Part shown: in pieces, positions 1-64,000 of the stretch
How positions within the stretch are numbered: position 1 is the first letter of the stretch
Layout of the letters: every line of letters starts with the position of its first letter
Assembly: GCF_002741015.1 (NCBI RefSeq)
Contig: NZ_CP016620.1
Location: forward strand, 248,001 to 312,000
DNA length: 64,000 nucleotides
Direction: 5' to 3'
From: Microvirga ossetica
Lineage (GTDB): Bacteria; Pseudomonadota; Alphaproteobacteria; Rhizobiales; Beijerinckiaceae
The notes under the pieces: model-generated
Told to the model about the DNA's origin: nothing
Seen by the model: the letters and a program-made list of their open reading frames with translations, nothing else
Databases searched by the model: none
Position numbers and translations under genes: made by a program

Positions 1-127
1 CTTGACGGTGACCTCCCGGTACCATCCCGTGCGCACGATCTGCGCCAGCCCAAGGGCATCATTCGGGTCGGTCTTGTTCATCTGCAGCGACAGCGCTGCC
101 TTGGCATGGCGCGCATCCAGGCAAATC
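1..127 (-). pseudogene. IS110-family transposase fragment
   Basis: The minus strand reads [19 protein letters not shown] and continues with [17 protein letters not shown], which matches the DEDD-type N-terminal nuclease domain of IS110 transposases (conserved ARHAKA and KTDxNDA motifs). The reading frame runs off the left edge of the window, and at its other end it is cut by the terminal repeat of the IS6 element at 128. Only about 40 codons are visible, so the C-terminal half cannot be judged. Confidence 0.75.
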
Positions 128-940
128 GGCACCGTTGCAGTAACTTGAAAACGGCATAACGGACCCAGTTCAACGGGCCGCTCAGGCGGCAAGACCGAAG
201 AGCTGATTGACGAGACGGATTTCGCCTGTCGCGCGACCTTCCCGATGGATGCAATGGCCGCGGCGGATCATGCGCATGATTTCAAAACCCGTCAGGGTCG
301 CGGCGGCGGTTTTCATGGTCTGAAAGCCGCGTGTCGGCCTGATCACGCGCTTGAGCGCGCCATGATCCGCCTCAAGGATGTTATTCAGATATTTCGAGGT
401 TCGGTGTACCACATCGTTCGGCAGCAACCCTTCGTTCTGAAGGCGCAGGATCGCCCTGGGATACGACGCCAGTTTATCCGTCGTGATGGAGGATGGTGGG
501 TGGTGACTCATCGCCTTGAGGGCCTTACGCAGGAAACGGTAAGCGGCGATGGCATTCCGGCGATCGGACAGCATGAAGGCGATCAACCGACCGTACTTGT
601 CGACCGCGCGGAACAAGTATGTCCACTTGCCGCCGACGCGGACGTAGGTCTCGTCCACTCTCCAGGAGCCTGAGCGAGGTCCCCGATAGGGTCGCATCCG
701 CTTCTCCATCTCCGGAGCATAGCGCTGAACCCAACGGAAGATCGTGGATGGGTCAACAGCGACACCGCGTTCGGACATCATCTCGGCGAGATCGCGATAG
801 CTGATGCCGTACTTGCAGTACCAGCGCACGCACAGCAAGATGATCTCAACCGGGAAGCGACGGCGCTTGAACAGAGACACGGGAGCGGATCCTTGATGAA
901 CCGCTCCTCGCTAGACGGCCGAGGTTAATGCAACGGTGCC
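128..940 (-). mobile_element. IS6-family insertion sequence, 813 bp
   Basis: The ends are 12-bp perfect inverted repeats: GGCACCGTTGCA at 128-139 and its complement at 929-940. This closely resembles IS26-type ends (GGCACTGTTGCA). One transposase gene lies between them. The flanking 8-mers (120-127 GGCAAATC, 941-948 GCCCTGCT) differ, so there is no target duplication. The element joins an IS110 fragment to a truncated second IS6 element, as expected after IS26-type cointegrate formation or deletion. Confidence 0.85.
182..880 (-). CDS. IS6-family transposase
   Basis: This 232-residue DDE transposase has the normal IS6 length. The first catalytic Asp is in [20 protein letters not shown], the second is near TTDKLASY, and the Glu is in [14 protein letters not shown]. 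An N-terminal helix-turn-helix region ([10 protein letters not shown]) should bind the terminal repeats. The start appears to be GTG. The gene is intact and fills its element, so this copy could still transpose replicatively. Confidence 0.88.
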
Positions 941-1324
941 GCCCTGCTTGCGCAAGAGACGCTTCAGCAAGCGTTTGGCGGCCTTGGTGTCGCGTCGGCT
1001 CTGGACGACCTCATCGAGCACATATCCGTCCTGATCCACCGCCCGCCACAACCAGTGTTTCTTGCCAGAGATCGTGACTACGACCTCATCCAAGTGCCAG
1101 ATGTCGCGGCGGCTTGGCGTCTTGCGCCTGAGACGGCGGGTGTACGCCGGCCCGAACTTCAGCGCCCATCGCCGGACGGTCTCGTAGGACACGACGATGC
1201 CGCGCTCGAACAGCATCTCCTCGACCAGCCGCAGGCTCAATGGGAACCGGAAATACAACCAGACCGCATGGGCGATGATCTCAGGCGGAAAGCGATGGCG
1301 TTTGTAGGTAATGCGCTTGGTCAT
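941..1324 (-). pseudogene. Truncated IS6-family transposase (second type)
   Basis: The first 128 codons of a different IS6-type transposase are present: RFPPEIIAHAVWLYFRFPL, HLDEVVVTISGKKHWLWRA and ETVRRWALKFG. It resembles the complete copies at 5549 and 11788 but is clearly divergent. Its C-terminal half, including the rest of the DDE triad, is lost at the junction with the neighbouring IS6 element at 940. Its own terminal repeat survives at 1359-1376 (GGTTAACGTGACAACGCC), so 941-1376 is the remaining half element. The reading frame past 941 is IS6 end sequence, not real protein. Confidence 0.82.
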
Positions 1325-1542
1325 GCCGGACCATCTACACCGCTTGATCTCATGTCCGGGTTAACGTGACAACGCCAGCCAGTATGAGAGGCGCCCGGCG
1401 GCCATGAACCTGATTCGGCTTGATGCATGGTTCGCGGGCACGCCGCTCGCACGAACACGGCAATCCGCGTTTATCGCCCTCATGGCGCTTCCAACGGATG
1501 CATGAGGCATTCGCCAACAGCATCGATTCCGAAGCAAGTCCA

Positions 1543-2460
1543 TCACTGGGTTGCCTCCTTTGTCACTTTGTCATGCCCAGACGTTGATCGAATGAGGGTC
1601 ACTTTGGCTGAAGCCAAATGCGCTCGACACGCAAGTTCGACGGCGGAAGTATCGCGCCTGAGCAGTGCTTCGATGTACGTCAGATGCTCCCGAATGGCAA
1701 TTTCGTTGCGTTGTCGTTCGTCCTGCTTGTTCCACTGATAGTGATAGTGGAAAACGAGAGTGATGGTATCATAGAAGCTGTCGATGAACCGGTTGGGCGA
1801 CGCCGAAGTGATGAGGCGGTGGAAGCGGCTGTCGAGGTCGGAAAAATCGTGAAAGCGCTGATCGAGTTCCCCCAGCAGAGCGATATGTTTCTGGCGGAGC
1901 GCCTTGAGTTGCTCCCAAAGAGGAGAGTCTTCAGGCAGAGCGGCAAAGGCCTTCGCCGACCGTACCTCGAACATCTCCCGGATTTCGAAGAGTTCGAGCG
2001 CGAACCGGGCCGTGAATCCCTTGAACACCCAACCGGCGTTTGGACGCTTCTCGATCAGCCCGAAGCGCTGGAAGCGGTTAAGAAACTCGCGAATGCCGGT
2101 CGTTGCCACGCCAAACTGTCTGGCCAGCTCAAGCTCGTTGATGGCTGTGCCAGGGCATGCATTGTCCCTGAGCATCCATTCCATGAAGCGCTTCTCCACT
2201 TGCTCCGCCATAGGGATAGTTTCCGCCTCCGGAAAACGATGACTCTCAGCGCCGGCAGTGGCGACAATCCGTCGGGGCGCGCTGCCAGTCACGACCCCAT
2301 GTGCACTCAGCGCAGCCAGAATCTTCCGTACCGTGGTCCGGCTGACATTTAGCTGGGCACTCAGGGTGCTCTCGGACGGGATCCAGCCTCCATCTTCGAG
2401 CTTTGAGACGAGGTCGAGGGTCTCATTGAAGGCCCGCTTGAATACCCTGTCCGTTTTCAT
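1543..2460 (-). CDS. GntR-family regulator with FCD domain
   Basis: This 305-residue transcription factor has two winged-helix GntR-type segments. One is near residues 1-70 (SESTLSAQLNVSRTTVRKIL) and one is near 95-160 (ELARQFGVATTGIREFLNRF). An FCD ligand-binding domain rich in Asp and His follows (FRDxxxLDSRFH-type region, then HLTYIEALLRRD). I placed the start at MKTDRVF because the N-terminal extension of the open frame has no domain character and the helix-turn-helix starts here. It diverges from the sugar ABC genes at 2567 and probably controls them in response to a sugar or sugar acid. The ligand is unknown. Confidence 0.85.
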   Translation of the reverse strand: MKTDRVFKRAFNETLDLVSKLEDGGWIPSESTLSAQLNVSRTTVRKILAALSAHGVVTGSAPRRIVATAGAESHRFPEAETIPMAEQVEKRFMEWMLRDNACPGTAINELELARQFGVATTGIREFLNRFQRFGLIEKRPNAGWVFKGFTARFALELFEIREMFEVRSAKAFAALPEDSPLWEQLKALRQKHIALLGELDQRFHDFSDLDSRFHRLITSASPNRFIDSFYDTITLVFHYHYQWNKQDERQRNEIAIREHLTYIEALLRRDTSAVELACRAHLASAKVTLIRSTSGHDKVTKEATQ

Positions 2461-2566
2461 CACGATGGCCCGCGGAAAGCTGACTTTTAATACATAAAAA
2501 ACAAGTTGACGAGCGTCGCTGGCGGGTTTTTTTCTATAAGGAACATGCCTTCGCGGAGACTCGGCC
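2461..2566. promoter_or_regulatory. Divergent promoter region, GntR regulator / sugar ABC operon
   Basis: This 106-bp gap lies between the divergent regulator and permease genes. It is markedly more AT-rich than its surroundings, with runs such as TTTTAATACATAAAAAAC and GGGTTTTTTTCTATAAGG. It also contains TTGACGAGCGTC, whose GACG/CGTC arms could be an operator half. I cannot fix -35 and -10 boxes with confidence. Confidence 0.4.
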
Positions 2567-3622
2567 GTGGCGGACGTAACGAAAGAGCAGGCGGGAACAG
2601 GATCCAGCTCATGGATCAGTGAACGGCCGGCAGAAGGATTTGATGCCGTCTCAATTGGACTCCGGCTTCTGAGCTTCGGCCCTCTGCTAATCCTGATTCT
2701 GCTCATCGCGGCAATCAGCCTGCTCACTCCTAACTTTCTGAAGCTTGGCAATCTTGGTAATGTCGTTGCTCAAACAGCGGTCATTGCCATTGTGGCGATG
2801 GGTCAGCAGCTCGTCATCCTCACGAGAGGCATCGATCTCTCGGTTGGCTCCAATCTCGCTCTTGCCACCGTCGTCGGTGGGCTCATGTTCCGGGTGGTCG
2901 ATTCTGCTCCGCTCGTTATCCTGGCAATGCTCCTCATGGGCGCCACCGTCGGTGCCATCAATGGCATCGTTTACGTCTTCGGGCGCTTGCCGCATCCATT
3001 CATCATCACTCTTGCCACGCTGATTATCTGCCGCGGCCTCGCGCTAGAACTGGCGATTGGCCACACCACGATGCGCGGCATGCCCGACGTCATCACGATG
3101 ATCGGCGGCGGGTCGACCTTCGGCTTGCCGAATTCCTTTTTCGTCGTGCTCGCCGTAGCCTCAGTGGCCCTCGTGATCACCAAGGCGATGGTTTGGGGTC
3201 GCTGGATTTACGCCGTCGGTGGCGCACCCGAAGCGGCTCTGGAAATGGGAATACCAACGAAGGGTGTGCTCGTCTCGATCTACGTTATCTCCGGGTTGTG
3301 CGCCGGAATAGGTGCCGTGGTGCTTGCTGGCCGAACCGCAGCCAGTTCCCCGCTCTATGGGAACCTGCTCGAACTCGATACCATTGCCGCTGTGATCATC
3401 GGCGGAGCGAGCTTCCTCGGCGGCCGCGGCCATATCGGCCATGCGCTCATCGGAGCAGTGATGATTGGTATCATCCGAAATGCGCTCAATCTGTTGGGCG
3501 TCGACGTGTTTTTCCAGATGATCGCCGTCGGGCTCATCATCGTAATCGCAGTCGAAGCCGATATGTTGCGCAATCATCTTGAGGCCCGAGCACGGGTGCT
3601 GCAAGCAAGGAGGGCTCAATGA
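2567..3622 (+). CDS. Sugar ABC transporter permease (RbsC/AraH type)
   Basis: This 351-residue inner-membrane protein of the BPD_transp_2 family has about eight to ten hydrophobic segments. It carries the family motifs TRGIDLSVGSNLAL and GASFLGGRGHIGHALIG. The homodimer would form the channel of a CUT2-like sugar uptake system. The start is GTG. It overlaps the ATPase start by 4 bp (ATGA at 3619), so the two are translationally coupled. The predicted substrate is a monosaccharide or sugar alcohol; it cannot be refined from sequence alone. Confidence 0.9.
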   Translation: MADVTKEQAGTGSSSWISERPAEGFDAVSIGLRLLSFGPLLILILLIAAISLLTPNFLKLGNLGNVVAQTAVIAIVAMGQQLVILTRGIDLSVGSNLALATVVGGLMFRVVDSAPLVILAMLLMGATVGAINGIVYVFGRLPHPFIITLATLIICRGLALELAIGHTTMRGMPDVITMIGGGSTFGLPNSFFVVLAVASVALVITKAMVWGRWIYAVGGAPEAALEMGIPTKGVLVSIYVISGLCAGIGAVVLAGRTAASSPLYGNLLELDTIAAVIIGGASFLGGRGHIGHALIGAVMIGIIRNALNLLGVDVFFQMIAVGLIIVIAVEADMLRNHLEARARVLQARRAQ

Positions 3623-4383
3623 GCCCCGTTGCAAGCAACCCTGTTCTGACCGTACGCCATGCGCACAAGCGCTTCGGCGCGGTGTATGCACTGCAGGACG
3701 TCGGTCTTGAGGCCCGTCGCGGAGAGGTGCTGGCCCTGCTGGGAGACAACGGTGCCGGGAAAACCACCCTGGTCAAGTGCATCAGCGGCGTCCACACGCT
3801 CGATGAGGGGGAAATTCTCCTCGACGGCGAAGCCGTTTCGCTCCAGTCACCGAGGGCTGCCCGACATGCCGGCATCGAGACCGTCTACCAGGATCTTGCG
3901 CTTTTTGACAATCTGACCCCGGCACAGAATTTCTATTGCGGTCGCGAGATCGCTTTCCCTGACTGGCTTCCACGGCCGCTCCGCTTTCTTAGCAACACCA
4001 CCATGGATCGTAACGCCGCTGCGGTCCTTGATCGACTGAAGGTCAAACTCCTGAACTCTGATGCACCAGTTGCTCTCATGTCGGGTGGGCAGCGCCAAGC
4101 GATTGCCGTCGCGCGAGCGACTGTATTCGCGCGGAAGCTAGTCATTCTGGATGAACCTACCGCGGCGCTGGGCCTGCGCGAGTCTCGAAAAGTCCTCGAC
4201 CTAATTGCGCAGCTGCGCGCCGAGGGCAACGCGGTAATCCTGATCACCCATAACATGGAGCATGTCATGGAGCTCGCCGACCGCGCGGTGGTGCTCCGCC
4301 AGGGGCGCAAGGTCGGAGAACTGAAGCCTGACCGGGCAAACCAACGGGATTTGGTCTCACTGATCGTCGGAGCTGAAGCGTGA
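3619..4383 (+). CDS. Sugar ABC transporter ATP-binding protein
   Basis: This 254-residue single nucleotide-binding domain has Walker A LLGDNGAGKTTL, signature LMSGGQRQAIAVARA, Walker B KLVILDEPTAALG and a switch His in LITHNMEHV. Most CUT2 systems use a fused double-domain ATPase (about 500 residues). A single domain is the form seen in FrcA-type systems of rhizobia. It is coupled to the permease by a 4-bp overlap and powers import by the 2567-5379 operon. Confidence 0.92.
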   Translation: MSPVASNPVLTVRHAHKRFGAVYALQDVGLEARRGEVLALLGDNGAGKTTLVKCISGVHTLDEGEILLDGEAVSLQSPRAARHAGIETVYQDLALFDNLTPAQNFYCGREIAFPDWLPRPLRFLSNTTMDRNAAAVLDRLKVKLLNSDAPVALMSGGQRQAIAVARATVFARKLVILDEPTAALGLRESRKVLDLIAQLRAEGNAVILITHNMEHVMELADRAVVLRQGRKVGELKPDRANQRDLVSLIVGAEA

Positions 4384-4461
4384 GAGACTCGCCACCCTGA
4401 CCTGGGCGGTGAATAGCAGGATCGTTCTATTGCGGAGCGATCCGAGATCGGGAGGTGCAAG

Positions 4462-5379
4462 ATGAAATCGAAGCTCATGCTGGCGAGCCTAGCAATCGCT
4501 GTCGCGACTGCTGGGCCAGCCTCAGCCGATAGCACCATCAAAATCGGCTTTATCACAAAGTTCCCCGTGCCGTTCTTCGCCACGATGGAGAATGCCGCTA
4601 AGGCCTATGCTACAGCACATCCCGGTGTAGAGATCATCTTTGGTCAAGGCGCGTCGGCCACAGACATCGAGGGGCAGATTGCCTTGATCGAGTCAATGGT
4701 CACCAAGGGCGTGCAGGGTATCGCGGTGACTCCCGTTGATCCGACCGTCGCACCCGCACTCGACAAAGCCGTCGCCGCTGGGGTGAAGGTTGTCCTGATG
4801 GACAACAACATTCCTGGGTGGGACAAGCGGACGGCGCTGGCGACCACGAACAACTACAATGCCGGTCAGATCGCTGGCACCTACCTGAAGTCGGTCCTGA
4901 AGGATGGTGATACGCTCGGCATACTCGAGGGTGTTCCCGGCGTGCCCTCGCTTGACGATCGGGTCAAGGGAATGCTCGACGGGCTGCAGGGCGTGAAAGT
5001 CAAAATCGCTGGTCGCGGAGCAACCAACTGCACGGAGGAACTCGGGATCAGCGTTGCCGAAGATCTGCTAACGGCAAATCCGGACCTCAAGGCGATCTAT
5101 GCCGCTTGTGGCCCACCTGCGGCGGGCGCGGCGCGGGCCATTAAGAATGCTGGCATCGCTGGTGATAAGATCACCCTCGTTGGTTTTGACTTCTGCTGCG
5201 GCGAGGCAGAAATGCTCACCGCAGGTATTGAGGATGCCACTGTCGCGCAATTTCCTGCGAAGATGGCTGAACTGGGTGTGGACGCACTCGTCAAGGCGCT
5301 CCGTGGCGAGAAGGTCGAGTCGCTGGTCGACTCAGGGGCTGCCTTGGTCACCAAGGCCAACATGGCGCAGTTCGAGTGA
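4462..5379 (+). CDS. Sugar-binding periplasmic protein
   Basis: This 305-residue Peripla_BP_4-type solute-binding protein has an N-terminal Sec signal peptide ending near GPASA. The mature start is STIKIGFITKFPVPFF, the usual first beta strand. Internal landmarks are GVQGIAVTPVDPTVAPAL and KITLVGFDFCCGEAEM. The adjacent CysCys pair in the second lobe is unusual. A good ribosome binding site (GGGAGGTG) precedes the ATG. It follows the ATPase by 78 bp and completes the transporter. Confidence 0.9.
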   Translation: MKSKLMLASLAIAVATAGPASADSTIKIGFITKFPVPFFATMENAAKAYATAHPGVEIIFGQGASATDIEGQIALIESMVTKGVQGIAVTPVDPTVAPALDKAVAAGVKVVLMDNNIPGWDKRTALATTNNYNAGQIAGTYLKSVLKDGDTLGILEGVPGVPSLDDRVKGMLDGLQGVKVKIAGRGATNCTEELGISVAEDLLTANPDLKAIYAACGPPAAGAARAIKNAGIAGDKITLVGFDFCCGEAEMLTAGIEDATVAQFPAKMAELGVDALVKALRGEKVESLVDSGAALVTKANMAQFE

Positions 5380-5387
5380 ATCCAAGT

Positions 5388-5408
5388 GGGCCAGCATTGG
5401 GCTGGCCC
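5388..5408 (+). terminator. Hairpin after sugar-binding protein gene
   Basis: GGGCCAGC at 5388-5395 pairs with GCTGGCCC at 5401-5408 around a 5-base loop, 9 bp after the stop codon. There is no clear U-tract, so termination may be partial. Confidence 0.5.
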
Positions 5409-5497
5409 TCACATGCCAATGCTTAAAGCAAACCGTAATGGCCCTATTCTCTTGTTCCGGGGATCTGGATCAAGCTCCGTAAGCGGCCTGTTTTGTT

Positions 5498-6312
5498 GGC
5501 ATCGTCAAGTTAACGCGGTGGTGACGAGATGCTGGCATACGCGCGGGCATGAACCTGACCCGTCATCCTCGCTATGCCCGCCACCGGTTCCCTGCTGAGG
5601 TCATCAGCCACGTTGTGTGGCTGTATTTCCGGTTCCCCTTGAGCCTGCGCATGGTTGAAGAGATGCTCGCTGCCCGAGGTATCCTGGTCAGCCACGAGAC
5701 GGTACGGCAGTGGGCGATGAAGTTCGGCCAGGATTTTGCCAACCAGATCCGCAGGCGTCATCCGGCTCCTGGCGACAAATGGCATCTCGATGAGGTTGTG
5801 ATCAGCATCGCTGGTAAAAAGCATTGGCTCTGGCGTGCCGTGGACCAGCATGGAGTCGTACTCGACATCCTGGTTCAGAGTCGGCGCAACGCGGAGGCGG
5901 CCAAGCGCTTGCTGCGCAAACTGCTGAAGCGTCAGGGCCGGTCACCGCGCGTGATGATCACGGACAAGCTGGCCAGCTATGCCGCCGCGAAGAAGGCTGT
6001 CATGCCGGGTGTGGAGCACCGCCAGCGTAAAGGCTTGAACAATCGAGCCGAAAATAGTCACCAACCGACCCGTCGGCGCGAGCGCATCATGAAGCGCTTC
6101 AAGTCAGCTGGGCAGGCCCAACGCTTTCTCTCGGTTCATGACCAGGTTGCGAACCTCTTTCGCCGTCCGTCAAACACCAATGCAGCTGACCATCGCGCAT
6201 TCCGGGCGCAAGCCTTTATGACTTGGAGTGAGGTGACCGGCGTTGCGCCGACCTTCTGATCCGCGGATGCAGAGCCGGCGTTCCGACCTCAACTCGTTAA
6301 CTTGACGATGCC
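5498..6312 (+). mobile_element. IS6-family element, copy 1 (815 bp)
   Basis: The terminal repeats are GGCATCGTCAAGTTAACG at 5498-5515 and its exact complement at 6295-6312. An almost identical copy lies inverted at 11735-12549. The 8 bp just outside this copy (5490-5497 GTTTTGTT) are the reverse complement of the 8 bp just inside the other copy (11727-11734 AACAAAAC). This is the footprint of an intramolecular replicative transposition that inverted the DNA between them. Confidence 0.92.
5549..6259 (+). CDS. IS6-family transposase (copy 1)
   Basis: This 236-residue DDE transposase has the catalytic regions WHLDEVVISIAGKKHWLWRA, MITDKLASYAAA and NNRAENSHQPTRRRE. It is intact and differs from the copy at 11788-12498 by two residues that I can see (Ala/Gly in DQVxNLF and Glu/Asp in SxVTG). 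It also resembles the truncated gene at 941-1324. Confidence 0.92.
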   Translation: MNLTRHPRYARHRFPAEVISHVVWLYFRFPLSLRMVEEMLAARGILVSHETVRQWAMKFGQDFANQIRRRHPAPGDKWHLDEVVISIAGKKHWLWRAVDQHGVVLDILVQSRRNAEAAKRLLRKLLKRQGRSPRVMITDKLASYAAAKKAVMPGVEHRQRKGLNNRAENSHQPTRRRERIMKRFKSAGQAQRFLSVHDQVANLFRRPSNTNAADHRAFRAQAFMTWSEVTGVAPTF

Positions 6313-6408
6313 AGCCATCTGCTGCACGCAGCTGGATCGGGGTCGCGGCCTAGGCACTCGTATTGGTCAATCGGAGCGCCCACAGGCCGGACCCTTTGAT
6401 CGGCAAAT

Positions 6409-7395
6409 CTACTTCTGGATACAGGTGTCGACCGTATCCTTCGTGCATTCGTCGAGTCCGGTGAACACCGGATCCTCTACTTTCTTGCCCGCGATGAGGT
6501 TCAGCATCACCGACGGCGCCTTGTAGCCCATCTCGAACGGTCGCTGGCCGACAAGCGCCGTAACCAAGCCTTCGCGCGCGATCGCAACTTCGGCACCGAT
6601 CGTGTCGGCCGCCGAGATGACGAAATCGTTGCTGGCGATGCGGGCGGCAAGCGGTTTGAACAGATCGCGGTAGGGTTGCGGTGCGCCGAACAGCGGCCAG
6701 CCACCCTCGATCGCGAACGCATCGAGTTTCGGATTGGCTGCGAGGATGTCGGTCATTGCCTGAACACCCTTGGCGCCGTCATCATTGGTAAAGACCGGAC
6801 AGCCCGCGACCTCGGTCCAGCCGCCTTCTCCCTTCAGGGCTGCAAGTCCCTTCTGGCCGCTCAGCGTATCTCGCGTGCCCTGGGCGCGGCGCAGGATGTT
6901 ATCAGCGCCCGGATTGCCTTCGATTAGACACACCGTTCCACCCTTGGGCTTGGCCTTCTTGATGTACTCGCCGATGCGGGCGCCCATCAGGTAGTTGTCG
7001 GTTCCCAGATAGGTCTTGCGCAGTGCCGAGTCCTCAGCGGCCAGATCAGCATCGAGCGTCATTACCGGGATCGTCGGATTGGATGTCTTGAGGGTCTGGG
7101 CAATCAGCTTCGCGTTCGAAGGCGAAATAGCTATCGCAGCGGTGTCGGCCTTGCCCAACATATCCTGGACGATCTGCGCCTCGCCAGCTTCGTCGGAGGT
7201 TGATGCGGGACCGGTGTAGAAACATTCATACTCCGATCCCGCGTTTTCTTTATTCCACTTTTGGCAACCTTGGTTGATCGCCTCAAAAAATGGGTTATCG
7301 AGGCCTTTCACGACGATGACCAACTGCTTCTTGGCCAGCGCCTGTCCGGCGCTGAGTGCTAAAACGGCGGCAGCGAGCAACAATGTCCTTCTCAT
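6409..7395 (-). CDS. Sugar-binding periplasmic protein, second system
   Basis: This 328-residue Peripla_BP_4-type protein has a signal peptide ending SAGQALA and a mature start KKQLVIVVKGLDNPFFEAIN. I placed the start at 7395 because GGGAGG lies 5 bp upstream there; the longer open frame lacks a binding site. It has the typical AAIAISPSNAKLIAQTL and GTVCLIEGNPGADNIL segments. It follows the epimerase gene on the same strand by 48 bp, so the two look cotranscribed, away from the matching ATPase and permease. Confidence 0.9.
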   Translation of the reverse strand: MRRTLLLAAAVLALSAGQALAKKQLVIVVKGLDNPFFEAINQGCQKWNKENAGSEYECFYTGPASTSDEAGEAQIVQDMLGKADTAAIAISPSNAKLIAQTLKTSNPTIPVMTLDADLAAEDSALRKTYLGTDNYLMGARIGEYIKKAKPKGGTVCLIEGNPGADNILRRAQGTRDTLSGQKGLAALKGEGGWTEVAGCPVFTNDDGAKGVQAMTDILAANPKLDAFAIEGGWPLFGAPQPYRDLFKPLAARIASNDFVISAADTIGAEVAIAREGLVTALVGQRPFEMGYKAPSVMLNLIAGKKVEDPVFTGLDECTKDTVDTCIQK

Positions 7396-7443
7396 TGATT
7401 CCTCCCTTGAAACAAACGGACACGACGTGTCCGCCACACAACA

Positions 7444-8424
7444 TCAGCCTGGATACCAAACGATGCGAGGAACTGTCCGTGAACGTTCGTACTGCCAAGC
7501 TGAGTCGATCAGCATTTCCATGTCGTATTTGGGTTGCCATTCGAGCAGATATTTGGCCTTGCTGTTGTCCATCCAGGTCGAGTGGAACTGGCTCGGTATA
7601 TCAACGGAAGCGAGGCTGCGCGTCCGGGCGAGGTAGGCCGCGACCTCTCCATAATCGACCGGCTGATCCATGCAGATGTTAAAGAGTTGCCGCTTCGTAC
7701 GTGGATTGTCGATCGCCGCTAAGATCGGCGAGACCAGATCATCGACATGCACGAAGTTGCGCTTGAGCGGGCGCCCATCGGCGTCGCGCAACAATGGAAC
7801 GGTACCTTCCTTGGCGTAGCGTTTTGCGTCTGCCTCGGGGACAAGAGTCTTCCAGTCAGGTCCTCCGAACACGTCGTCTCCGAATGACAGCGTATACTTG
7901 AAGTCGTCCTTCTCCATGATCCACGGCGCACGAAGGCAGCATCCGTTGCTACCATACTGGATGCCGAACTGCTCCAGCATCACCTCTTCTAGAACCTTCG
8001 ACAGCGCGTAGCATCCCGGATACGCTCGGTGCGGTGCATCCTCGGTGACCGGCCTATCCTGGCGATAATAAAAGTGACCGATCCCAGCGTCTCCACCAAT
8101 CAGGATAAACTGGCGGGCAGATGAACTCCCACGAAACTCCTCAAGCAGCCAGAAAAGACCCTTGACGGCTACGTCCATAATGTCGTCAGGCGTCTCCTTG
8201 CAGGTGGCGAGATGCACGACATGTGTGACGCCGGCGAGCGCGGTCATCACCACACCGCGCTCGGCAATCGAGCCGCGGACCACCTCCATGCGGTCGGTTT
8301 CACCGGGCAGGCGATAATGACAAAGCGCCCGAATGCGTGCTTTGGAAAAGCGCGGATCCCCAAGGATCCTAGCGATGAAGTGCCGCCCGACCTTGCCCGT
8401 TGCGCCGGTGACAAGGATCAGCAT
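7444..8424 (-). CDS. NAD-dependent sugar epimerase/dehydratase
   Basis: This 326-residue extended SDR enzyme starts with the Rossmann motif VTGATGKVGRHF and has the catalytic Tyr and Lys in YALSK. The C-terminal half would bind a sugar or nucleotide sugar. Its place directly before a sugar-binding protein and opposite an ABC ATPase suggests it acts on the imported sugar, for example as a sugar dehydrogenase or epimerase. The exact substrate is not visible. The start ATG lies opposite the 8425-8665 promoter gap. Confidence 0.85.
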   Translation of the reverse strand: MLILVTGATGKVGRHFIARILGDPRFSKARIRALCHYRLPGETDRMEVVRGSIAERGVVMTALAGVTHVVHLATCKETPDDIMDVAVKGLFWLLEEFRGSSSARQFILIGGDAGIGHFYYRQDRPVTEDAPHRAYPGCYALSKVLEEVMLEQFGIQYGSNGCCLRAPWIMEKDDFKYTLSFGDDVFGGPDWKTLVPEADAKRYAKEGTVPLLRDADGRPLKRNFVHVDDLVSPILAAIDNPRTKRQLFNICMDQPVDYGEVAAYLARTRSLASVDIPSQFHSTWMDNSKAKYLLEWQPKYDMEMLIDSAWQYERSRTVPRIVWYPG

Positions 8425-8665
8425 GCTCTACCTCCCACTCGCAGCTGATATTCATGCGTCTCACTCGTCAACGGGTATTTGGCATACGACTCGGATCTTT
8501 CGGGAAAGGATCGATTGATCTGACTGTTGATTGACGCTGTCGCGGCGTTTTGCCTAAATGCACCTCTTCGCACGTCTTGGAACAATCAGGAAAGCAGGAT
8601 CGCAGCCAGCTCGGCGCGGACCTGGAGCAGCAGCGAGTCTGCAAGTGCCGGGAGGCTAGAGGCTG
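8425..8665. promoter_or_regulatory. Divergent promoter region of second sugar system
   Basis: This 241-bp gap separates the epimerase/binding-protein pair (minus) from the ATPase/permease pair (plus) and must hold both promoters. GGGAGGC at about 8650 is the likely ribosome binding site for the GTG start at 8666. I see no clear operator palindrome, and no regulator gene lies within this half of the inverted segment. Confidence 0.4.
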
Positions 8666-9406
8666 GTGGCGGTTCTCGAACTCACCAATATCTCCAAACA
8701 CTTCGGTGCCATCCAAGCGGTCAATGATGTTTCACTGTCACTTGAAGCGGGACAGGTTGTTGGCCTCATGGGTGACAATGGAGCCGGCAAATCCACATTG
8801 GTGAAAATGATCGCAGGCAACTTTAGACCGAGCCACGGGACGATGTCCCTGAACGGTGTGGAACTCGTCCTTCACCGTCCCGTGGAAGCGCGACAGCATG
8901 GTATCGAGATCGTCCACCAAGACCTGGCTTTGTGTAACAATCTAACGGCTGCCGCGAACGTCTTCCTCGGACGCGAAATGTGCCGCGCCTTCGGCCCCTT
9001 GCGTGTGCTCGACTATAGGACAATGTACAGGCGCGCCGGCGAAATCTTTCGGGAGTTGAAGTCGGAAACGCGTTCGCGTGATCTCGTCAAGCAGATGTCG
9101 GGCGGCCAGCGGCAAGCGGTGGCGATCGCCCGCACCATGCTCTCAGAAGCCACGATCGTGCTAATGGACGAGCCAACAGCGGCAATTTCGGTTCGTCAGG
9201 TTGCCGAAGTTCTAAACCTGATCCGCCACTTGCGGGACCGCGGCATTGCAGTTGTTCTCATCAGCCATCGCATGCCGGATGTGTTCACTGTCGCCGACCG
9301 GGTCATTGTGATGCGGCGCGGCAAAAAAGTTGCAGACAAACACATCGCTGCGAGTTCGCCTGAAGAAGTGACAGGACTTATCACCGGCGCCATCGAACAA
9401 GTATGA
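8666..9406 (+). CDS. Sugar ABC transporter ATP-binding protein, second system
   Basis: This 246-residue single-domain ATPase has Walker A LMGDNGAGKSTLVKM, signature QMSGGQRQAVAIART, Walker B IVLMDEPTAAIS and a switch His in LISHRMPDV. GTG start. It is clearly paralogous to the ATPase at 3619 (same length class and same GDNGAGK loop). It lies 32 bp before its permease. Confidence 0.92.
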   Translation: MAVLELTNISKHFGAIQAVNDVSLSLEAGQVVGLMGDNGAGKSTLVKMIAGNFRPSHGTMSLNGVELVLHRPVEARQHGIEIVHQDLALCNNLTAAANVFLGREMCRAFGPLRVLDYRTMYRRAGEIFRELKSETRSRDLVKQMSGGQRQAVAIARTMLSEATIVLMDEPTAAISVRQVAEVLNLIRHLRDRGIAVVLISHRMPDVFTVADRVIVMRRGKKVADKHIAASSPEEVTGLITGAIEQV

Positions 9407-9438
9407 TCGAGACGGCTCGTCGGCATTAGGACGAAACA

Positions 9439-10437
9439 ATGACAATCATCCTCGATCAAACAATCGCGCAAAAGCAGCAGAACTGGCTCACAGCGATCCT
9501 GGGTCGCCAGACATTCTGGGTTCTGATCGCCGTTGTACTCGCCTGCATTTTCCTGTCCTTTGCAACCGATTCTTTCGCAACCGCCAAGAATTTGTACAAC
9601 ATAACTCGCAACGTCACTTTCATTGCGATTATTGCACTTGGTATGACGCTAGTCATCATCTCCGGTGGCATCGACTTGTCAGTCGGATCCGTGCTTTGCC
9701 TTTGCAGCATGGTGCTTGCAGTTGTCATGCATGCTGGCTACAGCATCGAGGTCGGCATCGCTGCCTCGATCAGTACTGCCCTTCTGATCGGGGCTTTCAA
9801 CGGAATCCTGATCGCCTATTTGGGCTTTCCACCATTCGTGGTCACGCTCGGCATGTTATCGATTGCACGCAGCCTTGCGATGGTCGCATCCAACAACACG
9901 GTGGTCTTCCAGTTCGGGCCCGATCACGATAAGCTCCTGGCGCTCGGCGGCGGAGCTTGGCTCCTCGGTATCGCGAATCCAGTGCTTTATATGATCGTGC
10001 TGGCGCTCTTCACCGGCTTTTTACTGCGCTGGACCCGATTCGGTCGCTATGTCTTTGCTATCGGCGATAATGAGCATGCCGCGACGCTCACGGGTATCCC
10101 TGTGCGAAAGATCAAGGTCGCCGTTTATATGATATCTTCCTTGTCAGCGGGGATCGCCGGCATCATCCAAACCGGATGGCTTGGAGCGGTCACCACCAAC
10201 ATCGGCGCTGGAATGGAACTGCAAGTGATCGCCGCCGCCGTCATTGGCGGCGCCAATCTCGCTGGTGGTGTCGGTACCGCCTCCGGCGCGCTTATCGGCG
10301 CCGCTCTGATCGAAGTAATCCGCAACAGTCTCGGACTGCTCGGCATCAACGCCTTTTGGCAGGGCACCTTCATCGGCGGCGCCATTGTACTCGCCGTCCT
10401 ATTCGACAGGATTCGCAACTTCCGACAGAGCGAATAG
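9439..10437 (+). CDS. Sugar ABC transporter permease, second system
   Basis: This 332-residue BPD_transp_2 permease has the conserved ISGGIDLSVGSVLCL loop and the AAAVIGGANLAGGVGTASGAL segment that couples to the ATPase. About eight to ten membrane segments are visible. Together with 8666 and 6409 it makes a complete uptake system, probably for a related but different sugar than the 2567-5379 system. Confidence 0.9.
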   Translation: MTIILDQTIAQKQQNWLTAILGRQTFWVLIAVVLACIFLSFATDSFATAKNLYNITRNVTFIAIIALGMTLVIISGGIDLSVGSVLCLCSMVLAVVMHAGYSIEVGIAASISTALLIGAFNGILIAYLGFPPFVVTLGMLSIARSLAMVASNNTVVFQFGPDHDKLLALGGGAWLLGIANPVLYMIVLALFTGFLLRWTRFGRYVFAIGDNEHAATLTGIPVRKIKVAVYMISSLSAGIAGIIQTGWLGAVTTNIGAGMELQVIAAAVIGGANLAGGVGTASGALIGAALIEVIRNSLGLLGINAFWQGTFIGGAIVLAVLFDRIRNFRQSE

Positions 10438-10450
10438 GCGGATGGCAGCT

Positions 10451-10475
10451 GGTCCCTTTGTTGCACGAAGGGGCC
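10451..10475 (+). terminator. Hairpin after second sugar permease
   Basis: GGTCCCTT at 10451-10458 pairs with AAGGGGCC at 10468-10475 (one G-U pair), 14 bp after the stop codon. A weak T-containing tail follows. Confidence 0.5.
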
Positions 10476-10544
10476 GGTTGGTGTCTGAATCTGGATGTCG
10501 TAGGACAGCGCGCATTTATATGGCGAGCTGCGGCGGGAGATGAA

Positions 10545-10961
10545 CTATTCTCCACCAAGCCGTGGACGTAAAGGCCAACCTGAGACGTTGAAAGCACCCG
10601 TGCTTGTGACCATGCAAATGCCACCTGATCAGAGGTCGGTGCGCCGTCTGGTGAGGTGCGGGCATCAGTGATCGAGGATCTGTCCGAAGTCGCGCCTGAT
10701 CGGGTTCTCACAGAGGCTGTGGAGCCCAGCGCACATCTGAAGAGCGATGAATGGAAGGCGTCCGTGTTCCTGGGCAGTATGTTTGCAGGCCACGACACCG
10801 TCCACCATAAGGATCGCGAATATGTCCGTGTTCCGGTTCACATCAACTCGGCGGAAGGCTTCAATGATCGGATCCGCCGCACCGTTTCAGGTGTGTTCCA
10901 CCACTTCAGTCCATATATGAAGGATCTGTGCTTCAACGAGATCGGCTTTCGCTGGTCGTAA
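10545..10961 (+). pseudogene. IS1595-family transposase remnant
   Basis: The 3' part reads HDTVHHKDREYVR, HINSAEGFNDRIRRTVSGVF and HHFSPYMKDLCFNEIGFRW, the C-terminal catalytic region of ISXO2/IS1595 transposases. An upstream piece (SRGRKGQPETLKAPVLVTMQ) is in another frame, and the first half of the gene is missing. Frameshifts and loss of the N-terminus make it non-functional. Confidence 0.7.
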
Positions 10962-11197
10962 CGGGTGGTTACAGGTCAGGCGCCGCGCCGCACGCGCAGA
11001 GGGTGTCAGGTGACCAAGACCTTATAAGCACGAATTTTGCCTGCACTTCAACTTCCAGCCGTATACCGCGCAGCCGTCGGATACGAGATGCGACGTACGA
11101 AGGCCGGCGGGATCGACCTCGTCTCGAAAGTAGCTGTCTTTGATGGAGCACCCCACCTTTTAGCAAGCCGGTTCTGAGTGACAGTGTCGATCTGGAA

Positions 11198-11568
11198 CTA
11201 TGTGGTGAAAGGAAGTGTCTGGGCGGCCTCGGGATTGAAGAGCGTACCGTGTCTCAGCATGGCGCAGGCCACGTTCAGGAGACGGTCGGCCACACTGCGC
11301 AGAGCGCGTGGATGGGAATGACCGCGTTCGCGCAGCTAAGCTGTGAAAGTCAGGATTTGACTTGTCAGACAGTGATGGGCCAAGTCTCGTTCTGCGCGAA
11401 CAAGCCGAGTTGAGAGCCTGCCATTCTGGCGTGGTCGCCTTCGGCTTGGACAATGCGGGTGGTCAAGCCCCACAGCCGCTTAGCGGTGCGCCGCGGGCGC
11501 AGGGCTTGAGGGCACGCCGGAGCCCCAAGCCATAATACAGGCTGCCAGAGTGCAACTCGCTCTGACAC
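11198..11568 (-). pseudogene. IS110-family transposase remnant
   Basis: Three minus-strand frames give adjoining pieces of one protein. The last piece reads HPRALRSVADRLLNVACAML followed by RHGTLFNPEAAQT and a stop, typical of the C-terminal end of some IS110 (COG3547) transposases. Earlier pieces (EWQALNSACSRRTRL, QPVLWLGAPACPQALRP) are out of frame. Several frameshifts are needed to join them. The family assignment rests on the tail only. Confidence 0.5.
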
Positions 11569-11734
11569 TGTCCGTCAAATCAAGTCTAAGAATCTACATC
11601 TGATCCTCAGAGTGCCGATTGACCGCGTAAGCAACATGGCAAGACCGAGGCTTCCGACCCTATCATGCGACAGTCAACGCTGCCCGCGGAAAAAACCATC
11701 CTCCAACAAGTGATATCAACCAGACAAACAAAAC

Positions 11735-12549
11735 GGCATCGTCAAGTTAACGAGTTGAGGTCGGAACGCCGGCTCTGCATCCGCGGATCAGAAGGTCGGC
11801 GCAACGCCGGTCACATCACTCCAAGTCATAAAGGCTTGCGCCCGGAATGCGCGATGGTCAGCTGCATTGGTGTTTGACGGACGGCGAAAGAGGTTCCCAA
11901 CCTGGTCATGAACCGAGAGAAAGCGTTGGGCCTGCCCAGCTGACTTGAAGCGCTTCATGATGCGCTCGCGCCGACGGGTCGGTTGGTGACTATTTTCGGC
12001 TCGATTGTTCAAGCCTTTACGCTGGCGGTGCTCCACACCCGGCATGACAGCCTTCTTCGCGGCGGCATAGCTGGCCAGCTTGTCCGTGATCATCACGCGC
12101 GGTGACCGGCCCTGACGCTTCAGCAGTTTGCGCAGCAAGCGCTTGGCCGCCTCCGCGTTGCGCCGACTCTGAACCAGGATGTCGAGTACGACTCCATGCT
12201 GGTCCACGGCACGCCAGAGCCAATGCTTTTTACCAGCGATGCTGATCACAACCTCATCGAGATGCCATTTGTCGCCAGGAGCCGGATGACGCCTGCGGAT
12301 CTGGTTGGCAAAATCCTGGCCGAACTTCATCGCCCACTGCCGTACCGTCTCGTGGCTGACCAGGATACCTCGGGCAGCGAGCATCTCTTCAACCATGCGC
12401 AGGCTCAAGGGGAACCGGAAATACAGCCACACAACGTGGCTGATGACCTCAGCAGGGAACCGGTGGCGGGCATAGCGAGGATGACGGGTCAGGTTCATGC
12501 CCGCGCGTATGCCAGCATCTCGTCACCACCGCGTTAACTTGACGATGCC
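11735..12549 (-). mobile_element. IS6-family element, copy 2 (815 bp, inverted)
   Basis: Same 18-bp ends as copy 1 (11735-11752 and 12532-12549) in the opposite orientation. Its right end cuts a universal stress protein gene at 12550. Its left flank AACAAAAC mirrors the left flank of copy 1, which records the inversion. The outer flank CCGCCGAG does not match the inner flank of copy 1, so the ancestral insertion itself had already lost its target duplication. Confidence 0.92.
11788..12498 (-). CDS. IS6-family transposase (copy 2)
   Basis: This 236-residue DDE transposase is intact and nearly identical to the one at 5549-6259, with the same HLDEVVISIAGKKHWLWRA motif. Two residue differences show that the two copies have begun to diverge since duplication, or that one was replaced by recombination. 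Confidence 0.92.
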   Translation of the reverse strand: MNLTRHPRYARHRFPAEVISHVVWLYFRFPLSLRMVEEMLAARGILVSHETVRQWAMKFGQDFANQIRRRHPAPGDKWHLDEVVISIAGKKHWLWRAVDQHGVVLDILVQSRRNAEAAKRLLRKLLKRQGRSPRVMITDKLASYAAAKKAVMPGVEHRQRKGLNNRAENSHQPTRRRERIMKRFKSAGQAQRFLSVHDQVGNLFRRPSNTNAADHRAFRAQAFMTWSDVTGVAPTF

Positions 12550-13337
12550 CCGCCGAGCATCGTTTCGCGCAGGCGCGAATGGACATAAGCGCCCATCACG
12601 ATCATGTCGGCGCGTGTCAGGTGGGCATGGTTGCGCAGGGTCTCGGCGACATCCCCATTCATGGCCGGCAGCGCCAGGACATTCACCGTGACGCCATGGC
12701 GGGTGAGATGCCGCGCGATCTCCGCGCCAGGTACCGTGTGCCCCAGCTCCTTCTCGCCCGTGACGCTGATCAGCTCGACCTGAGTGGCGGCCCGCAGGAA
12801 CGGCAGGGCGTCATTGAGGGCCCGCGCCGCCTTGGCGCTGCCATCCCATGCCACGACGATCCGGTCACCCGCAAAAGTGTCCCGTCCCTGCGGCACGACG
12901 ATGAGGGGCCGACCGCTGTCGGTGAGCACGGCCTCGATCAGTCCCCGATCAAGGGCCAGGGCAATCGGTTCGGCGTCCAGAACCGTCAGGTCATGGGCGC
13001 GGGCGAGGGAGCTGAAGCTCCTGATGAGATCCGGATAGGCAAGCTGCGGCGCCTGCGCAGTGCAGGCCAGGCCCGATGCCGCCGCGGCGCGCTGGGACGA
13101 GTCCGCAACGGCGCGGGCAAGCCCATCCAGCCGGCGATTCTCGGCGGCCACCAGCCCTTCGGCAAAAGCGCTGATGAAGGCGTGCGTTACGGTCAATTTA
13201 AGCGACGCGGCCTGAACAGTCACATGGGCGTTCGCCTGCCGGGCGAGCGCGAGCCCATAAGTCAGGGCTGACGAGCGTTCCTCGGCGTCGCCTTCTTCCG
13301 TAATCCCGATCAGGATGCTGCGAATGTTCTGGAGCAT
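12550..13337 (-). pseudogene. Universal stress protein, C-terminus lost to IS6
   Basis: The frame starts at MLQNIRSILIGITEEG with GGGAGG 5 bp upstream. It contains a UspA-type fold in two halves: residues 1-145 and a second half with RIVVAWDGSAKAARAL and ADMIVMGAYVHSRLRE. The ATP-binding loop GxxVHSRLRETMLGG is reached, but about 20 final residues are replaced by IS6 sequence after 12550. UspA proteins usually end within about 20 residues of LGG, so loss is small but includes the last strand. It may be destabilised rather than fully dead. Confidence 0.8.
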
Positions 13338-13556
13338 GGAATCCTCCCTCTCAACGTGTCGTTCTGTTTTAAGTCTGATGACATCTGCTTTCGTCCGAGA
13401 CCTGGGAGGAGATCGTCGATGCGATCCACTGCTCGACGGTCTACTGGAATGCGCACCGTCATCCGTTTGTCTGGGGCAGGCGCCGGCGGCATCGCCCACG
13501 CCGCTCACCCGGTATTGCTCTTCTACCCAAGGCAGGATGACTTACCGGATGCACCA

Positions 13557-13762
13557 CTAAGACCGTGGCGTCCAGTTCCATGGAAGCAGTTCGTCGACCC
13601 TGTTGGCCGGGTGATCGGCGATGCGCTCGATGACGTCAGCAAGATAGGCTTGCGGGTTGATGCCGTTCATTTTGCAGGTTTCGACGATGGTGTAGATGAC
13701 CGCTGCGCGATCGCCACCGGCATCGGAACCGCTGAAGAGATAGTTTTTCCGGCCCAGTGCCA
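13557..13762 (-). pseudogene. IS66 TnpC transposase, 3' part
   Basis: The minus strand reads ALGRKNYLFSGSDAGGDRAA and ends DHPANRVDELLPWNW, the highly conserved C-terminus of IS66 TnpC. It is one half of a gene split by the recombinase element. Its codons join without gap or shift to the 5' part that ends at 16347 (IRPL + ALGRK). The gene lacks the rest of the IS66 set (TnpA, TnpB) here. Confidence 0.85.
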
Positions 13763-14245
13763 TCGCCCGTTCATTCTGCCCATGTCGGCGAAGAGCGTGA
13801 GGTTCATTATCGTTGGCATCCCTACTTTGGCCGAAAGGTCAGCGTGCGGCGGGTCGAGGAGCGGGCGACTGGCCGGTTTCTCCAGGTGGAAGGCCCATCT
13901 GGCATTGTCGTCTCGATTCCGGGCTGGATGTTAGATCCCATCGCTTGCGCCAAGATGAGAATTGGCCCGCCACAGATTGATCTCGCAGCGTTGTCCGATC
14001 TGAAGAGACTGGTCATGCCGACCGCTGCTTCCCCAAACTCCCCGAGCGCAATCAGATTCGCATGGGAGGAAGTCGATGAAACAGAACAACGTGTCAGCTC
14101 CGATCGCGGGCAGGCAGATGAGCCTGATATTCGAACCCCGCAGATTGGACGGGATGCGCGACGCGGAGCGGGCGAAGACAGTACTGCTTCTTGCCCAAAT
14201 CCTGATGCAGGCCGCCGGCCTCGTCGTCGAGGAGTTGGGCGATGA
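13757..14245 (+). CDS. DUF5372-like protein, first gene of recombinase element
   Basis: The protein contains VHYRWHPYFGRKVSVRR near residue 15 and GWMLDPIACAKMRIGPP near residue 55, then LAALSDLKRLV. I associate this with the DUF5372 family often found just upstream of recombinase genes in rhizobia. Function is unknown. In the integrated state the only in-frame start is GTG at 13757, which belongs to antisense IS66 sequence. In a circular form it would start MKPASPSPVHS from the ATG at 16329. The last 57 codons overlap the next gene in another frame, so the true C-terminus may be shorter. Confidence 0.55.
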   Translation: MPSPVHSAHVGEEREVHYRWHPYFGRKVSVRRVEERATGRFLQVEGPSGIVVSIPGWMLDPIACAKMRIGPPQIDLAALSDLKRLVMPTAASPNSPSAIRFAWEEVDETEQRVSSDRGQADEPDIRTPQIGRDARRGAGEDSTASCPNPDAGRRPRRRGVGR

Positions 14246-14255
14246 CGAAGTCTGA
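14076..14255 (+). CDS. Small recombinase-linked protein, 59 aa
   Basis: ATG at 14076 follows GGGAGGAAGTCG, a strong ribosome binding site. The protein begins MKQNNVSAPIAGRQMSLIFE and ends LMQAAGLVVEELGDDEV. It overlaps the recombinase start by 14 bp. Small genes of this kind sit before such recombinases in rhizobia; I know no proven function. A directionality or DNA-binding accessory role is possible but speculative. Confidence 0.65.
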   Translation: MKQNNVSAPIAGRQMSLIFEPRRLDGMRDAERAKTVLLLAQILMQAAGLVVEELGDDEV

Positions 14256-16314
14256 TCTGATCCCGACGGTGCTGCTGAGGCGCAAGGCCGTCGTCTATGT
14301 GCGCCAGTCGACGCAATCCCAGGTCATGACCAATCTGGAGAGCCAGCGGCGCCAATATGATCTCGTCGATCTTGCACGCCAGCACGGCTTCGCCGACATT
14401 GAGGTCATCGACGATGATCTGGGCCGATCGGCGAGCGGGACGGTGGCGCGCCCGGGCTTCGATCGCCTGGTTGCATGGTTGTGCGCGGGCAAGGTCGGCG
14501 CTGTGTTGTGCCTGGATGCATCGCGGCTCGCGCGCAATGGCCGTGACTGGCATCATCTGCTGGAGTTGTGCGGACTTGTCGAAGCCCGCGTCATCGACCA
14601 TGACGGCGTGTACAACCCCTGCCAGCCCAACGATCGCCTGGTTTTGGGTATGAAAGGCAGCATCAGCGAGTTTGAGCTCGGCGTGCTCAGGACACGGATG
14701 CTCGAGGCCGCCAAGTCGAAAGCGCGTCGGGGCGAGCTGCGCTTGTCAGTACCGTTCGGTTACATCTGGCACCGCGAAGCAGGTCTGGGGCTCGACCCTG
14801 ATCTGCGCTTGCAGGAGGTGATCCGGCTCATCTTCGCCCGCTTCCGCGAACTCGGCAGCGCGCGACAGGTGTTATTGTCGATGACGGCTGATCAGATCCA
14901 CTTCCCACGGCCTTCGGATGAGGGCCGCATGACCAGCTTTACCTGGTTGCCGATCCGCTATCGCAACGTGATCGGCGTGCTCAAGAACCCCTTTTACGCG
15001 GGCGTGTACGTTTACGGGAAAAGCGAAAAGCGGACCTCTATTGTCGATGGGAGGGCCCGCCGGAGCTACGGCCACGGCAAGCCGGTCGGGACCTGGGAAG
15101 TGTTCATCAAGGATCATCACGAAGGGTACGTCAGCTGGGAGGAATACGAGCGAAACCAGAAGCAGTTGGCGCTCAACAACTATGGTCGCGCCGACGGGGT
15201 AAAATCCGGCCGTGGCGGCAAGGCACTGCTGTCAGGCGTTATGACGTGTGGACGGTGCGGGCGGCGACTGAGCGTGGCCTATACCGGTAATCCGCAAAGT
15301 CGACCTGTCTATCGCTGCGACAAGCCCAACCTGATGATGGGCTTGCCCCGGTGCATGACCTTCGGTGGCCCCAGGGTGGACGCGGCTGTTGCGCGTGAAC
15401 TGTTGCGCGCGGTAGAACCCTTGGCGATTGAGGCCGCGTTCGAGGCGGAGCGAATGCACCGGGAACGACAAGATGATCAACGCCAGATCCTCGATCTGGA
15501 GCTTAAGCAGGCCCGCTACGAGGCCGGTCTTGCTGAGCGCCGCTATGCTGCCTGTGATCCCGACAATCGTTTGATCGCTGCGCAGTTGGAGAGAAACTGG
15601 GAAATTGCCTTACGCCGCGTGCAAGATCTGGAGGCGCGCCAGCCCGCCGGAACCCCATCGACCATTGAGGTTGATCAAGGCGCTTTCGCCAACATGGCGG
15701 AAAACCTGTCAGCGGCCTGGAACACTCCTGATGTGACGATGCGTGCCCGTCAGCAACTGCTCCGGACGTTGATCGCAGACATCATTGTCGATGTCGACGA
15801 TACGGTTCGTGATGTCGTGCTCACGATCCATTGGCGGGGCGGCCAGCACTCAGAACTGCGTGTTCGCAAGCCGCGAACCGGCGAACACGGCTGCGCGACA
15901 GCGGAAGATGCGCTGGCAGTCATGCGCAGCATGGCCGGCCGCTGGTCTGACGAGCATATTGCCGCGTCGCTCAATCGGATGGGCTTGCCTACCGGCCAAG
16001 GTAAAACCTGGACGGCGCACCGCGTCTCTTCCGTTCGGCGCGTTCGCGGAATCCACGCCTATCGATCCGCGGAGAAAGACGGCGAATGGCTGACCATGAC
16101 CGAGGCGGCAATGGCGTTAGGCGTTACAAACCACGCGATACGTCGCCTCATCAAAACGGGCGTGCTTCCGGCTGTTCAGGTTGTCCCCGGTGCACCGTAT
16201 CAAATCCGAGCCGACGATCTGGCGTCAGAGCCGATCAAAACTGCGATGGCCCGGAAGGGCCGCCCGTGTCGCGCTGCTGATGCGGGTACGCTTCCAATGT
16301 TTACAGACACTTGA
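14242..16314 (+). CDS. Large serine recombinase
   Basis: 690 residues. The resolvase domain (1-150) has the nucleophile Ser in VYVRQSTQSQV and the Arg-rich active site in CLDASRLARNGRD. A recombinase domain follows (150-300), then a zinc ribbon with CGRCGRR and a later Cys pair, and a coiled-coil stretch near 400-440. A C-terminal helix-turn-helix (LTMTEAAMALGVTNHAIRRL) ends it. All key residues are present, so it should be active. The stop codon is only 30 bp from the right junction. Confidence 0.92.
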   Translation: MTKSDLIPTVLLRRKAVVYVRQSTQSQVMTNLESQRRQYDLVDLARQHGFADIEVIDDDLGRSASGTVARPGFDRLVAWLCAGKVGAVLCLDASRLARNGRDWHHLLELCGLVEARVIDHDGVYNPCQPNDRLVLGMKGSISEFELGVLRTRMLEAAKSKARRGELRLSVPFGYIWHREAGLGLDPDLRLQEVIRLIFARFRELGSARQVLLSMTADQIHFPRPSDEGRMTSFTWLPIRYRNVIGVLKNPFYAGVYVYGKSEKRTSIVDGRARRSYGHGKPVGTWEVFIKDHHEGYVSWEEYERNQKQLALNNYGRADGVKSGRGGKALLSGVMTCGRCGRRLSVAYTGNPQSRPVYRCDKPNLMMGLPRCMTFGGPRVDAAVARELLRAVEPLAIEAAFEAERMHRERQDDQRQILDLELKQARYEAGLAERRYAACDPDNRLIAAQLERNWEIALRRVQDLEARQPAGTPSTIEVDQGAFANMAENLSAAWNTPDVTMRARQQLLRTLIADIIVDVDDTVRDVVLTIHWRGGQHSELRVRKPRTGEHGCATAEDALAVMRSMAGRWSDEHIAASLNRMGLPTGQGKTWTAHRVSSVRRVRGIHAYRSAEKDGEWLTMTEAAMALGVTNHAIRRLIKTGVLPAVQVVPGAPYQIRADDLASEPIKTAMARKGRPCRAADAGTLPMFTDT

Positions 16315-16346
16315 ATATGGAGTGCACAATGAAACCTGCTTCACCA

Positions 16347-16485
16347 AAGGTCTGATTGCCCGCTCAGCGGCATTGTTGCTCATCTCAAGCCGCCCGTCAG
16401 TGGCGTAAACCGTGAGAGCCTTCCAGCGGGAGGTCATATAGCGGATCGCCTTGGCCAATTCGCTTTTGCCGCTGATGCGCGTGAG
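16347..16485 (-). pseudogene. IS66 TnpC transposase, internal part
   Basis: The minus strand reads LTRISGKSELAKAIRYMTSR, WKALTVYATDGRLEMSNNAA and ERAIRPL: the region around the catalytic Glu of IS66 TnpC. It continues in frame into 13557-13762 once the recombinase element is removed. At its other end it is fused to a decayed terminase gene near 16486, so the 5' two thirds of tnpC are missing. Confidence 0.85.
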
Positions 16486-16893
16486 CGTAGGCGCTGTCGA
16501 GCCGGTCGCACTTCAACTCCTTGGCGTTCGCGGCGCTGGTCGATGGCCTCGCTAGCTCGGGGCAGTTTTCGTGGTACCGCCCCACCATCTCGAACGGGTT
16601 GAGGGTCGCTTGCTCCTCGTGGGTGAGGATGAAGACCTTCAGGCCCTTCGAGTGGCTGACCGGTGATGGAAGCGTCCGCCGACGGAGGTGGAGCAGCCTT
16701 GCTGCCGTCCCTTCAGGATGAGGGCGCGAACCCGGCCGATCAGCCGGCGCTGCTCCTCGAGCTCCTCGTGGATATAGCGCTGGGCCTTGTTCAGGCTGAA
16801 GCGGACCAGCGGCCAGATCCAGAGGCAGCGAGAGGCGTAGTGCTCGAAGTCATCCTTCAGACACCGGCGGATCTCCCGTTCCCGTTCATTCAA
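16486..16893 (-). pseudogene. Phage terminase large subunit, decayed
   Basis: The N-terminal segment LIGRVRALILKGRQQGCST is the ATPase entry region of TerL. After FHHR the frame is lost by one base and continues as VSHSKGLKVFILTHEEQATL and NPFEMVGRYHENCP, then KELKCDRLDSAYA, before the IS66 fragment begins. About 135 codons of a protein normally over 450 remain. ATG at 16893 overlaps the small-subunit stop (ATGA), the classic phage packaging arrangement. Confidence 0.8.
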
Positions 16894-17302
16894 GCTCTGA
16901 GAGTGTATCTTCGTGGCTGACCTCGAGCTTTACCTTGAGATTGTCCTTGAACATGCCGAGGTGCTTGCCGATCAGCTCGATCGATTTGTTGGCACCTGAG
17001 GCGTTGAATTTGTATTCGCCCGTTGGATTGCCCTCATGGTCGAGAAGCGCCTCGTGCTGCATGCACCGTTCCGTGACCTCGCAGAGACGGTCGAGCACCC
17101 AATCCTGCATCAGCTCAGTTCGCTCAGAGCGTGCTGCCTGGGCTGCTGCGATCGCCTCGGAGACTGAAGTTTTCTGAAGGAGCTGGTACGCCTGCTGCTC
17201 GGCCGTCTTAGCGCTGTACCCCGCACGAATTGCCGCCTGCGTGGCGTTCAGGTCCACGATTTATTCCTCGACGAACCGCTTCTGCTTGTCGGTCAGGGGC
17301 AT
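16886..17302 (-). pseudogene. Phage terminase small subunit with nonsense codon
   Basis: The reading starts MPLTDKQKRFVEE, then has TAA at 17261-17263 where the family has Tyr, then continues IVDLNATQAAIRAGYSAKTA to a normal end. It fits Terminase_2 small subunits, which bind phage DNA pac/cos sites through an N-terminal helix-turn-helix. A GTG directly after the stop (17257) could restart translation, giving a 123-residue protein without the first helix. The stop and the decayed large subunit together mark this as prophage debris. Confidence 0.75.
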
Positions 17303-17337
17303 GGGAGATTTCAGGGATCAGGCTGGCGAGCGCGTAG

Positions 17338-17499
17338 CTATTTTCGTCTTTCGCGCCAGTCGAGCATACGATCCAGCGCAATGGCGGCCGCGCAAAATCC
17401 GCTCAGGAGGGCAAGAGCGAATTCGGCGCACAGGAATCCGGTGGCAGCCGCAATCAGTACACTGGCCAAGATAGGCAATATCGCAGTGAGGAGAATCAT
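17338..17499 (-). CDS. Small membrane protein, 53 aa
   Basis: The frame MILLTAILPILASVLIAAAT continues with GFLCAEFALALLSGFCAAAI and ends RMLDWRERRK. It shows one long or two short hydrophobic segments followed by a positively charged tail. The ribosome binding site is weak. It may be a cell-envelope microprotein or phage-derived. No family is recognised. Confidence 0.35.
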   Translation of the reverse strand: MILLTAILPILASVLIAAATGFLCAEFALALLSGFCAAAIALDRMLDWRERRK

Positions 17500-17741
17500 T
17501 CTGCTGACTTGAAAACCTTATCAGCAGTAGTTGGATCTCCCCGGGTCGCGGAGGCAATTTCTATGAGAGACTAGCTCAATCTAGTGAGCGATCAACCTAT
17601 TGAGGGGATCTACGACGTCAAGTACATCCACAGCCAATACGAAGGCAGCCAGAGTAGTGCCTAGATAAAGGGCGGCTATAGCGAGGGCCTGCATAGTACC
17701 ACATCAGTGGACAACCAGCAGGATAATGTCCCTTCGCGACA

Positions 17742-17849
17742 TTAGGAGCAATGTTCCTTCGCGATATAACTCTTTTCGCAGATTTGGATGGGAACATCGA
17801 GCACGCGGGCTCCACCCCCCTGGCCGGTACGAGGGTCGAGGATGAGCAT
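17742..17849 (-). CDS. Micro-ORF of LDPxTG family, degenerate copy
   Basis: This 35-codon frame starts MLILDPRTGQGGGARVLD. Its first ten residues match the two micro-ORFs at 18123 and 18389, but the conserved tail (SQSDMLxxDWVEL) is lost. It may be a decayed paralogue. Confidence 0.3.
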   Translation of the reverse strand: MLILDPRTGQGGGARVLDVPIQICEKSYIAKEHCS

Positions 17850-18122
17850 CAGACAGCCCCATGAGCCGCATCCTTTCGTGGATAATCCAGAAGAGGATTC
17901 GACTCTTCGAATTGGATCAGGATTCTAGTCCGCCTACTCAGCCTGGGGGGCCGTAGCCATATATGACGACGATGACGATCCCATTCCAGCGGGGCCTAAA
18001 CCGCCGCGTCCATCCGATCCGTCTGAGGCGATCTTCAGATGGATCGGCTTGTTTGCCGGACTTGGCGTCTGCGCGTTTATGACTCTCTTTTTCTTAGAAT
18101 GATGCTGATGACACTTGGCGGG
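17850..18122. other. Spacer with decayed acidic/membrane ORF
   Basis: A plus-strand frame reads YDDDDDPIPAGPKPPRPSDP, then EAIFRWIGLFAGLGVCAFMT and a stop near 18103. It looks like a small tail-anchored membrane protein, but the frame has no ATG, GTG or TTG upstream of the acidic part, so I treat it as decayed. Confidence 0.3.
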
Positions 18123-18209
18123 TCACAGCTCCACCCAGTCCTCGGCAAGCATGTCGGACTGGGAGGCGAGCAAGACGCTCAAGCCGGTGCGAGGGTCGAG
18201 GATGCGCAT
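18123..18209 (-). CDS. Micro-ORF of LDPxTG family, 28 aa
   Basis: The complete frame reads MRILDPRTGLSVLLASQSDM followed by LAEDWVEL. A paralogue at 18389 shares the LxPxTGLSVxLASQSDMLxxDWVEL pattern with synonymous as well as non-synonymous changes. That pattern suggests the peptide, not just DNA, is conserved. Function unknown. Confidence 0.45.
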   Translation of the reverse strand: MRILDPRTGLSVLLASQSDMLAEDWVEL

Positions 18210-18276
18210 CAAGACGTTTCGGCCTAAATTCTAGCTCACTGTAGACGCGCGAGATGCATGCGGTCTGGAGGCGACC

Positions 18277-18384
18277 ATGTTCGGCGACTTCCCATCAGGG
18301 CGAAGACGGTTCTGGGCCATTATGATCGGGATCGCGATCATAGGGATCGGAGGATTGCTCCTGATGTGGGCCTTTCACGTGTGA
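18277..18384 (+). CDS. Small membrane protein, 35 aa
   Basis: The frame starts MFGDFPSGRRRFWAIMIGIA and continues IIGIGGLLLMWAFHV: a charged head, then one transmembrane helix. ATG start after GGAGGCGACC. It sits between two micro-ORF copies on the other strand. No family is recognised. Confidence 0.4.
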   Translation: MFGDFPSGRRRFWAIMIGIAIIGIGGLLLMWAFHV

Positions 18385-18388
18385 CTCT

Positions 18389-18481
18389 TTATGCGAGTTC
18401 CACCCAATCCTGAGTGAGCATGTCCGACTGGGAGGCGAGCGAGACGCTCAAGCCAGTCAGCGGATTAAGGATCAGCGCCAT
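18389..18481 (-). CDS. Micro-ORF of LDPxTG family, 30 aa
   Basis: The complete frame reads MALILNPLTGLSVSLASQSD then MLTQDWVELA. It aligns end to end with the 28-residue frame at 18123. These are the best supported members of this family in the window. Confidence 0.45.
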   Translation of the reverse strand: MALILNPLTGLSVSLASQSDMLTQDWVELA

Positions 18482-18833
18482 AAGAGGCTTTCGGGCTTTG
18501 CAGCATGCGCCCGCGTTGGTTGGTCGGTTCGGCTCAGCCGCTCGTTAGGCCCCGCTCTGAGGCCTAGAGGTACGCCAACGTCGCAGCGCTAAGCATAGGG
18601 CTTCAGCCTCTCAGGCTGCCCAGAACGAATGACGTTTGTCCCTGGATCCCGCAAAGAAAGAGCGCCCATTCGACTGGCGCTCTAGGTGGGCCGCCAGTGC
18701 GACCATCCAGGGAGAACGACCGTGCCATAGGGCACGGGAAGAGGCTGCGCCCGAAAGGTAAACGCATCCCTAACGGAACCACCAATCGGGGCTTATCTGC
18801 CGGTCTGGCATGCCCTTTGAGCTTTGGCTGGAA
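18482..18833. other. Gene-poor stretch with a hairpin
   Basis: I see no convincing gene here. A minus-strand open frame at 18603-18785 has no recognisable features. The stretch holds the terminator-like hairpin at 18659-18683. Confidence 0.4.
18659..18683 (-). terminator. Rho-independent-like terminator
   Basis: AGAGCGCC (18659-18666) pairs with GGCGCTCT (18676-18683). On the minus strand the stem is followed by TTCTTTGC, a short U-rich tail. It would end transcripts of the interrupted gene at 18834-20038. Confidence 0.5.
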
Positions 18834-19068
18834 CTAGGGGCCAATCGCGCGACGTGCTTCTGCAAGGGCCTGTTCGCAGCTTCCCTCTTTGCCGCCTTGG
18901 TCAGCCTCCCGCGCCCGCTCCAGTGCCGACAGTGCTTTTGTAATAGAGGCTCCCTCGCCAAGGCTCTCCGCGGCACGCGCGATTGAACCGGGAGTGGGCT
19001 CTCGATGGAGCAGTGCCGCTGTGCTTTCGGGCGCTACCGGGCCAGCCCCCGCTATAGCCGTAGCTCTA

Positions 19069-19911
19069 CGGCCTGTTATGACTTGAACCCTTTGCACCTG
19101 GAGGCGTTTTGCTCGTCCTGTCTGAGGAGGAGCCATGCTAACGGAAGCACAATGGGCCATGCTGGAGCCACTGGTGGAGCAATGCCGTCCCAAGGGCAAG
19201 ACACCGCCACAGGATCTGCGTCGGACGTTCGAGGCCATTCTCTGGCGCCATGAGAACGGCGCCAAGTGGCGCGCCGTGCCGGCTGAATTGGGGCCGTGGT
19301 GGCGCGCCGCTCAGACCTTCATCCGCTGGGCCCGTCTGGGTGTCTGGGAGCGCCTGCTCAACCTGGTACAGAAGTGCGGCATCCAGCTCGGGATGACCTT
19401 CCTCGACGGCACCAGCGTGCGCGCGCATCAGAAGGCCGCCGGGGCTCGTCGAAAAGGGGCTCTCAAGCTCAACGAGACCATCGTGAAGCGCTTGGTCGGT
19501 CTCGTGGCGGCTATGGCACCAAGGCTTGCGTGATCGCCGACGGGCTCGGACGCGCCATCGCGTTTCGCATTGCACCCGGTCAGGCGCACGAGCTGCCTGA
19601 CGCCATTCCGCTGCTTCACAGTTTGCCGAGTGTGCCCAGCTGGGTGGTGGCCGATCGCGGTTATTCAAGCCACAGCTCCCGCGAGCACATCTGGAGCATC
19701 GGTGCGAAGCCGGCGATCCCGGCTAAGTCCAATGAGGCGCCGGTGGCCTGTCCGGACTGGATCTATAACAACCGCAATGTCGTCGAGCGGCTCTGGGCCA
19801 GGCTCAAAGAGTGGCGAGCCGTTGCAACCCGCTACGAGAAGACCGCACGATCCTTCATGGGCGTGCTCTGCCTCGCCGCAGCAATCGACTGGCTCAAGCG
19901 CTAACAGGCCG
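19069..19911 (+). mobile_element. IS5-family element, 843 bp
   Basis: The inverted ends are CGGCCTGTTA (19069-19078) and its complement (19902-19911), flanked by TA on both sides (19067-19068, 19912-19913). Excision with one TA restores the host frame exactly, so the insertion is recent and clean. Confidence 0.82.
19135..19904 (+). CDS. IS5-family transposase, two overlapping frames
   Basis: Frame 1 (19135-19533) starts MLTEAQWAMLEPLVEQCRPK and carries the first catalytic Asp in MTFLDGTSVRAHQKAAGA. The rest (GGYGTKACVIADGLGRAIAF, VVADRGYSS, NNRNVVERLWARLKEW with the Asp and Glu) is in the -1 frame to 19904. The shift point is GAAAAGGGG near 19451, a slippery run. Programmed -1 frameshifting is normal for the IS427 group of IS5, so this is probably a functional transposase. 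Confidence 0.8.
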
Positions 19912-20138
19912 TAGCATCAACCTGGGCCTGGACAGCATCAATCTGGGCTGAGCATGGTCCTGCATTACTCGTCGCGAAAGACCCAATAAGCCCGATAGCA
20001 CCAAGAAGCATTGCTTGTGGACCAACGAAACAGGACATCAGATGTCCTCCCTGCGATTATTGGAGACCAATTAGGATGTCTGCCAAAAGGAGAAACGCAA
20101 TACGCCTCCTGATTTCTGAAGCGAAATCTCTTGGCTAA

Positions 20139-20160
20139 AGCCGCTTCATCAGCCGCGCCG
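20139..20160. repeat. Short dispersed repeat, copy A
   Basis: A 22-bp unit starting AGCCGCTTCATCAGCCG is identical at 21229-21250. Shorter or diverged forms are at 24195-24206 and 24520-24541. All lie at or just after gene 3' ends. Confidence 0.6.
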
Positions 20161-20179
20161 TTGCTGGTGCCAGCAATAT

Positions 20180-21076
20180 TCATATTCCGGTAGAAATCCG
20201 GAGGCTCTCTGGCCTCAACTTCGCGGAAATGGATTGCATGCGGGCGTCATGGGCAGCCCACATCTGCCGGATTTTCGTCTTCCGCCTCTTCTCCTTCTCC
20301 TGCGCGAGAGAAAGTGAACGCATTTCGGTAGAAGGCACTGCGGCAGCGACCCGTAACCCTTTCATTAGTCGCTGCGGGGGCAGAACCTTGATACCGACCG
20401 CCGCGCTTTTCATCCGGTGAGATGGGCTGGATGGGGAGAGTTTGGCTGTTGTATCGGCAGTGGCCCTGGGGGCGGGCTTCGAAGCATATAATGAGCCCAA
20501 GGTTGAAACGCTGAGTGCGTTACCACCTGCAGCAATAGGGGATCCGATAGCTGCCAAGTGGGTTCGAACACGTCGGCAGTACTCCACCGAGAGTGGTGTC
20601 ATGCGCTCCTCGCCGTGTCCTGCCCGGTACTTCATGAGCGCGCGGCACAGGTCACCGTCAGCAAGCTGCCACGCGCGACCAAGATACGCGATGCCATAAC
20701 GGACGTTGGTCTCCGGCTCAAACAATCCGGCCAACGTGCCTCTGTAGCCCAGCATGGCCGCCGTTGTAGAACGGATCTGCATGAGGCCGACCTCACCAAC
20801 TCCTCCAACAGCACCAGGGTCATAAGCACTCTCGACCTGCACTACCGCATCCGCGACATCAGGAGGAAGCCCCACCTGCTCGGCTTCACGCCTGATTGTC
20901 TCAAGATGAGCTTTACGCCCAGGTGTATAGGCTTGAGGCATCCCGATGAGACCCTCAATAACGGGAGGCAGTGGGAAATCCGGGAAATCGGCTAAAGGCG
21001 CCTGTGCTAAAGCCGAAGCAGGAAGGAACAGAAGTCCAAACACGAGGCAGACACTGGCGTGGTGTGGATTGCACAA
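20180..21076 (-). CDS. Lytic transglycosylase, exported
   Basis: This 298-residue protein has a signal peptide ending ALAQA. An SLT domain lies at about residues 60-190, with the catalytic Glu in VVQVESAYDP, then GLMQI and RYGIAYLGRAW. These enzymes cleave the MurNAc-GlcNAc bond of peptidoglycan in the periplasm, and those outside secretion loci act in wall turnover. The C-terminal 110 residues are basic and low in complexity (EKEKRRKTKIRQ). The start is uncertain: TTG at 21076, or GTG 11 codons later. No secretion-system neighbours are present. Confidence 0.85.
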   Translation of the reverse strand: MCNPHHASVCLVFGLLFLPASALAQAPLADFPDFPLPPVIEGLIGMPQAYTPGRKAHLETIRREAEQVGLPPDVADAVVQVESAYDPGAVGGVGEVGLMQIRSTTAAMLGYRGTLAGLFEPETNVRYGIAYLGRAWQLADGDLCRALMKYRAGHGEERMTPLSVEYCRRVRTHLAAIGSPIAAGGNALSVSTLGSLYASKPAPRATADTTAKLSPSSPSHRMKSAAVGIKVLPPQRLMKGLRVAAAVPSTEMRSLSLAQEKEKRRKTKIRQMWAAHDARMQSISAKLRPESLRISTGI

Positions 21077-21228
21077 TGAGAGCCCCCGCTGTCATTCAAG
21101 GTTATTTTGGAACTGAGTGTAGGAGAGTAACTCGCGAGGCTCAACGGCAGAACAGAGCAACATAGGTACTCAGAACAGCCAGTAATCTCCGCCGCAATGA
21201 ATGCCTGGTCAGGCAATTTCCCAGCAAC

Positions 21229-21250
21229 AGCCGCTTCATCAGCCGCGCCG
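21229..21250. repeat. Short dispersed repeat, copy B
   Basis: Identical over 22 bp to 20139-20160. It lies in the gap between the transglycosylase and DUF6894 genes, just after the stop codon of the latter on the minus strand. Confidence 0.6.
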
Positions 21251-21268
21251 CTGCCGCTCCGAGTCTGA

Positions 21269-21604
21269 CTAATGAGCCGAGAGAGCATCAAGCGGAATGA
21301 CCTGCACTGCCTGACCCGAGGCATCGACAATCTCCAGCTGCCATCCCTGCCACTCATCCGAGTTCAAGGGATCCTGGGCCCGAAGCTCTTCGACGGCTTC
21401 CATCGCGGAGACCACGGCGGCTTGGAGACTGGACGCCGTGATGCCCTCCTCGTCGCGGATCATGCTGTCGCCATCAGTGAGATTGAAGTAGTAACGCGCT
21501 GGCGCCGAAAGACCTGTAGCGGATCCAGCCGAAGATCCGGCTGGCGGATCAATTTCGACAGCGTCTTCAGCAGGTGCCTGCTTGCCATTCGTGAAAGTTA
21601 CCAT
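21269..21604 (-). CDS. DUF6894 family protein
   Basis: This 111-residue protein has a core that begins ARYYFNLTDGDSMIRDEEGI and continues LQAAVVSAMEAVEELRAQDP to WQLEIVDASGQAVQVIPLDA. This is the DUF6894 pattern (RYYFxLxxGxxxIxDxEG) common and multicopy in Methylobacteriaceae, function unknown. It has an extra 35-residue N-terminal extension before the core, unlike the paralogue at 23962. An inner start is possible. Confidence 0.75.
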   Translation of the reverse strand: MVTFTNGKQAPAEDAVEIDPPAGSSAGSATGLSAPARYYFNLTDGDSMIRDEEGITASSLQAAVVSAMEAVEELRAQDPLNSDEWQGWQLEIVDASGQAVQVIPLDALSAH

Positions 21605-21616
21605 GGCTCGGACACC

Positions 21617-22030
21617 TTACTGGACTGCTGGAGAGGCGAGGTTTTCAAGATCCACCCAGCCGGTGCAGGTTGGGATCTCAGGGACAAGGTAAGCGCGGCT
21701 TCCATCGAGCTTCTCAACGCGACATGGGTAGGCTCTCTTGTCTCCCGGAGGGCGGTACAAAACCAGGCTCCCCTCAGAGACGACATCGCTGGAGACCGGC
21801 TCAAGGGCGGCCTGTGCGCTTGGTCGGGACTGCTCGCCCCTAATGCGAACGCGAGAGATACTCTGCTCAGCGGCCCGGACGCGATCGAGAGCCGCAATAG
21901 CAAGGCGGGCGCGGTCCCGGTACCGGTCCATGACCAACTTCAGTGGGCCTCGCTCCTGCCCTGAATGCCAGGACACACCTCCCGCTTTGGCCAACTCTGC
22001 TGCTACGGCTTCAACCTCACACCCTGTCAT
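21617..22030 (-). CDS. Hypothetical protein, 137 aa
   Basis: It starts MTGCEVEAVAAELAKAGGVS with GGAGGG 7 bp upstream, which fixes the start. The first half is helical and charged (DRYRDRARLAIAALDRVRAA). The second half has VSEGSLVLYRPPGDKRAYPC then a conserved-looking GWVDLENL end. No family is recognised. It lies 12 bp before the DUF6894 gene on the same strand, so the two are probably cotranscribed. Confidence 0.6.
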   Translation of the reverse strand: MTGCEVEAVAAELAKAGGVSWHSGQERGPLKLVMDRYRDRARLAIAALDRVRAAEQSISRVRIRGEQSRPSAQAALEPVSSDVVSEGSLVLYRPPGDKRAYPCRVEKLDGSRAYLVPEIPTCTGWVDLENLASPAVQ

Positions 22031-22225
22031 CGTCAGCCCTCCCACTTTCTAACGTAGGGCTGCATTCCTGTGCTGCAATCGAAATATTCTGAAAAATTCC
22101 GTGATGGAATAAATCCGTACCTGCCTCCGTTAATATGCCTAAGACATTATCCGACAGCAGGAGTGGCCCGTGGCTGATCCGCACACCTCAGAAACTGTTC
22201 ACGGCAAGGTTTCGGACCCAACGGT

Positions 22226-22324
22226 GTGACCAATTCTGACCCGTCATTTCAGCGTGCATCTGCTCTTTTTGTGGCCTCGCTCGGCTCCTTCATTGGAGCA
22301 AGCCTTTTGCTGGCTAGTCTCTGA
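22226..22324 (+). CDS. Possible small membrane protein, 32 aa
   Basis: GTG start. The frame reads MTNSDPSFQRASALFVASLG then SFIGASLLLASL: a short polar head and one membrane helix. There is no strong ribosome binding site. An upstream mini-frame starting GTG GCT GAT ends on its start codon (GTGTGA), so coupled translation is possible. Confidence 0.3.
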   Translation: MTNSDPSFQRASALFVASLGSFIGASLLLASL

Positions 22325-22441
22325 AAAGTACGCCGCTCCTTTAGCCTGATGTGTTGGTGCAGATGGTAAAGACCCCGAGGCAACAGGTAAGTTAGCACTT
22401 CATGAACGCCATATTGCGTTGCGCCTCATAGGAGGGTGCTT

Positions 22442-22576
22442 GTGAAATACGAAATAGATTCAATGAAGCCTGCGAGTGCTTCTACTAGCAACGACCGGTC
22501 GGAGCGGGCTCTCGAATGGATGGGCCTGCTCCCGGCGATAGGCGTATGCGCATGGGTCATTCTCAATTTTGGTTGA
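22442..22576 (+). CDS. Small membrane protein, 44 aa
   Basis: GTG start after AGGAGGGTGCTT, a strong ribosome binding site. The frame is VKYEIDSMKPASASTSNDRS then a C-terminal helix WMGLLPAIGVCAWVILNFG. It would be a tail-anchored inner-membrane microprotein. No family is recognised. Confidence 0.45.
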   Translation: MKYEIDSMKPASASTSNDRSERALEWMGLLPAIGVCAWVILNFG

Positions 22577-22667
22577 GAAAATCACCTTCAAGCCAAGACC
22601 AGCGTGCAATTGCCACCCAAGCTCATCGCTCGCCAATCTGCCTGCGGTTGCCTGCTCGATTGCGCCA

Positions 22668-22844
22668 CTATTTACCACTGTCCTTGTTGCGTCCTCCGGC
22701 TTCCACGGCGCAGACCAAGAAGAAGAGACTGAGAACGGCAGCCAGTTGGGCGAAGGCCTCGACAGCCGCTGGCACACTGTCGCGAAAGGGGCCACTGGCG
22801 AGAGCCGCGAACACCAGGATGGGAAGGGCAGCCCAAACGAGCAT
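22668..22844 (-). CDS. Small membrane protein, 58 aa
   Basis: ATG preceded by GGAGGTGAGCTG. Two hydrophobic segments (MLVWAALPILVFAALASG and AQLAAVLSLFFLVCAVEAG) are separated by a short acidic turn and followed by a polar GRNKDSGK tail. The strong ribosome binding site and two-helix pattern make it credible. Unknown function. Confidence 0.5.
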   Translation of the reverse strand: MLVWAALPILVFAALASGPFRDSVPAAVEAFAQLAAVLSLFFLVCAVEAGGRNKDSGK

Positions 22845-23706
22845 CAGCTCACCTCCACAGTTTCAGAGCTATTTTAGCATCACAAACTACTGCAGATCCG
22901 TCCCACACCCTGAGGCGCATCAATCTGCTCAGGCCGCTGACTATCGCTCAGGTTGTCTTCGGACAATTGCTACTGCTTGGTACCGGAGGAGCCTCTGGTT
23001 TGGCGGTGACGTCCGGTGGCTGCTGGAGGATGGCAATTGCACGAGCGACGGTGTCGTCAACGCGCTTGGAAAGCCATGAATCGTCTGTCTGAGCATCGTG
23101 TGTGCCCCAGCAAGGTGGTCGGGGAACGCATACGCTACGCAACCAACCCTTAACGCAGCTTAGGAGCCCGAGTTCCGAGCTCAACGTGCACTTGCCGCCG
23201 ACCCATACCTGTTCAAACAAACGGGCCCCATCCTGAGGAGAGGGCCCGAGGTGACACGCAGTCACTCGCTAGTCGCGCTTTATCCGGGTTGTTGTCCCGC
23301 TGATTGGATCAGATTGTCGAGCGGAAGGATACCTCCGACATTCGGCTGACGGCTGGAGGTCTGCTTCCCAGGTGGTGTCTGTATCGTGGCCTCCATCCAT
23401 TCAGGGCCGTGGCAGGGGCTCGGTCCAAGGAACCTCGTGATTGGCTGCCGTTGGGAACCCGCAGAAGCAGTCAGGCCAGTCGGCGTGCTGGTGACGGGCA
23501 TTTCAGAGCGAGACATCAACCCATCACACAACCCCAAAGCCCTCGCCCTGGAGTTGGTTTCAGCGGGGCTGAAAAGAAAAGTTCGTAGCGAGTGCCCGGC
23601 TGGCCACGAGGTTTCTTATAGCTTCGCTGAAACCAGTTCACCGGTCCGTGAGTTTCGGCTGGAATATGCAAGACGAAGTGCACCGATAGCGCAATGGAGG
23701 AGATCC
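22845..23706. other. Gene-poor stretch with weak ORFs
   Basis: Minus-strand open frames at 22948-23265 and 23280-23537 have no recognised domain and Pro/Ser-rich composition. The second ends 31 bp before a minus-strand terminator at 23222-23248, so it might be a real 85-codon gene. On the plus strand GGAAC at 23429-23433 and GTT at 23450-23452 are 16 bp apart, the spacing of an EcfG-type promoter, 255 bp before the NepR gene. Confidence 0.35.
23222..23248 (-). terminator. Minus-strand terminator hairpin
   Basis: CGGGCCC (23222-23228) pairs with GGGCCCG (23242-23248). On the minus strand the stem is followed by TTTGTTTG. Confidence 0.5.
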
Positions 23707-23901
23707 ATGCTGCCGGACGATAAAAGAAACTGCACCGGATCAGCGCTGATTGGCCCCACTGTCCAGCAACAGCGGATCACCTTCTTCCTCGGCCATTCCC
23801 TTCGGAGCCATTACGAGGATGTGATAAAGGAACCTATCCCGGACCGTCTGCAAGCGCTCGCTGAACAATTGGAGCGAAGGGCATTCTTTGACGTTCAATA
23901 G
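23707..23901 (+). CDS. nepR: NepR-family anti-sigma factor
   Basis: This 64-residue protein starts MLPDDKRNC with GGAGGAGATCC just upstream. The core LGHSLRSHYEDVIKEPIPDR followed by LQALAEQLERR matches the NepR fold (IGxxLRxxYDDVVxxxVPDRF). NepR sequesters the EcfG sigma factor of the general stress response and is released by phosphorylated PhyR. The usual partners (ecfG, phyR) are not nearby, so this is an orphan or accessory copy. It is clearly diverged from typical chromosomal NepR. Confidence 0.65.
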   Translation: MLPDDKRNCTGSALIGPTVQQQRITFFLGHSLRSHYEDVIKEPIPDRLQALAEQLERRAFFDVQ

Positions 23902-23961
23902 GAAATTAAGTCAAAGTAGCAAGAAAGACCTTAACCTTCGTCCTGTGAGGAGACATTGCTC

Positions 23962-24228
23962 ATGCCAAGGTACTACTTCGACCTCTATCAGGGGGCGCAA
24001 CGCATCTCCGAAGATGCCTCGGGCTATGATTGTCCCAGTGACGAAGATGCCCGGCAGTTCGCCCGCATGAGCAATGGGTTGGTCGCTCTCGACCCGGTCT
24101 TGTCTAGTCCCTCGCAGAACCATCGCGTTGTAGTCTTGAACGAGGACGGGCAGAGCATCTTCACTATGTCCGTATCTCAAGCAGCCTTCTCTACAGCCGC
24201 TTCATCGGATGTCTCGCTTCTTTCCTGA
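23962..24228 (+). CDS. DUF6894 family protein
   Basis: This 88-residue protein starts MPRYYFDLYQGAQRISEDAS and has EDARQFARM and the closing NHRVVVLNEDGQSIFTM, the full DUF6894 pattern. ATG at 23962 is preferred over TTG at 23956 because the family starts MPRYYF; AGGAG lies 9-13 bp before it. Its last codons include a short repeat shared with 20139 and 21229. Unknown function. Confidence 0.75.
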   Translation: MPRYYFDLYQGAQRISEDASGYDCPSDEDARQFARMSNGLVALDPVLSSPSQNHRVVVLNEDGQSIFTMSVSQAAFSTAASSDVSLLS

Positions 24229-24262
24229 GGCTGAGACCGCATTCTAACCTGCGAGATCCACC

Positions 24263-24502
24263 GTGACGTGCGAGGATTTGGTCGCGCCGTGCTTTTTGGA
24301 TGAGCAGGCGCCACTCGCGGTTCCTGAGTTGAACCGTGAGCGAACTTTAAAGTATCTGGAGTGCTGCTATCAACAGGGGCTGTCATGGGAGGAGGCCAAG
24401 CAGCAGATCCAAGGCTTTCTGCAGCAAAAAGGTGTTCCCCACCAAGGGATTGTACGGCAGTTGCAACTCGCCAAGCCGCTGCTTCAGCCTTGGTTGGACT
24501 GA
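24263..24502 (+). CDS. Hypothetical protein, 79 aa
   Basis: GTG start. The sequence is acidic then helical: LKYLECCYQQGLSWEEAKQQ, IQGFLQQKGVPHQGIVRQLQ. The paired-helix arrangement with Gln-rich surface suggests a small helical protein. No family is recognised. It faces the gene at 24516. Confidence 0.5.
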   Translation: MTCEDLVAPCFLDEQAPLAVPELNRERTLKYLECCYQQGLSWEEAKQQIQGFLQQKGVPHQGIVRQLQLAKPLLQPWLD

Positions 24503-24515
24503 CACTGCACCAAAC

Positions 24516-24887
24516 TCAAAGCCGCCTCATCAGTCGTGCCGCCGCCATGGCGAGATGGGTGTCTAGCATCTCCTCAGCCGCATCATACTTGGCCACCCAC
24601 CGTTCATAGGTCGCCCAGCGCATCCCCTTCGGCTTAGGCGGCAGATCCCATTCGTCCGGATCCTCATCTCCGAGGAGAGTCGCTTTCACCTTCGCCTTGG
24701 TGCGCCGAGCCCGACCGATTGGGTCAAGGAACTGTGAGGCATCGGCAGCCCTGCGGCCCCAAGCATACCGGCTGGCAAAATAGGCTGCTCCGAGCGGACG
24801 ATAGAGCACCCGCACCCGCCGTCCGGTCTTTGAGCAGATAGCGTACCATTGCAGGCCGCCGAAATTCCTTGGATCCGACACCAGAGA
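24516..24887 (-). pseudogene. Conserved hypothetical, N-terminus cut by Tn3-family end
   Basis: The frame NFGGLQWYAICSKTGRRVRV then RYAWGRRAADASQFLDPIGR and LPPKPKGMRWATYERWVAKY resembles proteins common in Methylobacteriaceae with an FGGxxWxFxCPxTGR zinc-ribbon-like opening. Here the open frame runs upstream into Tn3 terminal repeat sequence at 24888, so the natural first 50 or so residues are missing. The end of the gene carries the diverged repeat at 24520-24541. Confidence 0.55.
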
Positions 24888-24925
24888 GGGGTCGGAACAA
24901 GAACTGCTTCCAAACACACGCTAAG
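24888..24925 (-). repeat. Tn3-family terminal inverted repeat (38 bp)
   Basis: A 38-bp stretch begins GGGGTCGGAACAAGAACT and ends ACGCTAAG, matching the GGGG...TAAG form and 38-bp length of Tn3-family ends. It lies just beyond the 3' end of the Tn3 transposase remnant, as in intact elements. I find no partner end in the window. Confidence 0.65.
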
Positions 24926-24964
24926 CTAGAACGAACAAAGAACCTCCATCTATGCCCAATCGGA

Positions 24965-25670
24965 TCATGCGGCTTGAGCCAAGGGCTGCGGCAGGCGCAA
25001 GGGGCGGAAGCCATCGACCAGCGAAGGCTCCTCGCCCCATGCGTAAGTGCCGGTGAGATTGATATGCTCCCAGCTCAGAGGGGACACGTGTTTGAGCACA
25101 TCAGTGGGAATGATCCGCCCCTGCCGACGGAGATGATCCACGGCGCGTCCGAGATAGACCGTGTTCCAATGAACAATGGCGCTCACGACCAGGTTCAGCC
25201 CGGATGCTCAGAAGGCCTGGCTCTCGAACGAGCGATCCCGGATTTCGCCGCGCTCATGGAAGAAGACGCCGTTTAAGCTTGTGGGCTGCCTCACCCTTGT
25301 TCAGACCCGCCTGGCAACGGCGTCGGAGTGCAGGATCGCAGTACCATTCGATCATGAACAGCGTGCGCTCAAGGCGACCGAGTTCGCGTAAGGCACGAGC
25401 TAACTGGCTGGGGTTGCGAGCGGCCGCTAGCCGCTTGAGGATTGTCGAGGGTGCGACGGTCCGCGTCTGAATCGAGGCCGCCAGATGAAGCAGGTCATCC
25501 CAGTACTCCATGATCAGACTGGTGTTGATCGGCACGCCGATATGCTCTTGGAGTGCGGGGTAGGTCTCCGGCTTCTCGAAGGTATGGAGCTTCCGGTCCT
25601 TGAGATTACGAAGGCGTGGAGCAAAGCGCCGGCCCGTCAGAGCAAAGAGACCAAACACGTGGATCATCAT
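24965..25670 (-). pseudogene. tnpA: Tn3-family transposase TnpA, 3' remnant
   Basis: The first piece (25670-25254) reads VFGLFALTGRRFAPRLRNLK and LARALRELGRLERTLFMIEW, then RCQAGLNKGEAAHKLKR. The next piece, in another frame (25186-24965), reads IVHWNTVYLGRAVDHLRRQG and HVSPLSWEHINLTGTYAW. Both are the C-terminal DDE region of Tn3 transposases. A frameshift near 25254 and loss of the N-terminal 600 or more residues make it inactive. Confidence 0.85.
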
Positions 25671-25810
25671 CGTCTGTCATGGGCTGCCAAGCGCTTGGGA
25701 ACCATGGCTAACCGTCGGCCTGGGTCGACGATAGGGGCGGGTTGCCTTTCCTGGCCCGTGCCCAAGAACCTAATCTGTCCCTGTTGCCCGAGGATGAGAG
25801 GCCGACACCG

Positions 25811-26488
25811 ATGAGTTCCACCCGTGTCTTTCTGCTGTCCCCGGCCCTGGCCCGGCTGATCGAGCGGGACAGGGCCGGCGACCGCGTCCGGCAGGGCTAC
25901 TTTCCCGAGCATCCTGACCGGAGCACTCACGTGCAGTTGACAGGCGATGCTGGCCATCTGGTCCTGGCCTCTCATTCCGCGACGGGACCGGTTGAGGACG
26001 CGGCCGAGATTTCCCTGCCACAGGCCGAAACCCTGCTCGCGCTGTCTGCCGGACAGGTCGAATATCTGAGCGTCGCCATCGATGTCGGCCCGCATGCCAC
26101 CACCATCCAGCGCTTCCTCACCCCGGGACCGCTCGATCTGATCAGCATGGCGTTCAGGGACGACAAGACGGCCCGCAAGTTCCAGCCGCCGGCCTGGTGC
26201 GGTCCCGAGGTCAGCGCAGATCCGAGCTATCGCCTCCGCACGATCGCCCTCACCGGTCGGCCGGCCGTGCCGGAGGTGGAAATCTCCAATGCCGCCCTCG
26301 CCAGCCTGCTCGACGCCCTCGATCACCGCGACCGCGAGGTCGAGCCGTCCCCAACCCGGCAGGCTCAGGCGCCGGCATCGTCCGAGGCTCCCTTCGATGC
26401 GGAGGACGAACAGGAGCTCGATGGGCTCAGTATCGAGGACAGCGTGATCCGGGACCTCGCCCGATCGTTGCAGCCGCAGAGGCGCTGA
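25811..26488 (+). CDS. CYTH-domain-like protein
   Basis: This 225-residue protein starts MSSTRVFLLSPALARLIERD. The pattern VRQGYFPEHPDRSTHVQLTG, then AEISLPQ, then FRDDKTARKFQPPAWCGPEV and DPSYR, follows the strand order and the C-terminal WxGxEVxxDPRY signature of CYTH phosphohydrolases and adenylate cyclases. But the N-terminal EIERKF and the basic barrel residues (RxR, KG) are poorly kept. It may bind a different ligand or be a non-catalytic relative. The last 60 residues are acidic and disordered. Confidence 0.5.
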   Translation: MSSTRVFLLSPALARLIERDRAGDRVRQGYFPEHPDRSTHVQLTGDAGHLVLASHSATGPVEDAAEISLPQAETLLALSAGQVEYLSVAIDVGPHATTIQRFLTPGPLDLISMAFRDDKTARKFQPPAWCGPEVSADPSYRLRTIALTGRPAVPEVEISNAALASLLDALDHRDREVEPSPTRQAQAPASSEAPFDAEDEQELDGLSIEDSVIRDLARSLQPQRR

Positions 26489-26600
26489 CCCTGTCCGGGA
26501 CACTTTGGCCCTTGATCAATCACCTGAAAAGATGGTGATGGCCAGTACAGTCAGCCCGCCATGAATGGCCGCGGGTGGATTGATCGACAGCGGACCTGCG

Positions 26601-26873
26601 ATGAGCACCATGAGCTATAACCTGATCCAGCTGGCACCAGGCGCCTACGACCTCTATCTCGACGATGCCGTCATCGCCAGCGTGGTCAGGAGCGGCCTGC
26701 GCCAGCCCTATACCTGGACGGCCGAACTACTCGAGGATCTGCCGCGAAGCCAGCGGCCGTCGCCCTTCTGGGAGATCGAGCACAGCTTTCCGTCGCTGGA
26801 GGAGCTGTGTGCCTGGCTCGGCCATCCACCGGTGAAGGCCAACAACCGCCACACCGCCTCGCAGGGCGCGTGA
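26601..26873 (+). CDS. Hypothetical protein, 90 aa
   Basis: It starts MSTMSYNLIQLAPGAYDLYL and contains SVVRSGLRQPYTWTAELLED and FPSLEELCAWLGHPP. A compact alpha/beta small protein is suggested. Related short proteins occur widely in Methylobacteriaceae, I believe, with no known role. Confidence 0.6.
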   Translation: MSTMSYNLIQLAPGAYDLYLDDAVIASVVRSGLRQPYTWTAELLEDLPRSQRPSPFWEIEHSFPSLEELCAWLGHPPVKANNRHTASQGA

Positions 26874-26880
26874 GACAGAA

Positions 26881-26922
26881 GCGCCCCGATCAAGGCGCTG
26901 TCTGAAACCTCGACCGGGGCGC
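26881..26922 (+). terminator. Hairpin after hypothetical gene
   Basis: GCGCCCCG (26881-26888) pairs with CGGGGCGC (26915-26922) around a 26-base loop, starting 7 bp after the stop codon. There is no U-tract. Confidence 0.35.
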
Positions 26923-27148
26923 TGGTGTGCCAAGGGAATGACGCACACCTGAGATGTAGGCCATCCTGAGCGCTCGGCAATGCTGCTTTCGATGACCACC
27001 GATCAGGCGCAGCAAGGCCCGCCGTGTGACCTGCCAGCTACAGACATCAGCGCAGAAATCGGACACATCACGCAGGCGAAGCGACATGATGTGATTGCCG
27101 CTTCCGCCCATTTTCCAGAACTCGCCGAATTCATCGAAGGTCTTCATC

Positions 27149-27280
27149 ATGCCGCCGACAGAGGTCGCAGCACCTGTCTTTGCCCCGACGCCTGCCCCGA
27201 CATTCACGCAGGCCGCCGTCCGGTTTGTCGTCGCCTTTGCCGCCCTGATTGGCCTGAGCCTGCTGCTGGCCAGGCTCTGA
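27149..27280 (+). CDS. Small membrane protein, 43 aa
   Basis: The frame starts MPPTEVAAPVFAPTPAPTFT and continues QAAVRFVVAFAALIGLSLLL: a Pro/Ala-rich head and one membrane helix. AAGG lies 9 bp upstream. A terminator follows at 27394. No family is recognised. Confidence 0.45.
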   Translation: MPPTEVAAPVFAPTPAPTFTQAAVRFVVAFAALIGLSLLLARL

Positions 27281-27393
27281 GGGCGTATCTTTCAGGCGCC
27301 TGTGCCCGTTGCGATACAGCCAATGCGATTGATTTCAGGCATTCTGTCCCGGTCCTTGAAGGAACGGCTGGGGGGCCGATTCTCCCTGGAAGG

Positions 27394-27424
27394 GAAGCGC
27401 CTCTGCGATTGCACGAGGCGCTTC
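27394..27424 (+). terminator. Rho-independent terminator
   Basis: GAAGCGCCTC (27394-27403) pairs perfectly with GAGGCGCTTC (27415-27424), followed by TCTTT. It lies 113 bp after the small membrane gene. Confidence 0.65.
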
Positions 27425-27577
27425 TCTTTGCCGGTACGGGCAAGGCCTCATCATCGAGTCCGAGTCGGTGAAAAGGTTACCGCAGATGACGGTTCGCGCC
27501 GCCAGGCGAGCCTTCCCTGTCATTTACCGGCCCAGCCCCCATATCAGAGTCGTTTCCAGTCCAAAGTCATTGTTCAG

Positions 27578-28267
27578 ATGAAGCGTCAGCAAACCTCCTT
27601 TTCGGTCGAGATCAAGAAATCCCGCACGCAAGGCCAGCGTCCCCACCTTCCGCCACGGCCCCTGTTCGAGGTTGTGCCTCCTGCGGCTGAGGCTCGCCCG
27701 ATCCTCCAGACTGAAGCCATGCCAAAAGTCGCCGAACCGATCTCGGCGCCTCGCATTCTGCCGAGCATTGTCGCGCCGATGTGGAGTCAATCGGAGCCCG
27801 CTGAGCCCGCCCGCCGCAAGCGCTCATCAGGGGAGTCCAAGCGCGGACAGATGGAGTTCGAATTGAGAATTGTCTCTGAAGACGAGAAGGACGCACATGC
27901 GGACGCGCCTGTGCATGCTGAGGTCGACTTGCCGACTTCCACCGCTGCCGCTGTTGAAAAGGGCGCAACGTCGAGTCATGACGTCCAGCCTGCCTCGGGT
28001 GAGAGTACGAAATCCAACGCACGGGCAGTCAGGAAGAAGATGCCCACACCTGTCGAACCGGCGCAAGCGCTCGAGCCAGCGCCAGAAGTAGAACCAACAT
28101 GGCATGCGGAGATGATCGAACCGTCAACTACAGTCCTGTCGAGGTCTAACGAGCGTAGGTTGACCAAGCGTCTGGATGCCGCTGTTCACCTGCCGCGCAG
28201 CGAGCGCTGGAAGCGACGCCTCCATCCCGCATCCTGGCAAGGTCATCAGCGCTCAAAGCCGGTTTGA
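27578..28267 (+). CDS. Hypothetical protein, Pro/Ala/Glu-rich
   Basis: This 229-residue protein starts MKRQQTSFSVEIKKSRTQGQ, a basic segment followed by LPPRPLFEVVPPAAE. The middle is low in complexity with many Pro, Ala and Glu (VEPAQALEPAPEVEPTW), and the end is basic (RLTKRLDAAVHLPRSERWKR). The SVEIKKSR opening looks like a conserved module and could bind DNA or RNA. Largely disordered; function unknown. The ATG is chosen because the sequence before it has terminator character. Confidence 0.5.
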   Translation: MKRQQTSFSVEIKKSRTQGQRPHLPPRPLFEVVPPAAEARPILQTEAMPKVAEPISAPRILPSIVAPMWSQSEPAEPARRKRSSGESKRGQMEFELRIVSEDEKDAHADAPVHAEVDLPTSTAAAVEKGATSSHDVQPASGESTKSNARAVRKKMPTPVEPAQALEPAPEVEPTWHAEMIEPSTTVLSRSNERRLTKRLDAAVHLPRSERWKRRLHPASWQGHQRSKPV

Positions 28268-28288
28268 ACTGGCTGCCCTTTCGACCGC

Positions 28289-28495
28289 ATGGCAGCTGCC
28301 TCGTTCTGTGCCGTGCCAGAAGACCGTCCGGTTCCCGGGTTTCTTGTTCGTGGCGAGTGGAGATTCGAGCGGGCGTTGCGTCCGTCGGACCTCAGCCCTG
28401 CGGGCTTTGAGGAGCGGGGCGCCCAGGCTGGGGTGCGGTTCAACGGGTTCTACCTGTTCCAGATCACCGACGCACGCCTTGCGCTGGCGGCCTAG
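28289..28495 (+). CDS. Hypothetical protein, 68 aa
   Basis: The frame has FLVRGEWRFERALRPSDLSP, AGFEERGAQAGVRFNGFYLF and a short Ala-rich end. The RGEWRF and NGFYLF words look like a conserved fold core. It starts 21 bp after the previous gene with only a weak ribosome binding site. Confidence 0.4.
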   Translation: MAAASFCAVPEDRPVPGFLVRGEWRFERALRPSDLSPAGFEERGAQAGVRFNGFYLFQITDARLALAA

Positions 28496-28962
28496 CCCGA
28501 GCTTCAGCATCTGCTTGAGCGACGGGGCTCACACGGCGAGGGCCCATGGGTTTGATGATCGGCAGATCGACTACAACCATTCGACGGCGTCAGCCGTCGG
28601 GCCAAAGCGGCAGGGGTCACGCCGTGAGGATATGCACGCACCGAGCGACAGACACTTGTTCAACGCCTTCGCAAGAGTGAACCTTCGGCGACAACAAGAC
28701 AGCACCCGCGCAGAAAAGATTCTGAGCTGGTCCGAGTTCAGATGGGGATCGGATGCTCGTGACGGGATGAGCGTCAAGCGACCCATCGCCAAGCCATGTT
28801 CTCAACGCAGCCCTTTCATGAGGCATGCTGCATTGCAAAAAGGTGCGATGCCGCCGATATCAGCTGAGGCTGATTTCATGCGGCACCGCCTTCTTCCTCC
28901 CGGCGCTGCCGTATCGGCCGTTCCCTCTGGAAGGTTTCGATTTTTGTCGGACCTTAACTTTC

Positions 28963-28990
28963 GCCGGGCTTCGCGCCCGGCTTTTTCTTA
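28963..28990 (+). terminator. Strong rho-independent terminator
   Basis: GCCGGGC (28963-28969) and GCCCGGC (28975-28981) form a 7-bp GC stem with a 5-base loop, followed at once by TTTTTCTT. Confidence 0.75.
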
Positions 28991-29196
28991 TGGGGTCCAT
29001 CGCGGCCGGTGAGGCTTCTTATCGAAAGGGTCGGCGGCAGGAATTTCGACTTTAGTCAGGGGCCCGATCGGGAAGCGACCGGCGTCGCCTCGGACGCGTT
29101 AATCGATGGCATGTCAAAGGGGTGACCGGACGACGGAGCCAGCCTGCCGGTGACGAAGCGCGATGGTGGTCAGTTGACACCATTGCGATCGGTCGC

Positions 29197-29221
29197 GGAA
29201 CCATGACGGTGTCCCTGGGTT
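29197..29221 (+). promoter_or_regulatory. Possible EcfG-type promoter
   Basis: GGAAC at 29197-29201 and GTT at 29219-29221 are separated by 17 bp, fitting the alphaproteobacterial general-stress consensus (GGAAC-N16/17-GTT). It lies 68 bp before the small membrane gene at 29289. Confidence 0.35.
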
Positions 29222-29288
29222 AACGGCTGGGCCGTACTCCCCGCTAGAACCCTATTGCATCTCACCACATTGATTGAATTTCACCCGC

Positions 29289-29396
29289 ATGAAGCGTCTT
29301 GTCTCCGTCCAGCAGCAGGCCATCGATCTTTGGCTGACGGCCGCCGCAGCGTCCGCTGCGATTGCTGTCATCGCTATCTGCACGCAGCTGCCGTAG
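29289..29396 (+). CDS. Small membrane protein, 35 aa
   Basis: The frame reads MKRLVSVQQQAIDLWLTAAA then ASAAIAVIAICTQLP and stop. It has one membrane helix and a C-terminal CxQLP. The frame at 42303 ends in the same CxQLP after a similar helix, suggesting a small family. Confidence 0.4.
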   Translation: MKRLVSVQQQAIDLWLTAAAASAAIAVIAICTQLP

Positions 29397-29502
29397 GACG
29401 ACCGCTTTAGGTTTCCATCAAGCTGTTGATAGCCCGCATCGGCATGGAACTCACCCAGGCCCTCATGGTGTTGCTCTGGTCCATGGATCGGATGTCAGAG
29501 TC

Positions 29503-29760
29503 ATGCCTGAGATCAGCGAGCCCTCACCGCGGACCCGAACGACCCTGCTCAAGCTGCGAGCACGACAGTGCCGCTTCATCGTCTCCGACGAGCGATCCGA
29601 GGCGATCTTCTGCGGCGGCGAGACACAAGAGGGATCGAGCTGGTGCCCTTTGCATTGTCGCCTGGTTTACGCCAAGGCGCTCGCGGGTGGACCAAGGGAG
29701 CCGCCTCGGAGCGTGGCCTGGAAATCGACACATCCTGACACAAGAGCCGAGGGCGGGTGA
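29503..29760 (+). CDS. GcrA-like Cys-rich protein
   Basis: This 85-residue protein starts MPEISEPSPRTRTTLLKLRA. The core QCRFIVSDERSEAIFCGGET then SSWCPLHCRLVYAKA has the Cys/His spacing (C-xxx-FCG-xxx-WCPxHCRxxY) seen at the C-terminus of GcrA-family cell-cycle regulators and related zinc proteins. It lacks GcrA's N-terminal helix-turn-helix, so it is not GcrA itself. Probable zinc binding; role unknown. Confidence 0.55.
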   Translation: MPEISEPSPRTRTTLLKLRARQCRFIVSDERSEAIFCGGETQEGSSWCPLHCRLVYAKALAGGPREPPRSVAWKSTHPDTRAEGG

Positions 29761-29894
29761 TACCTCGTTTCTTATCCTGTTGGCGTAGCGCGCCGGCTCT
29801 GGCGGATGCTCGCCCTTGCCCCTGAGGAACCTCCGCTCATCTTTGAGCATAGAAGCTTAGCGGTCGAGAAGAGCCAAGCGAGACAGGAGAGGAA

Positions 29895-31160
29895 ATGCCG
29901 ATGTCCCAGATCCCTGCCTCTGCCCCGCTCGCACGCCGTACCATGGCCTATGTTTTGGCCGGAGGCCGCGGCAGCCGCCTCCTCGAGCTGACTGACAAGC
30001 GGGTCAAGCCCGCGGTGTACTTCGGCGCGAAATCGCGCATCATCGACTTTGCCCTCTCGAACGCCCTCAATTCCGGCATCCGTCACATCGCCGTGGCCAC
30101 CCAGTACAAGGCCCACAGCCTCATCCGGCACCTGCAGGCCGGCTGGAACTTCTTTCGGCACGAACGCAACGAGAGCTTCGACATTCTGCCGGCGAGCCAG
30201 CGCGTCTCCGAGACGATGTGGTACGAGGGCACGGCCGATGCGGTCTACCAAAACATCGACATCATCGAGAGCTATCACCCCGAGTTCATCGTGATCCTCG
30301 CGGGTGATCATATCTATAAGATGGACTACGAGGTCATGCTTCAGCATCATGTAAGCCAAGGCGCTGACGTGACGGTCGGCTGCATCGAGGTGCCGCGAGC
30401 CGAGGCCAGTGCGTTTGGCGTGATGGCGGTGGACGAGCAGGACCGTATCGTCTCATTCCTGGAGAAGCCTGCAGACCCGCCCGGCATGCCGGACAACCCG
30501 GAGATGGCGCTGGCCAGCATGGGGATCTATGTCTTCTCGACCCGAGTCCTCGCCGACCAGCTCCGGCGGGACGCTTCCGCGGAGGGTTCTAGCCGGGATT
30601 TTGGCAAGGACATCATCCCATACTTGGTCACGCATGGAAAAGCGATAGCACACCGCTTCACGACCTCCTGCGTCCGATCCTCGGGCGAGGCGGAGGCTTA
30701 TTGGCGGGATGTCGGCACGCTCGATGCCTATTGGGCCGCCAACATCGACCTGACCCAGGCCCAATCGGGTCTGGATCTTTACGATGACGAGTGGCCGATC
30801 TGGACCAATGCCGAGATCACTCCGCCGGCGAAGGTGACCCATGACGACCAAAGAGCGGAGGTAACGGACACTCTCCTGTCTGGTGGCTGCATCGTATCAG
30901 GGGCCGTCTTGCGGCACTCAATCCTGTTCACGCGCACACGGGTTTGCAGCGGCGCCCATCTGGAGCAGGCGGTTGTGTTGCCCGGCGTCGAGATCGGCCG
31001 ATCGGCCCGGCTGACGAAAGTCATTGTCGATCGCGGCGTGTGGATCCCGGAGGGTCTGGTGGTTGGAGAGGATCCGGATTTTGACGCGCGGCGTTTCCGG
31101 CGCACCGACAGCGGCATCTGCCTGATCACGCAGCCGATGGTTGACCGGGTTGAAGCATGA
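29895..31160 (+). CDS. glgC: Glucose-1-phosphate adenylyltransferase
   Basis: This 421-residue protein makes ADP-glucose from ATP and glucose 1-phosphate, the committed step of bacterial glycogen synthesis. The N-terminal pyrophosphorylase motif is [20 protein letters not shown]. The catalytic Asp region is [12 protein letters not shown], the sugar-phosphate loop is SFLEKP, and a C-terminal left-handed beta helix has the repeats seen at [20 protein letters not shown]. Length is normal. ATG at 29895 or 29901 are both possible. Other glycogen genes are not adjacent. Confidence 0.95.
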
Positions 31161-31442
31161 CCCTCGGCGGACTGTCCGGTCCCATTACTGTTCGGCTGAG
31201 AGGCTTGTTCGAGCGACAGAGTGACAAGCTCCATCGCTGTGGCTCGGGCTCACCAATTCGACAATATCTCCAACGATGCCTTAAGCGCTGGCGTGATTGG
31301 TCATGTCAGCATTGCTTATCCCATTCTGTCACAGGATGGGTGCGATATGGATCGAGGCGCTGCTTCAACCGAAGTCGCCGTGATCGCCTACGTTTCCTTA
31401 CGTGAGATACCCCCTGCATCTAAAACCTCCGACTTGGTGAGC

Positions 31443-32480
31443 ATGCGACCGAAGCTTCCGATTACCCGCCTTCTGAAAGCTCAGCGCCGGTGGGCGAAGA
31501 AGACCCTTCGCACGGTGACCGCGACCTCGCGCAAGCTCATCGTCAAGCCGCGCAAGACCAAACCTAAGAAGAGTAGGCTCGTCGAGATTGTCTCCTTCGG
31601 GTCCAACCCGGGCAATCTCCGAATGCTGATCTACGTTCCACCGCTGCTACCCGCCAGAGCGCCTCTGGTTGTCGTGCTGCATGGCTGCCTACAGACGGCG
31701 CGCGACTACGACGAGGGCAGCGGCTGGTCGTTGCTGGCCCAGCGGCACGGCTTTCTCCTTCTCTATGCCGAGCAGTCCCGCACCAACAACCCAAACCGTT
31801 GTTTCAACTGGTTCCAGTCCCACGATGCCCGACGGGGCTCGGGCGAGGCGTTGTCGATCCGCCAGATGATCACCCGCATGCGACGGAGCCACAGCATCGA
31901 CCCTGGTCGGATCTTTATCACCGGGCTCTCGGCGGGCGGCGCCATGGCCTCGGTGATGCTGGCCACCTATCCCGAGGTCTTTGCCGGGGGCGGGATCATC
32001 GCCGGTCTGCCCTACGGTGCCGCGTCCAGTCTGCGCCAGGTCGTGACTGCCATGAAGAAGCCGCAGGCGCGCACCGCCCAGCAATGGGGTGATCTTGTCC
32101 GCTCGGCGTCATCTCACACAGGCCCGCGGCCGACGGTGTCGATCTGGCATGGCACGGCGGATCGGACCGTTGCAGCCGCCAATGCAGCCGCTTTGCTCAG
32201 CCAATGGACAAACGTGCATGGCGTCGACGAGGACGTCTTTAGGCAAGCGTCACTGGCAGGCCACCGCCACCGGACTTGGTCGAACCGAAAGGGGGAGGCG
32301 GTTGTCGAGCTGTGCCTCATCGAGGGCATGGGTCATGGCACGCCGGTGCGCCGGACAAAGGCGCAGGCCAGCGCGCGAGGCGCCGAGCACTTCATGCTGG
32401 ATGTGGGCCTGTCGTCCCCGCTTCATCTGGCGAAATCGTGGGGCCTTGTTCACCGCAAGCGAGGCAGAGGCAGGATGTGA
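31443..32480 (+). CDS. PHB depolymerase-like esterase
   Basis: This 345-residue alpha/beta hydrolase of the LpqC/PHB-depolymerase family has the oxyanion-region VVVLHGCLQTARDYDEGSGW, the nucleophile Ser in FITGLSAGGAM, a likely Asp in WHGTADRTV and the His in GMGHGTPV. A basic N-terminus (residues 1-45, KKTLRTVTATSRKL) precedes the catalytic domain and there is no clear signal peptide. Substrate may be polyhydroxyalkanoate or aromatic esters. The start was set at MRPKLP; longer starts are possible. Confidence 0.85.
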   Translation: MRPKLPITRLLKAQRRWAKKTLRTVTATSRKLIVKPRKTKPKKSRLVEIVSFGSNPGNLRMLIYVPPLLPARAPLVVVLHGCLQTARDYDEGSGWSLLAQRHGFLLLYAEQSRTNNPNRCFNWFQSHDARRGSGEALSIRQMITRMRRSHSIDPGRIFITGLSAGGAMASVMLATYPEVFAGGGIIAGLPYGAASSLRQVVTAMKKPQARTAQQWGDLVRSASSHTGPRPTVSIWHGTADRTVAAANAAALLSQWTNVHGVDEDVFRQASLAGHRHRTWSNRKGEAVVELCLIEGMGHGTPVRRTKAQASARGAEHFMLDVGLSSPLHLAKSWGLVHRKRGRGRM

Positions 32481-32601
32481 ACGGCACGTCGCTTCTGCGC
32501 AGAAGCGCATCCGGCGCCAAGGACAATCGAGAATGGGATGGCCTCGCAGGCGATATCGTCTGCCCTACGTGTAATCTTGGATGAAATGTGGAGGGCATGT
32601 G

Positions 32602-32814
32602 ATGTCGGATCATGTCTACAAGATCGTCGAACTTGTTGGCTCCTCTGAAACCAGTATCGAGGATGCCATCCAGACGGCGATCAAGCGTGCCGGCCAGGCG
32701 TTGAGAAATCTGCAATGGTTTGAGGTCGTGCAAACCCGCGGGCATATCGAGAACGGGGAGGTCCGATATTATCAGGTCGTGCTCAAGGCGGGATTTACCC
32801 TCGAGGACGCGTGA
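32602..32814 (+). CDS. Dodecin
   Basis: This 70-residue protein starts [20 protein letters not shown] and continues [20 protein letters not shown] and [18 protein letters not shown], the full dodecin pattern with the flavin-stacking Trp in NLQWFEV. Dodecins form a 12-subunit hollow sphere that stores FMN, riboflavin or CoA. It follows the esterase by about 120 bp. Confidence 0.92.
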
Positions 32815-32935
32815 TCTTTAGGCCCTCGGGCCGGCTTTTCCTCAACGTGCTGGGGAATTGGCCTATGCCGTTAGGCAGTGTGCGGCGGCGCTGAGGGCAT
32901 CGGCGGCCGCCTATCCGATCAGGCTCGCTAGCGGT

Positions 32936-33304
32936 TCATGCGGCTTCGACAACCCACGAGGCTGACTGCCGCCCTTCGACTACGGACGCAATCTCCGGCC
33001 GGTTCTCTGCGAGCCATTGCTGGGCATCAGATGAGTTGACGACACAGGTGAGGGCATCCCAGGTGGGATCTTCCAGCGACTCGTCCCTGAGACGGGTGGC
33101 GGCATACGCGACCAGTTGGTGCAGCCCCTCGTAGCCCGGCCGCGTCTCAAGGGCATCGGCAATCCAGACGCTGGACCAATCCTGCGCGGCAAGGTGCAGA
33201 ACGCTCTGCGGATCGGCCTCGCGAAACCATGGCGTCGCATCAAACTCAAGTGCAAGGGCATTGTCGGCCGTATGGCAGGCAGCGCGGATCATCACTTGCC
33301 TCAT
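32936..33304 (-). CDS. Hypothetical protein, 122 aa
   Basis: It starts MRQVMIRAACHTADNALALE, then WFREADPQSVLHLAAQDWSS, VWIADALETRPGYEGLHQLV and YAATRLRDESLEDPTWDALT. A small helical protein with many acidic and Trp residues. No family is recognised. The inner Met at residue 5 could be the start. Confidence 0.55.
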   Translation of the reverse strand: MRQVMIRAACHTADNALALEFDATPWFREADPQSVLHLAAQDWSSVWIADALETRPGYEGLHQLVAYAATRLRDESLEDPTWDALTCVVNSSDAQQWLAENRPEIASVVEGRQSASWVVEAA

Positions 33305-33527
33305 GGGTTCGCAGTCTCGAAGGCCACCTTACCCTATCATGTGATGGCGGCTGGCCAACAGTGCCAAGAACCCCATCCCTTAACTGTATGCTAACCGTGT
33401 TTTGCGGAATGGGCTTGATGTGGGTTGTATCCTCTCGGAGGGCAGGAACTGGCAGTGCTGCACCCGACTTCCTTTGACAGGCCGGATGCGACGATGACCG
33501 GCGTTCTACTCCAATCGAGGTGCTGCC

Positions 33528-33851
33528 ATGCGGCTTGCTTTCGCAATTCTTGCGACATCACTCGTCGCGTCTTCATTCGCCTCTGCCCAAGTGCCAGCGC
33601 AGGTCGAGGCCTGCCGGTTGTCGGGACTGGCCGCGATCAAGGAGCGCTCGCCCTCCCTTGATCAGATCACGCTCGATATGGAATCACTGGCCGTCTCTAA
33701 AGCCAGAACAAAGGTCGGCGATACGCCGATTACGATGGTAGTCATGGGCGACGCCTATCTCCAGCGCGACAAGTCCGACAAGCCCAACCGCTTCGTCTGC
33801 CTCCTCAGCGATCATGACAAGGTGGTGCTGACCTTCTTCACGGAACAGTAG
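33528..33851 (+). CDS. Exported hypothetical protein, 107 aa
   Basis: A clear signal peptide (MRLAFAILATSLVASSFASA) is followed by QVPAQVEACRLSGLAAIKER, SPSLDQITLDMESLAVSKAR and VVMGDAYLQRDKSDKPNRFV ending CLLSDHDKVVLTFFTEQ. The two Cys residues could form a disulfide. It is probably periplasmic. Similar short exported proteins are common in Hyphomicrobiales with no known function. Confidence 0.7.
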   Translation: MRLAFAILATSLVASSFASAQVPAQVEACRLSGLAAIKERSPSLDQITLDMESLAVSKARTKVGDTPITMVVMGDAYLQRDKSDKPNRFVCLLSDHDKVVLTFFTEQ

Positions 33852-33870
33852 TTCATCCGCTTCGCCACCG

Positions 33871-34467
33871 CTAAGAAGGGTGTCGCCCTCGGTGCGACGC
33901 ATACCCGCGATTGGTTCGAGCATGATCCAGCACATCAGGTCGCCGGTCTTGCTTTGCACCATGGATCAGCCATGCCAGCGCATATCCGGCAATTCCTGCC
34001 ATGAACAGCGCGAGCAACGGGCTCTCCGTTACCCGGTGCGTTACGGCTTGCCGGCCCGCGCGAATGTATCGCTCTGCCTCCGGGTAGTGTTCGCCGGCGT
34101 GTCGGACGTAGCGCTTGCCTCGGCTGTACACCTCACGGGCTGCGCCAGACGCTTGCTCTGACACGTCGTGCAGGGCTTCTCGGACCTGATCCAGAACATT
34201 CTCGGCTGAATCCTGCTCTTGCTGTGCCTGTGTGCCACTTGGCGTTGAGACCCCAGCTGACTGATCAGGAGGCTCAGGCTCTGGTCCTTTGGTGATGGTG
34301 ACTGAGATCGGATCACTGGTCGGGAACGTCTCCTCGATGGCATGGTCGAGCCTTGCATCGAGGTTCTGCTGTGAATTCTCAGGCAGCTTCGTGTCTGGAG
34401 GACACTCCGAAGACTGACGCTCCTTCCCATCCCGCATGGACTGACTCTTGATATCGGGTGCACTCAC
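33871..34467 (-). CDS. Membrane-anchored stress-type protein
   Basis: GTG at 34467 is chosen because GGAGGG lies 6 bp upstream. The N-terminal part has LDHAIEETFPTSDPISVTIT, a motif frequent in Methylobacterium and Microvirga stress-type proteins. The middle is an amphipathic charged helix (VLDQVREALHDVSEQASGAA). The end has one membrane helix (LLALFMAGIAGYALAWLIHG), like ElaB/YqjD-type ribosome-tethering or DUF883-like proteins. Function inferred only. Confidence 0.6.
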   Translation of the reverse strand: MSAPDIKSQSMRDGKERQSSECPPDTKLPENSQQNLDARLDHAIEETFPTSDPISVTITKGPEPEPPDQSAGVSTPSGTQAQQEQDSAENVLDQVREALHDVSEQASGAAREVYSRGKRYVRHAGEHYPEAERYIRAGRQAVTHRVTESPLLALFMAGIAGYALAWLIHGAKQDRRPDVLDHARTNRGYASHRGRHPS

Positions 34468-34741
34468 GATAAGCCCTCCGGGACGTTCAAGGCAGAGCCA
34501 TTCGCAACTGGCAGTCCAACGCCATGGCGTTGAGCCGCGTTCCGGCATGCGCCGATCTGCGTAACCTGGCCGGCGGGTCGTAGGGCGGTCGCCCCAGGCT
34601 TGATTGGCCTTGTCCTATGGACAAAGGGGAGGGGATCCTAGAACGACCTTGGTGTCAAAGACTGCTCGTCCGATAGATGGCGCCGGATGACATTGCTGGA
34701 CCGACAAGAGGCGGACGAATGCAGGTCACGGCGGAGCCTGT

Positions 34742-34990
34742 CTAGGCCTGCTCCCGCCTGACGTAGATCGGTTCAAGCTGGTAGTGTTTCGAGAGATCGT
34801 TGGCTTGGTCGACGGCTTCCTCCATCGACCCGAACGGACCACTCACGGCGATGGCCGTCCCATCGATGAGCACTGTCACCATGAACTCCATCGCCCGTTC
34901 GGGCTGAACCACCTCAGCCAGGGTTATGTTGTTGCTCTGATCCTCAGGAACTTCGTCGGGCATCAAGATGTGGAGGCCGGGACCGGTCAT
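34742..34990 (-). CDS. Hypothetical protein, 82 aa
   Basis: It starts MTGPGLHILMPDEVPEDQSN; ATG at 34990 has AAGGATC upstream. The core MEFMVTVLIDGTAIAVSGPF then GSMEEAVDQANDLSKHYQLE with a final YVRREQA forms an alternating strand-helix pattern. No family is recognised. Confidence 0.55.
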   Translation of the reverse strand: MTGPGLHILMPDEVPEDQSNNITLAEVVQPERAMEFMVTVLIDGTAIAVSGPFGSMEEAVDQANDLSKHYQLEPIYVRREQA

Positions 34991-35469
34991 TGGGGATCCT
35001 TTGGATTCACGGGACCAGGATAGATGACGAGCTATGCTGGAAAGAGCTTCACAAGGATAAGCCGCCCAATCAACGGATAAAGGAATCTCTGGTTTCCACG
35101 AGAGCTTGCCACTGGGTCGCTCCGGATGCGGGCCTAACTCCGAACCCCAAAAGTGCAGCATAGCAGTTTCGGAGAGAGTTCGCTCCAACGTAGGGACACC
35201 GCTCCGAGGGCCACCATACCTGTCATAATGTGTCGGGTGGGGCCCGGTCTGGAACAGCGGAGGAAGACGATGGGACTGACCTTTAAGAACAATCTCCATA
35301 GCGAAGTCGGAATCTGGCAAATGCCTTTGTCACTGGACGAACCCAATGCATTGAACGCGCTCCACCGCCGTCATGGACAGGCTGAAGCTAAGGTGTCCAC
35401 AACGGGCGGGCGGACGACTTTAGGAGGGCGCGTCGACGACGTCGTGGATATGAAGAACGATTGTGCAGC

Positions 35470-36524
35470 TAGAGCATCGGACGGTTAAACGGACGCATAT
35501 CCGGCAGCCTTAAGGTAGTTCCAGCACTCTTGTGGTTCGAACAGGTTGCAGATCTCACCGAGCGCTCGCCAGAGCGCGTCGAACGTTCGGGCCTCGGCCT
35601 TGCGCAAGTGCGCTTTGATCTTGGCAAAGGCCTGTTCAATTGGATTAAGATCAGGCGAATAAGCAGGTAAAAACAGGAACCAGGCTCCGCGTTGCTTCAG
35701 ACACTGAGCGGCCTTCTCGCTCTTGTGGACAGCCAGGTTGTCGAGGATCACCACATCGCCTTTGCGCAGCGTCGGCGCGAGCTGCGTCTCAATGTAAGCC
35801 TCGAACGCCAACCGGGTGATCGGGCCATCGATGATCCACGGCGCGCACAACTCGTTGCACCGTAGCCCAGCCAGAAAGGTATGGGTTTTCCAGTGTCCAA
35901 AGGGAGCTTTCATGCGTAGGCGCTGGCCCCTGCGGCTCCGCCCGCGCAGGCGCGTCATCTTGGTGTTGACATACGTCTCGTCCAGGAACACCAGCCGGTG
36001 CGTCTCCTGGCGCATGCGCGGCTGGCGCTGGGCATGCCAGACCCGGCGCTCATCCCGCACATCGGCGCGTGCGCACTCCGCCGCCATCAGGCATTTTTTT
36101 ATATGAGAAGCCGTGCCGGCACAGGAAGCGCGAGAGCATCGCGGGAGCCGCAACGATCCCATGCTCAGTCAGCAGCCTTGCGGCCAGCTCGGGCATGGTG
36201 ATGGCCGGCTCGGCCTCGACCGTCTGGATCAAGAAGCTCTCATAGGGCACCAGCTTGCCGCGTCCGGGCGGACGGCCTTGCCGGGCCGGTGCCGGCGAGC
36301 CGAACCGCCGCTTCCGCTGCACCAGCTTGATGGCGAAACTCTCGCTGACGTCAAAGTGCTGGGCTGCCGCCCGGCAGGAATGACCTGCATCGACAAAGTC
36401 GGCGACGCGCACCCGCAGATCCAGGGAATAGCAATGACCCATAATCCACCTCCCAGTCCAGGCAGTGAATCACAGCTCGGCCTCGCACAGAAGCCAGGAG
36501 TCTCATTTCCGGTCCGAGGCTCTA
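35470..36524 (-). mobile_element. IS630-family element, copy 1
   Basis: TA dinucleotides at 35470-35471 and 36523-36524 bound the element, as expected for Tc1/IS630 insertion. Inner ends are AGAGCATCGGACGG (left) and, inverted, CCGAGGCTCT (right), imperfect repeats related to those of the copy at 52122-53180. It contains one frameshifted transposase gene. Confidence 0.8.
35485..36442 (-). CDS. IS630-family transposase, two frames
   Basis: Frame 1 (36442-36050) starts [20 protein letters not shown] with a helix-turn-helix ([20 protein letters not shown]). It ends in frame soon after SYKK at an A7 run (36094-36100). Frame 2 carries the DDE domain: [32 protein letters not shown] and [16 protein letters not shown]. 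The A-run is a likely programmed frameshift site, normal in this group, so the pair probably makes a working fusion. Confidence 0.82.
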
Positions 36525-36592
36525 GTTCCACAAAAATGTCAACCCAGCTTAGGTGTAGGCGCAGAGTAAGACTGTTCACGGTGGCAAACTAG

Positions 36593-36895
36593 GAATACGC
36601 CAATCCCGCTTCTGCTGGGGCTGCGAAGATCTCATAGATTGGAGCGGCCTCGGAGAGGCTCCAAGAGTCCTATGACATTCCTCAGCTTTAGCAGACAACC
36701 GAAGCAGCCTCCGAGACAGCGTGGCATGCTCAAGATCACGCCGCCGTTGGAGATTCGCGACGCGGTGCCGGCTAGAGATGAGTGCGCACCCCGGGTGCTG
36801 CGCCTTGCTCTCGGTCACCGAGCGCCTTCTCTGTGGCCCATGATGCCCTGCTCTCCCAGGATGAGAAGAGCACCCAAAGCTAGGAAAAAACTCCC
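36593..36895. other. Spacer between IS630 target and nadC
   Basis: Open frames on both strands here (for example minus 36576-36818) have no recognised features. I see no clear gene or terminator. Confidence 0.4.
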
Positions 36896-37771
36896 TCAGG
36901 CGACGTCCAAGCCGAGATCGAGGATCGGTGCGCTGTGTGTGATCCAGCCTGTCGAGATCAGATCGACACCTGTGGCTGCGATTGCGGGTGCAATTGCTGC
37001 CGTGATCCGGCCTGAGGCCTCTGTGATGGCACGCTTATTCACTCGCCGCACAGCCTCTGACAGCGTGTCCGGGCTCATATTGTCGAGAAGGATCGCATCA
37101 ACGCCAACCTCCAACACCTCATCCAGCTGATCGAGGGTATCGACCTCGATCTCGATCTTCACGAGATGGCCCACAGTTGCTCGCGCCCGCTCCAAGGCTC
37201 GCCGAACGCTTCCGGCGATGGCGATGTGGTTGTCCTTGATTAGAACGGCATCATCGAGCCCGAAGCGGTGGTTCGATCCGCCTCCGGCCCGGACGGCATG
37301 CTTCTCGAGCGAGCGCAGTCCGGGTGTGGTCTTGCGCGTACAGACAATCCGCGCATGTCCATGGGGGCGAACGGCATCAACGAGAGCCGCGGTCGCTGTT
37401 GCGATGCCTGACATCCTACAGACGAGGTTCAGAGCCACGCGCTCCGCCGAGAGAATGCTCCGGGCCGAACCATCCGCTTGCAGAACCGCTTCTCCACGTT
37501 CCACGCGGCTGCCATCGGGCCGGTCGGCGGCAACTGTGATGGTAGGGTCGATCAGAGTGAACGCCAGAAGCGCCGCATCGACGCCTGCGACCACGCCGGA
37601 CTCACGGGCCACAATGGCCCCCCGCAGTCTGGCGTCCGCGGGAATGACAGCATCCGTCGTAATGTCCCCAGCCCGGCCCAGATCCTCGAGCAGCGCGGCG
37701 CGCACAATGGGTTCTACCAGCAGGCGCGGGAGCGGAGCCAGAACGTCCTGTGTGGTGACTGTCGGTTTCAT
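36896..37771 (-). CDS. nadC: Nicotinate-nucleotide pyrophosphorylase
   Basis: This 291-residue enzyme converts quinolinate and PRPP to nicotinate mononucleotide, the third step of NAD de novo synthesis. Motifs: EDLGRAGDITTDAVIPADAR at the N-terminus, ALNLVCRMSGIATATAALVD, the PRPP/quinolinate loop CTRKTTPGLRSLEKHAVRAG, and DAILLDNMSPDTL. It overlaps nadB by 4 bp (ATGA). Length is normal. Confidence 0.95.
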   Translation of the reverse strand: MKPTVTTQDVLAPLPRLLVEPIVRAALLEDLGRAGDITTDAVIPADARLRGAIVARESGVVAGVDAALLAFTLIDPTITVAADRPDGSRVERGEAVLQADGSARSILSAERVALNLVCRMSGIATATAALVDAVRPHGHARIVCTRKTTPGLRSLEKHAVRAGGGSNHRFGLDDAVLIKDNHIAIAGSVRRALERARATVGHLVKIEIEVDTLDQLDEVLEVGVDAILLDNMSPDTLSEAVRRVNKRAITEASGRITAAIAPAIAATGVDLISTGWITHSAPILDLGLDVA

Positions 37772-39366
37772 GCAACTCTCCTGGCAAGTGCGGCTGTCTC
37801 GTTATCGATCTCAGCCGCGAGGCGCAGCGCTTGATCGAGGGTCATTTCGGTATGCTGTTCCGGCACTAGGCCCCGGTGATCGAGCCGCTGATGAGCCCCC
37901 CGGCTCTCATTCCGGCTAACCGCTGATACTGCGATCATCAGGCTGACCATTGCAGCATCGTGTATATCTGCCGCGTTTGCATTGCGCATGAGCGCACGCA
38001 GGTGACCGATGGCTGCTTGAAGTCCAGCCTCGTCACGGAGCACGCCAACCTGTAGGTCCATGACCGACCGGATTTGCTGCAGACACGCAGACCGCTGATA
38101 GGAGCCAGGTCGATGCGACACAGCAAGGGAAGATGAGGGCAGCTGGCCCGTTGCCGCTCGACTTTCCATTGCCCTGATGTCCTCCGCAACCCACGCCGCA
38201 TAGGCCAGCGCCTCAAGCAGCGAGTTGCTCGCCAACCGATTGGCCCCATGCAGGCCTGTTGACGCGACCTCGCCGCCGGCCCAGAGCCCTTCGACAGAAC
38301 AGCGGCCCTGATCATCGACCTGGATTCCGCCCATGTGGTAATGGGCGGCCGGGCGCACGGGAATCGGATCACGAACCGGATCGAGGCCGGCGGCCCGACA
38401 CAGCGCCGTCACGCCCGGAAACTTCGTGGTGACCTGCTCGCCAAGCACGTGACGCGTGTCGAGGAACACGCGTTCTCCCGATTGAATCTGGGCAAAGATC
38501 GCCCGCGCCACCACATCACGCGGCGCCAGTTCCGCTCCGGGAATGCTTTGCATGAAGTGTTCACCATGGCTGTTAACGAGCCTTGCCCCTTCACCACGTA
38601 GGGCCTCGGTTGCCAACGGCATCGGATCGAGACCGACCGCTATGGCCGTGGGATGGAACTGAACGAACTCGAGATCGCGCAGGACAACACCCGCGCGGGC
38701 TGCCAGCGCCAAGCCCCCACCGTGAGCGCTTAGGGGATTGGTTGTATGCGCGTAAAGGCCTCCAAGGCCACCTGTCGCCAGCACCACGGCCCGGCCGGGG
38801 ATCAGGATCGGCTCATCCCCGCCTTCGGTTCGCCAAGGGAAGCAGAACACACCGGCCACTGCGCCATTGACGTCCAAGGCCAGTTCCGTGACCCGGTGGT
38901 GCTCCATGATCTGAACGGAGGGAGCGTTCCTGACGGCATGGATGAGTGCGTCCAGAACACGTTTGCCGGTTCTATCACCATGCGCATGGGCAATCCGCCG
39001 GCGCGAATGCGCGGCTTCCAGTCCCAAGATCAGGTCATCACCCGACGTGGTTCGATCGAAGGCTGCACCTTGAGCAACCAGCCATTCAATGCACGAAGGC
39101 GCGGCGGCTGCGACCCGAGCAGCGACATCAGGATCGCTGAGACCAGCGCCAGCCTGAAGAGTGTCGGCGGCATGCAGGGCAGGGTGGTCGTCCGCTCCAA
39201 GAGCGGCCGCGATGCCACCCTGCGCCAGAGGCGTGGAGGCCTGCTGCCCCAATGCAGCCGCCACAAGCAGGGTCACCGGCAGCGGCGCCAGGTGCAGGGC
39301 TGTTGCCAGTCCTGCGATGCCGCCACCCACGACCACGACACGGTCGCTCGGATTGGCTGGTCTCAT
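37768..39366 (-). CDS. nadB: L-aspartate oxidase
   Basis: This 532-residue flavoprotein oxidises L-aspartate to iminoaspartate, the first step of the pathway. It has the FAD-binding VVVGGGIAGLATALHLAPLP, TTNPLSAHGGGLALAARAGV, the active-site FVQFHPTAI region and a C-terminal helical domain. It starts 9 bp after nadA and overlaps nadC, so all three are one transcript. Confidence 0.95.
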   Translation of the reverse strand: MRPANPSDRVVVVGGGIAGLATALHLAPLPVTLLVAAALGQQASTPLAQGGIAAALGADDHPALHAADTLQAGAGLSDPDVAARVAAAAPSCIEWLVAQGAAFDRTTSGDDLILGLEAAHSRRRIAHAHGDRTGKRVLDALIHAVRNAPSVQIMEHHRVTELALDVNGAVAGVFCFPWRTEGGDEPILIPGRAVVLATGGLGGLYAHTTNPLSAHGGGLALAARAGVVLRDLEFVQFHPTAIAVGLDPMPLATEALRGEGARLVNSHGEHFMQSIPGAELAPRDVVARAIFAQIQSGERVFLDTRHVLGEQVTTKFPGVTALCRAAGLDPVRDPIPVRPAAHYHMGGIQVDDQGRCSVEGLWAGGEVASTGLHGANRLASNSLLEALAYAAWVAEDIRAMESRAATGQLPSSSLAVSHRPGSYQRSACLQQIRSVMDLQVGVLRDEAGLQAAIGHLRALMRNANAADIHDAAMVSLMIAVSAVSRNESRGAHQRLDHRGLVPEQHTEMTLDQALRLAAEIDNETAALARRVA

Positions 39367-39375
39367 GGGCGATCC

Positions 39376-40374
39376 TCAGCTTACAGCGAGCATACGCTCG
39401 ACCGCCAGCCGCGCCCGCCCGGCCACTGCCGGGTCGATCGTGACCTCGTGCTGACGCAACTCCAACGCCCGCCGGATCTTGGGCAGCGTGATGCGCTTCA
39501 TGTGCGGACACAGGTTGCAGGGCCGAACGAACTCGACCTCGGGATAGAGAGCTGCCACGTTGTCGCTCATCGAGCACTCGGTCACGAGCGCGACACGGGC
39601 CGGGCGCTTCTCGCCAACGAAGTCGGCCATTGCGGCGGTCGATCCGGCAAAGTCGGCTTCCGCCACCACTTCCGGCGGCGCTTCCGGGTGAGCCAGCACC
39701 ACCACATCCGGGTAGCTCGCACGCACTTCACGGATGTCCTCCGCGGTAAAGCGCTCGTGCACTTCGCAGTGGCCGGCCCAGGTGATGATCTCCACGCCTG
39801 GCACCTGAGCTGCTGTGTTTTGTGCCAGGAACTCATCCGGCAGCATGATCACGCGATCAACCCCGAGGGACTCGATGACCTTCTTGGCGTTGCCTGACGT
39901 GCAGCAGATGTCCGATTCCGCCTTTACGGCGGCGGACGTGTTCACATAGGTGACGACAGGTACGCCCGGGTAGCGTGCCCGCAGCTGGCGCACGTCTTCG
40001 GCTGTGATCGAATCGGCGAGGGAGCAGCCGGCCTCCGCATCCGGAACGAGGACTGTCTTGTTCGGATTGAGGAGTTTGGCGGTCTCCGCCATGAAGTGCA
40101 CACCGGCGAGCACAATCACGTCGGCATCCGTATTCACGGCTTCACGGGCCAGGGCCAGGCTGTCGCCGACAATGTCCGCCACCGTGTGGAAGATCTCCGG
40201 CGTCTGATAATTGTGGGCCAGAATGACGGCATTGTGTTCGCGCTTGAGCGCAAGGATCGCCTCAATGTCATTGGCAAAGACTGGCCACTCGATCGCCGGA
40301 ACATGATGTCTGACCCGCGCGTAGAGGTCGGGCAGGGGGAGGGACGCAGACACCATCGAAGCAGCAGCGGACAT
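39376..40374 (-). CDS. nadA: Quinolinate synthase
   Basis: This 332-residue [4Fe-4S] enzyme condenses iminoaspartate with dihydroxyacetone phosphate to quinolinate. Three Cys ligand regions are visible: [24 protein letters not shown] and [18 protein letters not shown] follows the NAVILA strand at the substrate site. It is the first gene of the nad operon, with AGGAGG just upstream of the ATG at 40374 and three palindromes before that. Confidence 0.95.
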
Positions 40375-40385
40375 TGTGACCTCCT

Positions 40386-40402
40386 ATGCTCAACCAGAGC
40401 AT
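40386..40402. promoter_or_regulatory. NadQ-type operator 1 (palindrome)
   Basis: ATGCTC-N5-GAGCAT on the minus strand is a perfect inverted repeat. It ends only a few bases upstream of the nadA ribosome binding site, so a bound repressor here would block early elongation or the promoter. Confidence 0.6.
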
Positions 40403-40417
40403 TAATAAGTCATACTT

Positions 40418-40434
40418 ATACTCGATCAGAGCAT
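40418..40434. promoter_or_regulatory. NadQ-type operator 2 (palindrome)
   Basis: ATACTC-N5-GAGCAT on the plus strand is centred exactly 32 bp (three helical turns) from operator 1, which favours cooperative binding on one face. Confidence 0.6.
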
Positions 40435-40451
40435 TTACGGTTCATAAGAAA

Positions 40452-40469
40452 GCCGGCTACGTAGCCGGC
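40452..40469. promoter_or_regulatory. Perfect 18-bp palindrome
   Basis: GCCGGCTACGTAGCCGGC is fully self-complementary and lies between the nadQ stop (40533) and the nadA promoter. It could be a second regulator's site or, as RNA, a stem without a U-tract that weakly terminates nadQ transcripts. It is different in sequence from the ATRCTC operators. Confidence 0.4.
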
Positions 40470-40478
40470 GCATCTCTT

Positions 40479-40495
40479 ATGCTAGACACGAGTAT
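40479..40495. promoter_or_regulatory. NadQ-type operator 3 (near palindrome)
   Basis: ATGCTA-N5-GAGTAT on the plus strand has one mismatch to the ATRCTC-N5-GAGYAT pattern. It is centred 61 bp from operator 2 and lies 37 bp beyond the nadQ stop codon. Confidence 0.5.
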
Positions 40496-40532
40496 AAGTT
40501 CGTGTCAACGCATAATCCGCTCCAACAGTGAT

Positions 40533-41513
40533 TCACCTTAAGCGGGGCAGTCGCACACCGGGGGCCGGTCGCTCGATCAGCACTTCGCGCCGGAAGCGCA
40601 CGAGCCGGGCAGGACGCCCGCCTGTTTCGGTTGTGATCTCGCCGGTTTCCTCGACCAGACCCTGAACTTCGACCAGGCGGCGGAAGTTCTGCTTGTGAAG
40701 CCGGACGCCGGACAGGGCCTCAACAGTCTTCTGGAGTTCCAGAAGCGTGAACGAGGCAGGCATGAGTTCGAAGATCACCGGCCGGTATTTGATCTTACCC
40801 CGCAGACGCCCGATGCCTGTGGCTAGGATACGGCGATGGTCAAGCGCCATCGGCTGACCGGGCGCGAGCCGCACGGTGGAGCTCGCCTGCGCCCCAACCT
40901 CACGCAACGCCTCTGGAACGAGGCCGGCCTCAAACAGGAGCTCGTAGCGCTCCAGAACACGTTCATCGGTCCAGGTCTCGGACCCAAACCCGAAGGTAAG
41001 CTCGATCCGCTCCTCGCGGAATTGTCGCAGGGATTTGCCACGGGACCGAGCCCAGGCCTTCAGGCGCGGCTCGATTACATCCAGGGCCTTGGGTCGGCCC
41101 TCGCGCCAGTCCTCCCATGGGAGATAGCTGTACCAGTTCCGCCAGGCAGCATGCGCCAGTCCGGCGGGCCGAGCCTCGCGCACCAGCGCAAGGTAGGCAA
41201 TCGATAGGGTATGGCCGCCCCCCGCATCGACGGCTTCGGCCCGGTAGCGATCGCCAAAGGTATACAGCTGCTCGACATAGCCCAAGGTCAGCTGAGTCTG
41301 CTCCGCCACCCACGTGCGTAATCCCGTCTCCAGCGTCCGGTGCTCGGATCGCAACGGCCCAGAGGGTAAGCCGTCATGCTGATCGATCCGGACAGTGAGA
41401 ACCCGTGGCTCGTCGGGCGTGGCCGCCATGATAGCAGCACTGAGATCCACGGTTGGAGATGCATGAGGCGGCACGCGGGTCTTTGGTTGCCGAGCGGGGG
41501 AGGAAGAGGCCAT
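40533..41513 (-). CDS. nadQ: NAD biosynthesis regulator, NadQ/COG4111 type
   Basis: This 326-residue protein has an N-terminal Nudix-like domain (LTLGYVEQLYTFGDRYR, then SIAYLALVREA) and a C-terminal winged helix (IFELMPASFTLLELQKTVEA and LHKQNFRRLVEVQGLVEETG). This is the COG4111 architecture, distantly related to NrtR and predicted to control nadABC in Hyphomicrobiales. The Nudix box is degenerate, fitting a ligand sensor rather than an enzyme. It is followed on the same strand by nadABC with operators between, which supports the role. Start may be 28 codons later (MAATPDEP). Confidence 0.8.
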   Translation of the reverse strand: MASSSPARQPKTRVPPHASPTVDLSAAIMAATPDEPRVLTVRIDQHDGLPSGPLRSEHRTLETGLRTWVAEQTQLTLGYVEQLYTFGDRYRAEAVDAGGGHTLSIAYLALVREARPAGLAHAAWRNWYSYLPWEDWREGRPKALDVIEPRLKAWARSRGKSLRQFREERIELTFGFGSETWTDERVLERYELLFEAGLVPEALREVGAQASSTVRLAPGQPMALDHRRILATGIGRLRGKIKYRPVIFELMPASFTLLELQKTVEALSGVRLHKQNFRRLVEVQGLVEETGEITTETGGRPARLVRFRREVLIERPAPGVRLPRLR

Positions 41514-41902
41514 GGGTACTCAGAAGCGCACAGGGTACGAGTTGCGCACGATAGGTCTCTTGGCCCCCTTGGTCGAGACGAACTTTCGATGGGTCGAGAC
41601 GGCCTACCCTCTGGTAGCTTTGAATGCCCGGATGGGCTGAATGGCAATGGCCTCGTGAGAGGAAACGAAATCAGTCGCACCGTATGGCGGGGCAGGGCGG
41701 TTCAGGCACATGGCGGCGCCCTCCGTTCAACCCGGCACGGGCTGTCGGCCGGACACGACCCGATCTTGGGCCAACGCCGGCCGGGAGGCGCAGCCAGGGG
41801 AGAGCACGCTCCTCCCTCGATCTTTTCGATACGCTGCGGCAATTGTGCAACGCACAAATTCCTGGGCTGCGCGTTGACCTATCAAGACAAGGGCAAGGTC
41901 AG

Positions 41903-42193
41903 ATGGGTCAAGAGCAAACACCGCCTGCCGAGTGGAGCCGCCGAAGAACGCGCTATGATCCTCCAGCGCTCAAGGAAGCCATCGCAGCGGCTCAAGATTT
42001 AACAGGGCACGTCGAGGGTCAGATCGAGATTGCCGCGCAGCTGATGGGCTTGCCGGAAGATGAGGTCCGCCCAGAGGTTCTGAAGGCGGCAGCATCTGCC
42101 GATGCTGCGGGGGCAGGGTTGGTTCACCCACGCTCACGGCGAACTCAGGTGGTGGTCGTTGAGCGCAGAGGCTCCCGTGTTCCGCGCAGATGA
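41903..42193 (+). CDS. Hypothetical protein, 96 aa
   Basis: It starts MGQEQTPPAEWSRRRTRYDP and has LKEAIAAAQDLTGHVEGQIE, IAAQLMGLPEDEVRPEVLKA and a basic TQVVVVERRGSRVPRR end. The helical core with a basic tail could bind nucleic acid. No family is recognised, but the composition and codon pattern look coding. Confidence 0.5.
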   Translation: MGQEQTPPAEWSRRRTRYDPPALKEAIAAAQDLTGHVEGQIEIAAQLMGLPEDEVRPEVLKAAASADAAGAGLVHPRSRRTQVVVVERRGSRVPRR

Positions 42194-42302
42194 AGATCAA
42201 TCGGGAAACACCACCAGACGTGTACTCTTCGACAAGGAGCCATTCGATGATTTTATTCTCCTCGCAGATGTTCCACGGCTACTCCGTCCGGCGGGCTGCA
42301 CG

Positions 42303-42422
42303 TTGATTAGGCGGCTCATAGGTGCCAGATCATCCCCGAACGTCCTGGTAGACGGCGTCCTGCTGGCGACAGCTCTGACTGCAACCAGTGTCGCTCTCCT
42401 GTTGTGCGCTCAGCTGCCGTAA
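42303..42422 (+). CDS. Small membrane protein, 39 aa
   Basis: TTG start. The frame ends VALLLCAQLP after one membrane helix (VLVDGVLLATALTATSVALL). The tail CxQLP matches the 35-residue protein at 29289. It may alternatively be the end of a longer frame from 42102. Confidence 0.3.
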   Translation: MIRRLIGARSSPNVLVDGVLLATALTATSVALLLCAQLP

Positions 42423-42598
42423 CGACAAATCCCGAATTTTCGTGGCGTGCCGGCCTTAAGTGACACCTGTAACGTGTTGCCTGGTGGTATTTTACCTTAT
42501 TCTCTGGCTCGCCAGATTCCTGAACCAGCGCCAGCAAACGGAATATCGGAATGCCTGCACGCTCGGTGCCAGGCTCTATCAGCAAAGAGAGCAGTCCG

Positions 42599-43075
42599 AT
42601 GAACGCTTGCAACGCTGCAAAGCGGTTCTTTCGATTATATCGCCTCCATTGTGTCGATCCCAACCGAGACACGCTGTTTTCTGTCCTCGAGGCCGCTCAT
42701 AGTCTGAACGACCGACTGAAAATCGCCCACAACGTCGACTTCTTCGATCTGCAGGAATTTTCAGCGCTGAAATGTCTGAGGAATTTCTTCCATCATAACG
42801 AAGAACTGCGGCATGTGGTCAGAGTCGTGCCAGCGGGGAGCTACCCAGTTATCACTGACCTGATGATCTTGTGCCTCGTTCCCAGCGATATCGTTGAGAG
42901 TGCGGTCAACGAGACGAGGGGACGGCACAAGGAGGAAGCCAGGCAGGCGTGCGGCGCCGTGTTTCACTGGTACGGCCCGGTTGTGAACATCAACCCGGCA
43001 CTCTTTAACTTCGTGGTTGGTGGTTATGAATGCAGCAGGTGTCTCCCTCAGCGAAGAGGCCTTCCAGGAATTTGA
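42599..43075 (+). CDS. Hypothetical protein, 158 aa
   Basis: It starts MNACNAAKRFFRLYRLHCVD and has TLFSVLEAAHSLNDRLKIAH, FSALKCLRNFFHHNEELRHV and TDLMILCLVPSDIVESAVNE. This resembles conserved host- or phage-type hypothetical proteins with no assigned function. The last 17 codons overlap the next frame, so the natural C-terminus may have been lost by a frameshift near 43030. Confidence 0.5.
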   Translation: MNACNAAKRFFRLYRLHCVDPNRDTLFSVLEAAHSLNDRLKIAHNVDFFDLQEFSALKCLRNFFHHNEELRHVVRVVPAGSYPVITDLMILCLVPSDIVESAVNETRGRHKEEARQACGAVFHWYGPVVNINPALFNFVVGGYECSRCLPQRRGLPGI

Positions 43076-43196
43076 GGACAGCTACCGATACGAAGGGGAT
43101 CATGGACACTCCCATCGTATCAACGGGCGAATTACCACGCGTGCTGGGGACATCGAGCAGTTGCTCGCTGATATAATGGGTACGAAGGGACTTTAG
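43026..43196 (+). CDS. Hypothetical protein, 56 aa
   Basis: It starts MNAAGVSLSEEAFQEFEDSY and continues RINGRITTRAGDIEQLLADI. The sequence is acidic and well structured. It may be a separate gene or the displaced end of the 42599 gene. Confidence 0.4.
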   Translation: MNAAGVSLSEEAFQEFEDSYRYEGDHGHSHRINGRITTRAGDIEQLLADIMGTKGL

Positions 43197-43279
43197 AGGC
43201 TCCCGATAGCGAATCCCGGCATTACTGGGGCCAGCCCATCGGCGATCCGGAGCAGGGCAGGGGGCGATTTTTCAGCCTG

Positions 43280-43447
43280 ATGACCGAACGTGACCTGTTC
43301 GGCACCATCCGGCTCGTCCGCAACTGGGGGCCGGTCGGCTCCGAGGGCCGGGAGCAGGTCGAGATCTTCCCCAATGAAACGGAAGCGGCTCAGGCTTTGG
43401 AGACCTGGGCCACAGCCCAGCGGCAAAAGGGCTATACGGATCTTTGA
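43280..43447 (+). CDS. WGR-domain protein (short, possibly truncated)
   Basis: The frame reads MTERDLFGTIRLVRNWGPVG then EQVEIFPNETEAAQALETWA and ends RQKGYTDL. This is the WGR fold (here NWGPVG replaces NWGRIG). In-frame sequence upstream (RHYWGQPIGDPEQGRGRFFS) continues the domain to about 43190 but has no start codon, so the gene may have lost its beginning. Bacterial stand-alone WGR proteins are small; some bind DNA or poly-ADP-ribose-like ligands. Confidence 0.6.
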   Translation: MTERDLFGTIRLVRNWGPVGSEGREQVEIFPNETEAAQALETWATAQRQKGYTDL

Positions 43448-43852
43448 TCGCAACACAATCCTCATTTCGAGAGCATGAGGGTTTGCGGGTGATCCAACAG
43501 TAGGTTGAGATCTGCAAGCGGAAGATCATGACCACCAGTGGTTATCTATTCTACAGCGACCCTCTTTCACCAGGCAGTTGCCTAACTAAGTCGGAACTTT
43601 CTCAGGCTTTCCCGAGGCAAAGCAACCGGAGGCAACACTCGTTCGGTAAAACGTACGAATTTTGGGCGGCGCGCCCGGACCCTTCGATGTGTTGATGCTT
43701 TCTCTCCTGCAAAAACAAAAATATGCTACTTTACGGTTCGACAGTAGAAAATTTATCTATCATTGCGGGTTCTTTTAAAGGAACGTTCTAATTGAACTTT
43801 GCGAAGGAGCAAGGCAGTTTCTTGTTCAGAAACATAGCTGAGGAAAACTGCG
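43448..43852. promoter_or_regulatory. AT-rich leader of peptide ABC operon
   Basis: No gene is visible in these 405 bp. The part from 43690 to 43800 is strongly AT-rich (AAAAACAAAAATATGCTACT, AGAAAATTTATCTATC), unlike its neighbours, and probably holds the promoter for the operon that starts at 43853. No operator or riboswitch fold is obvious by eye. Confidence 0.4.
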
Positions 43853-45454
43853 ATGAAGGCCACGCGCCGGGATGTTCTAGCTGGACTGAGCGCTTCTCTC
43901 AGCGTGGCCGCACTAGTCGGCAGGTCAGGGTCAGCAAACGCTAGTTCACCTGTCAAAGGTGGCGTGCTGCGTATGTGGGTCAACGAGCCGACAACGTTGA
44001 CGAGCGCCTATACGTCGGCAGGCCAGACCTATTACACCTCCGGCAAGATCTTCGATGGCCTCGTCGAGTACGATTTCGACATGAAGCCAAAGCCGAAGCT
44101 GGCAACCTCATGGGACCTTTCGGCGGATGGTCTAACTCTGCGCTTCACCCTTCGGAACGACGTGAAATGGCACGATGGCAAACCCTTCACGTCGAGTGAC
44201 CTGCAATATTCGGCGCTCGAGGTCTGGCGGAAACTCCATCCGCGCGGGCGTTCGACGTGGGCGAACCTGGCTGACGTGGAAACACCCAATGCCACCACCG
44301 CAATCTTTCGGTTTTCAAAGCCCTCGCCCTACGTGCTCAACGCACTGATCAGCCCGGAAGCACAGGTGCTGCCGCGCCATCTCTATGAGGGCAAGGATGT
44401 CCTGACAAATCCGGCCAACATTGCCCCGGTAGGGAATGGCCCGTTCAGGTTCAAGGAATGGCAGCGTGGCGATTATATCCTTCTCGAGCGCAATCCGGAC
44501 TATTGGAACAAGGGTAAGCCCTATCTCGACCAGATCATCTACCGCGTCATCCCAGACGCCGCCTCCCGCTCCGTCGCCTTCGAGGCGAATGAAATCGATA
44601 TCGGTGGAGGTATTCCGATCTCGCTTGCGGACGCGAGGCGGCTGGAGAAGATCCCGACGCTGGAAATTCCCGAGCGTGGGGCTGAGGCATATGGCAACAA
44701 CACGTTTCTGGAAGTGAATGTCCGGCGCCCTCATCTCCAGGACAAGCGTGTGCGTCGGGCGCTTCTGCACAGCCTGGATCGCAATTTCATCCTCAAGAAC
44801 ATTTTCTTTAATTTCGGTCAGGTCGCGACGGGGCCGATTCCCTATACGATCGGCACCTTCTACACAGCTGACGTACCCAAATACGAGTATAGTCTCGACA
44901 AGGCGAATAGCCTGCTGGACGAGGCCGGCCAGAAGCGTAGCGCCGATGGCACCCGTTTCAAGATGACGATCGATGTCCTCCCCTTCGGCGAGTACTACTT
45001 CAGGCTGGCTGATTATCTGAAGCAGCAACTCACCTTGCTGGGGATCGTGGCTGAGATTCGCAACGCCGATTTCGCGACCTATTACAGGCGGATCTATACA
45101 GATTACGATTTCGATATCACCTGCAGTGGTGCGTCCGCGCTTACCGACCCCACCATCGGCGTCCAGAGGTTCTTCTGGTCGAAAAACATCATCAAGGGCG
45201 TCCCGTTTTCGAACGGCACCGGCTACAGCAATCCTGAGGTCGACGCCATTCTAGAGGCAGCCCAGACAGAAATCGATCCGCAGAAGCGCGTGGCGCTCTT
45301 CCACCAATTCCAGCAGAAGGTCGTTGACGATCTACCGATCCTGCCGATGTGTGATGTGCCGTACTTCACGGTGAAGAACAGGGCCGTGAAGAACACGGAG
45401 ATTTCACCCTTCGGGATCAGCGACAACTTCGCCGAAGCATATATCGAGGGCTGA
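43853..45454 (+). CDS. Peptide-type ABC transporter substrate-binding protein
   Basis: This 533-residue SBP_bac_5-family protein has a Tat-type signal (RRDVLAGLSASLSVAAL, twin Arg). The mature region has the family signature GPFRFKEWQRGDYILLERNP and DVKWHDGKPFTSSDLQYS. It delivers peptides, opines, nickel-like chelates or other N-containing solutes to the DppB/DppC pore. It is the first gene of the 43853-53627 operon. Confidence 0.9.
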   Translation: MKATRRDVLAGLSASLSVAALVGRSGSANASSPVKGGVLRMWVNEPTTLTSAYTSAGQTYYTSGKIFDGLVEYDFDMKPKPKLATSWDLSADGLTLRFTLRNDVKWHDGKPFTSSDLQYSALEVWRKLHPRGRSTWANLADVETPNATTAIFRFSKPSPYVLNALISPEAQVLPRHLYEGKDVLTNPANIAPVGNGPFRFKEWQRGDYILLERNPDYWNKGKPYLDQIIYRVIPDAASRSVAFEANEIDIGGGIPISLADARRLEKIPTLEIPERGAEAYGNNTFLEVNVRRPHLQDKRVRRALLHSLDRNFILKNIFFNFGQVATGPIPYTIGTFYTADVPKYEYSLDKANSLLDEAGQKRSADGTRFKMTIDVLPFGEYYFRLADYLKQQLTLLGIVAEIRNADFATYYRRIYTDYDFDITCSGASALTDPTIGVQRFFWSKNIIKGVPFSNGTGYSNPEVDAILEAAQTEIDPQKRVALFHQFQQKVVDDLPILPMCDVPYFTVKNRAVKNTEISPFGISDNFAEAYIEG

Positions 45455-45476
45455 GGCAGGGTCGAGCAAGACACAG

Positions 45477-46457
45477 ATGACCTCTTACTTTCAGGTTATC
45501 CTGAGCCGCATCGTCCAAGCGGCGATAACGGTTCTCGGCATCGTGGCCATCAACTTCGTTGTCCTCAATCTGGCGCCTGGAGATATGGCAGAGGTGATGG
45601 CCGGTCAGGCGGGGGGGGCAGGCGAGGGATATATCGAGCAGATCCGTGCGCAGTTCGGTCTCGACCAGCCTCTCATCGTGCGGTTTGGACACTACCTCGC
45701 CAACCTCCTTCAGTTCGATCTCGGCTATTCCTTCTCTCGCAATCTTCCGGTTTCAACCGTCCTGTTCGAACGCCTCCCCGCAACCCTCCTGCTGATGGGG
45801 AGTGCCATCGGGCTGGCCTTCCTCATTGGAGGCGTGCTCGGAGCCTTTGCTGCGCGCCGTGCAAACTCATTCGCCGATACGATCATCTCGGTGATCTCCG
45901 TCCTCGGCTATGCGACACCCTTATTCTGGCTCGGTTTGATGATGGTGCTCCTGTTTACGATCAAGCTGGGATGGCTTCCCTCAAGCGGTATGCGTACGAT
46001 CGGCAGTCGTGCGACTGGCTGGGCCGCTTTCTTCGATTTGGTTCGCCATGCAGCCATGCCGACCGTGACCCTTGCGCTGTTCTATATTGCTGTCTTCACC
46101 CGTCTCATGCGGGCGTCGGTCCTTCAGGTTTCCGGGCTGGATTTCGTCACCACCGCGCGCGCGAAGGGGGCGACCGAAGGTCAGGTCTACCGCCACCATA
46201 TCTATGGAAACGCCATTCTTCCCGTAGTCACGATGCTCGGGGTGCAGATTGGAAGCATGCTCGGCGGCTCCGTCGTGGTGGAGACGATCTTCGGCTGGCC
46301 CGGTCTGGGGCGCCTCACTTTCGATGCGATCTTCTCACGGGATGTGAATCTGTTGCTGGGCGTGCTGTTCTTGTCGTCACTGCTGGTTGTAGCGGTTAAC
46401 CTGATCGTGGATCTTCTTTACACGTGGCTTGACCCACGGATAGCGCTCGCCTCATGA
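45477..46457 (+). CDS. dppB: Peptide-type ABC transporter permease DppB
   Basis: This 326-residue BPD_transp_1 permease has the ILNLAPGD-like LNLAPGDMAEVMAGQ after the first helix and the coupling motif VTTARAKGATEGQVYRHHIY. Six membrane segments. ATG at 45477, 23 bp after the binding-protein stop. It overlaps dppC by 4 bp. Confidence 0.9.
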   Translation: MTSYFQVILSRIVQAAITVLGIVAINFVVLNLAPGDMAEVMAGQAGGAGEGYIEQIRAQFGLDQPLIVRFGHYLANLLQFDLGYSFSRNLPVSTVLFERLPATLLLMGSAIGLAFLIGGVLGAFAARRANSFADTIISVISVLGYATPLFWLGLMMVLLFTIKLGWLPSSGMRTIGSRATGWAAFFDLVRHAAMPTVTLALFYIAVFTRLMRASVLQVSGLDFVTTARAKGATEGQVYRHHIYGNAILPVVTMLGVQIGSMLGGSVVVETIFGWPGLGRLTFDAIFSRDVNLLLGVLFLSSLLVVAVNLIVDLLYTWLDPRIALAS

Positions 46458-46649
46458 GCGCCGGGTTGACATTCTTCCGGCCATGGCGGCGCGGACCCGC
46501 CGTCCTGGGCTGCATCATTCTTTTTCTCACGCTGCTCGCGGCCATTTTCGCTTCTGCACTGTATCCGGAAGGTCCATGGCCACGGGTCGGCGACCCGTAT
46601 TCGCCACCCTTCGTCTCGCTGGCAACGCCGCTGGGCACCGATGGCCTAG

Positions 46650-48006
46650 TACTACAGCCGGGCATTGTGCGTTGTCTTAGACACGGAGGTGTCGCGCCAT
46701 GACGCACATGACCGAGGCTCACTGCTGGGCTGATCAACTGGATGATCTCTGCACCCGGATTGCTCCCCGTTTCGCCCGTATCGAACCGCGCCGACGCGCC
46801 CGAGCCTATCTGCAAGGGCTGCTCGCGCCGCTCAAGCGCAAGAACGGCTGGCACCTGGCCGAAGCGGCCGGTGATGCCAGCCCCGATGGCGTGCAGGACT
46901 TTCTTGCCCGCATGCACTGGGATGCCGATGCGGTGCGCGATGACCTGTGTGCCTATGTGGTCGAGCACCTCGGCGATCCCGAGGCCGTGCTGGTGCTCGA
47001 CGAGACCGGCTTCTTGAAGAAGGGCGACAAGTCGGCCGGCGTCAAACGCCAATACTCCGGCACCGCAGGCCGCATCGAGAATTGCCAGATCGGGGTGTTT
47101 CTCGCCTATGCCAGCCGGCACGGGCATGCGCTGATCGACCGGGCGCTGTACCTGCCCGAGACCTGGGCCTTCGATGCGGCACGGCGGACGGAAGCGGGCA
47201 TTCCGGAGGAGGTTGACTTCACCACCAAGCCGAAGCTCGGGCAGGCGATGCTCAAACGGGCGTTTGCGGCCGGGGTGCCGTGCACGTGGGTGGTGGGCGA
47301 CTGCGTGTATGGCGCCGATTCCCAGACGCGACGCCTGGTCGAAGCGCATGGGCGCGGCTACGTGCTGGCGGTGACCTCGGCCCAGCGGCTCGGGTTCAAG
47401 CCCGTCGAGGATTGGCTCGAGGACGTGCCGGCCAGAGGTTGGACGCGGCTCAGCGCCGGCGATGGCGCCAAGGGGCCACGGCTGTACGATTGGGCCTATC
47501 TGCCGTATCGCACGCCGCCGGTGCCGGGTTGGAAAACCGGGCTGCTGATCCGGCGCAAGAAGGGCCGCCCGCATCAGTTCACGTTCTATCTCACCCGTTC
47601 GCCGGAGGAGACGCCGCTCTCTGAGCTGGTGCGGATTGCGGGTCAGCGCTGGCGGATCGAGAGCTGCTTCGAGGAGGCCAAGGGCGAGACCGGCTTGGAC
47701 GAATACGAGGTGCGCTCGTGGACGGGCTGGTATCGCCACATCACGTTGGCCATGCTGGCGCATGCGTATCTCACCGTCGTGCGCCAGCACGCCATCGGGG
47801 GGAGAAGCCTCCGTCGTGCGCGCCGCGGGGTTGCTGCCGCTCACCGTGCCGGAGGTGCGGCGGCTGCTCTGGCATCTGGTGTGGGAGCGGCCGCCTTCGG
47901 TTGAGGCGGTGGAGCATTGGTCGACGTGGCGTCGGCGGCATCAGCAGCGTGCTCGCGAATGTCACTGGCGCAAGCGCACCCGCCGCCGTAAATCCCGGCT
48001 GTAGTA
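46650..48006 (+). mobile_element. IS701-family element, 1357 bp
   Basis: The terminal repeats are TACTACAGCCGGG (start) and its complement (end), with a 4-bp CTAG duplication at 46646-46649 and 48007-48010. That matches the YTAR target of IS701. One transposase gene fills the element. Confidence 0.92.
46699..48004 (+). CDS. IS701-family transposase, frameshifted C-terminus
   Basis: The frame MTHMTEAHCWADQLDDLCTR runs to about residue 366 with the DDE regions VLVLDETGFLKKGDKSAGVK, TWVVGDCVYGADSQTRR and WRIESCFEEAKGETGLDEYE intact. At a G6 run (47797-47802) the frame departs. The expected C-terminus (LLPLTVPEVRRLLWHLVWER to CHWRKRTRRRKSRL) is in another frame, which a G5 run would restore. Read-through in frame 0 ends at 47904. 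Catalysis could survive, or slippage at G6 may rescue it. Confidence 0.8.
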
Positions 48007-48706
48007 CTAGGGCGGAACGTGGTTGTCGGCCTCCTCTATGGCGCGAGGGTGTCGCTCACGGTCGGCCTCGTCGCGACCTTCGGCGCTGTCCTGTTCGGCG
48101 TGATCATTGGCGCGGTGGCGGGTTACGCCCGCGGCTGGGTTGATGATTGCCTGATGCGTTTCACGGAGATCTTTCAGACGATTCCTACTTTCATTTTCGT
48201 AATTGTGCTCATCGTGATCCTGCAGCCATCCCTCGCAACCATGATCGGCGCTATCGCGATCGCATCGTGGCCGCCGGTGGCGCGGCTGGTGCGAGGCGAG
48301 TTCCTGACGCTGAGCGGACGAGAATTCGTGGCATCCTGCAGACTCATAGGTCTGTCGCCCGTTCGGATCATCTTTATGGAGATCCTGCCAAACTGTCTGC
48401 CTTCGATCATCGTGATTGGATCCGTGATGGTGGCGACTGCAGTGCTGACCGAAGCCGGGCTTGCGTTCCTGGGTCTGGGTGACCCAAACGTGATGTCCTG
48501 GGGCGCCATGGTGGCAGTCGGACGCCCAGTCATTCGCTCTGCGGCCTACCTGTCGATCCTTCCAGGGCTCTGCATCCTGTCGGTGGTAATGGCGATCAAT
48601 TTCGTCAGCGAGGCCTTCAACGATTCCATGAACCCCCGGCTCCGGGCCAAATAGCCGACAGGGCCGGATTGGATGGCGCGAATTTCATATGCGGCAGGAG
48701 ACTTCT

Positions 48707-50137
48707 GTGGTCAGCAATCTCGATGAACTCGAAGCTGCGCTTTCGCGCGAGCTGGATATTTATGCCTACCCGGACCGCATATGGCCTATGCAACGGACCT
48801 CCAGCGAAGGCGAGCACGTCTTTGACGTGGTGATCGTTGGTGGTGGCCAAGCCGCCATCGGAACGGCCGTCGGCCTGATCCGCGAGCGCATTGCGAACAT
48901 CCTGCTACTGGACGAGAACGAAGCGGGTGAGGAGGGGCCTTGGGTAACTTATGCCCGCATGATTACCCTGCGTACGACCAAGAACATGCCGGGTCCTGAT
49001 GCGGATCTTCTCAACGCCTCGTTCAGAGCATGGTACGAGGCTCAATTCGGTGCGCAAGCTTGGGCGCAGTTGAACCTCGTCCCGAAAGAGCAGTGGATGG
49101 CCTACCTCAAGTGGCTCCGGCGCGTGATGGGCATCCCCGTGGAGAACAATGCCCGCGTCCGGAGGATATCGCCCCACCGCGCGGGATTCCAGGTGGAGGT
49201 GGAGGGTGCGAATGACATCAAACAGGTTCTGGCACGTAAGGTCGTCCTGGCAACTGGCCTCGGCGGAGCCGGCGGACCACGCATTCCATCGCTCGTGTCA
49301 TCCTCCGTGCCGAAGGCACGCTGGGCGCACAGCTCAGAGATGATCGACTTCGAGACCATAAGGGGAAAGCGAGTTGCTGTCCTCGGCGGAAATGCATCTG
49401 CCTTCGACAATTCGGCCGCGGCGCTCGAAGGCGGTGCGGCAGAAGTTCTGCACTTCGTCCGCCGGAAGCAGCATCCCGAGGTCAACACCCTACGCTACCT
49501 TGAGTTTGCCGGTCTCTTTCGTAACTTCATCCGTCTCGACGACGAGTGGCGGCTGCGCTTCACACGTCGTATGCTGGATCAGGGAATCCCACCTCCGCCC
49601 TATTCCATCGAGCGGTGCAATTTCCACCCGAATTTTCATCTCCTGATGGGGTGCGGCTGGATAAGCGTCAGCGAGGTGGATGGTGGCGTTGAGATAGTCA
49701 CCACTGCGGGCGAGACCCATATTGTCGACTTCCTGATCCTTGGGACTGGATTCGAGGTTGACCTGACGCGGCTCGACTTTCTCTCCGAACTGCAACCCCA
49801 TATCCAGCTTTGGCGTGACAGGATGCAACTCGGCTTGGATGCGCTGGATCAGGAGATCGGCCGCCATCCCTATCTTGGCGAAGGCCTCCAATGCATCAGC
49901 CGATCACCGGATTATGCCGATACACTCTCGAACTTGCATTTTGCGAACGGGGGCTCCCTGGCCAGCGTTGGGCCGATCTTCACGGGGATCAACGGAATGC
50001 CCTTCTTGATCCGCTGCCTCGTCGAGGCGATTTCCCGCGACTTCTTCCTGTCCGATGTGGGCGCCTACTGGGACGAGTTCACCCAGTTCGACCGCTCGGA
50101 TTTCGAAGGAAAGCGTGAGCTCCTGGCGTCAGCATGA
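48707..50137 (+). CDS. FAD/NAD(P)-dependent oxidoreductase (monooxygenase-like)
   Basis: About 476 residues. The first Rossmann motif is VVIVGGGQAAIGTAVGLIRE for FAD and the second is VAVLGGNASAFDNSAAAL for NAD(P)H. The layout resembles flavin-containing or N-hydroxylating monooxygenases. A GTG at 48707 has GCAGGAG upstream and is preferred; ATG at 48689 is the alternative. It lies between the permease and ATPase genes of a peptide-type transporter, so it probably oxidises the imported solute. The substrate is unknown. Confidence 0.8.
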   Translation: MVSNLDELEAALSRELDIYAYPDRIWPMQRTSSEGEHVFDVVIVGGGQAAIGTAVGLIRERIANILLLDENEAGEEGPWVTYARMITLRTTKNMPGPDADLLNASFRAWYEAQFGAQAWAQLNLVPKEQWMAYLKWLRRVMGIPVENNARVRRISPHRAGFQVEVEGANDIKQVLARKVVLATGLGGAGGPRIPSLVSSSVPKARWAHSSEMIDFETIRGKRVAVLGGNASAFDNSAAALEGGAAEVLHFVRRKQHPEVNTLRYLEFAGLFRNFIRLDDEWRLRFTRRMLDQGIPPPPYSIERCNFHPNFHLLMGCGWISVSEVDGGVEIVTTAGETHIVDFLILGTGFEVDLTRLDFLSELQPHIQLWRDRMQLGLDALDQEIGRHPYLGEGLQCISRSPDYADTLSNLHFANGGSLASVGPIFTGINGMPFLIRCLVEAISRDFFLSDVGAYWDEFTQFDRSDFEGKRELLASA

Positions 50138-51792
50138 CGATGCCCAGTCTCCCCAATCCGGTTCTGTCGATCGAGCATCTGACAGTGACCCTCCCGGAGG
50201 GGCGGGGGAGTGCGACTGTGCTGGACGATGTTTCCCTTACAGTCGGGGCAGGCGAAACCGTCTGCATCGTCGGTGAGAGCGGTTCGGGCAAGTCCATGAC
50301 GGCACGTGCGGTCATGAGGCTATTGCCGCCTGGGGCTGCCTTTTCGGACAAGGCGAGGATCACATTCAGCGACCAGAACCTGCTGGCTTCGTCGGAGGCC
50401 GAGATGCGGCAGATCCGTGGCGCCAGGATCGGCATGATCTTCCAAGAGCCCATGACAGCCCTTAATCCGCTGCGTCGGATCGGTTGGCAGATCAGCGAGG
50501 TCTTTTCCCTCCACACGCGGCTGTCGCGCTCGGTCATCCGGCAGAAGGTGCTCGACCTGATTTCAAGCGTCGGCATTGCCGAGCCCGAGCGCATCTACCG
50601 CTCCTACCCTCATGAACTGTCTGGAGGTCAGAGACAGCGCGCCATGATCGCCATGGCTCTGGCACTCGAACCACATCTCCTGATTGCCGATGAGCCGACA
50701 ACCGCCCTTGATGTGACCACACAGGCGAGAATCCTACGTCTTATCAAGGATGTCCAGGAACGCACTGGGACGGCCGTTCTCTTTATCACACACGACTTCG
50801 GTGTGGTCTCGGAAATTGCTGATCGTGTCGTCGTCATGAGAACAGGACGCGTGATTGAGGAAGGCAAAACGGATGCCCTCCTGAACCGTCCAGTCGACCT
50901 GTATACGCAGCAGCTGATCGCCGCAGTCCCGAAATTGACGCCCAAAGCGTCCAGTCCACCCGTATCTCCGGCAGCCTTGACCGTATCAGGCCTTTCCAAG
51001 ATCTACCGCAAGCGCAGCTTCCTCGGCGGGGGCGCGACCACCTACGCTCTCAGGCCCACGGATCTCATTCTGCCTGCGCGGTCGACCTTGGGGGTCGTGG
51101 GCGAAAGCGGGTCCGGAAAATCCACTCTGGCCCGCTGCATTGTGGGCCTCGTCCGGCCCGATACTGGATCCGTTGATGTGAACGGCACCGACTTCGCAAA
51201 GCTAACACCGCGCGCCCGGCGAAGGCGATCCCGGGAAATTCAGATGGTCTTCCAGGATCCGCAATCGTCGCTCAACCCCAGACGGCGTGCAGGAGATCTG
51301 GTGTCGCAAGGACTGATCGTGCATGGAGAAACAACCGCAAGAGCAAGGGCCAGGACCCGCGAGCTGTTCGAGCTGGTCGGTCTCGATCCGAGCACGATGG
51401 ACCGCTACCCCCATGAATTCTCTGGCGGCCAGCGGCAGAGGATTGGGCTCGCCCGCGCCCTTGCACTCGAACCCAGCATCCTGATCGCAGACGAGCCTGT
51501 CTCGGCGCTCGACGTCTCGGTCCAGGCCCAGGTGTTGGAGCTCCTTGCAAGCCTGCAGCAGAAGTTGGGCCTGTCAGTCATCTTCATCACCCACGACCTG
51601 CGCGTAGCGGCACAGATCTGCGACCGTGTCGCCGTCATGAGGCACGGTGAAATCGTGGAACAGGGCCTGACGGCAGAGGTCTTCAATAATCCGCGTCATG
51701 ACTATACGCGGCGGCTGCTCGAATCCGTTCCCGGTCGCGCTTGGAGCGGCACCGATGAGCTTGTAAGCGCTTGCTTCGAGCACACCTTGTAA
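50134..51792 (+). CDS. Fused peptide ABC transporter ATPases (DppD-DppF)
   Basis: 552 residues with two nucleotide-binding domains. Domain 1: GESGSGKSMTARAVMRL, LSGGQRQRAMIAMAL, LIADEPTTALD. Domain 2 (from about 285): GESGSGKSTLARCIVGL, FSGGQRQRIGLARAL, LIADEPVSALD. Both are complete. The DppD-specific C-terminal linker is short. It overlaps the oxidoreductase gene by 4 bp (ATGA), strong evidence for one operon. Confidence 0.93.
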   Translation: MTMPSLPNPVLSIEHLTVTLPEGRGSATVLDDVSLTVGAGETVCIVGESGSGKSMTARAVMRLLPPGAAFSDKARITFSDQNLLASSEAEMRQIRGARIGMIFQEPMTALNPLRRIGWQISEVFSLHTRLSRSVIRQKVLDLISSVGIAEPERIYRSYPHELSGGQRQRAMIAMALALEPHLLIADEPTTALDVTTQARILRLIKDVQERTGTAVLFITHDFGVVSEIADRVVVMRTGRVIEEGKTDALLNRPVDLYTQQLIAAVPKLTPKASSPPVSPAALTVSGLSKIYRKRSFLGGGATTYALRPTDLILPARSTLGVVGESGSGKSTLARCIVGLVRPDTGSVDVNGTDFAKLTPRARRRRSREIQMVFQDPQSSLNPRRRAGDLVSQGLIVHGETTARARARTRELFELVGLDPSTMDRYPHEFSGGQRQRIGLARALALEPSILIADEPVSALDVSVQAQVLELLASLQQKLGLSVIFITHDLRVAAQICDRVAVMRHGEIVEQGLTAEVFNNPRHDYTRRLLESVPGRAWSGTDELVSACFEHTL

Positions 51793-52121
51793 CCGATAGA
51801 TTCGGGGAGGATGAAGGTTTATGAGACCGTTGGAGGGGAAAGTCGCTTTGATTACCGGAGGAAGCCGCGGAATTGGTGCGGCCATCGCGCGGCGTCTGGC
51901 GGCCGACGGTGCTGACGTGGCAGTGACCTACGTCCAGCCTTCCTCCGCGCCAAAAGCGAGGGCTATTGTCGAGGAGATCCGACAATCAGGGCGCAGGGTT
52001 GAGGCCTATGAGGCAGACAATGCCATACCCGATGCGGTAACCGGTGTCATCGATCGCTGTGCCGAAGATTTCGGCCGTCTTGATATTCTCGTCAACAATG
52101 CAGCTGTATCGATCTACAAGC

Positions 52122-53180
52122 TAGAGCATCGGCTGTTCAGACGAATCCATAACCTGCGGCAGTGAAGTAGTTGCGGCATTCCTCAGCTTCGACCCCATCA
52201 CAGATGTCCCCGATGGCCCGCCAGAGCGCGTCAAAGGTGCGGGCTTCGGCTTTGCGCAGATGTGCTTTGATCTTGGCGAAGAGTTGCTCAATTGGGTTCA
52301 AATCGGGCGAATAAGCAGGCAGGAACAGGAACCAGGCGCCGCGTTGCTTCAGACACTGCGCCGCCGTCTCGCTCTTGTGCGCCGGCAGGTTGTCGAGGAT
52401 CACCACGTCGCCCTTGGACAAGGTCGGAGCAAGCTGGGTCTCCACATAAGTCTCAAAGATCTGACGGGTCATCGGCCCATCGATCACCCAAGGCGCCGTC
52501 AGACCACAGTAGCGCAGCCCGGCGACAAAGGTCTGGGTCAGCCAGTGGCCGAATGGTGCCCTTGCATACAGACGCTGCCCTTTGAGGCAGCGGCCGCGCA
52601 GGCGCGTCATCTTGGTGGATGTGCCGGTCTCATCGAGAAACACGAGCCGGTGCGGCTCCTGGCGCATGCGCGGCTGGCGTTTTGTGTGCCAATGCTCGCG
52701 GGCCTGGCGCACGTCGGAGCGTTCTTGTTCGCTGGCCCGCAAAGTTTTTTTTGACGCTATAGCCGTGGCGGATGTACCAGCGCGCGATGGACGCCGGCGT
52801 GATCTTGGTGCCCAAGGCCAGCAGTTCGGCCGCGAGCTGGGGCATGGTGATGTCGTTCCTCTCGGCGACGCGACGGATCAGAAACTCGCGATGCGGGTCG
52901 AGCTTGGAGTAGCGCCAGCCGCCCTCTGGTTTGGGCGCCAGGCTGCCGGTGGCCCGATACGCCGCCATGAGCCGCACCACAAACGCGACCGACACCTCAA
53001 AATGGCGCGCGGCCTCATGGCAGGAATGCCCCGCCTCAACAAAGCGCACCACCCGTTGCCGCAGATCCAGCGAGTAGGACTTGGTCATCGCTCATCTCCT
53101 CTAAAGAGGGCCGAGATAAGGGAATCACAAAGCCGTCACGCCGCATAGCCTCCGATTCAATCAGAACAGCCGATGCTCTA
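52122..53180 (-). mobile_element. IS630-family element, copy 2
   Basis: TA at 52122-52123 and 53179-53180, with perfect ends AGAGCATCGGCTGTTC and its complement. Excision with one TA restores the SDR gene. Distinct from copy 1 at 35470 but the same group. Confidence 0.92.
52137..53088 (-). CDS. IS630-family transposase, two frames
   Basis: Frame 1 (53088-52630) starts [20 protein letters not shown] and carries a helix-turn-helix ([20 protein letters not shown]). It meets an A8 run at 52745-52752 (T8 on the plus strand). Frame 2 (down to 52137) has [33 protein letters not shown] and [17 protein letters not shown] slippage site of this kind is normal for the group, so the element is probably active. 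Confidence 0.88.
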
Positions 53181-53638
53181 GTGGGCGAGTTTACTCTTGA
53201 GGAAATCAACGAGACCCTGGACGTCAACGTTCGGGCTCCGTTTCTCGCATCACAGGCTGCTATTCGGCATCTGACCAAGGGCGGCCGCATCATCAATATC
53301 GGAAGCACCGTGGCAACCCGCATGCCTCGCACAACCGGGAGCCTCTATGCCACAAGCAAAGCTGCCCTGGTCGGCATGACGAAAGGTATGGCTCGTGACC
53401 TTGGCCCGCACGGAATCACGGTGAACATGGTCAATCCCGGTCCGACACGCACCGGAATGCTAGCGCCCGACGGCTCTGAGGTGGCGGAAGCCATTCGCAG
53501 CTTTATGGCAACTAAGGAATTCGCCCATCCTAATGACATCGCTGGACTTGTCGCCTATGTGGCTAGCCCTGCGAGCCAGTTCGTGACTGGCGCTCTCCTC
53601 AATATCGATGGCGGTTATACCGTCTGAACGGATGACCA

Positions 53639-53683
53639 GTCGCCCGATCTCCCGCAGTATGCCCGCGAGAGATCGGGCGACTA
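53639..53683 (+). terminator. Terminator hairpin after SDR gene
   Basis: AGTCGCCCGATCTC (53639-53652) pairs perfectly over 14 bp with its complement at 53670-53683. It lies 11 bp after the SDR stop and marks the end of the peptide ABC operon. Confidence 0.7.
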
Positions 53684-53776
53684 CGCAGAGCGAAAATCTC
53701 TTGAGTCCTGTTAGCGCTCCGTGACCGCGCGCTCGTAAGTTGTAGTAGGTACAAACAGCGGGGAGGACAAATCGGC

Positions 53777-54601
53777 GGCTGTGTCGCAAATCTGGAACGG
53801 AGGCGAGAGAATGGCTGAGGCGTCGCCTTGGCTTCAGGCAGCGAGCCTCTCAAACTGCTCGGCGAGTGAGGGCTGCGGATTCCGGGCTTAGATCGCCTGC
53901 TGCTTGCGCATCATGTGGATCATCTCGATCCCGCCCAGGATCACACGAGCGCTGTTCATCGCATTGAACCCGAGCATCGGCCGCACTCGCCGCTTGACGG
54001 CCCGATGATCCTGTTCGATCCGGTTGTTGAGATAACGACTCTGCCGGATCCGGATCGGCTTCAGTTTCTGCCGTGTTTGGCCTTGCAGCCGGTCTGTCAT
54101 GTCACAGGACCCGATCGCCTCCCGGTTGGTCTGGCTGCCGTCGATGACGGTCCGCTCGAGCCGACCATGCCGCTTGAGGGCTCGGCTTAGGAACAGTTTG
54201 GCAGCAGCCAAATTGCGCCGCTCGATGAACCAGGATTTAACGGTGTCGCCGTTGCTGTCGATGGCACGGTACAAGTACATCCAGCGGCCGCGGACCTTGA
54301 TGTAAGTTTCGTCGATATGCCACTTGCCGGTGACCGGACGCTTGCGGCGATTGAACCGCTCGAGGAGCTCAGGGGAGTAATGGACAACCCAGCGATGCAC
54401 CGTAGCATGGTCAACGGAGATGCTTCGTTCGGCCATCATCTCCTCCAAATTCCGCACGCTGAGGCTGTAAGCCAGATACCAGCGCACGCAGAGCAGGATT
54501 ACAGAGCGATCAAAATGCCTGCCCTTGAACACCATGACCTCCGCAACTGTGACTCTGGGCACAGTAGCTGAAACTCTGAAACAAATTGTTGCGACAGATC
54601 C
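53777..54601 (-). mobile_element. IS6-family element, third type (825 bp)
   Basis: The ends are GGCTGTGTCGCAAA (53777) and, inverted, GGATCTGTCGCAAC (54601), an imperfect pair. Flanking 8-mers AAATCGGC and ATCTTCTC differ, so there is no target duplication and the insertion probably rearranged DNA. The right side cuts a spore-photoproduct-lyase-like gene. Confidence 0.7.
53888..54535 (-). CDS. IS6-family transposase (IS26-like)
   Basis: About 215 residues from MVFKGRHFDRSVILL, the usual IS26-group start (the open frame begins nine codons earlier). The catalytic regions are WHIDETYIKVRGRWMYLYRA, TVIDGSQTNREAI and NNRIEQDHRAVKRRV. It belongs to a different branch from the two 815-bp IS6 copies. 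Intact. Confidence 0.9.
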   Translation of the reverse strand: MVFKGRHFDRSVILLCVRWYLAYSLSVRNLEEMMAERSISVDHATVHRWVVHYSPELLERFNRRKRPVTGKWHIDETYIKVRGRWMYLYRAIDSNGDTVKSWFIERRNLAAAKLFLSRALKRHGRLERTVIDGSQTNREAIGSCDMTDRLQGQTRQKLKPIRIRQSRYLNNRIEQDHRAVKRRVRPMLGFNAMNSARVILGGIEMIHMMRKQQAI

Positions 54602-55242
54602 ATCTTCTCCGGCATAAGCGAGAACCGGATGCGGGTCTTACCTTGCGAATCGTATAACAGCAGGTCACGGTTCACAAACTTGGTCGCAAACGAACCCTTG
54701 ACGTTGGGCAGGCGCCGGAACAATCCGACAAGATCCCGGACGTTGTCGCAGATGGAGGCACCGACCGACAGATCAGCGTTCTCGCCGATGTCGTAAACCC
54801 AATGCTGAGAATCGATCTGGTCGGGCACAGTCAGGTCATTCTGTCGCTTAATATGTCGCGCGATGGCCGCACGGGCCTCCTCGATATTGACGAAGATCGA
54901 GATGGGATTGGCATAACCTTTTCGCCGAGGAACGTAGCAATAGGCGCAGGCCATCGCGCAGCCGTTCGATGTCGATGGAGCGATGAAGTGAGCACTGCGC
55001 CCGTTGGGGCGCATGGTGAGCCCTTTCTTGCCCCCTAGCACGAGACTGCTGCTCTTGATCCTGAGCCAGTCCTCAGCGTTGCCCTCATTGCCGTGGAGCG
55101 ATGGGATGTTCCAGTGCGATCCGACAGTCAAGCGCTCAGCCTGTGGGTATCGGGAGAGGATCTCCTGGCCGCGGGCATAGGCTTCCACCGCGGGCTCAAG
55201 ATAGATGCGCTCGATATCGAGCAGTTGCTTTGGGAGCGCCAT
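54602..55242 (-). pseudogene. Spore photoproduct lyase-like radical SAM protein, truncated
   Basis: The protein starts MALPKQLLDIERIYLEPAVE. It has the radical SAM triad CAMACAYCYVPRRKG and the segment FATKFVNRDLLLYDSQGK. In spore-formers the family repairs a UV thymine dimer using a radical SAM. Alphaproteobacterial relatives of about 370 residues exist without spores. Only about 214 residues remain: the C-terminal part is replaced by IS6 sequence at 54602, so it is probably inactive. A weak ribosome binding site precedes the start. Confidence 0.65.
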
Positions 55243-55921
55243 CAGGGTTCCAACCATCCGCATGCCCGTGCGCCAGGACATCAGCCACATGCGAAATCCT
55301 TCAGGGCGGTCAGTTCGTTATATGGGTGCTGCACAGTCCGATCCGCGCAACAAAGCCACCATAATCCGCAAAATTCACGATCCCTGCACCAACGCCCTCT
55401 GAGCGTGTAATTCTCTTACATTATCCGCAGGATTGGAACACGGGCAGCACAACTGCGTGGACGGGCACCACAGAGCGGACATTAGTCCGACTTACCTCCC
55501 GAACTCTCCGCATTCTCTTACCGCTGAGGAATATTTTCATAATGCGGACAGCCATGCCGTCGAAGTGGCGAAGTCATGGATGACGGTAGCGGTTGTTGGC
55601 CAAGCGGCTGGAAAGTAAACGAGAAGTTGATGGCGATCATCCCACGGCCCTTCTGGCCGTCGAAAGTGTGGGAATTTGGCTACATAGGGTCAAAGATCGA
55701 ACGCACCTGAGCACAAAACAAGCGCGCTCGCTTGATCGTGAACCACTCCTCGATAATGTGGCTGCAGCGACGGGGATGCCCCAGTCGTCATCACGGCGAG
55801 TTCGGATGAAAAGACGGGCCACCGGCTACTAGGGGAAAAGGGACGTGTTTGATGCTTTGTTGAAGTCATCGAGGCACTAAAACCCGGCCCCCCAGGGTCT
55901 CGAAACTTTGGAGGTTTAACC
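55243..55921. other. Gene-poor leader upstream of porin
   Basis: Short open frames in this 680-bp gap (55433-55618, 55593-55832) show no recognised features. The end holds the porin leader with GGAGG at about 55909. No terminator stands out; porin transcripts may start within this gap. Confidence 0.4.
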
Positions 55922-57187
55922 ATGAAGCTCGCTAAGAGCCTCTTTCTCGGATCGGTCGCGGGTCTCGCGGCTGTTGCCGGAGCTCAAGCTGCCGACCTTC
56001 CCGTAGCGAAGGCCGCTCCTGTCGAATACGTTCGCGTCTGCTCCACCTACGGCGCAGGCTTCTTCTACATCCCCGGCACCGAAACCTGCCTCCGCGTCGG
56101 CGGCCGTGTTCGCGCCGAGTTCGGTTATGTTGAGCCGAACGACCGCGAAGACGACGCGATCGGCTTCCGCGCTCGTGGCCGCATTCAGCTCGACGCCCGC
56201 ACCGCCACCGCTTACGGCCTCCTGCGCACCTTCGTGCGTTTCGAGATGACCCGTAACACCGGCGTGTATGGCAACGACTCGACCTCGCCGAACGTCGACC
56301 AGGCTTTCATCCAGTTCGGTGGCCTCACCGCCGGTCGCGTCGTGTCGATGTTCGACAACAGCGACCTGCCGACGGGCCACTTCGGTACGCTCCGCTTCTC
56401 GGACGCTCCGAACGTGAACCTGTTCGCCTACACCTTCTCGTTCGGCAACGGCTTCTCGGCCACCCTGTCGGCAGAAGAAGGCCGCTATGGCACTCTGCTT
56501 GGCACCGCACTCGCGGAAGCCGGTCAGCGCATGCCTGACGTGGTTGCTAACCTGAAGTACGCTGGTACCTGGGGCTCGTTCCAAGTCTCCGGCGCTCTGC
56601 ACCAGCAGCGCAGCAACGTCCTGACGCCTGTCAACACTCCTGGTCTTGACCCGATCCTGTACGGCACGATCCCGGACACCGAGTACGGCTGGGCCGTGAC
56701 GGCTCAGGGCTCCGTGAACCTGCCGATGCTCGGTGCTGGCGATGCCCTTTGGCTCGCTGCAACCTACGCTGACGGCGCTCTTGGCTACCTCGGCTTCGGC
56801 ACGGGCGCCGGCGTCACCAGCTTCGGCGGCCTGCGGACGAACATCAACGTCGTCGATGCCTTCATCGACGCTGCTGGCAACATCGCGACCGGCGAAGGCT
56901 GGTCCGTTGCCGGTGGTATGCGTCACTACTGGACCCCGACCCTCCGTCAGAACCTGTTCGGCTCCTATGCTGACGTCTCGTACGACGGTACCGCTGTTGT
57001 TAACATCGACTTCAACGAGTGGCGCGTCGGCACCAACCTGATCTGGTCGCCGGTTGCCGGTCTCGATCTCGGTGTCGAGGTCATGTACAGCCGCCTCGAG
57101 TCGGACACCCCGGTCCTGTTCAACGGTCTCCTCGGCGACGTGGACGATGCTTGGGAAGGCCGCCTGCGCGTTCAGCGCGACTTCTAA
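55922..57187 (+). CDS. Outer-membrane porin (Porin_2 family)
   Basis: This 421-residue protein has a signal peptide ending GAQA (MKLAKSLFLGSVAGLAA start). The mature region begins ADLPVAKAAPVEYVRVCSTY and has the conserved GAGFFYIPGTETCLRVGGRV, the two-Cys opening of Hyphomicrobiales porins. Sixteen amphipathic strands of a trimeric barrel are expected; the last residue is Phe (QRDF), the C-terminal assembly signal. It allows passive uptake of small hydrophilic solutes. A terminator follows at 57212. Confidence 0.95.
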   Translation: MKLAKSLFLGSVAGLAAVAGAQAADLPVAKAAPVEYVRVCSTYGAGFFYIPGTETCLRVGGRVRAEFGYVEPNDREDDAIGFRARGRIQLDARTATAYGLLRTFVRFEMTRNTGVYGNDSTSPNVDQAFIQFGGLTAGRVVSMFDNSDLPTGHFGTLRFSDAPNVNLFAYTFSFGNGFSATLSAEEGRYGTLLGTALAEAGQRMPDVVANLKYAGTWGSFQVSGALHQQRSNVLTPVNTPGLDPILYGTIPDTEYGWAVTAQGSVNLPMLGAGDALWLAATYADGALGYLGFGTGAGVTSFGGLRTNINVVDAFIDAAGNIATGEGWSVAGGMRHYWTPTLRQNLFGSYADVSYDGTAVVNIDFNEWRVGTNLIWSPVAGLDLGVEVMYSRLESDTPVLFNGLLGDVDDAWEGRLRVQRDF

Positions 57188-57211
57188 TCGGCTTGTCCTG
57201 ATTGGATAGAG

Positions 57212-57242
57212 AAACCCCGGTGGCAACGCCGGGGTTTTCTTT
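57212..57242 (+). terminator. Rho-independent terminator after porin
   Basis: AAACCCCGG (57212-57220) pairs with CCGGGGTTT (57229-57237), followed by TCTTTT. It begins 25 bp after the porin stop. Confidence 0.8.
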
Positions 57243-57276
57243 TGCCCATGTTGAACTTGCGCTTGAAGGGAGCCAA

Positions 57277-57795
57277 ATGGCAGAGACAATCTTTGCTCGG
57301 ATGATCTCGGAGAGGCGCAAGGACATGAACCTCTCACTACGAGAGCTTGCGCGAGTAACAGGTATCGCTGCGTCAACAATCTCTCGGATAGAGAACGGAC
57401 GGCTATCGCCCACGTTGGATATAGTGGTGAAGCTGACATCGGCACTCAACCTGGAGCCATCGGCTGCTAACCCGGATTCAGGTATCGCGCCTGCAACTCC
57501 GGAACCCGTGACAGCAGGTGAGGAGCCGAGGCAAGACGTCTCTGCACAGATTGTCGTCCACAAAACCCTTGGAAATACGATTCTGCAAAAAGGGATTCGC
57601 CGCGATCTAAGCCGTATCGCCGCCCGAAATGGTTATGAATTTGCCATTCTCGTCAGAGGCACCTGTCAGCTCCGCACGAGCGCCGGGTTCAGTCAAACTT
57701 TGGGTCCTGGATCAACAATCAATTGCAAGCTCATTACTAAGCAAACATACTTTGCTGTTGCGGAGGAGGAAGCTGAACTGCTTTGGATCGGCTGA
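57277..57795 (+). CDS. XRE-family regulator with cupin-like domain
   Basis: 172 residues from MAETIFARMISERRKDMNLS, chosen because GGGAG lies 6 bp upstream and the longer frame lies over the porin terminator. A helix-turn-helix (LRELARVTGIAASTISRIEN) is followed from about residue 100 by a cupin-like barrel (GYEFAILVRGTCQLRTS, FAVAEEEAELLWIG). Such proteins bind DNA with a small-molecule signal from the cupin. The target may be the porin or an unlinked metabolic gene. Confidence 0.8.
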   Translation: MAETIFARMISERRKDMNLSLRELARVTGIAASTISRIENGRLSPTLDIVVKLTSALNLEPSAANPDSGIAPATPEPVTAGEEPRQDVSAQIVVHKTLGNTILQKGIRRDLSRIAARNGYEFAILVRGTCQLRTSAGFSQTLGPGSTINCKLITKQTYFAVAEEEAELLWIG

Positions 57796-58128
57796 GAGCA
57801 AATCTCGGTTGGGACGATAAGTGCGACTGTTGAGGGACGGCGAGGACTTTGCGGCCAGAACGCGCTTCAAGGCGTTTGAGGAGATTTCGGCGTTCTAAAT
57901 AGGACGTAATTCTGCATGGGGCACACACCGCTGGGATCGAGCAGCCATCTTCGCCTCGGCCACAACAAGATCAAGGAGCTGAAATTGCTCCTGGGACCAG
58001 CCCCAAGGCCGATTTCAAGGTCCATTGTGGTGGGATGGGGACTTTTCATCACACAATGAGCAGCCTCGGGGCAGGCTGCGATGGAAATCACGTGCGCCGG
58101 CTCACCGGAGCCGCTAGTAGCGTTGGTC
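57796..58128. other. Short spacer without a clear gene
   Basis: A minus-strand frame (57867-58193) has no recognised features. I see no clear gene or signal in this spacer of about 330 bp. Confidence 0.4.
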
Positions 58129-58563
58129 ATGACCCTCAGACTCTTCTCCCAGTGGCTGGCTTGGCTGCTCGTCCTGGCTATTGCCGTCTTCACGCTGTCC
58201 CCGATTGAACTCCGACCAGTAACCGCGGCACCGGCGAACTGGGAGCGGTTTACCGCTTTTATGGCGATCGGGGCGCTCCTCTGCCTGGGCTATCCCCAGC
58301 ACCGGTGGCGCATGGTTGGGCTGGTGATCGGTCTGGCTGGGCTGCTCGAGGTGCTCCAGCATGTGAGCCCAAGCCGGCATGGCAGGCTTCCGGACGGCCT
58401 CGTCAAGGCCGCAGGGGCCCTTCTGGGAATCGTGCTTGGATTGGCGGCTGAGCGTATGTTGGAGCGGTTGAGGACACGCTCCAGACCCGGACAGGATCCG
58501 CGCGCCACCTTTCCTGGCACAGAGAACAGACCGCCTGCCAGCGCCTGCGTCCAGAACCAGTAA
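58129..58563 (+). CDS. VanZ-like membrane protein
   Basis: About 144 residues. The frame has TLRLFSQWLAWLLVLAIAVF, then TLSPIELRP, a second helix (FTAFMAIGALLCLGYPQHRW) and a third near GLVIGLAGLLEVLQHVSPSR. HVSPSRHGRLPDGLVKAAGA matches the VanZ signature (QxxxPxRxxxxxDxxxNxxG). The tail is basic and polar. VanZ proteins confer low-level glycopeptide resistance in Gram-positives; here the role is unknown, perhaps in the envelope. Confidence 0.65.
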   Translation: MTLRLFSQWLAWLLVLAIAVFTLSPIELRPVTAAPANWERFTAFMAIGALLCLGYPQHRWRMVGLVIGLAGLLEVLQHVSPSRHGRLPDGLVKAAGALLGIVLGLAAERMLERLRTRSRPGQDPRATFPGTENRPPASACVQNQ

Positions 58564-58820
58564 TAGGTAAGGGCAGGGCGGGCCTGAGTGGCACGGTTCC
58601 CATTGCATCCGAGAGGGCGGCCTAAAGTCAAACTCAACCCCATACACAGTAGCTTGGACCGTTGGCGGGCTCGCCGGCCGGCACGAGAGCGCCCATGGGC
58701 AGCCACACCGCACTCACGACCGGGTTCCATATCCGTGAAATGATCGCGCAAGCCATCCGGTGGGAGCGCACGTTGTCCGGCAGGATAATTGCGCGGGGGG
58801 AGGCGGGCCGGCCTTGCCCG

Positions 58821-59234
58821 CTATGTAGGCGACAGGGACTTACCGTAGCCATCGAGCAGGCCCGCGATCTCGTGCAACATTGCCGTCAATGGCTTCGTCG
58901 ATTTGATGTCGAATGACAGGTCGGGCCGCGCGAAGAGCGCCAGGCAGAGCTCCCTCGCATCGCGGCGGGACTGATACGCAATTCCGTCGGGCTGGTCTGG
59001 ATGATCCCAAAAGGCGTCCGACCACAAGCCGCAGGGCTCGTAGGGGCCGGTGGAGATCGCGTTGTCGGTGCCGACCGCTTGCAGGCCGGAACCATAGAGT
59101 GTCACGACGCGCAGGTCACGGCGGCAGACCAGCTCTGTTGCAGCGCGGTCCATGATTCCGAGGCGGCGACCATCAGGCGCTGCGGGTTGCGCAGCAGCGT
59201 TTCCGCCGGCGCGGCTCAGGCCGACATCCAGCAC
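58821..59234 (-). pseudogene. RES-domain protein, C-terminal remnant
   Basis: The frame reads DLRVVTLYGSGLQAVGTDNA, then ISTGPYEPCGLWSDAFWDHP and DGIAYQSRRDARELCLALF. This is the second half of a RES domain (NAD-degrading toxin fold; the RYGxxxLP opening is missing). Upstream at about 59230 the frame runs into unrelated sequence, so the N-terminus is absent. No partner antitoxin (Xre type) is adjacent. Confidence 0.6.
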
Positions 59235-59359
59235 GCCGCAGCCCTAGTTGAGGACAACTGCGACCTACCCGTTAAGCGGATTGAGCGTGGTTGTCCCTCA
59301 GAGCTTCGCTCCTTGTCAGCGCCCGCCATGTCTGTCGAGGGCGGGGGCATCCACAGGAT

Positions 59360-60155
59360 CTGATATGCGGGCGGGCGCTGGGCCTATGCATCGGCCCTCA
59401 TCGACGGCTTCATCGACTACATCTTCATCACAATCGACATATTCGATCTGACGAAACCTCGCAAGGCCGGACGCTATTGGCTGCCGGGTATGAACTCGCG
59501 GCAGGGGAGAACCCGATTGGGCGCCGACAAGGCGGCACGCGCCGCACCATGCGATCATCCACGGCGACGCCGCCTACGGGGCGTGGCGCGATGCAGGTCT
59601 AGTGATGATCGATGTCGCCGACCGCAGCCTACCCAAGTTGGTCGTGCATCGCAATTGATCGGCTCCCTACGACGGCGGCACGCACAACTGCCTTCTGCTG
59701 CCCGACCGGGACCTGCGCGTCGTGCTCGATGAGGCAGTGCTCGACAACATGGAGGATGGCCTCAAGTTCATCTGGATGTTCGACATCCGGGAGCCCTCGA
59801 ATCCGATCAGCATATCGACCCTCCCGACACCGTCGGAGGCGGACTCTGCGAAGAAGGGCGGTCATTCAGGTCCGCATGACGTTCACGAGAACCGTCCAGG
59901 GAGTTTCGCGAACTCGGAACTCATCGTTGCGATGCACCGGACTGCAGGCGTGCGGGGCCTCGACCGCGACCGGTACTGTCCGGCCGAGGTCTGAGCGTTC
60001 GTCCCGCCGGCTCCAGCGTGGATGGCCGGTCGTCGCCCCGGTCGACCGCGGGTGATCCAGTCATGCGATGTTTTCGTTGACGCTAATGGCATCGTCTACA
60101 GCAACGACTACAACGGCGGGCTCTACATCCTTGAGTTCAACCCGAAACGAAGGAT
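59360..60155 (+). pseudogene. LVIVD-repeat-like protein, frameshifted
   Basis: Pieces in several plus-strand frames follow one protein: FITIDIFDLTKPRKAGRYWL and PGMN; HNCLLPDRDLRVVLDEA-like text; NMEDGLKFIWMFDIREPSNP; SADSAKKGGHSGPHDVHENR-like text; and SCDVFVDANGIVYSNDYNGG ending LEFNP. This fits a beta-propeller LVIVD-repeat protein, with at least three frameshifts. It is decayed. Confidence 0.55.
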
Positions 60156-60262
60156 TTTTTGGAGTACTGGCTTACGCAGCCCATCTTCCTATACTGTGAG
60201 TAGTTTCTCTGCGTACTGCGTTATCAGCGTCCCGACAGCTCTCTCGCGAATTGGGTGCCGCC

Positions 60263-61594
60263 ATGCAGACACCGTGGGCAATCCTACTCACGAAATTCAA
60301 CGACAACAACGACGAGCCCTTTCCTCGACTCCGCTATGAGGAGATCTTTACGACCGCCGGAACGGGCAAATGGAACATGGTCGACTACTTCAGCGACATG
60401 TCCCACGGGAAGCTCGATCTGAGCGGTACCCAGGTCTTCGGGTGGTACACGCTCGACAAGGCGACTGCCGATTACACGGGGAGTGGGCTGAACCCGGCTG
60501 GCCGGGACGAACTTCTCCAATGGGCCAAGGACAAGGCGACCTCCGAGGGCGTCAATCTCGGGGACTTCCACAACGTGGTGGTCGTGCTCAACTCCGGCCG
60601 TGACCTCTTCGGTGGCCTCAACGGCATCGTATGCGGCGACGACGGCGCCAACAGCGCTCTCTCCGGATTGTCCCCCAGTTTCCTGGGGCAGGAGATGGGC
60701 CATGGATACGGCCTGAACCATTCCAGAAGGGAAGGGTCTACCGTCGACTACACCGATCCCTTCGACGTCATGAGCGTCGATGCGGGACGGTCTGCTCCTC
60801 ATCCCATCTACACAGACCTCGACCCCTTCGGGCAGCCCGTCTACGAGATCGGTCCCGGTCTCAACGCAGCCAACATGTGGTCAAAGGGTTTGCTGGACAT
60901 GACCCGCGTCTGGACCGATCCCGGGTCAGCCCGCATCAGTACCTCTGTGCAACTGCGTCCGCTGCATCGACGCGATCTTCCCGGTTATCTCGCGGCCAGG
61001 TTCGGCGAATACTTCATAGAGTTCAGGATGAACACGGGGTGGGACGCACGCGTACCTGCCTGTATTCTCGTCCACCGCTTCGAGAAGGGCATTTCCTATC
61101 TCGTCCCGGACGAAGACGGGAACGACACATTCAGAGCCGGTAGCGGCATCAGCACGCCGGAAAACCTGTCCGTCCTCGGCTCAGGTTTCAGCATCCGAGT
61201 GAAGTCCATCGATGTGGCCAACGAGGTTGCGACAGTTTCGCTCGGAAGAGCCCCGGCCCAGATCCCGAAAGTCTTCCCACAGGAGGGGCCTTTCCAAACG
61301 CCGTGGATCAAGTGGCTGGAGGCTGCATCCCTCGGAGAGGCTGTCGTCATCCTGAACGGGACCGCCGTATCCATCCCTCGCAGCTCGCCGGCCTACGGCA
61401 TCCTCGAGAACGTCGCCATGATCGGCAGCAGCCACCCGCTGATGTCGGAACGGCTCCAGATCTCCATCAGGGAGGAGGCAATGACAAATATCGCCAGGCT
61501 CTCCCAGACCGAAATGTCCGCCCCGCTATTCCGCAGTCCCACAACATCGCTTCATCGCAAGACAGGCGGTAGGTGGGAGAACGGATCGTCCTGA
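60263..61594 (+). CDS. Putative metallopeptidase with QEMGH motif
   Basis: 443 residues from MQTPWAILLTKFNDNNDEPF. The centre has NMVDYFSDMSHGKLDLSGTQ, then LGQEMGHGYGLNHSRREGST (a zincin-like QExGHxxGxxHS in place of HExGHxxGxxHS). The C-terminal part has a beta-rich lectin-like look (FIEFRMNTGWDARVPACILV). The first zinc ligand position is Gln, so either zinc binding uses other residues or activity is lost. It lacks a signal peptide. The family is not one I can name with certainty. Confidence 0.5.
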   Translation: MQTPWAILLTKFNDNNDEPFPRLRYEEIFTTAGTGKWNMVDYFSDMSHGKLDLSGTQVFGWYTLDKATADYTGSGLNPAGRDELLQWAKDKATSEGVNLGDFHNVVVVLNSGRDLFGGLNGIVCGDDGANSALSGLSPSFLGQEMGHGYGLNHSRREGSTVDYTDPFDVMSVDAGRSAPHPIYTDLDPFGQPVYEIGPGLNAANMWSKGLLDMTRVWTDPGSARISTSVQLRPLHRRDLPGYLAARFGEYFIEFRMNTGWDARVPACILVHRFEKGISYLVPDEDGNDTFRAGSGISTPENLSVLGSGFSIRVKSIDVANEVATVSLGRAPAQIPKVFPQEGPFQTPWIKWLEAASLGEAVVILNGTAVSIPRSSPAYGILENVAMIGSSHPLMSERLQISIREEAMTNIARLSQTEMSAPLFRSPTTSLHRKTGGRWENGSS

Positions 61595-61642
61595 GCGGAA
61601 ACGCCTTGGGACGAAACAGCGGAGCGGCATTTGAGGCCCGGT

Positions 61643-62014
61643 TCAGGCCGCCAAAAAGATCTCGTTCTTGCACCAGGCCGCCGATGGTTTGCGTCTGTTC
61701 GGCTCCGCTATCCTGATGCGCTCCTCAAACCTTGCTTGCGCCTCCCGCAGTAGACGGCGTTTCCGGGCTAGCGGCTGGGATTCCGCGTCGATGTCGTTCA
61801 CGATCGCAGCGGCTGCGGCATAAAAGTCGGACGTCGCTGCATCGAGGTCGGGGTTCCGGTCGAACAGGCTAAGGAGACCTGTGAGGTTCTTCTGCAAAAG
61901 TCCCTGAAGTTCGCGAAGGTATCCTTCACCACCTCCGGACAGGATCGCGTTCAATGTTCCACTGACGTGGTCCATTTTCTCCTGAATGACTTCAGATGAA
62001 ATCGTATCCGTCAT
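61643..62014 (-). CDS. Hypothetical protein, 123 aa
   Basis: It starts MTDTISSEVIQEKMDHVSGT and has a helical AATSDFYAAAAAIVNDIDAE and a basic ARKRRLLREAQARFEERIRI. A helical, possibly coiled-coil protein. The chosen start is the second Met of the frame. No family is recognised. Confidence 0.5.
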   Translation of the reverse strand: MTDTISSEVIQEKMDHVSGTLNAILSGGGEGYLRELQGLLQKNLTGLLSLFDRNPDLDAATSDFYAAAAAIVNDIDAESQPLARKRRLLREAQARFEERIRIAEPNRRKPSAAWCKNEIFLAA

Positions 62015-62426
62015 GGGCAATCGTCTCCGTTCTGAGATAAGGCCCACCCAGTCCCCGTTTCACGGCAGCAGGATAATGTGCGGTCATGGTTTATCGAGCC
62101 TTACGCTCGCCTGTTTCCTCTCCTCGGCGATGGATCTCCCTAGCCTTGGGATAGGCACCTACTTAAGGGATCACAGACCTCGATGGCATCCCATACCGCG
62201 ACTGCTGGCTTTAACGATCAGCATCGACGCTGGCATTGCAAGTTCACTACCTTCACGGGGTACGGACAAGCACATTCGAGGGGGGTGAACGCGTTGCTTT
62301 AACTTCTTGCTCATTGCGATGCGTAGATACTTCCCGAGTAGATACTTCCCGATGCCGCTCGCCCCTTGGGCAACTTCTTTGGGTCGAGCGGCTGTATTCC
62401 TTTGAGTGTTGGCAGGGGAGTATCCG
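62015..62426. other. Gene-poor stretch with a small tandem repeat
   Basis: No convincing gene. It holds a perfect 15-bp tandem repeat at 62323-62352. Short frames on both strands lack recognised features. Confidence 0.4.
62323..62352. repeat. Perfect 15-bp tandem repeat
   Basis: GTAGATACTTCCCGA occurs twice in direct contact (62323-62337, 62338-62352). Two identical adjacent copies suggest a recent slippage or a paired binding site. Confidence 0.7.
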
Positions 62427-62612
62427 GTGAGGAAGGAATATCCAGCCGCCTATGCAATGGAGCTGAAACGATCGTGGCGCGTGATTGTCCCTGTGCGCGG
62501 AAAGCTGACGCCCAGGATCTGTCGCGAGAGATTTTCCCACCGGAAAGAAGCTCTCGCTTGGATGGACACAGCTGAAGGTCAACGAGCCATAGCATCCGCT
62601 CGAGGAGAGTGA
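62427..62612 (+). CDS. Hypothetical protein, 61 aa
   Basis: GTG at 62427 has GGGAG 7 bp upstream. The frame MRKEYPAAYAMELKRSWRVI continues VPVRGKLTPRICRERFSHRK and ends WMDTAEGQRAIASARGE. The basic WRVxVPVRGKLTPRICRERF pattern with EALAWMxTAEGQ looks like a conserved fold. No known function. Confidence 0.5.
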   Translation: MRKEYPAAYAMELKRSWRVIVPVRGKLTPRICRERFSHRKEALAWMDTAEGQRAIASARGE

Positions 62613-62677
62613 CGCGACATAAGTATGCGAGCCAGCCTGGCTTTCGCAGGAATAGGTCGCGACGCTGCCACACAGTG

Positions 62678-63631
62678 CTATCGGTCCGAACTCTCTTGCG
62701 CGTTCAGCGGATGGAGATCGCGGACCATGTGATGAAGGCGAGAGGCGTTGAGATGGGTATAAATCTGGGTGGTCTCAATGCCGGCATGCCCCAGCAGCTC
62801 CTGCAGCACACGCAGATCGGTGCCGCCGGAATGCATGTGGGTGGCAAAGGCATGGCGCAGCACATGCGGTGAGACCCGATCTGGATTGGCCAAACCTGCC
62901 GCCACGGCAGCTTCCTTGATCTTGAGCAGGGCCGCCTGGCGCGTCAGAGCCTTGCTGCCGTTGCGAACCGAATGGAACAGCCATTGGCTCGGCTTGCCAC
63001 CAGAGTACGCGCCCGCCAGCCTCTGCCACTGGGCGATGGCTGCAATGGCTCGCTCATGCAGGGGTACGAGGCGCTGCTTGTCGCCCTTGCCGCGCACCAG
63101 CAGCATGCGGGTGCCGGGAGGCGCGGCATCGGAGGGCAGGGATAGGGCCTGGCTGATGCGCATGCCGGAGGCATAGAGCGTCTCGAACAGAGCAGCCGTG
63201 CGGGCATAGCCGGCCCGCCGGTAGAGCCCGACCGAAGGATCGGCCACAATCCTGTGGGCGGTCTCCAGGAGCGCCTCCGTCTCGGCGATCGACAGGACGA
63301 AGGGCAGCTTCCTGGAGCGGCGCATGGCAGTTAGATTGGACGTGGGATCGCGGGAGCCGAGTTCCTCCGCGATCAGGAACTTGTGCAGGCCCCGTGCCAC
63401 TGTGATGCGTCGGGCAATGGTCGATCCGGCATAGTCCCGCCGATCGAGAGCGGCGACGTAATCTCGGATGTGCTCCAAGCCGACCTCGTCCAAGCCGAGG
63501 CTGTTCTCATCGAGCCAAACCAAGTAGCAGTTGAGATCGTCGGTATAGGTCGCAATGGTGCCAGCCGAGGCTCCGAGCTCCGTCGCCAGGGCATCGAGCC
63601 AGAGTTCGGCCAGCCGTTGATTGGAACGCAT
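62678..63631 (-). CDS. Tyrosine recombinase (XerD-like)
   Basis: 317 residues. It has the N-terminal SAM-like DNA-binding domain and a catalytic domain with Arg in SGMRISQALSL, Lys in VRGKGDKQRLVP, HxxR in HVLRHAFATH, then LGHAGIETTQIYTH (His and the nucleophile Tyr). All five active-site residues are present. Length is normal for XerC/D-type site-specific recombinases, but its divergent arrangement with another integrase suggests a mobile-element integrase rather than the chromosomal dimer-resolution enzyme. Confidence 0.88.
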   Translation of the reverse strand: MRSNQRLAELWLDALATELGASAGTIATYTDDLNCYLVWLDENSLGLDEVGLEHIRDYVAALDRRDYAGSTIARRITVARGLHKFLIAEELGSRDPTSNLTAMRRSRKLPFVLSIAETEALLETAHRIVADPSVGLYRRAGYARTAALFETLYASGMRISQALSLPSDAAPPGTRMLLVRGKGDKQRLVPLHERAIAAIAQWQRLAGAYSGGKPSQWLFHSVRNGSKALTRQAALLKIKEAAVAAGLANPDRVSPHVLRHAFATHMHSGGTDLRVLQELLGHAGIETTQIYTHLNASRLHHMVRDLHPLNAQESSDR

Positions 63632-63816
63632 GAGATCCTCCTGTAGGAGGACCCTGTCACGGCACCCGTTACAGACTTCTTGTCAAAACGTTTGTTATGC
63701 GAATACCTCTAGGTCGCTTGGTCATGTCAACGACGTGATCGACCTACCCCTTTGGACGCTTGGCGCTGGTCCCTGACAGTCGTACCATCAGGTATCAACG
63801 ACGCGGATGACGGCCC

Positions 63817-64000
63817 ATGCACCTGCAGCGCAGCGTCCTCCCAAGCGGCCACGTCACCTGGACCGCCTATGACGGTGACGCCATCGTCACCGAGATCCGC
63901 GAGTTCGTCATCTACCTGGAGGCGCGCCATCACGCCCCGAGCACCGTCGCCCATTATGCCCGGCACGTGGTCCGGCTGGGCAACTATCTCGCGGCCATGG
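63817..64000 (+). CDS. Tyrosine recombinase, N-terminal part (runs off window)
   Basis: ATG at 63817. The frame contains VTEIREFVIYLEARHHAPST then VAHYARHVVRLGNYLAAM, the SAM-like core-binding domain of phage-type integrases. The catalytic domain lies beyond the right edge. It is divergent from the recombinase at 62678 and separated from it by 185 bp. Confidence 0.65.
   Translation, partial: MHLQRSVLPSGHVTWTAYDGDAIVTEIREFVIYLEARHHAPSTVAHYARHVVRLGNYLAAM

Follow-up and report, generated by a model that had tools for sequence, protein, structure and literature searches.

Small serine-recombinase elements inserted at one conserved codon of IS66 tnpC, with an accessory gene parted from its start codon

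Large serine recombinases (LSRs) with conserved integration sites have been described from bacterial genomes. The main-text passages of Durrant et al. 2022 (PMC10083194) report LSRs hitting one site in a prolyl isomerase gene, many LSRs in a magnesium chelatase/protease gene and, as a distinct group, a multi-targeting clade. Like those, the element described here has an LSR, a 2-bp core and an attB in conserved coding sequence. Unlike them, it is only 2.6 kb long, has an accessory gene split by attP, and uses a target gene that comes from another mobile element, so that one genome can hold several sites; the same passages make no mention of a transposase as target. Helper-embedded PICIs, in the parts of Tommasini, Mageeney and Williams 2023 (PMC10111431) considered here, are also similar, with an integrase clade recurrently directed to genes of another mobile element and subclades matching the target site. 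However, those are phage satellites with tyrosine integrases and prophage late-gene targets, whereas here serine recombinases of minimal elements target IS and intron mobility genes. With a serine recombinase and two small genes, in tnpC, our element is not such a PICI. In archaeal SSV-type suicidal integrases, as treated in the relevant part of PMC8371274, attP likewise lies within a gene of the element, so that integration splits that gene. There, the integrase itself is split; here, attP lies outside the recombinase gene, which stays whole, and a small accessory gene (gene 1) is split and loses its start. The IS66 family (PF03050/PF13817) is not related to the element but hosts it, supplying the target gene and the flanks. 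In the open-access literature, no account of recombinase elements residing in IS66 tnpC was found; PMC3925955 and PMC13386836, in the passages available, have a different subject.

The element was found in a 64,000-nucleotide stretch of Microvirga ossetica DNA (the window; contig NZ_CP016620.1). It is 2,584 bp long and occupies positions 13759-16342, from the left core to just before the right core, splitting an IS66 tnpC gene between IRPL and ALGRK. Its ends were set without a model by comparing four copies in the genome, which agree over 2,582 bp and diverge in both flanks. This confirms the size and insertion point given in a preliminary description of the locus. The left flank (13560..13760, minus strand) encodes the C-terminal part of the interrupted TnpC (ALGRKNYLFSGSD...; PF13817, E 5e-21; NF033517), with the codon-exact motif ALGRKNYLFSGSDAGG. 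The right flank (16345..16458, minus strand) encodes the N-terminal side up to IRPL (MAKAIRYMTSRWKALTVYATDGRLEMSNNAAERAIRPL; PF03050, E 1e-12), with a motif score of 10/10. Only these 38 residues of the N part have a match, and the IS66 copy in the window therefore looks degenerate beyond them. No terminal inverted repeats were detected when the element ends were compared, the best match being 11/20 vs a shuffled mean of 10.5. Together with a duplication not exceeding 2 bp, as judged on the empty site of a relative, this sets the element apart from DDE insertion sequences. This small integrative element carries three genes: gene 1, gene 2 and that of an LSR.

The recombinase gene (14242..16314, plus strand) encodes 690 aa, with a Resolvase catalytic domain (PF00239, 1.7e-22) followed by Recombinase (PF07508, 1.2e-17) and zinc ribbon (Zn_ribbon_recom, PF13408, 6e-8) domains, the order found in LSRs. 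The protein matched the integrase family phrog_95 (3e-65), and its sequence relatives in the PDB were YokA and TnpX. An excisionase-like HTH was seen at the C-terminus. The "excise" domain TIGR01764 scored 30.2 bits (cut-off 28.8), and an HTH_17 stretch scored 25.4 bits, just below its cut-off of 27.

Crossover dinucleotides were located from the four genome copies and the core tables, and were checked against the letters. The left one, GC (13759..13760), corresponds to the first two bases of the conserved tnpC Ala codon and agrees with the empty sites of a relative; the right one is AC (16343..16344). CCA, previously noted at both junctions, is indeed present there, but the bases after the dinucleotide vary among relatives, and CCA was ruled out as the core. 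The dinucleotide was identical at both ends in 39 of 53 loci. It differed in the other 14, the window copy (GC vs AC) among them; of these 14, L092 had its right end misread, and L065 and L069 look rearranged. A strict serine-integrase core rule would not predict 14/53 mismatches, unless mismatches are tolerated or bases changed later.

Each of the four genome copies, which show 0-1 mismatch over 2,582 bp, lies in a different IS66 copy; the C-part flank could be read in three of these, with identities of 65-68%. A Sinorhizobium fredii plasmid holds three copies without mismatch over 2,579 bp, in flanks 59-64% identical. Empty-site alleles, whose search had been proposed as a check, were identified as well. 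R. johnstonii 3841 carries the element at a locus where R. leguminosarum 22B and R. johnstonii TP60 have an intact TnpC frame (551 codons with stop), and the attB reads as left half, GC and right half. The empty and occupied alleles differ by the element with its 2-bp core and no other duplication, as for a serine integrase. Croceicoccus OT19 likewise has an empty allele (core GG).

These data bear on the idea that the element entered tnpC of one IS66 lineage once and was afterwards carried along by IS66 transposition and descent. A single event would also give a constant position, and two pairs of loci (L046/L048 and L031/L034) share both element and flanks. Identical elements, however, reside in IS66 copies whose DNA identity is only 59-68%, and the empty alleles show insertion into an already resident IS66, so that a passenger origin was rejected as extremely improbable. 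The proposal that the element spreads by "riding" on IS66 thus found no support: since the same element lies in different IS66 copies, in this genome and on the S. fredii plasmid, it has itself moved. Copying between IS66 genes by homologous recombination or gene conversion, without the recombinase, would fit the near-identical copies within one genome. It would also fit the swapped flanks of the copies C2:117977 and C2:165667, between which an inversion has probably happened. Such copying needs flanking homology, yet the flanks differ up to the core on both sides, and the empty sites in other strains point to clean insertion with a 2-bp core. We consider it very improbable.

For a wider view of the target, 82 related loci with recombinases 58-100% identical were compared. 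They comprise 76 of 79 initial loci, L010, L011 and the four own-genome copies; L043 (the same locus as L011) and L093 and L094 (<55% identity) were omitted, and among the initial loci L001-L004 and L009 are duplicates of L012-L015 and L079. Three of the 82 (L057, L097, L100) were readable on neither side. In 62 of 68 left flanks and 61 of 65 right flanks that could be read, the IS66 motif stood precisely at the core codon, as the check for relatives ending at this joint had anticipated, vs 322 of 24,600 random positions passing the same test. Both sides passed in 50 of 54 loci. The other ends were rearranged or had no assigned target (left, L074, L077, L078 and L082; right, L065, L069 and L095), were IS66-like by eye with frameshift or decay (left, L030 and L090), or were IS66 with a deletion (right, L096). 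The loci represent 48 distinct target sites, all at the same codon. At 46 of them, the element is antisense to tnpC; it is in the opposite orientation at two, one of which was inferred from the swapped flanks, and these two also speak against a passenger of one IS66 lineage. So does the divergence of the 46 antisense sites, which have a median identity of only 53% across the central 40 bp. A preference against sites reading IRG was considered and dropped. The two uninterrupted TnpC of the host that were read carry G for P, but so do several occupied sites, and there is hence no such rule.

The 48 sites at one codon support the earlier suggestion of recognition of this part of the tnpC coding sequence by the recombinase, with targets in numerous IS66 copies and genomes. 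At recombinase identities of at least 58%, no relatives with varied sites outside IS66 were seen, aside from the few rearranged or unassigned ends. In the tree, 22 tnpC-joint recombinases formed one clade with support 100, and the window element belongs to this clade, with ends at IRPx/A of tnpC, by both the codon-exact test and the tree. At the sequence level, these analyses show that the tnpC target goes with this recombinase clade.

Recombinases at 34-47% identity had different targets, mostly clade by clade in a small sample: IS66 tnpB, IS21 istB Walker A, an IS3-type integrase core and reverse transcriptase. The sample covered 17 plasmid or genome loci, the plasmid loci being picked along the ranking, plus own-genome copies, and targets were read by eye from translated flanks. 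Within it, distant relatives appear to insert likewise in key motifs of other mobile-element genes. Loose specificity, with the IS66 insertions being merely the survivors because insertions elsewhere are harmful, would agree with attB sites that share only scattered bases, and with one sister recombinase of the same genome that occupies varied sites (IS630-like, RT, transporter-like gene). It does not account for the codon-exact position in nearly all flanks, though other harmless sites exist, nor for most sister clades having their own constant target, and we regard it as improbable. Targeting of the IS66 tnpC joint is thus very probably directed by the recombinase, as judged from sequence comparisons. 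A broader picture is possible, at somewhat less than even chances. It would be a guild of minimal serine-recombinase elements homing into catalytic or signature codons of the mobility proteins of other mobile elements (two sites each in IS66 tnpC and tnpB; IS21 istB Walker A and C-terminal motif, and istA; the IS3-type integrase core; reverse transcriptase motifs). Each clade would be re-specialised on one motif, the host element would be disarmed on insertion, and the attachment site within gene 1 would serve as a built-in sensor of the circular state.

Gene 1 (13761..14242, stop 14243-14245, plus strand; PVHSAHVGEEREVHYRWHPYFGRK...) has no start codon in the window. An initial ORF call from a GTG (13757-14245) was rejected; this GTG straddles the junction and is absent there in the other three copies. 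A Shine-Dalgarno sequence (GGAG, 16319-16322) and an ATG (16329-16331) for gene 1 lie instead at the right end of the element (16319..16331, plus strand), as supported by relatives, a junction at locus L170 and a check of the letters. With these signals at the opposite end, gene 1 would have its own start only in a circle or a head-to-tail junction. Of 54 relatives whose recombinase stop is intact, 53 had the ATG at this position and 51 an SD-like sequence; 22 loci without the stop at the expected place were left out of this count. Integrated copies had an in-frame gene 1 ATG with SD in 0 of 65 loci. In 32 of the 65, the target side provided some in-frame start, which was an ATG in 13; a start of any kind with SD was present in 2. 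Starts of this type are also called by gene finders, and expression of gene 1 only in the circle is therefore not absolute.

A codon-phase test with 33 relatives gave evidence of coding over about the first 90 codons of gene 1, with codon positions 1 and 2 more conserved than position 3, indicating that the frame is under purifying selection. From offset ~300, the pattern moves to the frame of gene 2 (14076..14255, plus strand). Gene 2 encodes a 59-aa protein; it begins within the 3' part of the gene 1 frame and reaches into the start of the recombinase gene. None of the 33 relatives had a stop in its frame, and relatives have a small hypothetical protein annotated at its place. Gene 1 had no Pfam, NCBIfam or PHROG match. 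DUF5372 was discarded as an identity for it, since the window protein had no match even at E 10; the gene of one sister type (L016) alone matched, at 0.003, under the cut-off. In NCBI annotation, two sister recombinases have a DUF5372 gene nearby.

The constant frame across the ends could also be a by-product of recombinase binding to attP, with no protein made from the circle. Third-position change is 0.31 in the first 20 codons vs about 0.5 further on, which fits a DNA constraint near attP. The codon bias extends across ~90 codons, however, and the SD and ATG are fixed in 51/54. Moreover, L170 is a natural head-to-tail junction with an intact 100-residue gene 1, and the split design was also read in two sister types (L016, L019). 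A mere by-product is rather unlikely. Among 91 proteins like intact gene 1, three begin with the junction-type MT(Q/H)AS...HSAH; most of the rest have their start at the junction or past it, often with target-derived letters. A strict attP-like (circle-junction) pattern was found in 0 of 385 genomes of the class and in no viral contigs. Among plasmids, 93 records matched in a similarity search, and two contiguous junctions were present in them.

In the mechanism we propose, the recombinase integrates the circular form into the codons of the conserved joint between ERxIRPx and A-LGRKN of IS66 tnpC. Crossover takes place at positions 1 and 2 of the Ala codon, the inserted element mostly runs antisense to tnpC, and each insertion truncates TnpC. 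Since the targeted motif is conserved across a gene family with many copies, the element can move between the IS66 copies of one genome, and any genome with IS66 offers a site. Comparisons of copies, relatives and alleles show the ends, core, target, independent insertions and empty sites; excision as a circle by the reverse reaction is what we infer from them. In the circle, the right end with SD and ATG would join the left end, and gene 1 would gain its own start just behind the recombinase gene. As a tentative working model, the gene 1 protein may act in the circular state to favour integration, and insertion itself would then switch it off.

A target in the codons under strongest constraint, within a mobile gene of many copies, gives the elements a site in many genomes, and the loss of such a target should seldom harm the host. 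They are natural inactivators of IS66. Recombinases with a range of defined coding-motif targets are useful for studying how serine integrases change specificity, and an accessory gene with its own start only in the circle would provide bacteria with a switch for the direction of integration that can be tested directly.

Sequence comparison showed elements of one serine recombinase clade to have inserted repeatedly and independently at a single motif of IS66 tnpC. Loci for which an empty allele was available had a 2-bp core. In the window, which lies on contig C5 of the 9.63 Mb, six-contig host genome, the element spanned 13759-16342 (2,584 bp) and interrupted a minus-strand tnpC. The C part of the gene (ALGRKNYLFSGSD...) formed the left flank, up to 13760, and the N part (...NNAAERAIRPL) the right flank, from 16345. 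A large serine recombinase (14242-16314, 690 aa) with Resolvase, Recombinase and zinc-ribbon domains was accompanied by two small genes, gene 1 (from 13761) and gene 2 (14076-14255, 59 aa). Residues 616-661, at the recombinase C-terminus, matched HTH_17 just under the cut-off and the 'excise' domain (TIGR01764) over it. This excisionase-like HTH could be a built-in directionality part. The N part of the window's own IS66 matched for a short stretch only beside the element, which fits decay after inactivation. Roughly 1 kb away from this IS66 remnant, at 11788-12498, lay a gene for a transposase whose DDE domain was of the IS240 type (PF13610).

The host genome held four near-identical copies (C5:262242, C2:117977, C2:165667 and C4:407506), with 0-1 mismatch over 2,582 bp. 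The three C-part flanks compared among them were 65-68% identical at the DNA level, and all eight junctions fell at the tnpC joint, the IRPx/A-LGRKN codons (slash, insertion point). The two C2 copies had exchanged flanks, one being N/N and the other C/C, a pattern that fits an inversion of ~48 kb between them. With this inversion reversed on paper, one C2 copy has the same orientation as tnpC. Likewise, a Sinorhizobium fredii plasmid carried three identical copies (0/2,579 mismatches), with 59-64% identity among the surrounding IS66 flanks.

Some homolog was found in 583 of 72,556 plasmid records; by identity alone, at any coverage, the best match reached at least 80% in 100 records and at least 60% in 159. 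Among 385 class genomes, five matched at E ≤ 1e-150; of the four besides the host, only genome G326 had the close type (85-90%). Scanning one genome per species yielded 79 loci, for which the best 80 of 102 encoding a relative were retained. The examined set comprised 82 loci (recombinase 58-100% identical): 76 of these 79, two further loci (L010, L011) and the four host copies. Three of the scanned loci (L040, L064, L085) belonged to MAGs with the labels Verrucomicrobia, Acidobacteriaceae and Acidobacteria, and these loci may be binning errors.

With the codon position set by the core, the IS66 motif was present in 62 of the 68 left flanks and 61 of the 65 right flanks that were readable, and both flanks passed the test in 50 of the 54 loci readable on both sides (random positions, 322/24,600). 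Among the ten misses, L030, L090 and L096 were visibly damaged IS66, and the others were unassigned or rearranged. We assembled 48 distinct target sites, including two for which the exchanged flanks of the C2 copies were used; 46 elements lay antisense to tnpC and two in the same sense. Over the central 40 bp, pairwise identity among the antisense sites was 53% at the median and 28% at the lowest, and their most constant bases were those of invariant codons. This combination indicates a recombinase that accepts wide DNA variation yet stays on the codons of one motif. The motif presumably adjoins the catalytic Glu of IS66.

Empty alleles defined the crossover. On Rhizobium johnstonii 3841 pRL12, the IS66 that carried an element was flanked by a HIT-domain gene region and groES; the same region of R. 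leguminosarum 22B and R. johnstonii TP60 had an intact TnpC frame (551 codons including the stop). Occupied and empty alleles matched at 1,292 and 1,291 of 1,300 bases in the right flanks and at 199 of 200 in the left. The attB read ...CCGAGG-GC-GAAGCC..., with GC in both attL and attR and no further duplication. A Croceicoccus plasmid had an empty site with GG. The preliminary description had taken CCA as the crossover core; the core is instead a dinucleotide, positions one and two of the Ala codon that follows IRPx. Both ends had the same dinucleotide in 39 of 53 loci (GC 30, CC 4, AC 3, GG 1, CA 1); the 53 take in L092, judged to have a misread right end, L065 and L069, which are rearranged, and the two swapped-flank host copies. 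The ends differed in the other 14, some of them misread or rearranged, including the window copy (GC left, AC right), and all three S. fredii copies had GC left and CC right. Mismatched cores may thus be tolerated.

Gene 1 was split by the attachment site. In the integrated element its frame had no start of its own, and at the opposite end, just beyond the recombinase stop, there was an ATG with a Shine-Dalgarno (SD) sequence upstream. Joined at the core, the window ends gave a single frame, MKPASPSPVHSAHVGEEREVHYRWHPYFGRK.... Across the 54 loci with the expected recombinase stop and enough sequence beyond (22 loci without that stop were left out), the ATG was at the exact place in 53, the exception being L077 (58%), and an SD-like sequence was present in 51. 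The joined frame measured 163-179 codons in 50 of 53 two-ended loci, the exceptions being L049, L051 and the misread L092. In the integrated state, the frame reached some start codon before a stop in 32 of 65 loci; 13 had an ATG, none had an ATG with SD and two had any start with SD. Among 33 relatives, substitutions in the gene 1 frame were 0.31-0.55 at third positions vs 0.07-0.34 at first and second positions for ~90 codons, beyond which the pattern moved to the gene 2 frame.

A natural head-to-tail junction was found on Bradyrhizobium septentrionale pBs162S2c (20442-30511), where the recombinase stop was followed by an intact 100-residue gene 1 (WP_176540804.1). The left end of the first copy lay in IS66 tnpC, and the second copy ended early, before an ISL3 transposase gene. 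S. meliloti pCpl had a decayed version. These were the two junctions among 93 plasmid records with a match, a small number, as transient circles and rare tandem copies would predict. The substrate would be a circular form, and gene 1 protein would be produced from the circle or a tandem. We propose that gene 1 promotes integration and is shut off by integration itself.

Besides those of the host genome, sister recombinases (34-47% identity) from three class genomes, from 11 plasmids and from elsewhere on the S. fredii plasmid were examined. Their targets were read by eye in translated flanks, and Pfam matches supported a sample of these readings. In IS66, the sites were tnpB RGRRG/DLIKV (L016, L142, L143), tnpB YLLEG/IDW (a second element in L016) and tnpC LFAGSD/G, termed site B (L134, L159). 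In IS21 they were the istB Walker A (L133, L141, L144, L146), the istB C-terminal motif DLIGD/PTLGDAILDRL (L017, C1:2960123, and L018, C4:448086; 38% recombinase, both orientations) and istA (L161). Others were the IS3-type integrase core DYN (L145, L151, L160, and L135, whose flank was very short), reverse transcriptase (L147, L148, L149) and another serine recombinase gene (L150). A looser family in the host genome (L019-L022) occupied an IS630-like gene, a reverse transcriptase and a transporter-like gene; these were four of the five host copies of a 36% recombinase and had a common core near CGAAC. Locus L016 (C2:214500-228000) was one IS66 with two different elements, a 45% recombinase at the DLIKV site and a 36% one at the IDW site. 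On S. fredii pSF83666a (~301-305 kb; L158, L159), one tnpC apparently held two neighbouring elements, one of the tnpC-joint kind and, at LFAGSD/G, a 45% relative.

In a tree of 44 recombinases, made by a quick method without a mixture model and with the most distant rows on long branches, the 22 tnpC-joint rows formed a single clade (support 100). The istB Walker A, IS3-type, tnpB DLIKV and tnpC site B rows formed one clade each; the three reverse-transcriptase rows were split (two changes), and six labels were single-row. The twelve target labels required 11 changes, the minimum possible (shuffled labels, mean 21.5). An ATG within 20 nt of the recombinase stop was present in 17 of 19 sister loci, the automatic first-ATG-with-SD test was passed by 11 of the 19, and an in-frame gene 1 split was read directly in L016, L019 and L021.

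Conserved coding sequences are already known as targets of large serine recombinases (PMC10083194). Helper-embedded PICIs are a known case in which an integrase clade repeatedly targets genes of another mobile element (PMC10111431); these use tyrosine integrases and target prophage late genes, whereas the window element has a serine recombinase and lies in tnpC. The splitting of a gene by integration is known from suicidal integrases (PMC8371274). Searches of an open-access library found no report combining these features.

From a small sample picked along the ranking, the sister loci give a lead towards a guild of elements targeting the genes of other mobile elements. For IS66 itself, insertion truncates TnpC, so an occupied IS66 should be disabled while the element is in place, and excision would restore tnpC.
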